NCBI RefSeq assembly: GCF_000003855.2
Contig: NW_003101682.1
Span: forward strand, 1,491,148-1,555,147
Direction: 5' to 3'
From: Blastomyces gilchristii SLH14081
Taxonomy: Eukaryota > Ascomycota > Eurotiomycetes > Onygenales > Ajellomycetaceae
Length of the DNA stretch: 64,000 bases
Shown here: positions 1 through 64,000 of the stretch, one piece after another
Layout of the letters: each line of letters opens with the position of its first letter
How positions within the stretch are numbered: the stretch's first letter is position 1
Position numbers and translations under genes: made by a program
The notes under the pieces: generated by a model
Database searches by the model: none
What the model saw: the letters and a program-made list of their open reading frames with translations, nothing else
Told to the model about the DNA's origin: nothing

Positions 1-16
1 ATCTATTCAAAAAATT

Positions 17-502
17 GTGTCCTGGTCTTTTATAAGAAGAAAAATAAAAGAATCTTGTTTAGACAAGTGGAATGAAAGCTGGCAGAAACAAAAGAAGAGT
101 ATACATTATTCAAGATTTGAAACAAAACCCAAGTGGAAATCTTGTTCAATTAAATGTAAAAAGAAAATATTCTCATCTATAATACAGCTGAAACTAGGAC
201 ATGGCTATTTCAAATCTTATATACAAAGATTTGATGATAGATTTGACTCAATAGAATGCTCATTCTGCAATACAAATGAGAATCCTGAGTATATTGTAAT
301 GCACTGTGCATTATACAATAGTCTCAGAGCCAGATTGAAAGAGAAGTATGATCTAAATCAATTAAATATGAGATTCTTATTCTCAACTGAGACAGGAATT
401 AAATACTTAATAGACTTTCTATCAGAAACTCAAGCAGCTACAAGAAAATGGCTAAATTCAGAATTATCTGAATATGAAGAGGAGGAAATCAATCAGATAT
501 AG
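17..502 (+). pseudogene. C-terminal fragment of LINE ORF2 (zinc-finger region after RNase H)
   Basis: An open frame of 161 codons runs to a TAG stop. Its start codon is only the first ATG in the window; the true protein begins upstream, outside the sequence. It contains a Cys-His cluster, CSFCNTNENPEYIVMHC, of the kind found downstream of RNase H in Tad1/I-clade reverse transcriptases. The same region in the long minus copy (58379-58880) is preceded by RNase H, which supports the assignment. The frame is undisturbed although surrounding repeats are riddled with stops. Function as a protein on its own is not expected. Confidence 0.75.
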
Positions 503-810
503 TCTGTTAAAACAGCTATACACTCTCTTTTAATAATTTGTTTTGTTATAGTCTCTCTTTACTTTATCTTTTTCTTTATCTTTTTCTTTCAATTTCTTTC
601 TATCTATCTGTTTAATGTGTCTATCTTTGAGACTGTGTTCTTTTTCTCTTTTCTTTTGTCATGATATTGTCAAATGGTTTCAAAGTATCAAAAGATGTTA
701 AAACACTGCAATTTGTAAACAGTTTTTGTATTCTGGGCTGGAATTTTCTGATTTTGCATATCTGAAATTGATGAATGTATAATAGTTAACTTTACAGACA
801 TAGAAAAAAC

Positions 811-832
811 CCTGAGAACTAAAGTTCTCAGG
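811..832 (+). other. Perfect hairpin in the LINE 3' untranslated region
   Basis: A 9-bp stem (CCTGAGAAC with GTTCTCAGG) closes a TAAA loop, about 40 bases before the AAT tail. The minus LINE copy keeps it at 58066-58087 and the short copy has a mutated version near 54450. In several LINE families a 3' hairpin is recognised by the element's own reverse transcriptase; that role here is inference. Confidence 0.6.
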
Positions 833-2303
833 TAGATGTCATAGTCTCTGACTGTATACATCTATAATTGAAGAATAATAATAATAATAATAAGATAATA
901 TAAATATCATGAATTCATGATAAGAGTTGATCTGAATAGATGAGTTCTCTCTCTGTGTCTTAATTATTTCTGAGCTGAATACTTCAGTATAACTGAGAAA
1001 GCAGACACAGCTTTATAAGAGATATCTGATTATATACACAGATAGTCAGCTCTTAAGACTCTGTTACAACTGTATATACTCTGATATTCAGCTTCTCTAA
1101 AGTCTGTGCATTTCTGACAGTCTTTATATCAAATATAATAATTGTCTGTACTGCAGATATAATGCTTTCTGCTTCTTTAAAGAGAGAAATTAGTAGTTAT
1201 AAGAGAGTTGAGTGTTACAGATATTAAGAATGTTGAGAATATAAGTATGAGTTTTCTTTATTTTTTCTTTATTAATCTCTAAATTGTGTTCACAGTTCTG
1301 TTTATTTTCTTATTTTTTAGCTTTAATAAGAATATGATTTCTTCTTCTCTTATATACACTGCAGACTGTTTATCTCAGTAGAAACTCATTATCTTATAGA
1401 CTAGAATTTATAAATAATAGTATTAATATCTTTATTATAATCAGGTTCTTAGTGAAGACTGCATCATTCTGACTTATCAGAATTTACAGTATGAAAGTCA
1501 TGTCTCAGCTTCTGCAGATATCTTATCTACTTGAATAATTCTCAAGTGAACTCATTTATCTTGTCAGAATACTCTTATCACTGAATCTTGAATCAGAGCT
1601 TATAATCTTACTTCTCTGAGTTAATAATTTCTTTAATCTGATATTCTCTTTCACTCTCTAGTACTTTATGAACAGAGTGATAAGTCACAGAGTTCTCTTC
1701 TAAGAATTTCTTATATTCACAGAGTAAGAAGACATGAAAAATATTATATATCTGTAACTTAGATAGCAGTTTTAATCTGTAGAATTACAAGCTAACTTTC
1801 TTTATAATCTTATAAGACTCTGTTTATAAGAGATTCAGCTTCTTACTAGATCTCTGTGTGATAATATTTTCTAGACTCAGTCAGACTCTATCATCTTTCT
1901 TAAAACTCTTTATAATATACTTAAAGTCATAGTATCTCTTCTGATACTCTTAAGTCTTTCTCAAGAATTTGTAAGCTTTCTTCTGAATCTTCTGAATTCT
2001 CTCAACTTGTTCACAGATATTATCACACTCTATAGTGTACTCTTACAGATTTATCAAGATTATCTGTGAATAAGTCTCAGTGAGCATCTCAAAGAGGGTT
2101 TTATCTGTGCTGACATGTTTTAAGTTATTGTATATAAACTTCATAAGTAATAATCAATACACTCAGTTATTCTGATTATAATTAATAAAGCACTGCAGAT
2201 ACTATTTTAATATACTCATCAAATGTTCTATCTAATCATCTATCTGTTAATAAAAAGTCATACTTAGATCTTATAAGATCTTCAGTATAGTTATCAGATC
2301 AGA

Positions 2304-2534
2304 TCAGAACTCTTCTACAAAGATTAATTCTCTATCTGAGATAATATTCATAGATAATTCATATAACTGAATCACATTATAAATAAAAATATGAGTTAAA
2401 TTCTTTGACTTTAAGTTCTTACAGATGAATATAAAGTATGTTATCTTAATAAAGTAATTCACTATCATCAGTACACTGTCAAAACAGGTATTATATATGT
2501 TCTTGCTTTCAGAGAGACTTATAAGAGCATTCAT
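2304..2534 (-). pseudogene. Gypsy integrase core remnant (family C copy 1)
   Basis: A 76-codon open stretch matches the retroviral-type integrase core. DSVLMIVNYF fits the first catalytic Asp region (family pattern D-ILVVVDRFTK) and ISDRELIF fits the second catalytic Asp region (ISDRGPQF). The conserved Gly-Pro after the second Asp is lost, as expected from G-to-A decay. It sits downstream of the reverse transcriptase remnant in minus orientation, the Ty3/Gypsy order. Confidence 0.7.
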
Positions 2535-3083
2535 TTCTAGCTATTCTCAAGATTCTCACAGAATGAGTAGAGAAGTAAGTTCTTTATATAATCTGAATCA
2601 CACTATCTGTGAACTCTGATAAACAGTATAAGAATTCACTATCTTCTTCACAAGTTCTCACATCTTCAGTCAGAAGTATTTTCTTATAAGTAACTTATAA
2701 GTTCTAGTGTCTGTAAAATGATCTGTTAGAGAAGAGTTATGATATCTTTTAATAAGTTCTACACATAGAAACTCATTCACAGGCATATAAATCTGACTCT
2801 CTCTTTACAAGAGATTATTTAAGTCTCTTCAATTCTTTATTTCTGCAGAATTGATTTCTGTTATAAGTAGTTTTTAAATATACTGAGTATATTCATTCTT
2901 CAGTTACAGTTCAGACAATCTGAATAGAAGATCTTGTAAAGACTTATACTCTGTTTCTTCTTATATCAGATCTTCTACAGTACTTCTCAAAGCCTGCAAA
3001 CTCTTCAGATTATAGATACTCTCTTCAAGAATTCTCACAGAGATTCTCAGAGTGTTAACTCTTAATATTATAGAGAGTAGTTG

Positions 3084-3589
3084 TAGACTGACCGTGTGAC
3101 CATGTCTGGGACCAGGACCAGATTTTTTGATAGTCCCATTACCAATTCGACTGATCCCATTACACGGTTTTAACATTAGATAGTAGTCTCATACTGTCCC
3201 AGTGGGACTTACTGTCTACTCTTGTCACATTTTCCAAATGGGACCATGATTTCCACTTCTCAATTTAAATTATTTTTATTGCTTTAAATGACTTTAAATC
3301 TCATTTGAGTGTTACCAAAAAGCGTTACTTTTTAAAAAATTAAAAATAGTCTAAAAAAAACCTTAAAATGTCTAAAAATAGTAACTTTATGCCAAGAATG
3401 GGACTAAATGGGACCAAATGGGACCACTTTCTCATTTTTTTCAAGTCATGGTTCCATTTTAAGATCTGATATATAGTCACTTTACATGTTTTTTTGATAG
3501 CCAGTCCCAGCGGGATTCACGCCAAGAAATGTATGGGACCAGACTAAATGGGATCAAACATGAAATTCATAGTCCCAGCGGCCAGTCTA
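3084..3589 (+). mobile_element. hAT-type MITE, copy 1 (506 bp, little mutated)
   Basis: Non-autonomous element with inverted ends TAGACTGACCG / CGGCCAGTCTA (10 of 11 bases complementary). It is flanked by an exact 8-bp duplication, AGTAGTTG, at 3076-3083 and 3590-3597. The homologous Gypsy copy C2 has the empty site near 48040-48055, which confirms the ends. No coding frame is present. The interior carries about a dozen TGGGACC-like heptamers in both orientations. Eight-base duplications with short inverted ends point to the hAT superfamily. Unlike the surrounding Gypsy DNA it keeps its GGGACC runs. Confidence 0.85.
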
Positions 3590-4068
3590 AGTAGTTGTAC
3601 AGACTTCTTCTCTCTCTCTCTTTTCTTCTCTTATAAGAAATTGAGAGACTCTTCAGTCAATCTCTTTATAACACTCAGTCTGAGTATTCTGTAAAGCTTT
3701 TCTATCTTCTCTAGTCTCTCTGTGTCTATCACTCTGATCTTCTTAATATAGTCTAATCTGTGAGAGAGTTCATTCACTGAGTTCTTAGTTCTCTTGATAT
3801 ATTCTATCTTGAATTAGAACTCACTCAGTCTCTGAGCTCAGTAAATCTACTACTGTGAGAGTTTCTTAATTAAAGTAAACTATTATAAGCTGTCATGATC
3901 AGTTCTAACAGTAATCACTGTTATAAGATTCTCAAAGTAGTGATATCAGTAACAGAAGAATTTTACTATTATAAGAAGCTTCTAATTATAAATACTATAG
4001 TTAATCTTCACAGATTACATCTTCTGTGAGAAAAAGATCACTGAAACTCAGTTCTCATTTAACTGTAG

Positions 4069-4251
4069 TTATAAGACTATTTCTGAAATTGTAAAGAAGA
4101 AGATATCTATCTTCAATCTAGTTAAGAGCAAGAGATTAAAGTAGAACAGTATCACTGTATTTATAAATATCTGTTTCAATCTTATAAAGATCTCATAAGC
4201 TTCTGAGATAAGAAAGTTCTCACAGTTCTCTCTTCTTAATAATCTTTTCAT
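4069..4251 (-). pseudogene. Gypsy RNase H-region remnant (family C copy 1)
   Basis: A 60-codon stretch with the pattern of the start of the Gypsy RNase H domain: a run ending EAYEIFIRLKQIFI (family: F-ELK-AFT-APVL), then a later DIFFFTISEIVL (family: DAS-FAIGAVL). It lies between reverse transcriptase and integrase remnants on the minus strand. The same stretch occurs in copy C2 at 48522-48704. Confidence 0.6.
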
Positions 4252-4767
4252 TCTTTATTTATAGAATGACTTCTTCTTATTTTCACTCTTCAGTATATCT
4301 ATAAGAGTCAAGAAGATTCTTATAAATACAAAGATAAATCATCTATAGAAATTCACAAAGCTCAGAAAGATTTAAATCTTATGAATACTAGTTAACTCTG
4401 ATTATAATAAAATAATCTCAATCTGTGAAGATTTCATCTGAATATTATCTGTGATAATTATATATTCTAGAAAATTAATCTGATAGACACTGAAGTTACA
4501 CTTTGTAAGCTTAATATACAGTTCTATCTTATCTAAGATCTTCAATATACTTCATATATACTCAGTGTGTTCTTTCTTCTTTATAAAGTACATTATCACA
4601 TTATTCAGATATATTATCACAAAGACATTCAGATATATATAAAGTGTTTTATTGATGAAGAACTGAAATGTTACAGAGATATTAATCAGATTAAAAGACA
4701 TCACTAGATATTCAAATAATCTCAGTGCAGTTTTAAAGACAGTCTTTCATTTATTCTCAGACTGTAT

Positions 4768-4959
4768 TCACAGCTGTGTATATATATTAATTATATTCAG
4801 TTGTATGAATATAACAGCTTCTATAAGACAGTTGATCACATTCTTAATCAGAGATAGAAAGTAGTGACTCTTTATTATCTTAAAGTTCAGATTACAGTAG
4901 TCTATACATAATCTGAGATCTTTATTCTTCTTCTTCACAAATATCACAGAGACTCTCAC
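4768..4959 (-). pseudogene. Gypsy reverse transcriptase remnant (family C copy 1)
   Basis: A 63-codon stretch contains KKKNKDLRLCIDYCNLN, the classic start of the Ty3/Gypsy reverse transcriptase palm, followed by YFLSLIKNVI and IFIQLNIINIYTQL (family: ysGAkvFTKLDLrsaYhq). The catalytic Asp of LDL is mutated to Asn (LNI), a G-to-A change. It cannot encode active enzyme. Confidence 0.8.
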
Positions 4960-6872
4960 AGAGACCTGTAAAGATTGAATAAAGTTATTCTTCAGATTCT
5001 TCTTTACATAGACTTATAAAACCTCTGTCTTATAATAAGAGAGCTTATAGATTAATTCTCAGAAGAGTTTCTACTCTTCTATTAAATCTATTATCAGATT
5101 CTTCTCATAGTGAGAGAGAAGCTCAGCTATCTTTGCTAAGCTGAATATCTCTATAAGATCTCAGTATTTCTCTGATATCTGAAGCTCAGTTTTCATGACT
5201 GTGAGATTCTCAGACACTCATAAGATTATTATATAGATGAGCTTATCTTCTCTAATTAACTTTGTAGTATTAACTGATTCTATCTTCATAAGTGAGTCTG
5301 TCAACACTGATTAGAAGTATAAACCTGACTCACAGACAGCTATGTGTGAATTATGTCTTTAAAGTTATACAAGTCTTAAGTACATATCATCTGTGATATC
5401 TGTGATAATTATAGTTTCTATAAATCTTCTTCAAATTTCAGAGAGATCTTGTAATTTAAAGATAACTCTTATAAATCTCTCAGCTCTCAGATCTGAGTTC
5501 TCATATTCTGCTTATTATAAGAGCAGATTTTCAGTTTTCATCTTTCAGCTCATTCACTTTATAAGCTTTAGAGACACTACAGTGATCTGAGATTCTGAGT
5601 TCACTAATACTTTTCATACTTACAGAGTAGCAGTACTGCAGTACAGTCTCTCTCTGTAAGTAAGTATTTTTATTAAGAGAGTAATAGATTCAGATATCAG
5701 CTTTAAGACTCTTAAGAAGACTGTTGCTGACTCTGTCTACAACTTCTTAAATTTCTATTTTAGTTTGTTCAGACAGTTTATACAGAGATGTTCTAATTTA
5801 GAATAGATAAAGCAGAGTTTCTTTTTCTTAATCTCTCTATTATACACTCTGTTCACAGAAGCTTATAAAGCTCTCTCTCTCTACTCAGCAGTCAGATATG
5901 AATTTCTCTATATCTTATTATCTTTTTCTAATAAATCTGTTCTCTATTATTTTAGCTCTTGCAGAGTTGATTAATAATCTGCTCTCTATAAGTCTATGAC
6001 TCTTACAGTGATCTGTAAGTGATGAATGAGAGTTATTAGTTTCTTCAGAGTCAAGAACTTAGAGTCTTACTCAATGAGCTTATTCTATATATCTTTATTC
6101 AGTCTCTTTATAAATATTATTATTCAGGTCTTATTTCAGAGCTCTGTTTTCACAGATCTTAATTTATATCATAATTTTATAAAGTACTGTGAGTAGTCTT
6201 TATCAGATTTCTCATCTCTTTTTCTAATATTATTAATTACAGCTCAGATGTTCTCTGTTCAGCTTACAGAGTCTCTCAACTTATTCTCTAAATAGATCTT
6301 AAGAATAGATCAGTGAGATCTCTCATAATTATTCTTTAAATAATTCAGTCAGTTCTTAGCTTCAGTGTAATAGAGATCTGTTATTATATAGATAACAGCT
6401 TCTTCATCTTTTATATCACACAGCTGAGCTTGTGAGTCAATTTCAAATATAAACTTATAAAAGTTTTTATAGATTGTGATTTAATAAGTAATCTTAAGTA
6501 ATTACAGCTTAAGAAAGTTTCTTTTCAGTTTGTAAGTGTCTCTGAAGATCATGTTTAGAGACTCAGTTCAAGAGTGTTTACAGATAGTAAGCATTTCTTA
6601 TAGAAAAATAGCTTGATTTTATAAGAGATGCTCAAGAATGTTCTTCATTGAGATTGATTTATTTAAGAATTCAGAGAGTTTCTCTGTCACAGATATAGAA
6701 AATAACATTCTATAAGTAATTAATAAGTTCTCTGAGACTTCTTTTATAAGAGTTATTCATAATTCAGATAACTGCTTCTGAGTGTCTGTAGTAGAGTTTG
6801 CAGAGATTGAAGTATATAAGTTTCTAGTTCTTTCAGTTATAACAGACAGTTACTGACTGACTGAGCTTGAAA

Positions 6873-7130
6873 TGTAAGAATAAGTGCTTACAGGTGATTA
6901 TTCAGATATTTACAGCTTGATATAATATATACTGTTAACTACTAGAAGTATTCACAGTAGAAAGATAAAATGTAGAGATTAAATGTATAATAGCATTTAA
7001 GCTGAGTTATGAATAGTATTTATAAACTTCAGTCTATATAGTTGTGTGTAGTCAAGAGCTGCTAGCCCTATTAATTATATGAGAGATAGAAATAGAGGTA
7101 AAGAATTCGCAAGAAGCGGGATTTCTTACA
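6873..7130 (-). repeat. 5' LTR of Gypsy family C copy 1 (258 bp)
   Basis: The repeat runs from TGTAAGAATAAGTGC to GGGATTTCTTACA on the plus strand, so it has TG...CA ends. An equal-length copy lies at 43944-44201, the left LTR of copy C2. The outermost 60 bases here keep CGC, GCGGG and GCCC where the C2 copy reads TGT, ACAGA and ACTC. Confidence 0.85.
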
Positions 7131-7133
7131 AAA

Positions 7134-8028
7134 AGTTCTGTAAGTTCTAGAACTGAGTAATTCAGTTTATTATTAAAAAGAAGTTATTATAAGAAGATTA
7201 TTAAAGAGAGTTACTAAGAGAAAGTACTGTACTCTGTAATAATTAATCTGAGAGAGAGTGTTAAAAATTCTGTAGTTAATTAACTCTTCTATTAGTAGAT
7301 ACTGATAATAATTAAGCTCTTTTATCTCAGTAGTTTACAGATTATAAGACTGTTAAGTATAAGTTCTACTATAATTAACATATATAAGTTTAATCTTAGA
7401 ATGAACTTAAAAATTTCTAATAAATACTCTGTATATTTTAACAGTATTAAGAGATATCTTAGAAGTATACTCTAGAAGTTCTATGAGTTCTAAAACTAAG
7501 TAATTCAGTTCATTATTAAAAAGAAATTATTATAAGAAGATTACTGAAGAGAGTTACTAAGAGAAAGTACTATACTCTGTAATAGTTAATCTGAGAGAGA
7601 GTGTTAAGAGTTCTATAGTTAATCAGCTCTTCTATCAGTAGACACTGATAATAATTAAGCTCTTTTATCTCAGTAGTCTACAGATTATAAGACTGTTAAG
7701 TGTGAGTTCTGCTGTGATCAATATATATATAAATTTAATCTCAGAATGAACTTAAAAATTTCTAATAAATACTCTGAATATTTTAATAGTGTTAAGAGAT
7801 ATTTCAGAAGTATACTCTAGAAGTTCTATGAGTTCTAGAACTGAGTAATTCAGTTCATTATTAAAAAGAAGCCATTGTGGGGAGATCACTGAAGAGAGTC
7901 ACTGAGAGGAAGTACTATACTCTGTGATAGCTGGTCTGAGGGGGGGTGTTGGGGGTCCCATGGTTGGTCGGCCCTTCTACCAGCAGGCGCTGGTGGTGAT
8001 TGAGCTCTTTTGCCCCAGTAGCCTACAG
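7134..8028. repeat. Tandem repeat, about 2.6 units of 343-345 bp, at the AT-rich/gene-island border
   Basis: Units begin at 7134, 7477 and 7822, each opening with AGTTCTRTRAGTTCTARAACT. The third unit stops near 8028 (CAGTAGCCTACAG). Units 1 and 2 are AT-rich and lack CC/GG/CG; unit 3 switches near 7872 to a GC-rich version differing almost only by C-to-T and G-to-A changes. No convincing coding frame is present in any unit, and I do not recognise the repeat. Confidence 0.8.
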
Positions 8029-10683
8029 TATAGGGCGAAGATGACAATATCCAAATCTATGGATATAACCAGCATCAGCGGCCAAAGAAAAATAGAGCTA
8101 GCTGCCTGCAAATCTTTGCAAAATCCATTCCATTTAATTGGGTTAAGTTTGAAGCAAGCAGCAAGCAAGTGAACGCGAGGACTTCGAATGTTGGATATCT
8201 TGGCTGTGTATGACCAGGTGGGGGAGGATTGTTTTCCAATAGTTGGTGCCGCCAAAGACCTTGTAACTACTCCGTACATCCGTAGCTGCTGTTTAGATCG
8301 GAGTAGCTGGCTCGGGGTATGTGGATTTTGATAAGAATGCCTTGTTGGATACGGGCCTTGGGGATATAAGAAATCAATGTATGTACATACATGTACATGT
8401 ACGGAGTACGGAGAACATGTACTTGTACATTAACCAGCGCAGCTCACCGCCTGGAAGCCCAACAAGCTATCAAAGGAAAACATGCGAGCCAAAACCATAG
8501 CCGCAAATTGTTCCCCTTTCTTTCAAATCTATGGAATGAAAATGACACAACCATGATGAGAGAAATTGAGAAAATCAGGGTTGTTGTGTTGAAGGTTGTT
8601 CCAGAATATTCCCAGGATGTCTGTCTGTCATCATGATAAAAAAAAAAAAGTTTTCAATCAAGGCGGTGGTTGAAAGCTGCCAGGGTTCTGGGCTTCTATT
8701 CGTGGGTGGCGGCTGGGGCGGCGACCAACCAAGCAGTAGCTGGTTACGTAGTAAGTAGTTAAGTTAGTCTTTGCCGTTTTAGACGAAATTGAAGCCACCT
8801 GACAAATCCGGCTGTTTGATTGGACGAAACTTCATCCATCTTCTTGGAAGAGGAGCCACAGACAGACAGACAAGACAGTTGACGTTTCAAACGTAATAAT
8901 AATTTTTTAAAAATATTAAATCAGATGTTACAGCGTATGTCCGTTCCTGCGCAGGCGCCCCCCACCGCACCGCTCCAACGAAGTCTGGCTTCTGAAACCA
9001 ACCTCGCATTGTGAAGTCATCGATACCTGCCCTGCCTTGCGGCTTCTCTACCCTAGTTAGTTAGCTAGCACCCAAACAGGCTTTTGCGACTTTCTTTCAT
9101 TTTTTCATTTTTTCATTTTTATTTTATTTTGCCATGACGTACGTGCAACTGCATTTAGTTAGTAGAGTGGTAGGTTCAAAAAGTCAACGATTGCTGAAAC
9201 CCCCAGGCCTGGATATTTCTCCCGGACAAGGAAAGGGCTGTCCCGCCTAGGACTGGCCTCGTTTCTTGGGCAGCACCATTTTCTCCGGCCAATTATTAAA
9301 TGACTTAACTAACTACGGAGTACGGACTAACAGTGAGGCAGTGCAGAGTCAAACCTGGCTAGGCTTGTTCCGCTGATTTGCTAGCCGGATCGGATCGGTG
9401 GTGGTGGTTGGGTTGCTTGCTTGCTTGCTTGCTTAACTTTGACCCTGGCCAACAACCGCCCAAACCAAGGTTCAACCCATGCTGCGCCTTCTTCCATTAT
9501 TTATATGATTATTCTTCTTCTTCTTCTCAAACCTTGCAACACCCACCAAAAGCACAAAACAACCTATGATATGATTTCCTCGCGGATGGCAAAGATCCTT
9601 TGATATGGAAGAATTACTTATTATTACTACTCCCTACAGCGTAATAATAGGGATCGTCAGACCGAGAATATAAAACCATGCAGGTTTTTGCTCCGTACTG
9701 TAGAATGATAGATAACATAACGCAAATGAGAAATTCCGGATGCGCGAAGTGCAATTAGGGCGTATTTAAATGCATGCGACCAACCTGCTGGTCATTGTAC
9801 AGAGTAACTAGTAGTACCTCCGTACTTGTAGAGCTAAAGACTGACTGACACGTCTGACGGTCGCCAACTATCAGCTTCCCAAGGACCAAGGTCTCTCGTC
9901 TCAGGATATGTCTGTGGTGTGGTGGAAGAAGCCGCACGCGTAGAAGTTGACGGAGCCATTGAACTTGGCAATTCGCCGTAGATCGTCCCAAGGGGCCAGA
10001 GAATGAATAATAATAATAATGAATGCGCTGTTCTGTTGTGTAAAAGCGGGTTTTTTTTTTTTTTTTTTTTTTTTTTTGCCCCAGCCAGTCCTCTCGTTGA
10101 ACTGAAGCCTCCTCCTCCTGGCCTGGTCTTCTTCCCCCAAACTTCCTCACCTCACCTCACTTCAACGTCCGGCCCATTCTTCCTCCGGCTTCAATTTGAA
10201 GCTCCATTTCTTCTTCCCTCGCTGTGCACGCGCTGCTCTCTTGCTTTCCGGCCGGTTCCCTGACCTATCTATCTATCTTCGATTCGATTAGCACCGCTTG
10301 ATGGCCAGATATTCAACACTGCTTTCTTCCAACCTATTGGCTTCCACCGCATTGATAGCTTGTGGACGACCGCCTTGAGTACTCTCCTCCCCCCCCCCCC
10401 CCCAAAGGCGGACTTGGGCCTATCGATAGGCAATTTCCTGTAGGTCATTGAATTATGACATTATATCCTGACGTTTATCCATTTTTGGTTCTCCTGTTCT
10501 TCTTGATATTGAGCCAATTCCCGTTGCAAAACTCGCTCCCCGCAATAAATGAGAGAGCTCCGCTGCGCGCTCCTTTACCCCATCCCATCTCCCCAGCCCT
10601 TATCAATTGCAAATGCTAACCATAATTCCTTTTTGCTAGCGGAAACTGTTTTCGAAGTTCTTTGCCGCCTGTGTATCTGTTGG

Positions 10684-10714
<31 letters not shown>

Positions 10715-10869
10715 CACGCGTTGGACTTTGCTCGAGCTCCATTCAACTTGACCATGCTACACTCGTGGTGATCTAATCAACATTTTCATGGCTGGATGTC
10801 CGTGACCTTTTCTACGAGACCTTTTTACGCCAAACTCTTCACTCTGTCACAAAGTTTCACATCGCAATC
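8029..10869. other. Intergenic region upstream of the Ca2+-ATPase gene
   Basis: No coding region is supported; open frames here are short and low in complexity. It holds a TGTACATG-rich patch at 8379-8430, GCTT repeats at 9412-9435, CTAT repeats near 10266, a T27 run at 10051-10077, a C-run near 10388 and a T29 run at 10686-10714. The word ACGGAGTAC or its complement recurs (near 8273, 8401, 9316, 9692, 9822). The last 500 bases are pyrimidine-rich and probably include the promoter and 5' leader of the ATPase gene. Confidence 0.6.
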
Positions 10870-13800
10870 ATGTCACAACCACCACGGGACGATGACTCCC
10901 TTCCTCCTGCGGGCCCTCCTCTACGGCGCGAGCGTGCACCTACCATTACAATAGATACGTCCGCTGTGAGCGCAGGCGGCGAGCTATCCCAACCCCAAGA
11001 TCCCCTAGATGGAACACAACCCACCCCGCGGATTCCACCCGAAGATTCAGATGCAGGCTCCAGACGCTCCGGCGAACCCCCATCCCCTACTGAGCTGCGC
11101 TCTGTTCAGTCCTTTGAGGGAAGGGATAAGGGAAGCCGCCCAACCTCGCCCCATAACGTTTCATCACCGACTACAAAATGGCCCGAAAGCCAATCCCAGA
11201 ACTTCTTAGCCGTTCCTGGAACTCGATCGCGGGTAAACTCTGTGGATTCCGAGGAGGCAGGCAATTCTCCTGGTTCTGTTGAGAGTGACACCTATGTTGC
11301 GTCCGCGCCTTCAGGTCAAGATCGCCGGTCACGAGATGTTGACCGTGATGTACACGACATTATAAGTGACCCAGATGCGCTGAAGCCGGATCCTGGCACG
11401 GAGGATGATTTTGTGGTCAAAGATAATAAATTCGCATTTACCCCGGGTCATTTGAACAAAATGCTGAATCCCAAAAGTCTATCCGCCTTCTACGCTCTCG
11501 GTGGACTCGCAGGGCTTGAAAAGGGACTACGATCAAATTGCCAGACAGGTCTCAGTCTCGATGAAACAACTTGGGAAGGGACGGTTAGCTTTGAGGAGGC
11601 GACAAAGCAGAGGAGTCGGGTTACCGTGCTGGATATGAAGATGCCCCCCCGCGTGATGAGCATGAAAGCGGACACCCATCACCACCATGCCAAGGAGCGC
11701 CAATTTATCGACCGGAAACGTGTCTTCAGCGATAATCGACTGCCAGCAAAGAAGGCTAAATCTATATGGGAACTCGCCTGGATCGCCTACAACGACAAAG
11801 TACTGATACTACTCTCGGTGGCGGCCGCTATATCTCTTGCCCTCGGAATATACCAGTCCATCACAGCCGCAGAGGGCGAACCCAGGATACAGTGGGTGGA
11901 AGGAGTGGCTATCATCGTTGCTATTGTTGTTGTGGTTGCTGTCGGTGCTGCCAATGACTGGCAGAAGGAACGGCAGTTTGTGAAGCTCAACAAGAAAAAG
12001 GAGGACCGGTCAGTCAAGGTTATACGGTCTGGAAAATCCGTGGAAATATCTGTTTATGATATTCTGGCTGGGGATGTGATGCACCTAGAACCAGGTGACA
12101 TGGTTCCCGTTGATGGCGTGTTTATTCAAGGGCACAACGTGAAATGTGATGAATCCTCCGCTACCGGCGAATCTGATCTGTTGCGGAAAGTCTCCGGGGC
12201 GGATGCATATCGAGCCATTGAAAACCATGAAAGCCTTGCAAAAATAGACCCGTTTATCTTGTCAGGAGCTAAAGTTTCTGAGGGTGTTGGCACGTTCCTT
12301 GTCACTTCCACCGGTGTTAATTCCAGCTACGGGAAAACTATGATGTCGCTCCAAGATGAGGGAGAGACAACGCCTTTACAGACGAAGCTTAACATTCTCG
12401 CTACATACATTGCGAAACTCGGTCTTGCAGCGGGTCTATTGCTCTTCGTGGTCTTGTTCATCAAATTTTTAGCGAGTTTGCAAAGTATTGCGGGCCCTAC
12501 TGCCAGAGGGCAAAATTTCCTTCAGATCTTCATCGTCGCCGTTACCATCATTGTTGTTGCAGTCCCAGAAGGATTACCGCTCGCTGTAACACTAGCACTG
12601 TCGTTCGCCACAAGCAGGATGTTAAAGGACAACAACTTGGTGCGTCTATTAAGAGCTTGCGAGACCATGGGTAATGCGACCACAATTTGCTCGGATAAGA
12701 CGGGTACACTGACCCAGAATAAAATGACTGTTATCGCCGGCACAATTGGAACCGCTTCTCGATTTGGCGACAAAGCTAGCCAGGGAATCTCTGGCCAAAA
12801 TGGCAGTAATCAAAATTCTCCTGCTGCAGAGGTAAACGACGTCACCCCGACGGAATGCATCGCCACATTATCATCTTCGGTGAAGGATCTTTTAAAACAA
12901 TCCATTGTGCTAAACTCAACGGCTTTCGAGGGTGATGAAGATGGCGTTACAACATTTATCGGGTCGAAAACCGAAACAGCACTCCTCAGCTTTGCTCGAG
13001 ATTATCTTGCCTTGGGTTCGCTTAGCGAAGAAAGATCTAATGCAACAATCGTTCAACTTATACCGTTCGATTCTGGTCGAAAATGCATGGGTGTCGTCAT
13101 GAAGCTGCCAAATGGGAAATTCAGGATGTTTGTTAAGGGCGCTTCCGAGATTCTCATTGCTAAATGCGCAAAAATCGTTCTCGATCCTGCTGGTGATTTA
13201 GCAGAAACGCCCCTTACGAACATCAACAGAACTACTCTTGAGGATATTGTAGAGAGTTACGCATCAAGGTCGCTACGCACAATTGGTATGGTCTACCGAG
13301 ATTATGATCAGTGGCCCCCTCGCGGCTCCCCTACACAAGAGGACGATCGCAGCATGGCTGTTTTCGAACCAATTTTCAAAGATATGGTCTTCCTAGGTGT
13401 AGTGGGTATTCAAGATCCTCTACGCCCGGGTGTTACGGAGTCTGTCATTCAGTGTCAAAAGGCTGGAGTGTTTGTTAGGATGGTTACCGGCGATAATTTA
13501 ACAACAGCTAAAGCTATAGCTCAAGAGTGTGGCATCTTTACGGCCGGCGGAGTTGCAATGGAGGGCCCGAGATTCCGGAAACTTAGTTCCCAGCAAATGA
13601 GCCAGCTCATCCCAAGATTGCAAGTCCTCGCACGATCTAGCCCAGAAGATAAAAAGATATTGGTTTCTCAACTGAAAAAGCTAGGGGAGACCGTTGCTGT
13701 CACTGGCGATGGTACTAACGATGCTCCAGCCCTGAAAGCAGCCGATGTTGGTTTCTCCATGGGTATTGCTGGCACCGAAGTTGCCAAGGAGGCTTCGGCT

Positions 13801-15425
13801 ATTATTCTCATGGACGACAATTTCACATCTATTGTGAAGGCCATATCTTGGGGAAGAACCGTTAATGATGCTGTGAAGAAATTTTTACAGGTAAACATTT
13901 CTTTCCTGTTCTTTCAAAACCTACCTAGTTGGTCTTTCTAATGTTTGGTTTCCCTTAGTTTCAAATCACGGTCAACATCACTGCTGTTATCGTCACCTTC
14001 GTGTCGGCCGTAGCCGATGAGGATGAGGAATCGGTACTTACAGCTGTTCAGCTGCTATGGGTCAATCTCATCATGGACTCATTCGCTGCCTTGGCTCTAG
14101 GTAACCCACCTGCATGATTTACGATTGCAAAGATGATGAAACTTCATCGCTAACTCTTACTTCAGCAACCGATCCCCCAACCGAAACCATTCTAGACCGG
14201 AAGCCTGAACCCAAATCTGCCCCATTAATCACGTTGACCATGTGGAAAATGATAATAGGACAATCGATCTACCAGCTTGTCGTCATATTCATTCTCAATT
14301 TCGCAGGAGAAAATATTCTTAACTACGACTTCAATGGGGGTAATCGGGAAAATGAAAGGGCCCGCTTTAAAGCCCTTATTTTCAACACCTTCGTTTTTAT
14401 GCAGATTTTCAATCAATACAAGTAAGGATGCCGCCACAGCAACGCTTCGAGCTAATATGGGATGCTAATACTATTCTGATCCGTTTTATAGTTCCCGACG
14501 TATTGACAATGGCTTCAATATATTCGAAGGATTACTCCGCAATCGATGGTTCATCGGCATCCAGTTTATTATCGTCGCCGGTCAGGTCCTTATCATCTTC
14601 GTTGGTGGTGAAGCGTTTCATACGAAACCTCTAAATGGTGTCGAGTGGGGCGTATCTATCATCCTAGGCCTCTTGTCCATGCCGATGGCTGTGATTATTC
14701 GGTTGATACCAGACGAGTTCATTCAAAAATTAATCCCTGAAGTCTGGACTCGCAAGAAGACGGGTCCACAAGTTTTCGTCTCCGACGAGGATCGCTTCGA
14801 GTGGAACCCTGCTCTACAGGAAATCAAAGATCAGCTGGCATTCCTCAAGACTGTCCGTGGTGGACGCCTCAATCACTTGAAGCACAAACTGAAACATCCG
14901 GAGATTTTGATCCCAAGATCCAGGAGTGGCTCGAGATCCCGAGATAGCTCTATCCCACAGACACCTGTCGACGGCGCGCAAGACGTTACATCGCCGCCCC
15001 CAGGAACTCCGGAATCACGCTCTCGCAACAGCCGGTCACGATCCAACTCAAATTTGAGACCGGCAGCGGTGATGGCAGGCGTAGTTGCTGGTAGTATTGG
15101 AGGTTGGTCGCCTGTGGGACGAGGCGTAGGAGAAGCAGATTCGCTCAAGTTTTCACGGTCCAGTCGACACTCGGGTCTCGGAGACCAGAAGGGAATTGAA
15201 GTCCATCCCGATACACGAGACGACGACCCCGTCGTCAGCGACTACCCATACTCCACTCACGTTCCTCCAAGCCAGAATCCAGACTTGGCACCAGATTTCC
15301 CGCATGGCCCTTCCCACTCGGGCCCTCCAAGTCACGGTCGACGATCCACTTCTAGGCAATCGAGGCAGTCGTCTAACAATAACACCAATAACAGGCCCCC
15401 AAGCCCAGCGGCTCCGCCGTCCTAA
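10870..15425 (+). CDS. P-type Ca2+-ATPase, PMCA/Pmc1 type (P2B)
   Basis: Predicted calcium pump that uses ATP to move Ca2+ from cytosol into vacuole or out of the cell. Four exons: 10870-13890, 13959-14100, 14166-14421 and 14492-15425; introns of 68, 65 and 70 bp with GT-AG ends; 1450 residues. A Ser/Pro-rich N-terminal region of about 170 residues precedes the core. Visible motifs: TGES (about 432-435, actuator), PEGLP (566-570, ion-binding helix M4), DKTGTLTQ with phosphorylated Asp609, and [11 protein letters not shown] (945-955). Hydrophobic segments lie near 311-331, 343-361, 515-537 and 550-580, with six more encoded by exons 2-4. The long Ser/Arg-rich tail ends in PPSPAAPPS. The PEGLP rather than PEGL-IV/SERCA pattern, plus closest-memory similarity to fungal Pmc1 proteins, support P2B. 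Location (vacuole or plasma membrane) cannot be read from sequence. The gene looks intact. Confidence 0.93.
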
Positions 15426-16414
15426 ATATTTCCTTAACTAAGTTTCTACATGCGAACAAATTTGGGTGGTAATAAGGGTGATTTTCGCTAATCTTTGCTG
15501 CAGAACTTGTCCTGCTCCTTTGTCCTTTACGTTTTGCCGCGGTCCGTTGCTGCGGGCAAACGTTTCTTTTAATTAATTCTAGGTCGAACCTAGAGTCTTA
15601 TTCCATTCCGCACTCCCACCTGAAATGCGACTTTTTGTTTGAGTCAGATATGTTCAATACTGAGTAGAATGCGCGTTTGGGTCTATCAAAAATACTTTTG
15701 TACTAAAATGAAAAAAAAAAGGAAAAAAAGGGAAAAAAAAGGGAAAAAAGCGCAGTACAACATTTGCATAAGCTTGGCGTGTGGTTGGGGCCTGTTTTAT
15801 TTTCTTCTATTTTTTCCTTTCCTCTTGACTGACTTGTTTCCCTTTCCTTTCCTCCTACCTTTCTTCCGACGGAGGCCACTTTTTTTCCATTTTTCTTTCT
15901 CTATCTCAGCTACCCCGGCTATCGTTTTACTTATTTTATATGTTACATTTATCATGCCGCTGTCCCGGCCCAGGCCTTCGTTAGATTATCTTTTACTCTG
16001 CTCACTTCCCATTCTCATTTCTCCAGTTTACTTTTTTTGCCTCGCCATCTCGTCGTGGGCATTTCATCTACACACTTCACTTTTGTTTCTGAATGCTTTC
16101 ATTTTGTTTTTCATGGCCTCCCCTTGATTGCATCCGCCCACTTCCCTATTTTCTTCCTCTTTTCCTGCCAATTATTTCTTTATAATAGTAAAGATCTATT
16201 CTCCTCGTTTTCTATTTTCGATTACTGATATTTTCTTCTCTCTTCTCTTGACTTCTATTTGCTTGCCCCTTGGCCAATTTCGCAGAGAGGTTAGGGACAC
16301 CTTTTTAATTCGGAAACCTGTGGATTCTCTCATCCAGCTTGTTTCCCTTTTTCCTTTCGGCGTCTTTGAAATACTACCCTGGTTGCGGATTTTTTTTCTC
16401 CCGTCTCCCGTTCT

Positions 16415-16417
<3 letters not shown>

Positions 16418-16457
<40 letters not shown>
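16418..16457. repeat. Poly-T run, 40 bases
   Basis: Uninterrupted T tract in intergenic DNA downstream of the Ca2+-ATPase gene. Confidence 0.9.
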
Positions 16458-16462
<5 letters not shown>

Positions 16463-17004
16463 GTACTCTTATCTTCTAACTATAGACGTTTGGGCGTGTG
16501 TTGCCAAATAGGGAACATCATAATTAATATCAGGTTACTTGAGAAATTTCCACACTTACAATTTTTGGCTTGGGGCTATTTGCTATACATTCTGAGAGGA
16601 AGGACTCATATATGTCCGTGAATCACTCACTATGTTTGAAAAACCTGATATGATAATGATTGGCTATGCTTGCCTTCGGAATAACTTTGTGTAGTTGAGC
16701 ATTGGAGCATTTGACGGTGTCTTTTTTGTCTTTTTTTGCCGCGCGCTAATGTAGACAACAAGCAGAGCAGACCTGAAGACACCAATTATAGATTTCTCTT
16801 ATCCATGCTTACTGAGTAAAGTTAAAGCCCTACCTACCGTCAAATCCCAGAATGACATCCCTTCCTTTCCCCCTGGCTTGCATCTCGCCCTGGAGCACTG
16901 CGAAAGTAAGCAGCCAGTCTGGGTTCCCCGACCCAAAAACCCTTAGCAGCCTTGCTCTCATAGGCCTAATTCTTTGAAAATGTTAAAGATATGACGAGGA
17001 AATT

Positions 17005-17005
<1 letters not shown>

Positions 17006-17052
<47 letters not shown>
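17006..17052. repeat. Poly-T run, 47 bases
   Basis: Longest homopolymer in the window, intergenic. Its length as assembled is probably approximate. Confidence 0.9.
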
Positions 17053-17053
<1 letters not shown>

Positions 17054-18085
17054 TTGCATGTTGATGGGGATGTGTGGCAAAGCTCTCTCCAACATGAGCC
17101 TGAACAATTCTCCCGGTCACATTTATCCATTTTTATATCAGTCCACGACGTCAGAGACTAAGTTTACCTACCCCAGCAAACCGATCGAAAGTAAGCAGTA
17201 GTTAGTAGCCACGGTTGATCGAATTGGTGCCTCCCCCCACGGCCTGCCTAACTAACCATGCTGTCTGTCATTCTGGCCAGTTGTCTGAGAATTTTCACAC
17301 TCGATCTGTTATTTGAGGATACAACTCTAGTGTTCACACAGGAGGAGCGAGCACAAAAAAAAAAAAAAAAAAAAAAAAAAAGTTCGTGAACAGGCCGTAG
17401 GAGCTGAGCTCTCTCTATCGGATTCCTGATGAGTTTAATTTCCCCAGCTGAAATAGAGTGGACAATTATCAATTCTCATTCCGAGCTGTTGTTTTTGTTG
17501 CTGCTGCTGTTGTCGCCGGTGGGTCAAGACTCAAAGGTGCAGTAACTAGTTAACTAGAGCAAATGGCCTGCACAAGCGGAGAAATTCACATTTGCCGTGT
17601 GGACCAATTCTTGCATAATTCACCAGACAAGCTGCCTTGGTTGTTCCTAGTTCCCTCGGGCCGGCGACGCGGGGGTCCGGGGATGGCGCGAATGTCAAAT
17701 GAACATCGAGCGACAGACGAGGGGGTGATGATGCCTTCAAGGATCAAATCAAGTGGGAGATCTCCAAGCCCGTGAAACAAAGCTCGTGTGGTGGCTGCAA
17801 GACTCACTTTTTTGCCGCAACCTCATTCGTACTATCTATCACCCAATGTTCCCACACAGAGAGCAAGGATGAGCTGGCTTTGTGGATTGCTTCTTATTAA
17901 ACTACACCGAGTACGGAGTACATAACTAACTACCAAGCGACTCCTCGCCTCTTCTTCTTCTAAATTCCCGACTGTCTCTCTCTGTCTTAGCTTCTGCTGG
18001 ACAAACATAGGAGCGGAACCGGGCCCTTTCAATCCTCCTCTCCTAGTTGCTGTCTAGCCTTAATCTCTACGCCAATCGAGTCGCC

Positions 18086-19555
18086 ATGTCCTCCATAATA
18101 GATTCCTCTGCCATATTCTCTGTGGCCCAAAAACTGCTCGCGACTGCGAAGCCATGGGCCACCATCCCCTTCTTGGGCCCTGCGGTCTATCTGATTACAG
18201 TGGCGCTACTCCGCAACAGAAGGATAAAGAAGAACGTAAAGAAATTCAACTACACGACTCGACAGTCGATGGCCCGGATGAGTGATGATGACGCATGGAA
18301 CATTCTCCTAGACGCTGGCCAGATGGAGTTCCCCTTCACTTATCTTAAGGCGCTGCAATTCGCTTTATTTAGGGTACGTTCGATTTCCTCAACCTTTTAT
18401 CACGCTCGAATGCCCTCTTCTACACGTCCTATAAAAACCGCTTAACTAACTGGTAAACTTGATATCTACCACGTCTGTGGCATAGACCTATGGAATCCCC
18501 ACCATCTCCAAAACCCTGGTGCAAACCGGCCAATTTGCCAAACCTGAATTCTCGATGAAACGGTATGCGGATACATCTGTGCTGATTGCAGAGTTCGTGG
18601 GCAACCCCCCTTCTTCAGAACGTGGTAAAGCGGCAATCGCCCGCATGAACTACCTCCACCACGGGTATAGAATGTCCGGGAAAATCCTCGATGACGACAT
18701 GCTCTATACTCTAAGTCTGTTCGCACTAGAGCCAATTCGCTGGATCAACAGGTACGAGTGGCGCCAGGCTTCTGATCTCGAAGTGTGTGCTATTGGCACC
18801 TTCTGGAAGAGCGTAGGAGATGCTATGGAAATTAGTTTCGAGAATCTACCATCGTCCAAAACAGGGTTCAAGGATGGTATCCAATTTTGGGAAGAACTCA
18901 GAGTGTGGAGCGAGGGTTACGAGGAGAGAGCTATGATTCCCAGTGACTGGAACAAGAAGAATGCCGACCAGACTGTCGCAGTTCTCCTGTGGGATTATCC
19001 TGCTTTAATGAGACCTCTGGCTCGGAATATGGTGGTTTATATGATGGATGACCGCCTGCGGGAGGCGATGCTGTAAGCGTCTTCCTTTTATCTTATTTTC
19101 TAACCCGCAATAATCCCTACGAACGAACAACTAACTCCCACGCGATATGCAGGTACGAGAAGCCGCATGCCCTATACAAAATTGCCTTTGCTGCAGCTTT
19201 CAAGCTTCGAAAATGGTTTCTCCGTTACCTCTCCCTTCCCCGTCCGGAGTTCATGCGGTTCCACCGCATCGCTCCAGGCACCAGTTCAGAAGCTCGTTAT
19301 TGTTTACGCAACTGGGAAGGAGCACCATTCTACATCGAACCAACCTTCATGAATCGGTGGGGACTTCGTGCATGGTACACATGGCTTCGGGGGATGCCAC
19401 TTCCGGGTGACAACCCCGAACATTGCCCGAACGGATATTATCTCCCTGACGTCGGGCCAAAGAAATTCGAGGGCAAGGGGCATGACCAGGTCAAGAAGAC
19501 AATGGAGCGGTTACATACAGAGCGAACCGGCCAGTGTCCATTCCTTTTCAAATAA
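18086..19555 (+). CDS. MpaB-like ER-bound oxygenase (DUF2236 family)
   Basis: Three exons: 18086-18373, 18486-19072 and 19153-19555; introns 112 and 80 bp; 425 residues. The ATG at 18086 is chosen because the open frame upstream has only a TTG. Residues about 25-45 form a hydrophobic helix followed by RNRRIKKNVKK, a likely membrane anchor with a basic cytosolic flank. The body matches the DUF2236 family: MNYLHHGY, then DDDMLYTLSLFALEPIRWI, then YEWR and GTFWKSVGDAMEI. DUF2236 covers MpaB of mycophenolic acid biosynthesis and bacterial latex-clearing oxygenases, where a His-rich helical core holds haem. Substrate here is unknown. No biosynthetic backbone gene lies nearby, so a secondary-metabolite role is not indicated. 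The frame is intact. Confidence 0.8.
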
Positions 19556-20265
19556 ATAGACTTACCTTGAAATTGCGGTTTGACTTGGAAGTATGAGATA
19601 CCCTGACCCTTTCAACTTGCCGTGGGATTTTACAAATGAAGGATGCAGGGGAACAAAGATGAGAGGCCGCTAGGCTGAAAAGATTTCTCGTAGATCGACT
19701 TATGCGGTTACCAGAACCATTTCCTCCTGAATTACATATGTCTTTTTTTTCTTTCTCTCTCTAGTGGGTCAACTGAACTTCTACACGAACTACGCAGTAC
19801 ATGCAAGAAGCTTCCTCAAGGGGTTCGGCGGGAACTTCAACATTATACGCAGCTAGACAAAGATAATATAGCTATCTCTATAACAAATGCCCGCTGTGGA
19901 ATAATGTCCTGATTGTTTTCTTCCATCTTGATGTTTGTGCAGGTGGGTGTGCTAGCTTTAAGGTTTCTCAATCCAGCTCCCAATTAGGCCTAGGGCGATC
20001 GGATAAGCTTAAGTTGACCGCACCAGCAACTACCCGGGGCTAGCCGCACACATCCATGTTTAGCCTGTCCCCGCCGCAAGTTCGCGGTTGCGTGATGTCA
20101 GCGCTGGTGCAAAATATGCCGCGTAGCTCTTATATACACAGTTACATATGTCATTTGTGATGGAAAATTGGACCGCCTCAAGGGATCCTTGTATGGCCTT
20201 ATATAATAGCCGCAAAAGCTGCATCTTCCCCTCATCTTCCCACTCCCCCTGTTCTTCGTTGAAGC
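19556..20265. other. Intergenic region before the P5C dehydrogenase gene
   Basis: About 700 bases without a supported gene. A short CT-rich stretch lies at 19741-19763. The last 200 bases presumably include the promoter and leader of the dehydrogenase gene. Confidence 0.5.
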
Positions 20266-22626
20266 ATGCTCCTGTCAATTGCGCATAGGACATATACCTT
20301 CGCAAATCTCGCTCGAAGCGGCGGAAGGATCACATTCCTCAACAGCCGCTATACAAAGGGACGAAAACCGCCTATATTCTTACCATATATTACTAGAGGA
20401 AACATGGCCACTTTAGCGACCTTCAAGCCGCCCGCGGTGCAAAATGAGCCAACTGTGAGTCCTTCATGCTCTTTAGGATCTTTGTTTGTTCGGATGGAAG
20501 GATGCTGAGGGGGGGGAGGTGAACGGCCAATCTTCGGATGCGGATCATGGAAATAACTATCTAACTGCTTGCCCTCCACCGAGGTGGGGAAACCTCCAAC
20601 GAACAGCTAAACTACGCCAGAGGCTCACCGGAGCGGGAGAAGCTTGCGAGTGCAATTGCTGCGTTCAAGAAACAGGCTCCTTTACAGATTCCCCTTGTTA
20701 TTAATGGGGAGGACGTACGTAACCTACATTTCTTTCTTTCTTTCTTTTTTTTCTTTTTTTTCTTTTTTTTTTTTTCTTTTTCTTTTTCTTTTTTTTTTTT
20801 TTTGCCCATATTTTGCCCTTAAACCACAATCTGCCGTCAGCAGCGCAAAGTAGAAATAACAATCGATAAAAGCAATCGAACAACTAATCATTCCCTCTCA
20901 TTCCTCTTCACAGGTAACAACGGCCTCCGAAGTGCAAACTCAACTCAACCCGTCCGCCTACAAGACCACTCCTGTCGCCAGGTTCCAAGCGGCTGGCCCA
21001 CAGGAAGTCAACTTGGCCATAGACACAGCGTTAGCTGCGAAGAAGGCTTGGGAGACATTGCCCTTTGCCGACCGAGCGGCGGTCTTCTTGAAAGCTGCTC
21101 ATCTCGTGAGTACCAAGTATCGGTATGAGCTGATGGCGGCAACGATGGTGGGCCAGGGGAAGAATGCGTGGCAGGCCGAGATTGATGCTGCGGCTGAGTT
21201 GTGTGACTTCTTGAGGTCAGTTTGTATCCTTGGTCGGTCGTTTATAGATTTTATCTCGTTTGGGTTACGGGATGGGATGCTGACATGTGGGTAATTATGA
21301 ATAGGTTCAATGTCCAGTATGCTGCTGAGATATACACACAGCAGCCGGTCCATAATGCTCCCGGGGTTTGGAAGTCAGTCCTCCTCCTTCTTAACATCTG
21401 TTCCCCTTTCAGACCGAATTACTCGAGCAAAGTCGAGTTTCTTTTCCCTAAACAAACAACTAACATCCCCTCTTCCACCACCAAGCCGATTGGAATATCG
21501 CCCCCTTGAAGGCTTCGTCTACGCCGTCTCGCCATTCAACTTCACCGCTATCGGAGGCAACCTCCCCGCTGCCCCTGCGCTCATGGGAAACGTAGTGGTC
21601 TGGAAACCATCCCCATTCGCCGTCGCAGCAAATTACCTAACCTACAGTATCCTCGTCGAAGCCGGACTCCCGCGCGGGGTCATCCAATTCGTCACCGGCG
21701 ACGCAGAACAAATCACAAAAACGGTCCTCGACCACCCCCACTTCGCCGCCTTGCATTACACAGGCAGCACAGCAGTCTTCCGCTCTCTCTACGGCAAAAT
21801 CGCTCAGGGCGTGGCAGACGGCAAATACATCAGCTACCCGCGCATCGTCGGTGAGACAGGCGGGAAGAACTTCCACCTCATCCACCGCAGCGCCGATATC
21901 CCCAATGCAGTGAAGAACACCGTGCGCGCCGCCTTTGAGTTCCAGGGCCAGAAATGCAGCGCCTGCTCGCGCGCCTACGTGCCCTCAAGCATCTGGCCTG
22001 AATTCCGCGGCCAGCTCGTCGCGGAGACCAAGGCGCTGAAAATCGGGGATCCGGAGGATTTCTCCAACTTCATGGGCCCTGTGATCCATGCGGCGGCATT
22101 TAAGAAGCTCTCGTCCGCCATCGATGAGGCGAATAAGGATTCCCGCCTCGAGTTGCTGGCTGGCGGCAGCTATAGCGATGAGACGGGCTACTTCATCCAC
22201 CCGACCGTCTACGCGACGACCGATGCGACGCATCCGATTCTCAGTACGGAGTACTTCGGCCCCATCTTGGCCGTCCTTGTGTACGATGATGGTGCTGACG
22301 GGGCAGGAGGATCAAGCGCGTTTGAATCCATTTGTAAAACCATCGATGCGACTAGCCCGTACGCGCTGACGGGGGCGATATTTGCGCAAGACCGCGCGGC
22401 GGTGTCGTATGCGGAAGACGCGCTGCGGAGCGCTGCGGGGAACTTTTATATCAATGTTAAGTGTACGGGGGCTGTGGTGGGCCAGCAGCCGTTCGGGGGC
22501 GCGAGGGCGTCCGGTACGAATGACAAGGCGGGGAGTATTGGGTTGTTGAATCGGTTTGTGAGTGTTAGGGCGTTGAAGGAGGAGTTTGAGGGGCTGCAGA
22601 AGGTGAAGTATGTTAGTAACGAGTAA
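20266..22626 (+). CDS. Delta-1-pyrroline-5-carboxylate dehydrogenase, mitochondrial
   Basis: Second step of proline catabolism: NAD-dependent oxidation of pyrroline-5-carboxylate/glutamate semialdehyde to glutamate in the mitochondrial matrix. Five exons: 20266-20454, 20607-20714, 20914-21215, 21305-21373 and 21486-22626; introns 152, 199, 89 and 112 bp; 602 residues. The Arg-rich, acid-free N-terminus (MLLSIAHRTYTFANLARSGG) fits a mitochondrial presequence; a second in-frame ATG at 20404 is possible. The aldehyde dehydrogenase core is clear: FADRAAVFLKAA, YAVSPFNFTAIGGN, VVWKPSP, GETGGKNFHLIH with general-base Glu near 346, and FEFQGQKCSACSR with catalytic Cys near 380. Intron 2 contains a long T-rich tract. 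Orthologue by memory: prnC of Aspergillus nidulans / PUT2 of yeast; no proline-cluster partner is adjacent. Confidence 0.93.
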
Positions 22627-23730
22627 GAAGGGGGGTTGGCGATGGGTCGACGGGTAAGACCTGAGGGGCAACTGCCTGTTTCGCCCGTTTCCATTTTCGA
22701 ATCTGATCTGGCGCATTGTTGGGTGTGGGGGGGGGGGTTATGGTGGAGGGAGGTTATGATTGAAGTTAGTTGGCAACATGTACGTTATCACTAAATAACG
22801 TATTCGAATAGGTAAATATTCTAGGTGGTTATGAGAAGAAAATGAGCAGCGATAGTAGAGCAATGATTCTTTCATCTCGCTAAAACAATCCCAATAAATA
22901 TCACCAATCATCACCTCGACGAAATATCAAGTATATAAATGTATATAACCACCCACCCTCTTTCATACTATCACAGAGAAAATCAAAGCTACCCCCTTAA
23001 AAGCAATTCACACACAGCCTTCACACATACTTTTTTACCCTTCAGCTCTGAGGATGTAGTCCTCTTTACTTCACGTAAGGAGGGCAGGGGGTACTAAAGC
23101 CCCTTAGCTTTAGCGATTGCCCACAAATCAAGAATCGAACTTCCCAAGCTGAGAGCCATGTAAGACAACAGTGTTGAAAGGACAGAGCCTACTGCGTATA
23201 CTGCGTATACCAATATACACATGGCCGATTGATTATATGATTGCAAGTTATCCCCTTAGGGTAATTCTTTCCCCGATCTGTCGATGTTTGTCTGCCTTGA
23301 CTGGTTCGTTCCTGGCGAGCCAACGTTTTGGGGCGAGGTTCCAGGACACCGCTAGTCCCAAACAGACCACACTAGCGCTGCTATAGGACTAGTAGCAAGC
23401 TGGCACAACAACGCTAGGCCGAGTTGGGACGGGACTTGTAAACATCTAGCCGAGCGCGGACTAGCGCGACAACACAACAGCAGCACGGTCCCCCCGGCGC
23501 TTCTCAGCCTCTGCTGTTTGTTTCTCCTCGTCCCTTGTTTCTTCTCTTCTTCTTCCTCCTCCTCTTCCTCTTCTGCTCACCGCCCCCAGTTCAACCTCCT
23601 CCTCCTCCTCCTCCTCCACCACCACCACCACCACCACCATCATCACCTTTTTGTGATACCCGTCTCCTTGCTTGCTTTCTGCTCGACTTCATCACTCCTC
23701 ACTCCTCCATCACTACTCCCACAGCCCACC
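22627..23730. other. Intergenic region upstream of beta-tubulin
   Basis: About 1.1 kb without a supported gene. The last 200 bases are the CT-rich leader of the tubulin gene, with TCC/CTC units and CCA units at about 23550-23645; open frames there translate to Ser, Pro or His runs and are not genes. The span 23040-23120 contains CTTTAC-rich sequence of no recognised function. Confidence 0.5.
23550..23645 (+). repeat. Trinucleotide microsatellite in the beta-tubulin leader
   Basis: TCC/CTC units followed by about eight CCA units lie 85-180 bases upstream of the tubulin ATG. Pyrimidine-rich leaders are common near strongly expressed fungal genes; effect here unknown. Confidence 0.7.
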
Positions 23731-25942
23731 ATGCGTGAAATCGTACGTTTTTGACCCCCATTTTGACGCGTCGTTCGAATGAACCGTTGTCATCTTACCC
23801 TTGTCCATGCCCATCGCCCCCCTCCCCCCCCAACTGCATCCCCCTTTTCTTGATGTCCAATTCTGCATCAAACCACATCCACCTGCCCCCAACAGGCCTT
23901 CTTAGAATCACATAACGGTAGAATGTGCGAACTTGACTGCTAACGTGTTTGTTGTTTGATTTTTTGTTTTGTTTTGTTTTTATCTAGGTTCACCTCCAAA
24001 CCGGCCAATGCGTATGTCGACTCAAACCCATCCCCAAATAACATCCACCCTCCTCTTGGTTTGCGTGATATTGTTACTTGGGAGAGCATCTGTTGTCTAA
24101 CTGTTGGAGCCTGCTGCTGAAATAGGGTAACCAAATTGGTGCTGCTTTCTGGTATGTCAAAAGTTCCTTCCCCTCCCCGCTGCCATCTCAGATATGACAA
24201 AACACATTGCGTGTTGTTGCTCTGTTTACATATTTTTATACTGACAACTCTCTTCTCCTTATAAATAGGCAAAATATCTCTGGCGAGCATGGCCTCGACG
24301 GCGCCGGCTAGTAAGTTTTACAGTCAAGAATACATATATAATTATGAAAAATCTCGATTCCTAACTCGATAAATAGCTACAACGGGTCCTCCGATATCCA
24401 GCTTGAACGCATGAACGTCTACTTCAATGAGGTGGGAGAACGCTTCCCACCCTTCGAGAGCAGCTATCAGTCTACTAATAGGAATATCCCCCGTAGCTAC
24501 CGAAAAGAAATATGTCCCCCGCGCCGTCCTCGTCGACCTCGAGCCCGGCACCATGGATGCCGTCCGTGCCAGTCCCTTTGGCCAGCTTTTCCGCCCAGAC
24601 AACTTCGTTTTCGGCCAGTCCGGTGCTGGAAACAACTGGGCCAAGGGTCATTACACCGAGGGTGCTGAGCTGGGTCGACCAAGTCATCGGCGTCCTCCCG
24701 CCGTGAGGCTGAAAGGCTGTGACTGCCTCCCAGGGCTTCCAGATCACTCACTCCCTTGGTGGTGGTACCGGCGCCGGCATGGGTACCTTGCTGATTTCCA
24801 AGATCCGGGAGGAATTCCCAGACCGTATGATGGCCACTTTCTCGGTCGTTCCTTCGCCAAAGGTTTCCGACACCGTTGTCGAGCCTTACAATGCCACCCT
24901 CTCCATCCATCAGCTCGTTGAGCACTCCGACGAGACCTTCTGTATCGATAACGAGGTATAGTTTCGATATTCATTTTCGTATATCTTTTGCGGCCAATTT
25001 TATATTTAGTTACGAATTTTTCTAATTTGGATATTATCACAGGCTCTGTATGATATCTGCATGCGGACTCTCAAACTCTCTGAGCCATCTTACGGTGACC
25101 TCAACCATCTCGTGTCCGCCGTCATGTCTGGTGTGACCACCTGCCTGCGATTCCCTGGCCAACTTAACTCTGACCTTCGGAAACTCGCTGTCAACATGGT
25201 TCCATTCCCTCGTCTCCATTTCTTCATGGTCGGATTCGCCCCTCTTACTAGCCGTGGAGCATACTCCTTCCGTGCTGTCACCGTCCCTGAATTGACCCAG
25301 CAGATGTACGACCCTAAGAACATGATGGCTGCTTCTGACTTCCGTAACGGCCGTTACCTCACCTGCTCTGCTATCTTGTAAGTCTTCTCGAGTCACCTCC
25401 CCCACTTATTATTTTCCCCTCTAACCTCTTTTTCTTCCCCTTTTAGCCGTGGTAAGGTTTCCATGAAGGAAGTCGAGGATCAGATGCGCAACGTCCAGAA
25501 CAAGAACCACACCTACTTCGTCGAGTGGATCCCCAACAACGTGCAGACTGCTCTCTGCTCCATCCCTCCCCGTGGCCTCAAGATGTCCTCTACCTTCGTT
25601 GGAAACTCCACCTCCATCCAGGAGCTCTTCAAGCGTGTCGGTGACCAGTTCACTGCTATGTTTAGGCGCAAGGCTTTCTTGCATTGGTACACTGGCGAGG
25701 GAATGGATGAGATGGAGTTCACCGAAGCGGAGAGCAACATGAACGATCTCGTTTCTGAGTATCAGCAGTACCAGGATGCTAGCATTTCTGAGGGAGAGGA
25801 TGAGTAGTAAGTTCTTTTCCCCAACGCTCCATTTTTCTTTCTCTGGGACTTGATCACTATATCATATCTCTATTCACCAATTTGACTAACCAATCTTCTT
25901 TCAAACAGCGTTGAGGAAGAGATCCTTGAGGGCGAGGAGTAG
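23731..25942 (+). pseudogene. Beta-tubulin gene, frame broken as assembled
   Basis: Structural subunit of microtubules. Nine exons: 23731-23742, 23988-24011, 24126-24151, 24269-24310, 24377-24431, 24497-24955, 25043-25377, 25447-25806 and 25909-25942, all with GT-AG introns and the tiny leading exons typical of fungal benA genes. Protein landmarks: MREI start, [40 protein letters not shown] (GTP-binding signature), [16 protein letters not shown], acidic tail. Exon 6 is damaged: one G is missing at its acceptor, and four extra bases lie between 24665 and 24735 (GGG, CCC, AAA and CCC runs each one too long). A spliced message would meet TGA at 24704. Everything after 24735 is clean. Phe167, Glu198 and Phe200, the benzimidazole-binding positions, are wild type. 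Consensus error is likelier than real inactivation because the gene is normally essential. Confidence 0.85.
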
Positions 25943-27180
25943 AGTTTTCGAGGCAAATAAGCGTATAGTGAAGCGAAGAGCCTAAAGAGGCGTGATTTTT
26001 GAGCCTACTTAATCAATTACTTCTATCTTTTAAGGTTTTGTTGTGTTTTTTTTCCTTTTCGTTCATTCTATTAATTTATATTCTGCTCTTCTTTTTTCGG
26101 TAGCGATGAATCGAATTTTTTTCCAAGACCATGGACCAAGATAAATACTACGTTCTTTGTGTTAGGTATTCATGAAAACGAGAGAAACCTGACACTTGGT
26201 GATGATGCATTGTTTTATGTGAAGAGTAAACTTTGTTCTATGTTGCTCAATGGGAGCAGAGGAGGTGAGACGTAGGAGAGTGAGGTTTTGAGGTTTGAAT
26301 TGAATGTCTATGCAGCAAACCTTTCGGTTTTTCAAGCTCCGTACACTTTGCTTTTTCTTTTAATGTTTACATTCAGTCTTCTTTTTTTTTTTTTTTCTAA
26401 GGATGGCTAGCGGTACGGCACCAGAAAAAGAAAATATAAGAGAGAGCCTACAGTAGTATGCTTGTTTGAGCGCGACTGCTGTTCTTTTTTTTTTTTTTTG
26501 GTTGTGTTATCTATCGTACATCTATCTATATGAGAGAGGAGCATGAAAGTCTTCAAAAGATATATATATATATAAAGAGTGAATTAAAAAAAGAAATTGA
26601 ATGCTTAGTTTATATCTATCCTCAACATTGGTTATGTCAAATTATATTCCAGCCAGAGAATAAATCCTCTGATCTACAATCCATATCACACAGTGATGGA
26701 AAATACTGTTCTTGATGGGTAACTAATCATTTGTTATACATCCTAATCCTTAGTCCCAGTCCTAATTCTAAACCTAGTTAATCTCCCCTGACCCCTTCAA
26801 CGGGAACGAAATCAAATGTTAGAATAGGAATGACGAGCGAGCAGTGATAATTACACATAAGATGATGAGGGCGAAAAAATGGGAGAAAAACAAATTACAA
26901 AGAAACAAAGTGCTCTCCCTCACCTGGATAAAGGAGAAGGCGAAAAAAAAAAAAGGGATTCATTCTTCATTCATTCATCTTCAACATTCCCCTTCCCCCT
27001 CTTTCCACATAGACATCCAAACACCAAACCATGTCAACATCCCGAAGGATTCGCAAAGAAAGAGAGAAAAAGAACACATCCCATAACCCGTCCTCGACAT
27101 ATTTCAACGAGGAGCAAGGTACCCATTTCTATTCATTCCGTTCTTACCATCTCCAACCGAAGCGGCCCCCTCGGCTCCCC
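25943..27180. other. Intergenic region between beta-tubulin and the Cus2-type gene (convergent)
   Basis: The two flanking genes converge here, so the region should hold both 3' ends. No gene is supported; short frames at 26530-27086 lack family resemblance. T-runs lie at about 26382 and 26487, and a short TA repeat at about 26562. Confidence 0.5.
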
Positions 27181-29166
27181 TCAACCCCCACCCTCTAGCC
27201 ACGACCCAAATTTATCCAGCCGCTCAGCCTCCTCTTCATCAACCTGTTCACTATCTTCTTCCGCCTCAACATTAGCAAGAGTAGTACCGGCGGCTGCTTG
27301 CTTCGAGCTCGATTTCTTGAACCGCTCGCTACCGTCGGCGATGTATGCTACCACCCGTGTGCCGGAGAAGAAGCGGCCATCCATTTTCTGTATATAAAGG
27401 TGTAAGCGTTGTTGTTAGATTAAATTTGTTCTGACGGTTGATTTTTTTTTTTTTTTTTTTTTTTTTTCTTGGGTTTGGGTGGGAATTATCCAACCCAACG
27501 CACCTGAACGCAGATGTTTGCTGATTCGACATCAGAGAACCGGACGCTCGCCACACCCTCTTCCTCTTTATCATACAATACGACATTCGTGACCTCGCCT
27601 AGCTTTGAGCATTCTTGTCGAATGTCTTCCTTGATATCTAGGATTGCAGCTGGGTCCTCCTGTAAGGCATTAGACGCGCTTTGAGTCAATATAGGACGGA
27701 CGTTAAAAGGGCTTTTATTTTCGTTGTGAGAAGATAAAAACGGAACTGATGCTCGTACCTCGAGTTCTTGCAGAGTAAACATATGCTTCAGAATAACCAC
27801 CCTATCCCATCGAGATGAACTTGGTGGGACCGTCGATGGTTCATCATCGTCCCAGTCGGCAAGTTTACTATAGAGAGGTAGATACCGAAATGTAAGCGAA
27901 ACGTGAACGTAAACTTGTGCTTGAATACATTACAAAAAGAGTTTTGTTTAAACAGTGTTAAAGAAAGCATAAAGGATACTACGAACCTATTCAACCGTTG
28001 AGTTTTCCTCATGATTTTCCTCTTCTCACTCATATTTGGCTTGGCGGGTGCCTCCTTTTGCGCCTTGAATGAGAAATCTGCCGCCTGCACCTTCATCTTG
28101 CCCTGGGGGCCTGTTTCTCCAAATCTAAAATCCGTATCATCAAGCATCTGGATGGCAAGGTTTACAGATTCGGGGCGGAAGTATACAATCAGTGCATCTC
28201 CCTTGAACTTCCCTTCGTCGTCAGTATATAATTTTATGCGTGGCCGCCGGCGGTCGATTTCCTCGGCGATGACGCCGCATTTGCTGAATACATCGTTCAC
28301 TTCTTCCAGTGAGGCATCGAGTGGGATTGACGTAACGTAGACGGCGGTGTTTACGCGAGGTCTTTTGGCTTTGGGCGCCTGAGTCTGTTTGTTGGCCTGG
28401 ACAAGGGTGGTCGTCATTGTATTAGCTTCCGAGTACATACGATCTATTGTGCGAGAGGAAAGGAAATTGAGCGTTATTGACTGACCTCTTCGCCATTGGA
28501 TAATTCTTCCGTTTCAGTCGTCGTTGCTGCTGTTGTTTGAGATCGGCGGGCTCGTGTTCATCTACGCCTTCAACTTTATACGCCTCTCTCTGTTGTTCTA
28601 AGAGGGCATCGTCCACCTATTTACTTCGCCCAACAGACCAAAATAAACAAAAACGGTCAAGCAATTAGAATAGTGTCCTGCATCCAACGGGAATGTAGGA
28701 TGATATTTGATTTTCCTTGACCCCTGATACCGGAGGCGAAAACAAGTAGAGTAGTGTCCGATGGAAGAAAGCTTGGGTATTGTATATTTTTGCGCCCAAG
28801 AGGAGACTTTCCCAGGTACACTATCTGTTTGCCTTCTGTGTCCGCCGGCAACTTATTTTTGGCCTTCCCGATGCTGAGATGCAGCCATCATGGGGGATGG
28901 TGGAAATAACCAAAGCAACGGCCCTTGTTGCGCCAACCAGTACAGAGAGGGGAAGAACAAGAGTTTCATGAACTGCCTACCAAGGGAACCCATCTCTTCA
29001 GCGCATCATCATACTCCCATTCTGACCCATCCTCCGCTTCCAAGTGGTATTTTTTATCGAGCTTAGAATAGGAAATCCGGTAATCGTCATCGAATTCGTC
29101 GGGGGTTTGCGGGAAGCTCGCTCGAGTGGTGGTGCCTTGTTCTGGAGGAATTGGAGGCGCCTCCAT
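27181..29166 (-). CDS. Tat-SF1/Cus2-type U2 snRNP-associated splicing factor, one-base frame error in exon 2
   Basis: Likely spliceosome factor acting with U2 snRNP and SF3b. Six exons on the minus strand: 29166-28981, 28616-28486, 28396-27987, 27867-27759, 27659-27504 and 27387-27181. An acidic N-terminal part ends EWEYDDALKRWVPL; RRM1 starts AVYVTSIPLDASLEEVNDVF; the second RRM (VVILKHMFTLQELE to VVAYIADG) contains GRFF, the R-x-F signature of a U2AF-homology motif, which in this family binds SF3b1 ligand motifs. The tail is acidic. The intron ahead of exon 3 has a clear CTAATAC branch site. The exons total 1199 bases; one more base in an A-run of exon 2 would give 1200 (399 residues) and turn the end of exon 2 into ELSNGEE, consistent with homologues from memory. 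So a single-base deletion near 28500 is likely. Intron 5 contains an A26 run. Confidence 0.8.
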
Positions 29167-30184
29167 GGTTTTTGGTGGTTTGCTGGGTGGAAATATAGAA
29201 CTGAAATGGAGAGTTGGTCAGAAGAACCGACGGAGAATTAGATATATATATATATGCAAGTGGTCTGATTGCGAGCCGCTGTATGGAGAGATAGTTTAGC
29301 AGAAGAATGGTTGGATAGCAAAAGCAAACTATGAGGAAGCTCCGAGGCGAATGCCGCTTTACCGAAATAAGCTTAGTTCCGTTTACATACTGCGTTACAT
29401 AAGAGCTGACAACAATCAGCCAAAACATGGAGATAAACAACAGAATGGTTGCGGAGCTCACCTTCCCTTCCCTCTCGATTTTTCAGAAAAAGACTATTGT
29501 CAATTCAAGTTTGAGACTTTCGGTGCTTCTTTCTCCAATTTGGTGCACTGCTATGCTAACTCAGAGTGTCTCTGGAAGTGGAAGATTATGATAATTATTT
29601 GTTCCTTGGCCCCAAAGCACCATTCACTTTTAAACCACGCTGGTAGTCTAGGTTCCCCATAAATCAGTGATGGTTTGGACTTTATCGTCCACTATCTACT
29701 CCCCGAGTAGGCTGAAGAGGAGGCAAGAAACCTCCCAGATGATCTATATGTGTTCATGGTGGGTGGTGTACGTCCCGCCAGTATCAAGCAGGATTCAGAA
29801 TTTCCCGGGCCAATGCTTCTCGACTTTGACAAAGCACTGTTGGTGCAGAAGAGTCTGTTGACCAGCCGGACTATGGCCTTGCTCACCCACGGTGGTTAGA
29901 TCAAGCTAGCATGTCCGGCCGCTTTATTCGGGTGATGTTCGCGTGATATTCCAGTGACCTCCTGGAATACTACCTGCATCACAGTCTGTGCAGGTGCAAG
30001 AGATAAGCACACTGTGAAATAGTTCTAAATGATTAATGAAAATTTGTGCTGAATGCAGGCAGAATAGTTATAAAATGGGGGTTGTCATCATAGTGTCAAT
30101 TGGGCGTTGTGTGGTTTTCTTCATCTGTTCAAGGTGCCTTATTCAAGATGGAGTGATCTCTTGCTGCATTCAATAACATTTTCA
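29167..30184. other. Region upstream of the Cus2-type gene to the edge of the island
   Basis: About 1 kb that should contain the promoter of the minus-strand splicing gene. No complete gene is supported. A 62-codon fragment at 29711-29899 is listed separately. GC content stays balanced until the boundary near 30.4 kb. Confidence 0.45.
29711..29899 (+). pseudogene. Possible coding fragment, unrecognised
   Basis: Between an upstream in-frame TAG and the TAG at 29897-29899 there is an open stretch of 62 codons with protein-like composition: AEEEARNLPDDLYVFMVGG near its start and LLDFDKALLVQKSL in the middle. It has no suitable start codon and no recognised family. It may be the last exon of a decayed gene or chance. 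I name it only because its composition differs from the low-complexity frames around it. Confidence 0.25.
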
Positions 30185-30186
30185 TT

Positions 30187-30356
30187 GATATTGTCACACT
30201 CCCGGCCGCGCCAAGGCCCTGTTGCGGTTCCACACGGCCCATCGCTTCCATGCGGATGATTCCATCCATCCCGCAGGCCGTTTGAACCGGTTTCCAACCA
30301 CCCTATGACATCATTCGGATATATCATAGGAAGATCCGATTGATGGATATGAGAAC
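30187..30356. repeat. Dispersed repeat, unmutated copy
   Basis: A GC-rich stretch (GATATTGTCACACTCCCGG to ATATGAGAAC) has a same-orientation, mutated relative at 57835-58004. Nearly every CC, CG and GG here reads TC, TG/CA or GA there, while CA and TG are unchanged. No terminal structure or coding frame allows a family call; it could be part of an LTR or a DNA transposon end. Confidence 0.7.
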
Positions 30357-31056
30357 CCCACTTCTATACAAGGTCAGCAGATTACTCTTCCTTGGCAGTG
30401 AGGCACTACTGAGGTATCACTCCAGCTATTCTCACTTATGAAATGAAAGAAGAGTATCTGTTCATTATCTATATAGAATAGCTAGATACTGACTTCTTAT
30501 TAAAAAAGTCAGTGATTTATTTTTCTTCTACTAAAATATATACAAGAGTTACTATATTTCTTATACAATCTTCTTAGTATACTAAGTATTATATATGTGA
30601 TATTCTCATAATAACTCTATAGCTTATAAGCTCACTATTTAAGTAAGATAGTTAAGCTTATTTATATAACTTTCTTAATAACTATCTTTATATAACACTG
30701 TTAACTAGTCATCACTTTAGTTCTATTATATTATAATTCAAATCACTTAATCTGATTACAAGTTTGAATCAGTTAAACTCTATTAATAGATTAATATAAT
30801 CTTATATATCTGTACTAAGACTGATCTAATCTTATTCTCTGAGAAAAACTTCATATTATTCTCTAGAGTATGTATATCTCTATCTCAGCAGAAGTCTGAG
30901 ATTTCTGAACTTACTATATACTTTGATATAGACTCTTTAACTACTCTATCACTACTACAGCCTCTACACATCTATATCTATTATAAAGATAGAGAGATTA
31001 AGATCAGAGATTCTCTAAGTTATAAAAGAAACATATTATCTGAATTTCATAGCTTT
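30357..31056. other. AT-rich relic flanking Gypsy element A
   Basis: Composition changes at about 30.42 kb from balanced to AT-rich. No gene or recognisable repeat ends are seen. Together with 36851-36955 and 43234-43943 it forms the ancestral sequence into which elements A and B inserted. Confidence 0.5.
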
Positions 31057-31389
31057 TGTAAGAGATCTATGTTAAATAGATCAGTATAATATTGATAAGT
31101 CTTATATAACAAAGATAAAAATGTTAAAGAAGAAAAGAAAGAGAAAGTGTGAGAATCAGTGATTAAGATAAATATTTATACATGTATGTAATGATGTATA
31201 CAGTGAAGCTTCAGAGTGAAAGAATATACATATATTCATAGCAGCTGAGAATCAGTGATTGAGAATGATTAAGAATCAGAGTATATATTACACACATTTG
31301 TAGCAGCTGAGAATCAGTGATTAGAAATGAAAGAATCTATGAAGTGTAATGAAATAGTCTATATAATTAATCAGGCACAGCTCACTACA
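31057..31389 (-). repeat. 3' LTR of element A (heavily mutated)
   Basis: 333 bp, same length as its partner at 36513-36845. In the distal half almost every CG, CC or GG of the partner is changed to TG/CA, TC or GA here. Confidence 0.9.
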
Positions 31390-34300
31390 TTAGTCTTCTT
31401 CTTTCAGAAGCAGTTCTTATCAGTCAAGAGCTGCTGTTTTGAATAATACAGAACTTGAAGTTCAGATCAGTTAATCATAGCTGACTCATTTCACAAAATA
31501 TTATCAGCTGCAGCTGTGAAATCTCTTATTGAGAATATTCTCAATCTCTCACTTAAGCTTATTATCTTCTTCTATGATGTCTGATGACTATCAGTCAGAA
31601 GTCAGCTGAGAAGAAAATGAATCAGTGACAGTATAGTGAAACAAGCTTGTATAAAATATATCATGAATCTCTGATAATATGTTAAGACAGTAGTTATAAC
31701 TATCTAGAACTTCTATCACTTTATATCTGATATAACAGTAATCTAGTGTATGAGATGAATATGTGATTTATATATTCTTAAGATTCAATTATATCAGATC
31801 TTCTATCTTATATTATTCAGTGAGATCTTGATAAACATTGATTTAATTCTCTTAATCTTATTTCACAGTTGCTATGAAAATCTCTGCTCAATCACAGATA
31901 TCTCAGAGCTTTATTACTATATTATCAGTGATCTGAATTGAACTGTAAGAGTTCAGTGTGAACTGTGTAATCTCTAGAAGATTCAACACTTTCATGTGAT
32001 ATTTATATATAAGAAAGAACAGACTTATATCTATTGAAATAACATCTCAACTGTTGATAGTGATCTCTGTATATAGAAGAAGATTATATCAATTATCTTA
32101 TAAGTAATTACAGAACTTATAAAGATAATTCTTTATAATTTGAATTATCTATTCTGATGTACTATCAGTCTCAGAGTGATAGACAGTTGACAGACAGTGT
32201 ATAATCTTGAGAACTTAACAGATTCTAGTTCAGAGAGTGCTTATGAATTAACAGCTCTGATCTGATACTATGAATCTCAGTAATTTATACATTTAATAAA
32301 ATAGACTCTGTAGAAATGCTTCAGTAACTTGTTCAGTATTTATCTTATTACAAGATTTCAATATTATATCTTTGCTCAATTGATTCACAATGATCAGAAT
32401 ATTTCTACAATTCTTACTCTTAGATAGATTAATAGTAAAGTCAATTACTATATCTTATCAGATTCTATCAGAAATATCAAGTGATTTCAGTAGATCTTTT
32501 CTACAGTTCTTTTATAAGATAATAGAAGAACAGCAGTTACAGTTTCAGATAAAGTATCTAATACTATTCAATATCTCAGATTAATAGAACTCTCAGAAGA
32601 TTATTCTATACAGTTATTCATAGTTTGAATAATCAGTTATATATGAATCATGTATCTCTTATATTATCTGAGTATATAAGAGTTTGAAGTAAGAGACTCA
32701 GTGTCATTCACAGAATTATAGAGTGTTATTATCATTAATTAAACATTCTGAGATATCAGTTCTTACATATAATTTTGAGAGAAATTAGAATGCTTCTTAT
32801 TATACTGCTTCAGTAAGTATTTAAAGAAGTTCATTAGTTTGAGCTGCTGTATGCTATAACTCATCTAATATAGATTCAGAAGAAGTTAAGATATCAGTGA
32901 TAGTTCTAATCAGAGAAGTATATATAGTGCTGTGAGCTATTTCATCTTGATTAACTAGTATCTTCAGATTTAAGAGTCAGTGCTCTCAGTTCATTCAGTA
33001 AGTATCTGTTATATTGAATGATATATCTTACTCTTGTTATAAGAGAGTATTTATCATTGAGTTCTGACTGCTAGAATAATAGTGTATTATAAAATGAAAG
33101 CAGCTTAAGAACTCAGATCATTATATCTATTATTCTATAAGTTTATAAGTAGTTATAAAGTATTTGAGATTCTTATAATCTGTGATTATCTTAAATTCAG
33201 AGATACTTCAGAGTTCAGAGTCTCATTCTTCTAAACAGTGTATAATTATGAGAAATTCTTCTAAACAGTGTATAATTATGAGAAGTTTCTTGTTATAGAT
33301 CTCATAATTGCATTCAGTGAGACTCAGTTTCTTAGATATGAAAACATATAATTGTAGAATATCTTGATTATTATATTATAATATCACTTCTTCTAATATA
33401 TAGTTAGAGAAATCAGCTTCAATAACTATCTTATAATCAGAATCAAATATTATCAGCAGAGAAGTATTAATAAACATCTTCTTTATCTATATAAATGCAG
33501 CTTCAGTGTCTGCTGATTATTGAAATACTGAGTCTTTCTTAGTAAGATCTGTAAGTGGTCTTACAATATCTGAGAAGTTTTATATAAATCACTGATAGAA
33601 GTTAGTAAATCTGATGAAGTTTTGTACATCTTTCACAGTACACAGAGCTTTTCATTCAAGAATGACAGAGACTTTCTCAGAATTCATTTGAATTCTCTTA
33701 TCAGCTTCTATAATAAAACCCAGATACTTGATACTCTTGACTTTAAAATTATACTTATCAATATCTATCAGTAGTTCTGCTTCTTATAACTGTTATAATA
33801 TCTTTCACACATATTCTTGATATTCTTTTCTAGATTTATCAGTGAAGATGAGAATATTATCTAGATAAGCAGATACAAACTTATTAAGAAAATCTCAGAG
33901 CACTTAGTTGATATACTTCTGAAATATACTGAGAGTATTAGTCAGTTCAAAGAATGTGACTATTCATTCAAAGAGATTATAACATGTTCAGAATACTATA
34001 AGTCATTTATCTTCTTCAGTGATATGAATCTTATGAAACACAGTGATAATATCTAGTTTTATAAATTATTAAGCTTGTCTGATTCATGCTAGAATTTCAT
34101 TGATGAGAGATAAGAGATATCAATCTTTCTTTATTAATCTGTTCAGATCTTGATAGTTCACACAGAATTGAAGTTCTTCATCTGGTTTTTTTATGAAGAG
34201 AATAGAGACTGCAGTGAAAGAGTTATTAACACATATAAATTCTTTATTCAACAGATTATTAAGTGTCTTTTAAAGAAGAAGAAGTTCATCTCAGAACATG

Positions 34301-36512
34301 TTATAAAGAGAGTCTTATAACAGTTTAGAGTTCTTATCATTCTTTTTCTCTAACTTAATACTGTGATTCACTTCAGAATCTTATAAGAAGAGTATATTTA
34401 TAATATTATCTTATCAGAAGATATCTAAATATTCATGATATTATTGAGAGAGTTTTGTACAAGAATCTGTTATTATAATACAGAATAACTTTTCTAGAGC
34501 CTTTTTAATATCAGTCAGACTGATAAAATAGATTGATATATAATTCTACTATTAATGAACTTATCAGTAACTCTGTCAGTGATTTTGATGATGACTTCTT
34601 TTTCAGAGTATTTCATAAGCATTGACAGAGATCTGTGTAAGATTCATAGTCTTGTAAATATTATCTTCATGAATTCTATTATTATTAGAGAATATCAAGC
34701 TTCTGTTTCAAGTATTCAGTAAGATGCCTTATTCAGATAGTCAGACAAGTTCTAACATAAGATTATAATTAAGATTATTAACTTCATATGCATAGACATC
34801 TTCATATTGATATTCTCTCACATCTATGTTTAATTTCATTATATAACAGATACAAACATCTTTCAGATCATTAAATACTGCAAGAAGTCAGAGTTTTGAT
34901 AAAGAAATACACTGAAGATTATAATATCTTACAACTGAAGATTTTATCATTGTATAGTAATATAGACTGCTGTCTATCATAGCTTTCATATTATATATAT
35001 TATTAATCACAGTAGATATAAGAATTGTATTCATTATTATCTTCTCTTTAAATTATTATCATCTGATCTCTTCAAGCTTCTGTTTATAAATTTGAACAGA
35101 AGCTAATCTTTTCTCTGTTTCACTGAAATATTCTTATAGTTATCTTTCAAATCTTTCTTCACTGTAATGTGATTGATATGAACAGACACTGATCTTTCTC
35201 TTGAGTATAAAGATACATAGATTGATCAGCAGTTGAAAGCAATGTGTTCTGATCAGTTACAGTTGATATACACTTTACATTGATGTTAATCAGCAACTTC
35301 TTCAGAAGTGATTTCAGAAACTCAGAAGCCTGTTTGAATAGTGAAAACTCTTACTTATATATAGACATTTGAATCTATTCAGTTTATAACATCTGTATCA
35401 TTGCTGTTACTTCTCTTTGATATAAGTGTATAAGTGACTGAGATGTAACATCTTCTATCACTATTCTGTATACTCTTGAGCTTGATAAGACAGTCATTTA
35501 ATGTCTGAAGCTGTGTACAGAAGTCTTTATAAGTCTGGTCTTCATTTATACTTATAAGAGTCTGTAAGAGTTTGAAAGTCAATATCTTCTTAAGCATACT
35601 AATCTTCATTCAATTCTCTCAAGATTAATCATCTACTTCTAGAATCTTGATGTTGAAGTCAGAGATGAATGTTGTAAGAGAAGTATTTCTCTGTTAAATA
35701 CTCTGTAATCAATCTAATACTTTCTATTATATAATAGTGTCTTGAAACAGAATATCAAGATACTTTATAATATTATCAGATATTTGTAATACTGATTCAT
35801 ATACTTTTATTCATGAATAAAACTTCTATTTTATGCAATCTTTCAATTATTCATTAATATATTAATCTTGATTAATTAATGAACTGATGATATCTTTATC
35901 TATACTTAGTTTTATAAGTATTTTCATTCTCTATGATGAGTAGAGAGTGAGATTAGAAGTATTAAAATATATAGAAGTATTTAAGCATTCTTTCAGCACT
36001 TTTATATTCAATTCTGTAGATATTGAAATTGTATGAGTTAATTATTAAATCTCTTCATATTGAAGTTGTTAAGTTATATGTATATCTGCTATCTATTACT
36101 GTTATAATTTCAACATTACTCAGAGTCACTGTGATATTATATCTATACTCATATTTAAGAGTTTCATATTATCATTAGATATGATTATATCAATTGTCAG
36201 ATATATGATATCTGTGAAATCTGAAGAAATGTAATCATATTCTCATACATCTGAGTGTCAGAACTCTCAGATCTTTCACTGATATTCTCTTATAAGATCT
36301 TATTCTCTTCATAAGATCTTATTACAGAGTCAGAATGACTGATAAGTAAGCTTCTATCTAAGAACTCAGTGTCTGCTTAACTGTTTGACTGTTTCTCTAT
36401 TTCTTATATATTATTATATATTTGAATATCTCTTGATAAATAATTATTTCTAATGAGAAGATAATATGTAAATAATTATTTTCTAATAAGAAGATAATGA
36501 ATATTTTTATAG

Positions 36513-36845
36513 TGTAAGAGATCTACACTGAATAGATCAGTATAATATTGATAGATCTTATATAATAAAGATAAAAACATTAAAGAAGAAAAGAAAGAGA
36601 AAGTGTGAGAATCAGTGATTGAGATGAATATTTATACACATATGTGATGATGTACACAGTGGAGCTTCAGAGTGGAAGAATATACATGTGTTCGTAGCGG
36701 CCGAGGATCGGTGATCAGGAATGGTCAAGAATCAGAGTGTATGTTACGCGCGTTCGTAGCGGCTGAGGATCGGCGATCGGGAATGGAAGAATCTATGGAG
36801 TGTAATGGAATAGTCTATATGATTGATCGGGCGCAGCCCGCCACA
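36513..36845 (-). repeat. 5' LTR of element A (GC-retaining)
   Basis: 333 bp. The outer half keeps GTAGCGGCCGAGGATCGG-type sequence and includes a 62-bp-spaced direct repeat (TTCGTAGCGG at 36691 and 36753). Plus-strand end CCCGCCACA is the complement of the TGTGGCGGG that opens element B. Confidence 0.9.
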
Positions 36846-36850
36846 GCTTT

Positions 36851-36955
36851 ACTCATACTCTTGAATAAAAATTCTGTCTTAACTCAAGTCAGTTTAATAC
36901 TTATAAGATATAAATAATATATACTATCAATCTTCTTGAAGATATCTCTACAACT
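36851..36955. other. Spacer between the inverted elements A and B
   Basis: About 105 bp of AT-rich ancestral sequence between the duplications of element A (GCTTT) and element B (ACTTA). No feature seen. Confidence 0.6.
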
Positions 36956-36960
36956 ACTTA

Positions 36961-37280
36961 TGTGGCGGGCTGCACCCGATCAATTATATAGACTATTTCA
37001 TTACACTTCACAGATTCCTACTGCTCCGATTCTCGGTCGCTGATCCTCGGCTGAAAACCTACAGAATTTCTATTCTTCCGCCCCGAAGCTTCACTGCATA
37101 TGAAAACCTCTATTCTTCCGCCCTGAAGTTCCACCACGTACACCACTGTGTACATGTATAAATATTCACTCTAATTACTGATTCTCACACTTTCTCTTTC
37201 TTTCCTTCTCTAACATTTTTCACTTTGTTATATAAGACCTATCAATATCATATCAATCTATTCAGTGTAGACCTCTTATA
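36961..37280 (+). repeat. 5' LTR of element B (GC-retaining)
   Basis: 320 bp starting TGTGGCGGGCTGCACCCG. Its first 180 bases keep CCG and GGC words that are mutated in the partner LTR at 42909. The final CA is changed to TA. Confidence 0.9.
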
Positions 37281-40200
37281 CTTGAAAAACATTTATTATT
37301 TTCTTATTAGAAATGATTATTCATTGAGAGACATCTGAATATGTAACAATGTGTAAGAAAGAGAAACAGTTAAGTAAATACTGAGTTCTCAGATAGAAGC
37401 TTGCTTACTAGTCATTCTGACTCTGTAATAAGATCTTATAAGAGAATGTCAGTAAAAGACTTGAGAGTTCTGACACTTAAATATATAAGATATTCATATA
37501 ACTATACTTTTTCTGATTTCACAGATATCACATATTCAATGATTGATATAATCATGTCTAACAATAATATAAGAGAACTCTTAAATGTGAGTATAGATAT
37601 GATATCACAGTGACTCTGAACAATGTTGAAATTATAACAGTAATAGATAGCTGATATGCATGCAACTCAACAACTTCAATACAAGAAAATTCAATAATTA
37701 ATTCAATAAGAAACTCATGCAATTTCAATACTTACAGAATTAAATATAAAAGCACTGAAAGAACACTTAAATACTTCTGTATATTTCAATACTTCTGATC
37801 TCACTCTCTACTCATCATGAAGAATAAAAATGCTTATGAAACTGAGTGTAGATGAAGATGTCATTGATTTACTAATTAATCAAGATTAATATATTAATAA
37901 ATAATTGAAGAATTATATGAAACAGAAGTTTCATTCATGAATAGAAGTATATGAATCAGTGTTATGAATATCTGATAATATTATAAAATATCTTAATATT
38001 CTGTTCTAAGATACTATTATACAACAGAAGATGTTAGATTGATTACAGAGTATCTGACAGAGAAACACTTCTCTCACAATATTTATTTCTAACTTTGATA
38101 TCAAGATTCTAGAAGCAGGTGATTAATCTTAAGAAAATTGAATAAAGATTAGTATACTTAAGAAAGTATTAACTTTTGAACTCTTACAGATTCTTATAAG
38201 TGTAGATGAAGATCAGACTTATAAAAGTTTCTATGTATAACTCTGAACATTGAATAACTGTCTTATCAAGCTCAAGAGTATATAGAACAGTGATAGAAGA
38301 TGTTATACTTATACATCTATACTGAGAAATATCTCAGTCACTCATACATCTGTGCTGAGAAATGACAATAATGATGCAGATATCATGAATTGAGTAGACT
38401 TAAATATCTATATATAAGCAAGAGTCTTCACTGTCTGAACAGACTTCTGAGTTTCTGAAATCACTTCTGAAGAAGTCACTGACTAATATTAATGAGAGAT
38501 GTGTATTAATTGTAACTAATCAGAATATATCACTTTCAACTGCTGATCAGTCTATGTATCTTCTCACTTAAGAGAAAGATCAGTATCTTCTCATTCAAAG
38601 AATGAATTAACACCTGTCTGTATCAATTATATTGTATTGAAGAAAGATTTAAAAGATAACTATGAAGATATTCTGATAAAACAGGGAAAAGATTAGCTTC
38701 TGTTCAAATTTATAAACAGGAGCTTGAAGAGATTGAATAATACTAATTTAAAGAGAAAATAACAATGAATGTGATTCTTGTATCTACTATGATTGATAAC
38801 ATGTATAATATGAAAGCTATAGTAGACAGTGATCTATGCTATTATACAATGATTAAATCTTCAATTATAAGATATTATAATCTTCAGTATATTCTCTTAT
38901 CAAAACCCTGACTTCTTGCAGAATTTAATGATTTAAAAGATATTCACACTTATTACATGATAAAATTAAACATAGATATCAGAGAATATCAATATGAAGA
39001 TGTCTATATATATGAAGTTAATAATCTTGATTATAATCTTATACTAGAACTTGTCTGACTATCTGAACAGAGTATCTTATTGAATGCTTAAAACAGGAGT
39101 TTAATATTCTCTAATAATGATAGAATTCATAAAGATAATATTCATAAGACTATGAATCTTACACAGATCTCTGCTAACACTTATGAAATGCTCTGAAAAA
39201 GAAGTCATTGATAAGACTGCTGACAAAGTCACTGATAGCAGAATTATATATCAATCTATTCTATCAGTCTGACTAATATTAAGAAGGCTCTAGAGAAGTT
39301 ATTCTGTACTACAATAACAGATTCTCACACAAAACTCTCTTAATAATATCATGAATACTTAGATATCTTCTGATAAGATAATATTATAAATATATCTTCT
39401 TTATAAGACTCAGAAGTGAATTACAGTATCAAGTTAGAAAAGAAGAATGATAAGAATCTCAAGTCATCATAAGACTGTCTTTATAATATATCTCAAGATG
39501 AACTTCTTCTTCTCCAGAAGACACTCAATGATCTGTTAAATAAGAGATTTATATATATTAGTAACTCTTTCGCTGCAGCTTCTATTCTCTTTGCAAATAA
39601 ATCAGATGAAGAACTCTGATTCTGTGTGAACTATCAAGATCTGAACAGATTGATAAAGAAAGATTGTTATTTCTTATCTCTTATTAATGAAATTCTAGCA
39701 TATATCAGATAAGTCTGATGATTTACAAAGCTAGATATTATTATCATGTTTTATAAGATTCATATCACTGAAGAAGATGAATAACTTACAGTATTTCAAA
39801 CATGTTATAATCTCTTTGAGTGAGTAGTCACACCTTTTAAACTGACTAACACTCTCAGTATATTTCAGAAGTATATTAACTGAGCACTCTGAAATTTTCT
39901 TGATAAGTTTGTATCTGTATATCTAGATAACATTCTCATCTTCACTAATGAATTCAGAAAAGAATATCAAGAACATGTGTGAAGAATATTACAACAATTA
40001 TAAGAGACAGAACTACTGATAGATATTAACAAGTATGATTTCAAAGTCAAGAGTACAAAATATCTAGGTTTTATTATAGAAGCTGATAAGAGAATTTGAA
40101 TAAATTCTGAGAAGATCTCTGCTATTCTTGAGTAAGAAGCTTCATATACTGTGAAAGATATATAAAGCTTTATCAGATTTACTAACTTCTATCAGTGATT

Positions 40201-42023
40201 CATATAAAACTTCTCAGATATTATAAGATCTCTTACAGAACTTATTAAGAAGAATTCAGTATTTCAGTGATCAGTGAACACTGAAGCTGCATTTATATAA
40301 ATGAAGAAGATATTTATTAATATCTCTCTACTGATAACATTCAATTCTGATTATAAGATAGTTATTAAAGCTGATTTCTCTGACTATATCACAGAAGAAG
40401 CTATATTACAATATAATAATGAGAGTGTCTTATAATTATATGTCTTTATATTTAAGAAACTGAGTCTCACTGAATGCAATACATGATCTATGATAAGAAA
40501 CTTCTCATGATTATATACTGTCTAGAAGAATGAGACTCTGAACTTTGAAGTGTCTTCAAATTTGAGATAATCACAGATCATAAGAATCTCAAGTATTTTA
40601 CAATCATCTACAAGCTTACTTAACATCAGATACAATAATTCAAGCTATTAAACTGTTTTCATTTCACTATACACTATCACTCTGACTGTCAGAACTCAAT
40701 GACAGATGCTCTCTTATAATAAGAGTAAGATATGCCTTTCAATGTGACAGACACCTGTTAAATGAACTGAGAACACTGACTCTTAGATCTGAAGATATTA
40801 GTTGATCAAGATGAAACAACTCATGACATTATATATACTTCTCTGATTAGAACATCTTCTCTCTGAACTGCTGCTAACACTGACATTGATATCTCAACTT
40901 CTCTTACACTGAATAAACTGTGACACATAACAGTCTGAGCTAATGAACTTCTTCAAGCTCTCACTGAAGCAGTATAATAAGAAGCATCTCAATTTCCTTC
41001 AGAACTATATATAAAGATTAATATCTCAGAATGTTCAATTAATAGTAATAATACTCTATGATTTCACAAATGATATTAAGTCTCTCAGTCTGAATCTCTA
41101 CATACTCAGATAATACAAGAGATGCATAATTTGTATATAACTGATTATTCAGGTTGTGAACAACTGTATTAAATAATCTCTTGAGAATTCTACTAATCTG
41201 AGATATTAAACAGCATCAGATACCTTGTCTAAAACTGTAACTATTGTTTCTCTATCACTTTATGAAAGAATTGTAGAAAAGATCTGCTGAAACTGCTTAA
41301 TATTTCTGATAGAATCTGATAAGATATAATAATTGACTTTACAGTTGATCTCTCTGAGAGTAAGAATTATAGAAATATTCTGATCATTGTGAACTGATTG
41401 AGTAAAGATATAATACTAGAACCTTGTGTTAAGATGAATACTGAATAAGTTGCTGAAGTCTTTCTATAAAGCCTGTTCTATCAGATATATGAATTACTGA
41501 GATCTATAGTATCAGATCAGAACTATTAATTTATAAGCACTCTCTGAATAAGAATCTGTCAAGTTCTTAAGATTATATACTGTTTATTAACTGTCTATCA
41601 CTCTGAGACTGATGATGCATCAGAACAGATAATTCAGACTGTAAAGAATTATCTTTATAAGTTCTATAATTACTTATAAGATAATTGACATGATCTTCTT
41701 CTACACACAGAGGTCACTATCAATGATTGAGATGCTGTCTTAACAGGTGTAAGCCTGTTCTTTCTTACACACAGTTATTATATGAAAGTGTTGAATCTTC
41801 TAGAAATTATATAGTTCACACTGAATCTCTGCAGTCTGATTCAGATTGCTGATAACATAGTAACAAGGCTTTAAGACATCTGCAACTGAGCAGAAGTCTT
41901 CATAATAAGCACTAAACAAGATTAAGAGAACTGAATCAATGTTCACTGAGATCTCATTAAGCAATATAAGATAGAAGATCTGATATGATTAAATCTTAAG
42001 AATATACAGATCACACACTCATC

Positions 42024-42527
42024 TAGACTGGCCGCTGAGATCATGAATTTCATGTTTGATCTCATTTGATCTGATCTCATACTTTCTTGGCGTGAATCCC
42101 GCTAGGACTAGTCATTAAAAAAACATGCAAAGTGATCATATATAAGATCTTAAAATGAAACCATGACTTGAAAAAAATAAGAAAGTGATTTCATTTGATC
42201 TCATTTAGTCTTATTCTTAGTATAAAGTTACTATTTTTAGACATTTTAAGGTTGTTTTAGACTATTTTTAATTTTTTAAAAAGTAATGCTTTTTGATAAC
42301 ACTTAAATGAGATTTAAAGTCATTTAAAGTAATAAAAATAATTTAAATTGAGAAGTGGAAATCATAATCTCATTTGAAAAATGTGATAAGAGTAGACAGT
42401 AAGTCTCACTGAGACAGTATGAAACTACTATTGAATGTTAAAACCATGTAATGAGATCAGTTGAATTGATAATGAAACTATCAAAAAATCTGGTCCTGAT
42501 CTCAGACACGGTCACACGGTCAGTCTA
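42024..42527 (-). mobile_element. hAT-type MITE, copy 2 (504 bp, mutated)
   Basis: Inverted orientation relative to copy 1, inside element B. Ends TAGACTGGCCG and CGGTCAGTCTA; exact 8-bp duplication CACTCATC at 42016-42023 and 42528-42535. The GGGACC heptamers of copy 1 read GAGATC here. Confidence 0.88.
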
Positions 42528-42908
42528 CACTCATCTCACACACTGAATTATCATCATGCAAAGTATAAAGTGATAAAAGTTCTAGACAGCTATAACTACT
42601 ATCTTGACATATTATCAGAAATTCATGATATCTTTTATATAAGCTTGCTTCACTGCATTATCACTGATCTATTCTCTTCTCAACTGACTTCTGACTGACA
42701 GCTGTCAGAGATTATAGAAGAAGATAATGAACTTGAATGAGAGATTGAAGATATTCTTGATAAGAGACTTCACAGCTGTAATCAATAATATCTTATAAAA
42801 TAAGTTGACTACAATTGTCTGATCTGAACTCTGAGTTCCATATTATCTGAGACCGCGGCCCTTGACTGATAAGAGCTACATATAACTAAGAAAGAAAGAG
42901 AGGGCTAA

Positions 42909-43228
42909 TGTGATGAGCTGCGCTCAATCAATTATATAGACTATTTCATTACACTTCACAGATTTCTACTGCTCTGATTCTCAGTTGCTGATTCTCAGCT
43001 GAAAACTTACAGAATTTCTATTCTTTCACTCTGAAGCTTCACTACATACAAAAACCCCTATTCTTTCACTCTGAAGTTTCACTGTGTACATCATCATGTA
43101 TGTGTATAAATATTCACTCTGATCACTGATTCTCACACTTTCTCTTTCTTTCCTTCTCTAATGTTTTTCACTTTGTTATATAAGACCTATCAATATCATA
43201 CCGATCTATTCGGCGTAGGCCCCTTACA
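42909..43228 (+). repeat. 3' LTR of element B (mutated)
   Basis: 320 bp from TGTGATGAGCTGCGC to CCCCTTACA. Differs from the 5' LTR mainly by C-to-T and G-to-A in CC, GG and CG words, with a short GC-retaining patch (CCGATCTATTCGGCGTAGGCC) at its 3' end. Confidence 0.88.
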
Positions 43229-43233
43229 ACTTA

Positions 43234-43943
43234 AGTTATTAAGAAGAGAAAGCTTGAGTATATTAATACTATTATAACTTAAGAAGAATTTAAAGATTTT
43301 CTATTAAATTAAATTAAAGATTACTGTAACTGCAGCTTTACAGTGATACAGTGATTTAACTTATTATATTAATAAAATAATAAGAATTCTTCTAATTTCA
43401 ATATAAGATTTGAAGAATATTGAGAGAAATTAACTAATAATTTAAATTAATTAAAAACACAGCTTTATCTCATAAAGCTGACTTATAAGATGTAAATAAT
43501 AATATCATAGTATCAGAGTTCATTAATTAATTATACTAAGCTTATTAATTTAACTTTTTAAATTTATTTAAATAATTAATACTCTGAGAAAAAGACTAAT
43601 AAGACTTCTTTTAAATAATTAATAATAGAATCTAAATAACACTGTGATAACTCTAGTATAGAGAAAGAAAAGAAGAATTTTAAGTATTTTAATTCTTCAC
43701 TCACTATGAAGAAATATTAAAAAAGATTTAATAAAGATCTCTATTTTAACTACAGAGCTGATAATTACTATACTAGTAATTATAAAAAGCTGAAGAAGAG
43801 AAGAAACTAAGAAGATATCTTCTTAAAGTTAACTTCTTATCTAATAAATATATCTATGAAAGATAAAGAAGAGAAAGAAATAAAGAATTGATAATTCTTA
43901 TATCTCTGAGTTTATATTATAATTATAATACATACTCTGAATA
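43234..43943. other. AT-rich relic between element B and Gypsy copy C2
   Basis: About 700 bases with no gene and no recognised repeat; continuous, before insertion of A and B, with 36851-36955 and 30357-31056. Confidence 0.5.
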
Positions 43944-44201
43944 TGTAAGAATAAGTGCTCGCAGGCAATTATTCAGGTGTTTACAGCTTGGCATAATATA
44001 TACTGTTAACTACTAGAAGTATTCATAGTAGAAAGATAAAATGTAGAGATTAAATATATAATAGCATTCAAGCTGAGTTATAAATAGTATTTATAAACTT
44101 CAGTCTATATAGTTGTGTGTAGTCAAGAGCTGCTAACTCTATTAATTATATAAGAGATAGAAATAGAGATAAAGAATCTGTAAGAAACAGAATTTCTTAT
44201 A
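43944..44201 (-). repeat. 3' LTR of Gypsy family C copy 2
   Basis: 258 bp, same as 6873-7130 in copy C1, with extra G-to-A and C-to-T changes near its right end. Confidence 0.85.
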
Positions 44202-44452
44202 TACTCTTCTCTCTCTAAGACTTTGTCTATGAAGTCTTTCACTGAGTGACTTTATAAAATCAGCTCAGCACTGCAGTAATACTCACTAAAAATTCTTTAT
44301 ATTTATAAAAAAACCTCAGTGAGAAAAAATCTCTTATTATTATAAAGAGAAAAAAGTCTGTTACTTAGTTTCTTATTCTGTAAGATTCTTTATAATTTAT
44401 AGATTCTTCTCTGATTATTACACAGATTCATCTCACATCTTTCATATAGAAG

Positions 44453-44826
44453 ATTATTATTATTATTATTATTCTTTCATTATACTTATATACAAGCGGA
44501 GCTTATGATGAGTCCTTGCGTGATGTTAAATACAGGTCAAGTGTTGATTATACAGAAGGAAATACAGGTGTTAAGACCACGCCAAGATAACAAGAATATA
44601 GAAAAATACAAAGAAGTGACAATTAGATACATGCGATAATAACTTCCCAGCTCAGGAACATAGAGTGATTCATTGAAGTGATTTATACACCTCTGTATTT
44701 ATTAGAAACCTGAGGTGCTTGAGTTCCGGATTTAATGTATCCCCTGCGGGTTTCGAACCCACGCGCCTTGGTTTCCCACGCCAAGGCGCTACCAGGTGGC
44801 CGCATTAACCATTCAGCCACCGGGGC
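44453..44826 (-). mobile_element. tRNA-headed SINE with a LINE-like AAT tail (374 bp)
   Basis: Flanked by an exact 12-bp duplication, TTCATATAGAAG (44441-44452 and 44827-44838). On the minus strand it opens GCCCCGGTGGCTGAATGG, which includes a good polymerase III A box (TGGCTGAATGG), and has a B box GGTTCGAAACC about 60 bases on. Paired arms include GCGCCTTGG/CCAAGGCGC and GTGGG/CCCGC. A 240-base body follows and ends GAAAGAATAATAAT with seven AAT units. The LINE in this window ends GAAGAATAATAAT. The element keeps CC, GG and CG words inside heavily mutated Gypsy DNA, so it is recent or protected. Confidence 0.82.
44735..44826 (-). other. tRNA-like head of the SINE
   Basis: A and B boxes and a T-arm with TTCGAAA loop are clear. 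The 5' GCCCCGG and 3' AGGGGAT cannot pair along a full 7-bp acceptor stem, and the middle is longer than in a standard tRNA, so I treat it as a tRNA-derived promoter rather than a working tRNA. The parent tRNA is not identified. Confidence 0.65.
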
Positions 44827-47800
44827 TTCATATAGAAGAGTTTCAGTTGACTCTTAATCATTTTCATGAGATTCTTATGTAATCATTATACAGATTTATC
44901 TCACAGATGAATTACTCTCTGTGAGATCATTCTCATTAAAGAGAAGTATTTGTGAGTTAATCTTTCACTCATTCTTATAAATCATTGTTCTTTGACACTG
45001 TAGAATTGTGAGGAATTTTTCATTCTTTTATCAACTTTATAGAATTGTAGAATCAAGATATCTACAGTCTACAATCACTCTTTATAGTTATATAGAAAGA
45101 TTCAGATCTATAATTCACAATCACTTTTTATTTACTAGAGTGATCTGACTATTTTATGAGATTACTTACAGTGTAAGCAAATCTCTCTAAAGTAGTATAA
45201 ATATCTCAGATCTGTCTGCAGAATCTTATCTTCTTTTCTCTTTTTTTATAACAGCTTTCATTCTTATAAACTGTAAGTATTCTTATTCATTTGTAAAGTG
45301 TTTTCACTCAGATAATAGAGAGAGAGTGTTTCTAATAATATTCATATATTAATTTAAGAACTTCTCAAGAATAAAAATTTTTTCAATTTCAATATCTTTA
45401 TAAATAATATCTGACTGCTGCTGAACTTCTTATAAGCATTCTTATAACTTCTTTAATCACTTTTTACTGACTGATGAAGTAGAAATATCACTGCTTATAA
45501 TAGTATCTTCACTCTTTTCAGCTCTGTCACTGCATCTGATCTTCAGATCAGTAGTCAACTCTGTACTTTCTTCAGATCAGCTTCTAGCTCTAAGCAGTAC
45601 AGTCTCACTCTTTGCTATAAGTCTTCTTATAAGTAATTTCTTACAGACTCTAGCTAATAATTCTTATAAAGCTTTTAATATTATCAGTGTCTTCTGCAGT
45701 CTCACAGATCTATAATCACCTTCTCTCTACTCATACAATCTCTGATCAGATATATGCAAATATGTCTAAATTCTCTATCAACAGTTCTCACACTGCAGTG
45801 CATGTTCACAATCTTATTATTAATAAGAGATAAATCTCTGAGTATCTGTAAAATCTGAGTAATCAAGACAATGCAAATATCATGAATTTATAATAAGAGT
45901 TAGTCTGAATAGATGAGTTCTCTCTTCATATCTCAATTATTTTCAGACTGAATACTTCAGCATAACTGAAAGAGTGAATACAGCTTTATAAGAAGTATCT
46001 GATCATATATATAGATAATCAGCTCTTAAGACTCTGCTATAACTATACATATTCTGATGTCTGACTTCTCTGAAGTCTGTGTATTTCTAACAGTCTTTAC
46101 ATTAAATGCAATAATTATCTGTATCATAGATATAATACTCTCTACTTCTTTGAAGAGAGAAATTGATAGTTACAGAGAAATTAAGTATTACAGATATTAA
46201 GAATATAAGTATGAGTTTTCTTTATTTTTTCTTTATTAATCTCTAAATTGTGTTTACAGATCTGTTTCTATTTTCTTATTTTTTAACTTTAATAAGAATA
46301 TGATTTCTTCTTTCTTTTATATACACTGCAGACTGTTTATCTCAGTAGAAACTTATTATCTTATAGATTAAAATTTATAAATAATAGTGTTAATATCTTT
46401 ATTATAATCAGATTTTTAGTAAAGATCACATCATTCTGACTTATCAGAATTCACAGTATAAAAGTCATATCTCAGCTTTCACAGATATCTTATCTACTCA
46501 GATAATTCTTAAGTGAACTTATTCATCTTATCAGAATATTCTTATCACTGAATCTTGAATCAGAGCTTATAATCTTACTTCTCTGAGTTAGTAATTTCTT
46601 TAATCTAATATTCTCTTTCACTCTCTAATACTTTATAAATAGAGTGATGAGTCATAGAGTTCTCTTCTAAGAATTTCTTATATTTACAAAGTAAAGAGAT
46701 ATGAAAAACATTGTATATCTATAACTCAGATAACAGTTTCAATCTATAAAACTATAAGCTCACTTTCTTTATAATCTTACAAGACTCTGTCTGTAAGAGA
46801 TTCAACTTTTTATTAGATCTCTATATAATAATATTTTCTAGACTCAGTCAGACTCTATCATCTTTCTTAAAACTCTTTATAATATACTTGAAGTTATAGT
46901 ATCTCTTCTAATACTCTTGAGTCTTTCTCAAGAATTCACAGACTTTCTTCTGAATATTCTGAATTCTCTCAGCTTATTCACAGATATCATCACACTCTAT
47001 AGTGTATTTCTACAGATTTATCAAGATTATTCACAGATAAGTCTTAGTGAGTATCTCAAAGAGAGTTTTATCTGTACTGACATGCTTTGAGTTATTATAT
47101 ATACACTCTGTAAGTAATAATCAATGCACTCAGTTATTCTGATTATAATTGATAAAGTACTACAGATACTGTTTTAATATACTTATCAGATATTCTATCT
47201 AATCATCTATTTATTAATGAAAAGTCATGCTTAGATCTCATAAGATCTTCAGTATAATTATTAAATCAGATTAGAACTTCTCTGTAAAGATTGATTCTCT
47301 ATCTGAGATAATGTTTATAGATAATTTATACAATCAGATTATATTATAGATAAAGATATGAATTAAATTCTTTGACTTTAAGTTCTTGTAGATAAGTATA
47401 AAGTGTGTTATCTTGATAAAGTGATTCACTATCATCAGCACACTGTCAAAGCAGGTATTATATATATTCTTACTTTCAGAAAGACTTATAAGAACATTTA
47501 TTTCTAGCTGTTTTCAAGATTTCTACAGAATGAGTAGAGAAGTAAGTTCTTTATATAGTCTGAATCATACTATCTACAAACTCTGATAAATAGTACAAGA
47601 ATTCACTATCTTCTTTACAAGTTCTTATATCTTCAGTCAGAAGTATTTTCTTATAAGCAACTTATGAGTTCTAGTATCTGTAAAATAACTCACTAGAGAA
47701 GAGTTATAATACCTTTTAATAAGTTCTATATACAGAAACTCATTCATAGATATATAAATTCAGCTCTCTCTTTATAAGAGATTATTTAAATCTCTTCAAT

Positions 47801-48521
47801 TCTTTATTTCTGCAGAATTGATTTCTGCTATAAGCAGTTTTTGAATATACTGAGTATATTCATTCTTCAGTTATAGTTCAGATAATCTGAATAGAAGATT
47901 TTATAAAGACTTATACTCTATTTCTTTTTACATCAGATCTTTCACAGTACTTCTCAAAGTCTGTAAATTCTTCAGATTATAAATACTCTCTTCAAGAATT
48001 CTTACAGAGATTCTCAGAGTATTAACTCTCAGTGTTATAGAGAGTAGTTGTACAGACTTCTTCTCTCTCTTCTTTCTCTTCTCTCACAGAGAATTGAGAG
48101 ACTCTTTAATTAATCTCTTTATAACACTTAGTTTAAGCATTCTGTAAAGCTTTTCTATCTTCTCTAGTCTCTCTATATCTGTCACTCTGATCTTCTTAAT
48201 ATAGTCTGATCTGTGAGAGAATTCATCTGCTGAGTTCTTAGTTTTCTTAATATACTCTATCTTAAATCAGAACTCACTCAGTCTCTGAGCTCAGTAAATC
48301 TACTACTGTGAGAGTTTCTTGATTAAAGTAAACTATTATAAGCTATTATAATCAGTTCTAACAGTAATCACTGTTATAAGACTCTCAAAGTAGTGATATC
48401 AGTGATAAAAGAATTTCACTATTATAAAAAGCTTCTAATTATAAATATCATAGTTAATCTCTACAGATTGTATCTTTCATGAGAAAAAGATCACTGAAAC
48501 TCAGTTCTTATTTAACTGTAG

Positions 48522-48704
48522 TTATAAGACTATTTCTGAAATTATAAAGAAGAAGATATCTGTCTTTAATCTAATTAAGAGTAAGAGATCAAAGTGAAAC
48601 AGTATCACTATATCTATGAATATCTGTTTCAATCTTATAAAGACTCTGTAAGCTTCTGAGATAAAAAAGTTCTTACAGTTCTTTCTTCTTAATAATCTTT
48701 TCAT
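48522..48704 (-). pseudogene. Gypsy RNase H-region remnant (family C copy 2)
   Basis: Sixty codons nearly identical to the stretch at 4069-4251 of copy C1. It supports common origin of the two elements; not expected to be expressed. Confidence 0.6.
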
Positions 48705-51079
48705 TCTCTATTTATGAAATAACTTCTTCTTATTTTCACTCTTCAGTATGTCTGTAAGAGTCAAGAAGATTCTTATAAATACAAAGATAAATCATCTATA
48801 GAAATTCACAAAGCTCAGAAAGATCTGAATTTTATAAATATTAGTTAACTCTGATTATAATAGAATAGTCTCAACTTATGAAGATTTCATTTGAATACTA
48901 TCTGTGATGATTATATATTCTAGAAAATTAATCTAATAGACACTGAAGTTGTACTTTATAAGCTTAATATATAGTTCTGTCTCATCTAAAATCTTTAATA
49001 TACTTTATATATACTCAGTGTGTTCTTTCTTCTTTATAAAGTATATTATCATATCATTCAGATATATTATTACAAAGATATTCAGATATATATAAAGTAT
49101 TTTATTAATAAAAGACTGAAATACTGTAGAGATATTAGTTAAATCAAAAGATACTACTAGATATTTAAATAATCTCAGTGCAGTTTTAAAGACAGTCTTT
49201 TATTCATTCTCAGACTATATTTACAGTTATATATATATATTAATCATATTCAGTTGTATAAATATAATAGCTTCTATAAGACAGTTGATCACATTCTCAA
49301 TCAGAGACAGAGAATAGTAACTCTTTATTATCTTGAAATTCAGATTATAGTAGTCTATATATAATCTGAGATCTTCATTCTTCTTCTTTATAAATATCAC
49401 AGAGACTTTTATAAAGATCTGTAAAGATCAGATAAAGTTATTCTTCAGATTCTTCTTTATATAGATCTGCAAGACCTCTGTCTTATAATGAAAGAGTTTA
49501 TAAATTAATTCTCAGAAGAGTTTCTGTTCTTCTATTAAATCTATTATCAGATTCTTCTCACAGTAAGAAGAAAGCTTAGCTGTCTTTACTGAGCTAAATA
49601 TCTCTGTAAGATCTCAGTATTTTTCTGATATCTGAAGCTTAGTTTTCATGACTGTGAAATTCTCAGACATTTATAAAGTTATTATATAGATGAGCTTATC
49701 TTCTCTAATTAACTCTACAGTATTAACTGATTCTGTCTCTGTAAGTAAGTTTATCAATACTGATCAGAAGTATAAACCTGACTCATAGACAGCTATATAT
49801 AAATTGTGTCTTTGAAGTTATACAAGTCTTAAGTATATATTATCTGTGATATTTATAATAATCACAGTTTCTATAAATCTTCTTCAGATTTTCAAGAGAT
49901 CTTGTAATTCAAAGATAACTCTTATAAGTCTCTCAGCTCTCAGATCTGAGTTCTTATACTCTGCTTATTATAAGAGTAGATTCTCAGTTTTTATTATTTA
50001 ACTTATTTACTCTGCAAGCTTTAGAAACACTATAGTGATCTGAGATTCTGAGTTCATTAATACTTTTTATACTTGTAAAGCAGCAGTATCATGATACAGT
50101 CTCTCTTTATAAGTAAGCATTTTCATCAGAGAAGTAACAGATTCAGATATCAGCTTTAAGACTCTTAAGAAGACTGTTGCTGACTCTGTCTATAACTTCT
50201 TAAATTTCTATTTTGATTTGTCTGAACAGTTGATGCAGAGATATTCTGATTTAGAACAGATAAAGCAGAGACTCTTTTTCTTAATCTTTCTATTATATAC
50301 TCTATTTATAAGAGCTTATGAAGCTCTCTCTTTCTACTCAGTAGTTAGATATAAATCTCTCTATATCTTATCATCTTTCTCTGACAAATCTGTTCTCTGT
50401 TATTCTGACTCTTACAGAGCTGATCAGTGATCTGCTCTTCATAGATCTATGACTCTCACAGTGATTTATAAGCAGTGAATAAGAGTTATCAGTTTTTTCA
50501 GAGTCAAGAACTTAAAGTCTTATTTAATAAGCTTATTCTACATGTCTTTATTCAGTCTCTTTATAAATATTATTATTCAGATCTTGTTTCAGAGCTCTGT
50601 TTTCACAGATCTTAATTCATACTATAATTCTATGAAGTACTGTAAGTAGTCTTTATCAGATTTCTTATCTCTTTTTCTAATATTAATGATCACAGCTCAG
50701 ATGTTCTCTGTCTGACTCACAGAGTCTCTTAACTTATTCTCTAGATAGATCTTGAGAACAGATCAGTGAAATCTCTTATAATTATTCTCTAGATAATTCA
50801 GTCAGTTCTTGACTTCAGTGTAGTAGAGATCTGTTATTATATAGATAACAGCTTCTTCATCTTTCATATCACACAGTCAGACTTGTAAGTCAATTTCAAA
50901 TACAAACTTATAAAAGCTTTTATAGATTGTGATTTGATAAGTGACCTTAAGTAGTTACAGCTTAAGAAAGTTTATTTTCAGTTTATAAGTGTCTCTGAAG
51001 ATTATATCTAGAGACTCAGTTTGAGAGTGTTTGCAGATAGTAAGTATTTCTTATAGAAAAATAGCTTGATTCTGTAGAA

Positions 51080-51852
51080 NNNNNNNNNNNNNNNNNNNNN
51101 NNNNNNNNNNNNNNNNNNNNNNNNNNNNNNNNNNNNNNNNNNNNNNNNNNNNNNNNNNNNNNNNNNNNNNNNNNNNNNNNNNNNNNNNNNNNNNNNNNNN
51201 NNNNNNNNNNNNNNNNNNNNNNNNNNNNNNNNNNNNNNNNNNNNNNNNNNNNNNNNNNNNNNNNNNNNNNNNNNNNNNNNNNNNNNNNNNNNNNNNNNNN
51301 NNNNNNNNNNNNNNNNNNNNNNNNNNNNNNNNNNNNNNNNNNNNNNNNNNNNNNNNNNNNNNNNNNNNNNNNNNNNNNNNNNNNNNNNNNNNNNNNNNNN
51401 NNNNNNNNNNNNNNNNNNNNNNNNNNNNNNNNNNNNNNNNNNNNNNNNNNNNNNNNNNNNNNNNNNNNNNNNNNNNNNNNNNNNNNNNNNNNNNNNNNNN
51501 NNNNNNNNNNNNNNNNNNNNNNNNNNNNNNNNNNNNNNNNNNNNNNNNNNNNNNNNNNNNNNNNNNNNNNNNNNNNNNNNNNNNNNNNNNNNNNNNNNNN
51601 NNNNNNNNNNNNNNNNNNNNNNNNNNNNNNNNNNNNNNNNNNNNNNNNNNNNNNNNNNNNNNNNNNNNNNNNNNNNNNNNNNNNNNNNNNNNNNNNNNNN
51701 NNNNNNNNNNNNNNNNNNNNNNNNNNNNNNNNNNNNNNNNNNNNNNNNNNNNNNNNNNNNNNNNNNNNNNNNNNNNNNNNNNNNNNNNNNNNNNNNNNNN
51801 NNNNNNNNNNNNNNNNNNNNNNNNNNNNNNNNNNNNNNNNNNNNNNNNNNNN
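51080..51852. other. Assembly gap (773 N)
   Basis: Runs of N. By comparison with copy C1 the first 510 bases or so should hold the 5' end and LTR of copy C2; the rest should be upstream parts of element D or spacer. Confidence 0.95.
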
Positions 51853-52516
51853 AAGAATCTTGAGAAAAAGATACAGGGAAGATGTTATATAGCAGATAAC
51901 TGAGACTTAAGAATAGTTGAAGAAGTCATTACTCTCACTGGGAGATTAGCAGTAGTATCTATTATTAAAGATAAATGTACACAATATCTCTTTATAGATT
52001 ATAAGAATATCTTTTCAGAAAGAAAAGCAGTAAAGTTTTCTAATATCAAGATATAATATAAGATTTATCTTGAAGATAATATAATAATATTATACAGATC
52101 TCTTTATAACTTATTTATAAAGAAATTGAATATTTCGTATAAATATCTTGAGAAAGTATAGTCAAAGAACTGAATATACTCATTAAAGAGTTCAGCAGAA
52201 GTGTCTATACTCTTTATACTTAAGAAGAACAGTAGATTATATCTATACATAGACTACAGAGACCTTAATAAAATAATAATTAAGAATTACTATTTATTAC
52301 TATTAATTAATAAGATGATTGATTGATTATCTGAAGTAAGAGTATTCATAAAGATTGATATATAAAATATCTATCATAGAATCAGAGTTAACAAAGACAA
52401 CATTGGAAAAACAGCTTTTTATACTAAGTACAGTAATTTTAAATATCTTGTTTTATCTTTTAATCTCTGTAATGCTTCAGCTATCTTTCAGATCTATATA
52501 AATGAGACACTGCAGG

Positions 52517-53022
52517 TAGACTGGCCGCCGGGATCATGAATTTCACATTTGATCTCATTTGGTCTAGTCTCATACATTTCTTGGCGTGAATCATGCTGGG
52601 ACTAATTACTAAAAAAACATGCAAAGTGACTATATATCAGATCTCAAAATGAAATCATAACTTGAAAAAAATGAGAAAGTGATCTCATTTGGTCCCATTT
52701 AGTCTCATTCTTGGCATAAAGTTACTATTTTTAGACATTTTAAGGTTTTTTTTAGACTATTTTTAATTTTTTAAAAAGTAATGCTTTTTGATAATACTCA
52801 AATGAGATTTAAAGTCATTTAAAGCAATAAAAATAATTTAAATTGAGAAGTGGAAATCATGATCTCATTTGAAAAATGTGATAAGAGTAGACAGTAAGTC
52901 TCACTGAGACAGTATGAGACTACTATTTAATGTTAAAACTGTGTAATGAGATCAGTTGAATTGATAATAGAACTATCAAAAATTCTGGTTCTAGTCTCAG
53001 ACACGGTTACACGGTCAGTCTA
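52517..53022 (-). mobile_element. hAT-type MITE, copy 3 (506 bp, mutated)
   Basis: Same orientation as copy 2, inside the reverse transcriptase of element D. Ends TAGACTGGCCG and CGGTCAGTCTA. The 8-bp duplication is ACTGCAGG (52509-52516) against ACTGCAGA (53023-53030); the one mismatch is G-to-A, in keeping with the local mutation bias. Confidence 0.88.
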
Positions 53023-54306
53023 ACTGCAGAGCCTTGTCAATATCTTCTATATAGTATACTGAAACAATATTTTAATCTTCTTAAAAATGAAGAAAGAATA
53101 TGATATTCATATTCAAGAAGTGTTAAGTCACTTAAGACAGTATTAACTCTATATAAATACTGAAAAATACTCATTCTACATACAGAAGATTGATTTCTTA
53201 AATTATATTATTAAGATGAACAGCATTTCAATAAATAGAAGCTGAGTCTCTGTTATTGAGAACTGACTGATACTGCAGATATACTGTGAGATACAGATAT
53301 TTCTAGAATTTGTAAATTTCTATAGACAATTTATCTATATATATTCATAGATTACTGTCTCTCTTACAGATCTGTTAAAGAAAAGTGTGAAAGACAGAAA
53401 AATAGAACTGTTTACTCTCACTTAAGACATTATACAGATATTTACAGAATTAAAACAAGCTTTTACAGATATTATAATACTGAATCACTTTAATCTCAAC
53501 TTACTCAGTCAATGTAAGATTAATACATCTGAGAATGAAATCTATGAAATCTTTTCACAGTTAACACTGAAGATCTTTCAATATTAAAAGAATTAGAGAA
53601 TAATAAATTCTAAGAATATAGACAATAAAATGTCTGTGAGAGAAGACTTTTTCATGAAATCTATAAAATACTGTAAATGAAGATCAGTGATCTTCTTCTT
53701 TAAGAAGTTATCACTCATACAGAGAAGATATAATACTTATAATCAAGAGATATTAGTAATTATTGAATTCTTTAAGATCTGATGATATTATCTTCAGAGT
53801 AGTAAGTACTCAGTGTAAATTCTCACTGATTATATAAATCTACATTACTTCTTAATAATAAAGAGCTTGACAGAATATCAAGTTAGATGAGCAGAGCTGC
53901 TTTCAGAGTATGATTTCTATATCTGATACTGTTCAGATCAGCTTAACTCTGCTAATATACTATCTAAGTAGTCTGATTATAATATCATTGATGAGAAGAG
54001 AAATTCTATAAAAGAATCTCTGCTATTACTGCAGAAGAAGCTGACTGTAGAAGATTAAAATTCTCTAAAGCTTGAGCATAGTGCTAGTAAGATAGCTGCA
54101 CAACTCAGTATAGAAGATGAAAGAAAACTCAGATTCTTACAGAGAATTAATACTGAAGATCATAAGCTTCTTATATTATATCTTACTATCATTGAATTAA
54201 TAAAGAATGAAATAGTCTATAATCTTTCAATCTGACTACTTTTGAAATTTATTGATAAATTACAGAAGAGAAATGTCTCTACTGCAGCTTGAATTCAGAA
54301 GTTAAA

Positions 54307-54531
54307 TCAAATGGTTTCAAAGTATCAGAAGGTGTTGAAATACTGTAATTTGTAAACAGTTTTTATATTCTGAGCTGAAATTTTCTGATTTTGCATATCT
54401 GAAATTGATAAATGTATAATAGTTGACTCTATAGATATAGGAAAAACTCTGAAATCTAAAGGTTCTCAGATAGATGTCATAGTCTCTGACTGCATATATC
54501 TATAATTGAAGAATAATAATAATAATAATAA
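54307..54531 (+). mobile_element. 5'-truncated LINE insertion (225 bp)
   Basis: The last 225 bases of the LINE, ending in AAT units, interrupt element D. An 11-12 bp duplication, TCAGAAGTTAAA, flanks it at 54295-54306 and 54532-54543; the first T is ambiguous with the tail. This is a standard product of target-primed reverse transcription. Confidence 0.9.
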
Positions 54532-55700
54532 TCAGAAGTTAAAGAAGAAAGAATTCAGTTTGAACGTGAAAGAGATAGACTCTGAGTGAGATAATACTGC
54601 TAAGAAATTAAGTCACTGATAACTAGAAGAATGTGAACTTCTACTACTGAATGATTCAGTCTTTATCTCTTATAGCAGAGTGATGTATCAGAAGTTATTA
54701 AGAATTCATTATAATAATTCTTATACAGAGCACTTCAGATTAGAGAAGACTGAGAAGCTTCTAAAATATAAATATATTTGAAACAAGCTCTGAGCAGATG
54801 TTAAAGAGTATATTAAAACTTACAATATCTGTCAAAGAATAAAGATTCTGTGATATAAGTAATATAATGAGTTGATGTCACTGCCTGTTTGAAAGAGCTT
54901 ATAATAGAATCTATTAATGAATTTCATAGTTAATCTGTCAAAGTTAATCTGTCAAAGTTAATAAGAGTTAAAGAATATAACTCAATTTTAATTATTATTA
55001 ACTGCTTTATAAAGATGACTAAATATATTTCTACTTATAAAAAGGTTAAAGCCTCTGAATTAACTGATCTGTTTTTAAATATCATCATTTATAATTATAG
55101 TGCTCTGAAGTTATTAATAACAGATTAAGAATTCCTCTTCATCAGTAAATACTGATCAGTCTTTTACTATTATCTTATAATAAGATGTCTTCTCAGTATC
55201 ACATTTCATCTGCAGACAGATAATCAGACTGAATATCAGAATCAGATATTGAAACAGTATCTTTGAGTATTCTATTTATATTATCAGAATGATTGATCTA
55301 AACATCTTCTGACTGCTGAATTCATGTATAACAATGTAAAGAATGCAATCTTAAAGATATCTTCTTTCTATACTTGTTATAAATATAAGTCTTCATTACT
55401 CAGTGATGTCACAGATGATATTTTAAAGAAGAGAATAGACAGTCAGAATGTTGAACAGATATAGAGAACAGAGTATCTCTCAGTATCAGAAGTAAAAGTG
55501 AGATTAGAACTTTTAAATAAAATTTATAAGAAGATGATGAAAAGCATTCACTGCACTCAGAAGTGATAGATGAAATACTATAATTGAAAATATCTTTCAA
55601 TGAAGTTCTTGATAGAGAATTAAATACTACTTTCAGCAAAGAATATCAAGATAATAAAACTGTGTAAAAAGTTCAGTAAGTAGTGACTAGAATCTTTTCT

Positions 55701-57834
55701 AATAATAAGAGTGATGAGTAAGCAGATATATAAGTTGAAATTACTCTCAGAATTGAAATCAATTCATTCTGTTTTTCACATTTTCTATTTAAAGCTCTAT
55801 AAGCAATGCTCTGAGACAGAGCTGTCTTAATCAGATAACATTGAGATTAAGAGTGATACTGAATATCTTATGAAGAAAATATTGAATAAGTAAATACATT
55901 ATAACAATCTTCAATACCTTGTAAAATAAGAAGATTATTCATTGTCAGAGAATTCATGAAAACTGCTTAAGTATTTGAAAAATACTGAGAAAGAGATTGT
56001 AAGCTATGAGACAGCTAGTAGAGACTGTTCTGTTACATATCAAAGACATTGAGTAAGAAATGCTGCTTAAGACTTCTTATTTTTTCTCAAAGAATTTTTT
56101 TAGAGATAATCTCATGATAATGAATCAGTGTCTTATGAACTCTGTAGCACTCTTCTTCTATTTTCTCTCAAAAAGTTTTTAAAAGTTTAATAAGACTATA
56201 CAAGTATAAAATTCCTAAAGCAGTTAAGAGAAAGAGATAATTGAAACTAATAAGATTAATATTATCAATTCACAGACTCCTGCTATTCTAATAGAGCTGC
56301 AGTCTGCTGAAAAAGTAAAAAGAGAATCAGAGCCTACTTATCAATAATTATATTCTCATCAAACTTATTCTTCACTGTTGAAGTCTTCAGTATTGACATC
56401 TTTGTCTGCTGAGAAGTTAATACTGCAGTATTATAAAAGAGTATAAGAGATGTATGAAGTTATTAACTTATCAATTTATAAAGTGTCTCAGTCATCTGCT
56501 TCAATTGAAGTGAGATTCTCTTTAATCAGTGATTAATCTTTATAGTACTTTTAATAACAGTACTGACTAATTTCTTCTTGAGATCAGTCATTCTGAGATG
56601 TTTTTTCATCTTAAAGACTCATATCTTTATCTTCTTTTACAGATAAGCAAGAGAAATCTTCTCAGTCTTGACAGAATCTGTCAATACTTGATACTCTGAG
56701 ATTCTTACTCTGTACTGCTTGAATATCTGAGCTTCTTATCAGAACTGATATAATGTCTTGTTGTAGAGTAGATAATACTTATAGAGAGACAGAAGTTGTT
56801 GTTACAGATATAATGAAAATGATGAGAGTGAGAGAAGAGACAGATGTTTAAAATCTCTTCTTTCTTCAGCTGTTTAGTGTAGTACAGATAAGTGACAGTA
56901 CTGATCAGAGACTGTATCAGAGCCTTCTCACAGAGAGAAGACAAAGAAACTGCAGAACTCTGCAGACTTAACTCAGTAGCATTCTGAGCAGAACTCAGAT
57001 ATATCATGAGAGAGAAACTACAGATTGAGCTTCTCAGAGCTGCTGTTTCTGAAATTAAGCTCTCTCTGAGATTCTCTCTGAATAATTATATGAAGTCATA
57101 TATTACTGTGTTGATTGAGAGAGAGATCAGTATTATAACAGTGATGAAAAGAGCAGAGAATGAACTGAATGCAGATAAGCTAACTGGCAGAAGAAATAAC
57201 ATCTCACTACAAGGCACAGTGACTATCATCACAGCTGTAAGAGAAGCAGAAGAAGAAGAAGAAGATGTAATAATAAGAGCAGTACTTCTGCAGTTCATCA
57301 ATACTGTCATCTCTGCCTTCAACTAAGCTTTCTTAGCAGTTATGAAGACTGCAGCTGCATCATGAAGACATTTAATCACTAAAAAGTGTCAGAATAAGTC
57401 TCTTATTATCTTTCAAGAATGATACTCCCATGCACTCACTATTACAAATTGAGAGAGAGAAGAAAAATTATGTCATAGAGAGAAAAGAATCTTTTCAAAA
57501 AATTCTATCACTACTGTTAACTTTACTTCTAAAACATATTACTTTTGCAGAGAATTTTATATATAGAACAGAATATAATAAAGGATCTATAAGTCACTTA
57601 TTAACTACATTTTTCACATTTTAAATTAATATATAAGAAACTCACTTATTATATGATTGATTTGAACAGAGATGAGAAAAGAAGATCTACACAGTCAGCA
57701 GAAAAACTCATCTATTTCTTTGTATCATATGCAGTATATATGCTGTTAATTGATTGATAACTGTTGCTATACAATAAAGATAACTTCTAATCTGATAATC
57801 TTAAGAGTATTAAAACTATACTCTTAAAGAAGAG
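55701..57834. other. AT-rich relic sequence, unassigned
   Basis: Open frames at 56705-57007 (minus), 57006-57326 and 57430-57624 (plus) show no family resemblance and have the Ser/Ile/Lys bias of AT-rich DNA. It may include the 3' end of element D or another element. I see no LTR ends. Confidence 0.4.
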
Positions 57835-58004
57835 AGTATTATCATACTTCTAACTGTATTAAGACTTTATTACAGTTTCACACAGCTCATTACTTTCACA
57901 TAAATGATTTCATTCATTCTGCAGACTGTTCAAACTGGTTTTCAATCACTCTATGACATCATTCAGATATATCATAGAAAGATCTGATTGATAAATATGA
58001 GAAC
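57835..58004. repeat. Dispersed repeat, mutated copy
   Basis: Same-orientation relative of 30187-30356, with CC, GG and CG converted. Its right edge meets the AAT tail of the minus-strand LINE directly. Confidence 0.7.
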
Positions 58005-58378
58005 TTATTATTATTATTATTATTCTTCAATTATAGATGTATGCAGTTAGAGACTATGACATCTACCTGAGAACTTTTAGTTCTCAGGGTTTTTTCTATA
58101 TCTGTAAAGTTAACTATTATACATTCATCAATTTCAGATATGCAAAATCAGAAAATTTCAGCTCAGAATACAAAAACTGTTTACAAATTACAGTGTTTTA
58201 ACATCATCTTATACTTTGAAACCATTTGACAATATCATGACAAAGGAAAAGAGAACACAGTCTTAAAGATAGACACATTAAATAGATAGACAGAAAGAAT
58301 TTGAAAGAAAAAGATAAAATAAAGAAAAACTGTAACAAAACAAATTATTAAAAGATAGTATATAGCTGTTTTAACAGA

Positions 58379-61300
58379 CTATATCTGGTTGATTTCCTCC
58401 TCTTCATATTCAGATAATTCTGAATTTAGTCATTTTCTTATAGCTGCTTGAGTTTCTGATAGAAAGTCTATTAAGTATTTAATTCCTGTCTCAGTTGAGA
58501 ATAAGAATCTCATATTTAATTGATTTAGATTATACTTCTCTTTCAATCTGGCTCTGAGACTATTGTGTAATGCACAGTACATTACAATATGCTCAGGATT
58601 CTCATTTGTATTGAAGAATGAGCATTCTATTGAGTCAAATCTATCATCAAATCTTTGTATATAAGATTTGAAATAGTCATGTCCTAGTTTCAGCTGTATT
58701 ATAGATGAGAATATTTTCTTTTTATATTTAATTGAACAAGATTTCCACTGGGGTTTTGTTTCAAATCTTGAATAATGTATACTCTTCTTTTGTTTCTGCC
58801 AGCTTTCATTTCACTTGTCTAAACAAGATTCTTTTATTTTTCTCTTTATAAAAGATCAGGACATAATTTTTTGAATAGATCTGCTTAATTCTGCACCCTT
58901 TTTTGCAGCTGAATCAGCCAATTCATTGTCATGAATATTCATATGAGCAGGAACTCAGTGCAGATAAATTATCAGCTTTGATGTTCTTCTCTTTTGAATT
59001 TTCAAAACAGAGTTTAAGATCAGTTCAAGATTCATTTGATCATTATAAATCTGACTATTTCTAAGTCTTTTTAAAGTAGCTTGACTATCAGAGAATATTC
59101 ATGTCTCTTTCAAACAATTTTCTCTTTTATGAGATTTTATTTCAATGAGCTTGAAAGCTTTCACTATTGCAAATAGTTCAGCATCAAAGACTTCATATTC
59201 AGAGCCTAGATTCCAGAAATCTGAGATAAAATTGATATTATCTTTAGTATAAGCAATGTCTGTGTCTAATCTATTCAAGTTCTCATTTTTTGAGTCATCT
59301 GAATAAATCAGAATAGAGTCTTTTATATTGATTGTAGAAATTCTCTTTAAATGCTGTTCATATTCTTTCTCTTTTAATAGTTCACTTATTTATAAGTCTA
59401 TAAGAGATTCAAGTCTTTCTCTCCAGAGAGATAACTTCTCATGATCAACTTTTTCAATATTTAAAGAAGAAAATTAATTTTTAATCAGAGAGCATAGTCT
59501 GTACAGTTGAGAAGGCATTTTCTTTGAAGAATTATTTTCATTTCAATCAAGAAATCTATTTTAATTCAGTTCATTTCCAGAGTTAATTGATGAAAATGAA
59601 GAAGAGACTCTTTCTCTGATTATATAATTTAAGCTCATCTTTACAACTCTCAGAGCATAGTTTATACAGGCCTTTTCAAATCTAATAGCAGGAGAAGGAA
59701 TTAAAGCTTCAATTTTCATTACTTTAATAGAAGATGATTTGAATGCTCTCAGAATTCTTCTCAAGACTCTGTTTTGCAGACTTTGAAAGAGTTCAGTGAA
59801 ATTCTCTTGATTATTTTATCAAACTTGAACTTCATAATCAGCTACTGATGTAATACAGGTTATATATAACTGTCTCATAGCCTGAAAGAATAGATCTCTC
59901 TCTGTATTTGATAGTCTGATTATGTTGTTCAATAGTCTTTCTGCCTTGACAGTTCTTTGTTGAATGTGATATTTAAAATTCAACTTGGAGTTTAATCATA
60001 CTTCTAATTATTTGATATTTACACTGGATTTAATCTCTCTATTTAAAAGAGTTAGAGATAGTTCTTTCTCATTGAATCTAGAAAAGAAATGAATTAACTC
60101 AGTTTTATTCATATTAAATTGAATTTGATTGATATCTGCTCTAACAAAGATTTTCTTTGCAGCTTCTTCAATTACTTTCAAATTCTCTTTAATAGTTTTT
60201 GAGCTGTAGACTAGATCAATATCATTCATATAACTCAGAGATCACACTATTCTCATATTTCTATTTTTGAATAGATATGCAGTGTATATTGCAAATAAAA
60301 TGAGTGAGATTGAAGATCTCTGTGATACTTCTATTTTTATCTCAGTCTTGTCTTATTTTATTTCATCAAAGAAGAGTTGTATACTTCTTTTAGATATAAA
60401 ACAGTTAACTTATTTTATTAGAGAAAGTGACAGTTTTAATATCTTCAATATCTGAATTAACTTTGACTTTGAAATATAATCAAATGCTTCTTTTATATCA
60501 ATAAAAACTGCAGTTGAGACTAGACTCTCATGCTTTGCTATTTGAATATCATGAATAACTGAGAGAACAGTGTCAATTGCAGAACACTGTTTTCTATCTC
60601 TTATTTATTCACTGAATAAAAGAGAATCATCTATAGAGCTTATAAAAGATAGTTGAGTAGCTATTATCTTTTCTAAAATCTTTCCTAGACAGTTCAATAG
60701 AGATATTACTCTATATGACTTAGGAATTGAAGTTTTTCTATTAGGTTTTGCAAGAATCACTTCAGTGGCTTCTCTTCAGCATTCAGAATGATATTCATTT
60801 TTCAAGAGATTGAAAAAGAGCTCAAAATATTCATTCTTTAAGTAGGAATATGTATTTTAAATAATCAAGTGATTAATTGAATCAGGATCTGCAGCAGTTT
60901 TAACAGAACTTGAGAAGATAGCTGACTCTAATTCATCTTGTGTAAGATCAGGCCATTCTCAGTCATTTTCATCAATGTAATTGAGAAGTGATATATTCTC
61001 TTTCTCTGAATCTGAATCTGAATCTGGTGAGTTCTGAAAGAGAATTCTCATAAAAGCTTTACATTTTTTTCTGAAAAGAGTTTGCTGTATATGATTCATT
61101 CTGAAACTCATATTCTAAGACTGGAAGTTTTGCTACACTTCTTGTTTTAGTATAGTTAAAAGCTTTAAAAACTTCCTTCTCTTATGCTTTTTCAAGAAAT
61201 TTATTCCAGCAGTCTGTTTTAGCTCTTTTAATATCTGAAAAATATTCATTTCTGACAGCTTTGAACTCTTTATCAGATATTACATCATTCTTTCAATCTC

Positions 61301-62330
61301 TTCTAGTAGTAGCTAATTCTTTTCTTTTAGATGAGATATTCTCATTTCATCAAGGTTTTGAATACTCAGAAGATTTTCTCTTTGAAATATTATCTCTAAC
61401 ACTTGTTAGAATAGTAGATGTAATAAGCTTCACTCTATTCTCAAGCATTTCATTTGAGATATCTTGACCAGAATTTCAATGTAGCTTATTCTGTCTTTCA
61501 GATTTTAATAGTTTTATACTTTCTTCAACTGCTTTTCAATCAGCTTTTTCAAAGTTATACTGATTAGAGAGAAGAGGATTTTCACTCATTTGTTTTTCAC
61601 TCAGTTCAATATTAAATTGAATAATCTCATGATCTGATTCTGATGTCTCATTTGAATTAATAAATCAGTTTACAAGTCTTCTTTTCATTAGATTTTGTGA
61701 TATGAAGGTTAGATCTATAATAGACTTCTGTTTCATGCCTTTTCTAAAGAATGTTTATTAATCAGACTTATTAACCAAATCTATTAAATGCTCAAAGATC
61801 TATTCAATCAGATTATCAGCTCTCACTGCTCTCTTGCATTCTGAATTTCATCAGAAATGATGTGCATTGAAGTCTCCTACAATTATAGAGTTTCTTGATG
61901 AAGTAATGTTCAGAAATTCTCTATCAATTGTTCAGATATTGTTATTTTTCTTCAATAACTTTTCATTATAGATATTTATGAGCTGTATAGTATCAAACTC
62001 ATCTTCTTTATCTATAATGTCATTCACCAGAATATCAGGGTCAGACATGATATCAAATCTTAGATTAAATTGATATCTTGATCTCTTTCTTTCATAGATC
62101 ACTACTCTTGACTTTATCTCAGACTTTTGAGGTAAAAAGCAGTAGTAGCTTGAATGAGAAATGACATATTTTTGCTCAGCATCAAAATTCAGCTTCTGAA
62201 GCAGTATAAAATTAACTTTTTATTCAAATGCAATTTGAAGACAAGAATAAATATAATTTGAGTTTCTATTCACATTATTTTAAATAAATGTGATTTTTGA
62301 AGAGTTTTTAAACTTTTTTTATTGTTTTTA
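58379..62330 (-). pseudogene. LINE ORF2: endonuclease, reverse transcriptase, RNase H, zinc cluster (decayed)
   Basis: Translation of the minus strand, interrupted by stops, shows in order: an exonuclease/endonuclease/phosphatase-type endonuclease with GDFNAHH near 61860-61877; reverse transcriptase with YMNDIDLVYSS at about 60232-60200, where the catalytic YMDD has its first Asp changed to Asn; RNase H with HDNELADSAAKKGAE near 58915-58880; and the C-terminal Cys-His cluster matching 17-502. This order is that of Tad1/I-group LINEs. Stops, many of them TGA at expected Trp positions, and the altered catalytic Asp make it inactive. The upper boundary is approximate. Confidence 0.82.
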
Positions 62331-62599
62331 TTGTATATTCATACTAAAAGAGAGTAGAGTAGAATCTAATCACTATCATCAGATAGTAGATTATAACTGT
62401 TCTGAAAAGTAGGAATCTCAACTGCTTGCATTATATCTAGTTTATTATCAGAGTCATTTCTCAATTCTCTAATCTTAACAGAAGTTTGAGAATTCAAATT
62501 CTGTTTACATTTAGCTGGAGAATTGAAGTTTAAAGACTTAGATAGTTGAGAGTTTCTTCTTTTTGAGCTTATAGTTGTGAGTTTACTGGCTTGACTATT

Positions 62600-64000
62600 C
62601 TCTTCAGTTCTAGATTTACTCTGAGCTTTATCTTTTCTTCAGTTCTTTTGAGTTCTTGAAGCAAACATACATTCTTTTAAGCTAGATGCATGTTTTTCTT
62701 TGTAATTAGAGTATTTAAGCAGAGTGTGTTGACATATTTCACCTCTTTTTGAGCATATTTCACATTTATGCTCACTAGTTTTGTGATCTCTGATACAGAA
62801 TGCACATTTTGAGTCTCTGAAACAGAAGATTATAAAGTATTCATATCTTTGACAGTTTGAACACTATGTTTGAGCTTTGAGATTCATTCTTGAGTCTTTT
62901 ATTCATGAACTCTCATTTTCAAATCTGCTACTCTTACTTCAGAGATCTTTGACTGTTCAATTGTCTTTGTGTATACTAGAACAGAGGCATTTCTTCTGCT
63001 TTATCTGAACTCAATTGAATTTAGTCATACAGGCTCTTTTCTCAGTTGAATAGAGTTGTATTCTTCTAATTCATTTTTGAGAAGTAGTATTTCTTCTTCA
63101 CAGTCAAAAATTTCAACTGAAATATCATAAAGAATGAATTTATCTCACTTTTCATCTCTCTTAGATAGAATTATTGTATTTAACAAAGATTCTACTGCTG
63201 ATTTTCAGAGATTCTCATTCTGAATAAGGAATTCTGCACTGAATTCAGACATTGTGGTCAGAATGATGGAGTTTTCAAAGAAGAATGACTCAATTGAAGC
63301 TATAACTGGTTTTTGAACTTTAATATCAGTCATTAACTGAGAAAAGAACTGCTGATTAATTTCATTTCTAATTCTGAAAATGAGGTTTGAGTTTAGCTTA
63401 TTTCTCTGCAATATGTTCTGATTAGAGACTTTGAGAATAAGTCTTCTATTTCTGAAGATTTGAAGATTTTTCTCTTTTTGCATTTTTTTCTTCACTCTTC
63501 TATCACTAGAAGTATGAGCAGTATTCTTCTCAGTTTTCTCAGAATTTTGAGCAGGTTTTGAGATAGCAGATTTAGAGATAGTAGATTTAGAGACAGCAGA
63601 TTCAGCTGTTTGAGTATATATTTTCTTCTGATTTAAAGAAGAAGAAGAAGAAGAAGTAGAAAAGAAAGAAGAGTAAACTGAAGAGTCAGTGATTGTATTA
63701 GAAATTTTCAAAGTTTTTTGAACTGTGTTTGAAATTCCAAGTTTGAACTTGATCACTTCCTGTAGTTGTCTAGCCTGAGTATGAAGAATTAATAGAACTT
63801 CTTCATTCATCTCACTCAGACACTGCTTTTCAAGAATTTTACTTGCTTTTTCAAGTTCCTGTATTTCAAGAACTTGTTATTTCTCTATTTCTTCTTTCTT
63901 TCTTCTCTTCAGAATTTCAATCTCAGGAATAGCATTTGAGAAAGCATCTTTTTCCACATCAACTGAGTGTACTTTTGAACTCATTGTTCTTACTCAATGA
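62600..64000 (-). pseudogene. LINE ORF1 (gag-like, partial)
   Basis: The longest open part is 63205-63810 (201 codons) with a Ser-rich N-terminal half and a Lys/Arg-rich middle. Further along the minus strand, at about 62880-62700, lie closely spaced Cys-His knuckles (CSNCQRY, KCAFC, KCEIC), the nucleic-acid-binding end typical of Tad1 ORF1. At least one stop separates the two parts. The start lies beyond the window or near its edge. Confidence 0.72.

What the first reader, a model, noticed from the sequence alone, without database searches (positions are those of the whole stretch)
894..7870. Repeats have almost no CC, GG or CG but keep CA and TG: a C-to-T process unlike classical RIP
In 1000-3000 I count only about half a dozen CC/GG/CG words, where base composition would predict on the order of a hundred CC plus GG alone, yet CA and TG are everywhere. 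Neurospora-type RIP targets CpA and would remove exactly those. Paired copies in this window (30187 vs 57835; LTR pairs of A and B; tandem units at 7134-8028) show changes chiefly CpC to TpC and CpG to TpG on both strands, with some CpA changes. A cytosine methylation/deamination or RIP-like process with CpC/CpG preference would explain it.
Basis: partly seen in the sequence, partly recalled or inferred. Interest (0 to 1): 0.75.

Follow-up and report, generated by a model that had tools for sequence, protein, structure and literature searches.

The report
CpG/CpC-targeted RIP-like hypermutation in Blastomyces repeats
In the repeated DNA of this Blastomyces fungus almost every C followed by C or G has been turned into T, which looks like a version of the fungal defence called RIP with unusual target letters that standard RIP scores miss, and one abundant transposon family carries genes already nearly stripped of those target letters.

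Summary
Observation confirmed. At 1000-3000 there are 0 CG and 6 CC/GG, against 40 and 81 in shuffles. A single-copy AT-rich kilobase of the window keeps its CC/GG. The host is a Blastomyces.

Copies from across the genome show C-to-T change with a hierarchy: CpG and CpC, then CpA, then CpT. In one long family 43 ancestral CpGs are inferable; 0 of 688 copy-sites are still CG. A LINE-type copy in the window differs from six agreeing relatives only by C>T/G>A: CpC 16/29, CpA 17/153, CpT 2/191. CpA is not spared: between long saturated copies most differences are at CpA, and lost CpGs create new CA/TG.

Best reading: a repeat-directed, RIP-like process with CpG+CpC preference, probably through the RID/DmtA protein (inferred). 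CpG-type RIP is reported in Uncinocarpus, same order; in the passages I opened no CpC preference was reported. CpA-based RIP indices of 77 mutated kilobase windows positive.

Most novel: 13 LINE-type copies keep long open pieces with C or G at 0-1% of synonymous CpG and 5-7% of CpC sites, host genes 44-54%: elements that may have shed RIP targets.

The parts
888..3085 (+). Long repeat F2, copy A (first part), saturated: no CpG, almost no CpC
   Evidence: Pairs with 45860-48052 at 87.5%; CpA 140/267 and CpT 52/388 differ; 858 first-look candidates, 40 scored, for 46312-47800
3082..3589 (+). 508-bp repeat F4 nested in F2 copy A; lightly hit (GC 0.36, CpC 27% of C) although both flanks are saturated
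   Evidence: 2484 first-look candidates, 40 scored, the other 39 at 97-99% identity; F2 copy B is uninterrupted here (48043-48052)
3590..7128 (+). F2 copy A (second part), saturated
   Evidence: 3590-6618 pairs with 48043-51071 (88.5%), 6868-7128 with 43938-44199
7037..8028 (+). About 343-bp tandem units at the edge of the gene-rich block; the earlier units are mutated, the last keeps CpG/CpC in its later part
8029..30226 (.). Gene-rich control block, GC about 0.47, C about evenly followed by A, C, G and T
26001..27000 (.). Single-copy AT-rich (GC 0.35) control: CC/GG not depleted, CG mildly low
30227..30356 (+). Unmutated 130-bp piece of a repeat family that lies about 2.3-2.4 kb upstream of reverse-transcriptase hits at 11 loci (Gypsy-type by inference, possibly its terminal repeat)
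57875..58004 (+). Mutated copy of 30227-30356: 8/8 CG and 15/15 CC lost, 12/12 CA kept
31753..42024 (.). Inverted pair of a long repeat (arms about 31.75-36.4 and 37.3-42.0 kb), saturated arms
36513..36845 (+). 333-bp repeat F5, lightly hit (GC 0.40); related copies at 31057-31389, 36956-37278, 42905-43226
42003..42529 (-). F4 copy, more hit than 3082-3589
45860..51071 (+). F2 copy B, saturated; its 46312-47800 stretch was used for the 16-copy alignment
52495..53022 (-). F4 copy, more hit than 3082-3589
58005..64000 (-). LINE-type retrotransposon copy (by appearance; runs off the window), up to 95.7% identical to its relatives over 59696-61036; frames interrupted by many stops
1..894 (+). Fragment matching 58004-58880 on the opposite strand (end of the same element)

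Best explanation
The AT-rich blocks are transposon copies hit after insertion, on both strands, by a repeat-directed C-to-T process that works like RIP. Its per-site preference is CpG and CpC first, then CpA, then CpT, instead of Neurospora's CpA first. Shown here: the direction (C>T/G>A), the context hierarchy, independent loss of CpG in each copy of one family, and absence of the CC/GG loss in the few single-copy stretches tested. Inferred: that it is premeiotic RIP carried out by the RID/Masc1-type protein (DmtA), perhaps with DIM-2-type methylation, and that homology and length rules confine it. Because CpG and CpC are exhausted first and CpG loss creates CpA/TpG, old copies look CpG/CpC-free but CpA-rich, and CpA-based RIP indices fail.
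For: Direction: the window LINE-type copy against six agreeing relatives over 1258 sites has 35 changes, all C>T or G>A: CpC 16/29, CpA 17/153, CpT 2/191 (CpC vs CpA p=6e-7). F4, 30 copies: T cells in C and C/T columns CpC 10.2%, CpG 6.0%, CpA 3.4%, CpT 0.1%. F2, 16 copies: 485 transition columns against 31 others; 43 columns show both TG and CA, so had CG; 0 of 688 cells are still CG (TG 186, CA 200, TA 302); CpA 56% T, CpT 21% T. In-window unmutated/mutated pair: all CG and CC lost, CA kept. Synonymous sites of 13 LINE-type copies: NNC fraction 0.01 before G, 0.07 before C, 0.30 before A, 0.45 before T; host genes 0.44-0.59. Repeat restriction: a reverse-transcriptase stretch without close copies (L078; other matches 67-76% identical, none full length) keeps GC 0.51 and 44 CpG, about 0.8 kb from a sharp drop to GC 0.20; a single-copy AT-rich kilobase keeps CC/GG. 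PMC4595289 (passages) gives genes inside GC-poor tracts 47-48% GC. Enzymes: RID-type protein of B. dermatitidis with PPCQ and MEET stretches invariant in eight aligned proteins, DIM-2-like with BAH, DNMT5-like.
Against: No strand clustering of hits within copies: of 18 copy tests one had z above +2 (the tandem units) and three were below -2; F4 and F5 showed none. So a single strand-biased round is not visible; repeated rounds or slow deamination would also fit. F5: T fractions CpG 0.19, CpC 0.22, CpA 0.24, though pairwise differences rank 0.29, 0.28, 0.11. Private changes in LINE subfamily 2 show a weaker hierarchy (CpC 6/17, CpA 29/143, CpT 19/178; 91 of 182 private changes are transversions), and in F5 CpC 2/4, CpA 7/12. 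CpG against CpA in F4 is not significant (p=0.07). F4 and F5 copies are the closest to lightly hit queries. The length idea is not clean: selected copies of the long LINE family are also hit less than F2. No bisulfite, cross or mutant data. Very little single-copy DNA was tested.
Confidence: 0.82

Rival explanations
1. Not RIP, or not RIP alone, but slow decay of 5-methylcytosine: repeats are methylated at CpG and CpC by DIM-2/DNMT5-type enzymes and deaminate over time. (Not exclusive of the best explanation; the confidence is for a main or contributing role.)
For: All three methyltransferase types are encoded; hits fall on both strands without clustering. PMC4165359 (passages) describes an atypical methylome in Uncinocarpus of the same order.
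Against: The nested F4 copy is lightly hit although its flanks are saturated, but it may be young. F2 has about 8-9 times more CpA change per transversion distance than the short F4 and F5, as a length-dependent process would give; but F4/F5 sampling is biased to low change, and the long LINE subfamily 1, also selected, is 5.6 times lower than F2. DNMT5 is thought to maintain CG methylation (PMC7862722, passages), which would not give CpC.
Confidence: 0.3
2. The depletion is intrinsic to the transposons: they arrived AT-rich and CpG-poor and copies were hardly mutated.
For: True in part for the LINE-type family: only 8 inferable CpG columns in 1341 (6 per kb), open pieces up to 319 codons, 96-98% identity within subfamily 1.
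Against: F2 had at least 43 CpGs in 1484 columns (29 per kb) that are gone in all 16 copies, with TG, CA and TA in different copies; the 130-bp piece exists unmutated and mutated in this window.
Confidence: 0.06
3. Classical CpA RIP plus ordinary CpG decay.
For: CpA is the most frequent difference between long saturated copies.
Against: In lightly hit copies CpC exceeds CpA per site 2.7 to 5 fold (30/53 vs 14/68 columns; 16/29 vs 17/153); the CpA substrate index is 1.27, like the gene block's 1.23.
Confidence: 0.03

Closest known systems
Repeat-induced point mutation of Neurospora crassa (RID-dependent)
   Same: C-to-T on both strands in repeats; RID-type and DIM-2-type genes present
   Different: Neurospora and Leptosphaeria prefer CpA (PMC4352252, PMC5555474, passages); here CpG and CpC are hit first and CpA later. 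Premeiotic timing and dependence on rid are untested.
CG-preferring RIP of Uncinocarpus reesii (same order, Onygenales)
   Same: CG rather than CA as predicted RIP site; DIM-2 homologue plus RID/Masc1 homologue (PMC4165359, passages, citing a 2010 methylome paper that I did not see)
   Different: The passages speak of CG only; here CpC is an equal or near-equal target. Whether CpC is hit in Uncinocarpus was not tested.
CpG-then-CpA RIP in Aspergillus nidulans MATE elements; TpCpG hypermutation in Microbotryum
   Same: CpG preference (PMC2621366 and PMC5381629, passages)
   Different: No CpC preference described in the passages seen
CpA-type RIP with some CpC loss, Stagonospora nodorum
   Same: Repeats there are depleted of CpC and GpG too (PMC2621366, passages)
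   Different: [quoted passage not shown] Mycosphaerella graminicola likewise has CpA bias (PMC4522978, passages)
GC-poor gypsy-rich isochores of Blastomyces
   Same: Same genus; GC-poor tracts at 29.6-31% GC full of retrotransposons (PMC4595289, passages)
   Different: The passages seen name no mutational cause or dinucleotide pattern; supplementary text was not read

Membership tests
RIP (repeat-induced point mutation) | C:G to T:A changes restricted to repeated DNA | tested here: met
   Direction. Restriction rests on few examples: the gene block, one single-copy AT-rich kilobase, one reverse-transcriptase stretch without close copies
RIP (repeat-induced point mutation) | Each copy mutated independently after duplication | tested here: met
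   43 F2 CpG columns carry TG, CA and mostly TA in different copies; tested on one family
RIP (repeat-induced point mutation) | RID/Masc1-type protein encoded | tested here: met
RIP (repeat-induced point mutation) | Minimum repeat length (about 400 bp in Neurospora, as quoted in PMC2621366) | tested here: inconclusive
   333-bp and 508-bp families are less hit per transversion distance than F2, but so is the long LINE subfamily 1; sampling is biased
RIP (repeat-induced point mutation) | Occurs before meiosis and needs rid | not testable with these tools
   Needs crosses and a deletion
Classical CpA-type RIP | CpA is the preferred target; CpA-based indices positive | tested here: not met
   CpC above CpA per site; 0 of 77 window and 0 of 228 flank kilobase windows positive
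CG-type RIP of Onygenales | CpG is a main target | tested here: met
   0 of 688 CpG cells survive in F2
CG-type RIP of Onygenales | CG alone named as target (as in the passages of PMC4165359) | tested here: inconclusive
   CpC is also a main target here; whether it is in Uncinocarpus was not checked (no such genome used)
5mC decay without RIP | Cytosine methylation at CpG and CpC in repeats | not testable with these tools
   No methylome used or seen for this genome

The most novel reading that the evidence does not exclude
Retrotransposon lineages in Blastomyces have become resistant to their host's RIP by shedding its targets. A LINE-type family with a recent burst (1450 first-look candidates for L095; 40 scored, the other 39 at 97-99% identity) has kept long open pieces while synonymous C or G fell to 0-1% at CpG and 5-7% at CpC sites, and may thereby have spread through, and helped build, the GC-poor part of the genome.
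Probability: 0.4. Interest if true: 0.82.

Novelty: new variant of a known kind. Interest (0 to 1): 0.62.

Why it matters
RIP surveys score CpA loss. By such scores none of the 77 AT-rich kilobase windows here, nor 228 from flanks elsewhere in the genome, counts as RIP-affected, so a clade of fungi may be misread as RIP-free. A RID protein with a CpG/CpC preference would be a natural comparison for finding what sets the target letter. [quoted passage not shown]

Tried and rejected
Strand clustering as a test for one-round RIP: none in F4 and F5; in nine window pairs (18 tests) one z above +2 and three below -2; not decisive. Protein-level purge of the LINE-type element: Pro, Gly, Trp and Arg are 0.70-0.84 of their level in 109 aligned homologues, but Ala, which does not require these dinucleotides, is 0.68, so general AT drift may explain it; dropped. 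Typing F2 by Pfam: three open pieces gave no match over a curated cut-off (one weak hit, E=0.003); F2's class is unknown. The labels LINE-type and Gypsy-type rest on reverse-transcriptase matches and layout and on the published element list, not on a full classification. First alignment of F4/F5 mixed orientations and was replaced; the first window-LINE comparison (last part) used the wrong strand and was replaced. LINE subfamily 2 has many transversions, perhaps because L076 matches the others over only part of its length; its weaker counts are given under evidence against. L092 had no open piece of 60 codons and fell out. L065-L077 are 13 hits with matches of about 740 bases among 150 scored of 3909 candidates, ranked by domain score, so biased to intact frames; most still carry one or more stops. 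F2 copies: 14 of the 39 other scored matches plus two window copies. Flank bins lie beside copies of two repeats, not at random. Literature: ten searches; 15 papers were opened, as passages (one outline, PMC5381629, and one section, of PMC5374152, besides). None of the passages reports CpC as a preferred RIP target, but many listed papers were not opened, and a 2009 Coccidioides genome paper was not held; the 2010 methylome and 2011 RIP survey cited by others were not looked up.
Full report
What was claimed and what is there. Exact counts agree: 1000-3000 has 0 CG and 6 CC/GG where 500 shuffles of the same bases give means of 40 and 81, with minima of 25 and 53. CA+TG is at its expected level (209 against 201) and CT+AG is well above it (351 against 204). 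The pattern is not confined to the interval. Over 1-7.9 kb and 30.45-64 kb together (GC 0.284), of 11,553 C on both strands 1.2% are followed by G, 3.2% by C, 38% by A and 57% by T, while the gene block 8-30.3 kb has 21, 26, 27 and 26%.

Whose DNA. The window lies in a 74.8-Mb, 75-contig genome. Its RID-type gene product, read unspliced, is 87% identical over 95% of the query to 'C-5 cytosine methyltransferase DmtA' of Blastomyces dermatitidis. Blastomyces is known for long GC-poor, gypsy-rich tracts: GC 29.6-31%, genes inside them still 47-48% GC (PMC4595289, passages with its Table 2). The strain was not identified.

Direction and context. (a) The window's LINE-type copy at 59696-61036 was compared with six relatives at sites where all six agree. 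Of 1258 sites, 35 changed, 22 G>A and 13 C>T and nothing else. By following base: CpC 16/29, CpA 17/153, CpT 2/191; no CpG was available. (b) Private changes in that seven-copy set: 81, of which 60 C>T/G>A, 17 the reverse and 4 transversions; CpC 20/31, CpA 33/169, CpT 4/193. (c) The 508-bp F4 family, 30 copies: variable columns CpC 30/53, CpG 8/19, CpA 14/68, CpT 1/47. (d) In-window pair 30227-30356 and 57875-58004: 28 changes, 26 of them C>T or G>A; 8/8 CG and 15/15 CC lost, 6 of 7 GG lost, 12/12 CA and 4 of 7 TG unchanged. Counted per C on both strands this is CpG 10/16, CpC 13/22, CpA 3/19, CpT 0/6.

Each copy was hit separately. For the long repeat F2 (46312-47800; 858 first-look candidates, 40 scored, the other 39 at 89-90% identity), 16 copies were aligned: 485 transition columns against 31 other variable ones. 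In 43 columns both TG and CA occur, which implies an earlier CG; across 16 copies the 688 cells are TG 186, CA 200, TA 302 and CG 0. So the ancestor had at least 29 CpG per kb and each of the 16 copies lost all of these.

Results that cut against a simple statement. In the tandem units CpA is also commonest in number (39, against CpC 14, CpT 13, CpG 2), although all 14 CpC and both CpG sites differ. In F5 the cell fractions put CpA level with CpC and CpG, whereas pairwise differences do not. LINE subfamily 2 shows a weaker hierarchy in private changes. CpG against CpA in F4 alone is not significant (p=0.07).

Is it repeat-directed? A single-copy AT-rich kilobase, 26001-27000 (one match in the genome), has CC+GG at 72 against 62 expected, and CG at 20 against 31, a mild CpG shortage that is far from the near-zero of the repeats. 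A reverse-transcriptase stretch, L078, whose only other matches are 67-76% identical and not full length, has GC 0.51 and 44 CpG; about 0.8 kb beyond it the sequence drops between neighbouring 300-bp bins to GC 0.20 with no CG, CC or GG. The nested F4 copy at 3082-3589 is lightly hit between saturated flanks. These are few examples, and age is a confounder for F4. Per transversion distance, F2 shows about 8-9 times more CpA change than F4 and F5, but also 5.6 times more than the long LINE subfamily 1, so a length rule is not established.

Synonymous-site test. Choice between NNC and NNT never changes the amino acid, so the base after it gives a clean context test. In 36 open pieces (4912 codons) of 13 LINE-type copies the C fraction is 4/543 before G, 29/404 before C, 226/761 before A and 286/630 before T. 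For NNG against NNA by the second base it is 2/439 (CpG), 16/304 (GpG), 168/549 (TpG) and 348/916 (ApG). Four host stretches give 0.44-0.60 throughout. L095, one stop-free piece of 275 codons, gives 0/34, 1/25, 14/40 and 15/33. The copies are related, so these counts are not independent, but single copies repeat the pattern. The ancestor of subfamily 1 therefore probably lacked most CpG already: only 8 inferable CpG columns in 1341, against 43 in 1484 for F2 with more copies. L095 has 1450 first-look candidates; of 40 scored, the other 39 are 97-99% identical. The reading that target loss helped it spread is a hypothesis; purging by mutation with selection only on the protein would look the same.

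Mechanism. The genome encodes a RID-type protein (PPCQ and MEET stretches invariant among eight aligned relatives; that these mark the family is recalled), a DIM-2-like protein (methylase plus BAH; best solved relative 9bap, E=2e-146; the class name is recalled) and a DNMT5-like one (7r76, E=3e-58; class name recalled). The most likely account is RIP by the RID protein with a CpG/CpC preference, at about 0.8 for a RIP-like process overall; RID as the enzyme is inference. Decay of methylated cytosine is the main rival and cannot be excluded without methylome or genetic data; the two may both act.

What is known. PMC4352252 (passages) lists CpA, CpT and CpG signatures in ten fungal genomes and none at CpC. 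RIPCAL's paper (PMC2621366, passages) gives CpG-then-CpA in Aspergillus nidulans, and in Stagonospora a dominant CpA change together with some depletion of CpC and GpG. PMC4522978 (passages) gives CpA in Mycosphaerella graminicola. PMC4165359 (passages) states that Uncinocarpus reesii is predicted to be RIP'd at CG. PMC5872316 (passages) finds low GC in Coccidioides elements consistent with RIP. PMC11540331 (passages) mentions RIP in Blastomyces as a dating caveat. The 59-genome survey PMC7882544 holds none of the terms Blastomyces, Onygenales, CpC or CpG and uses TpA/ApT above 1.15, substrate at most 0.75, composite above 0. With a product cut-off of 1.1 and the same substrate cut-off, 0 of 77 AT-rich window kilobases, 0 of 228 flank kilobases and 0 of 16 F2 kilobases pass; the composite index alone is above zero in 9, 8 and 4 of them. 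The finding is thus a new variant of RIP as far as the passages seen go.

Noticed in passing
7037-8028: Tandem 343-bp units; many of the genomic copies have an extra 82-bp end piece before the unit, which looks like a miniature element with short terminal repeats that recombines into tandems.
   Followed up: partly
31753-42024: Two about 4.7-kb copies of one repeat in inverted orientation with lightly hit 333-bp repeats between them, a near-palindrome.
   Followed up: no
36513-36845 and relatives: 333-bp repeat with 3007 first-look candidates in the genome (40 scored); copies keep up to 39% of their C in CpG; possibly a SINE.
   Followed up: partly
51080-51852: Run of 773 N, an assembly gap or withheld stretch inside the AT-rich block.
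   Followed up: no
L078 (G000:C2:927807-928489): Reverse-transcriptase stretch of normal GC without close copies, beside a sharp isochore edge.
   Followed up: partly
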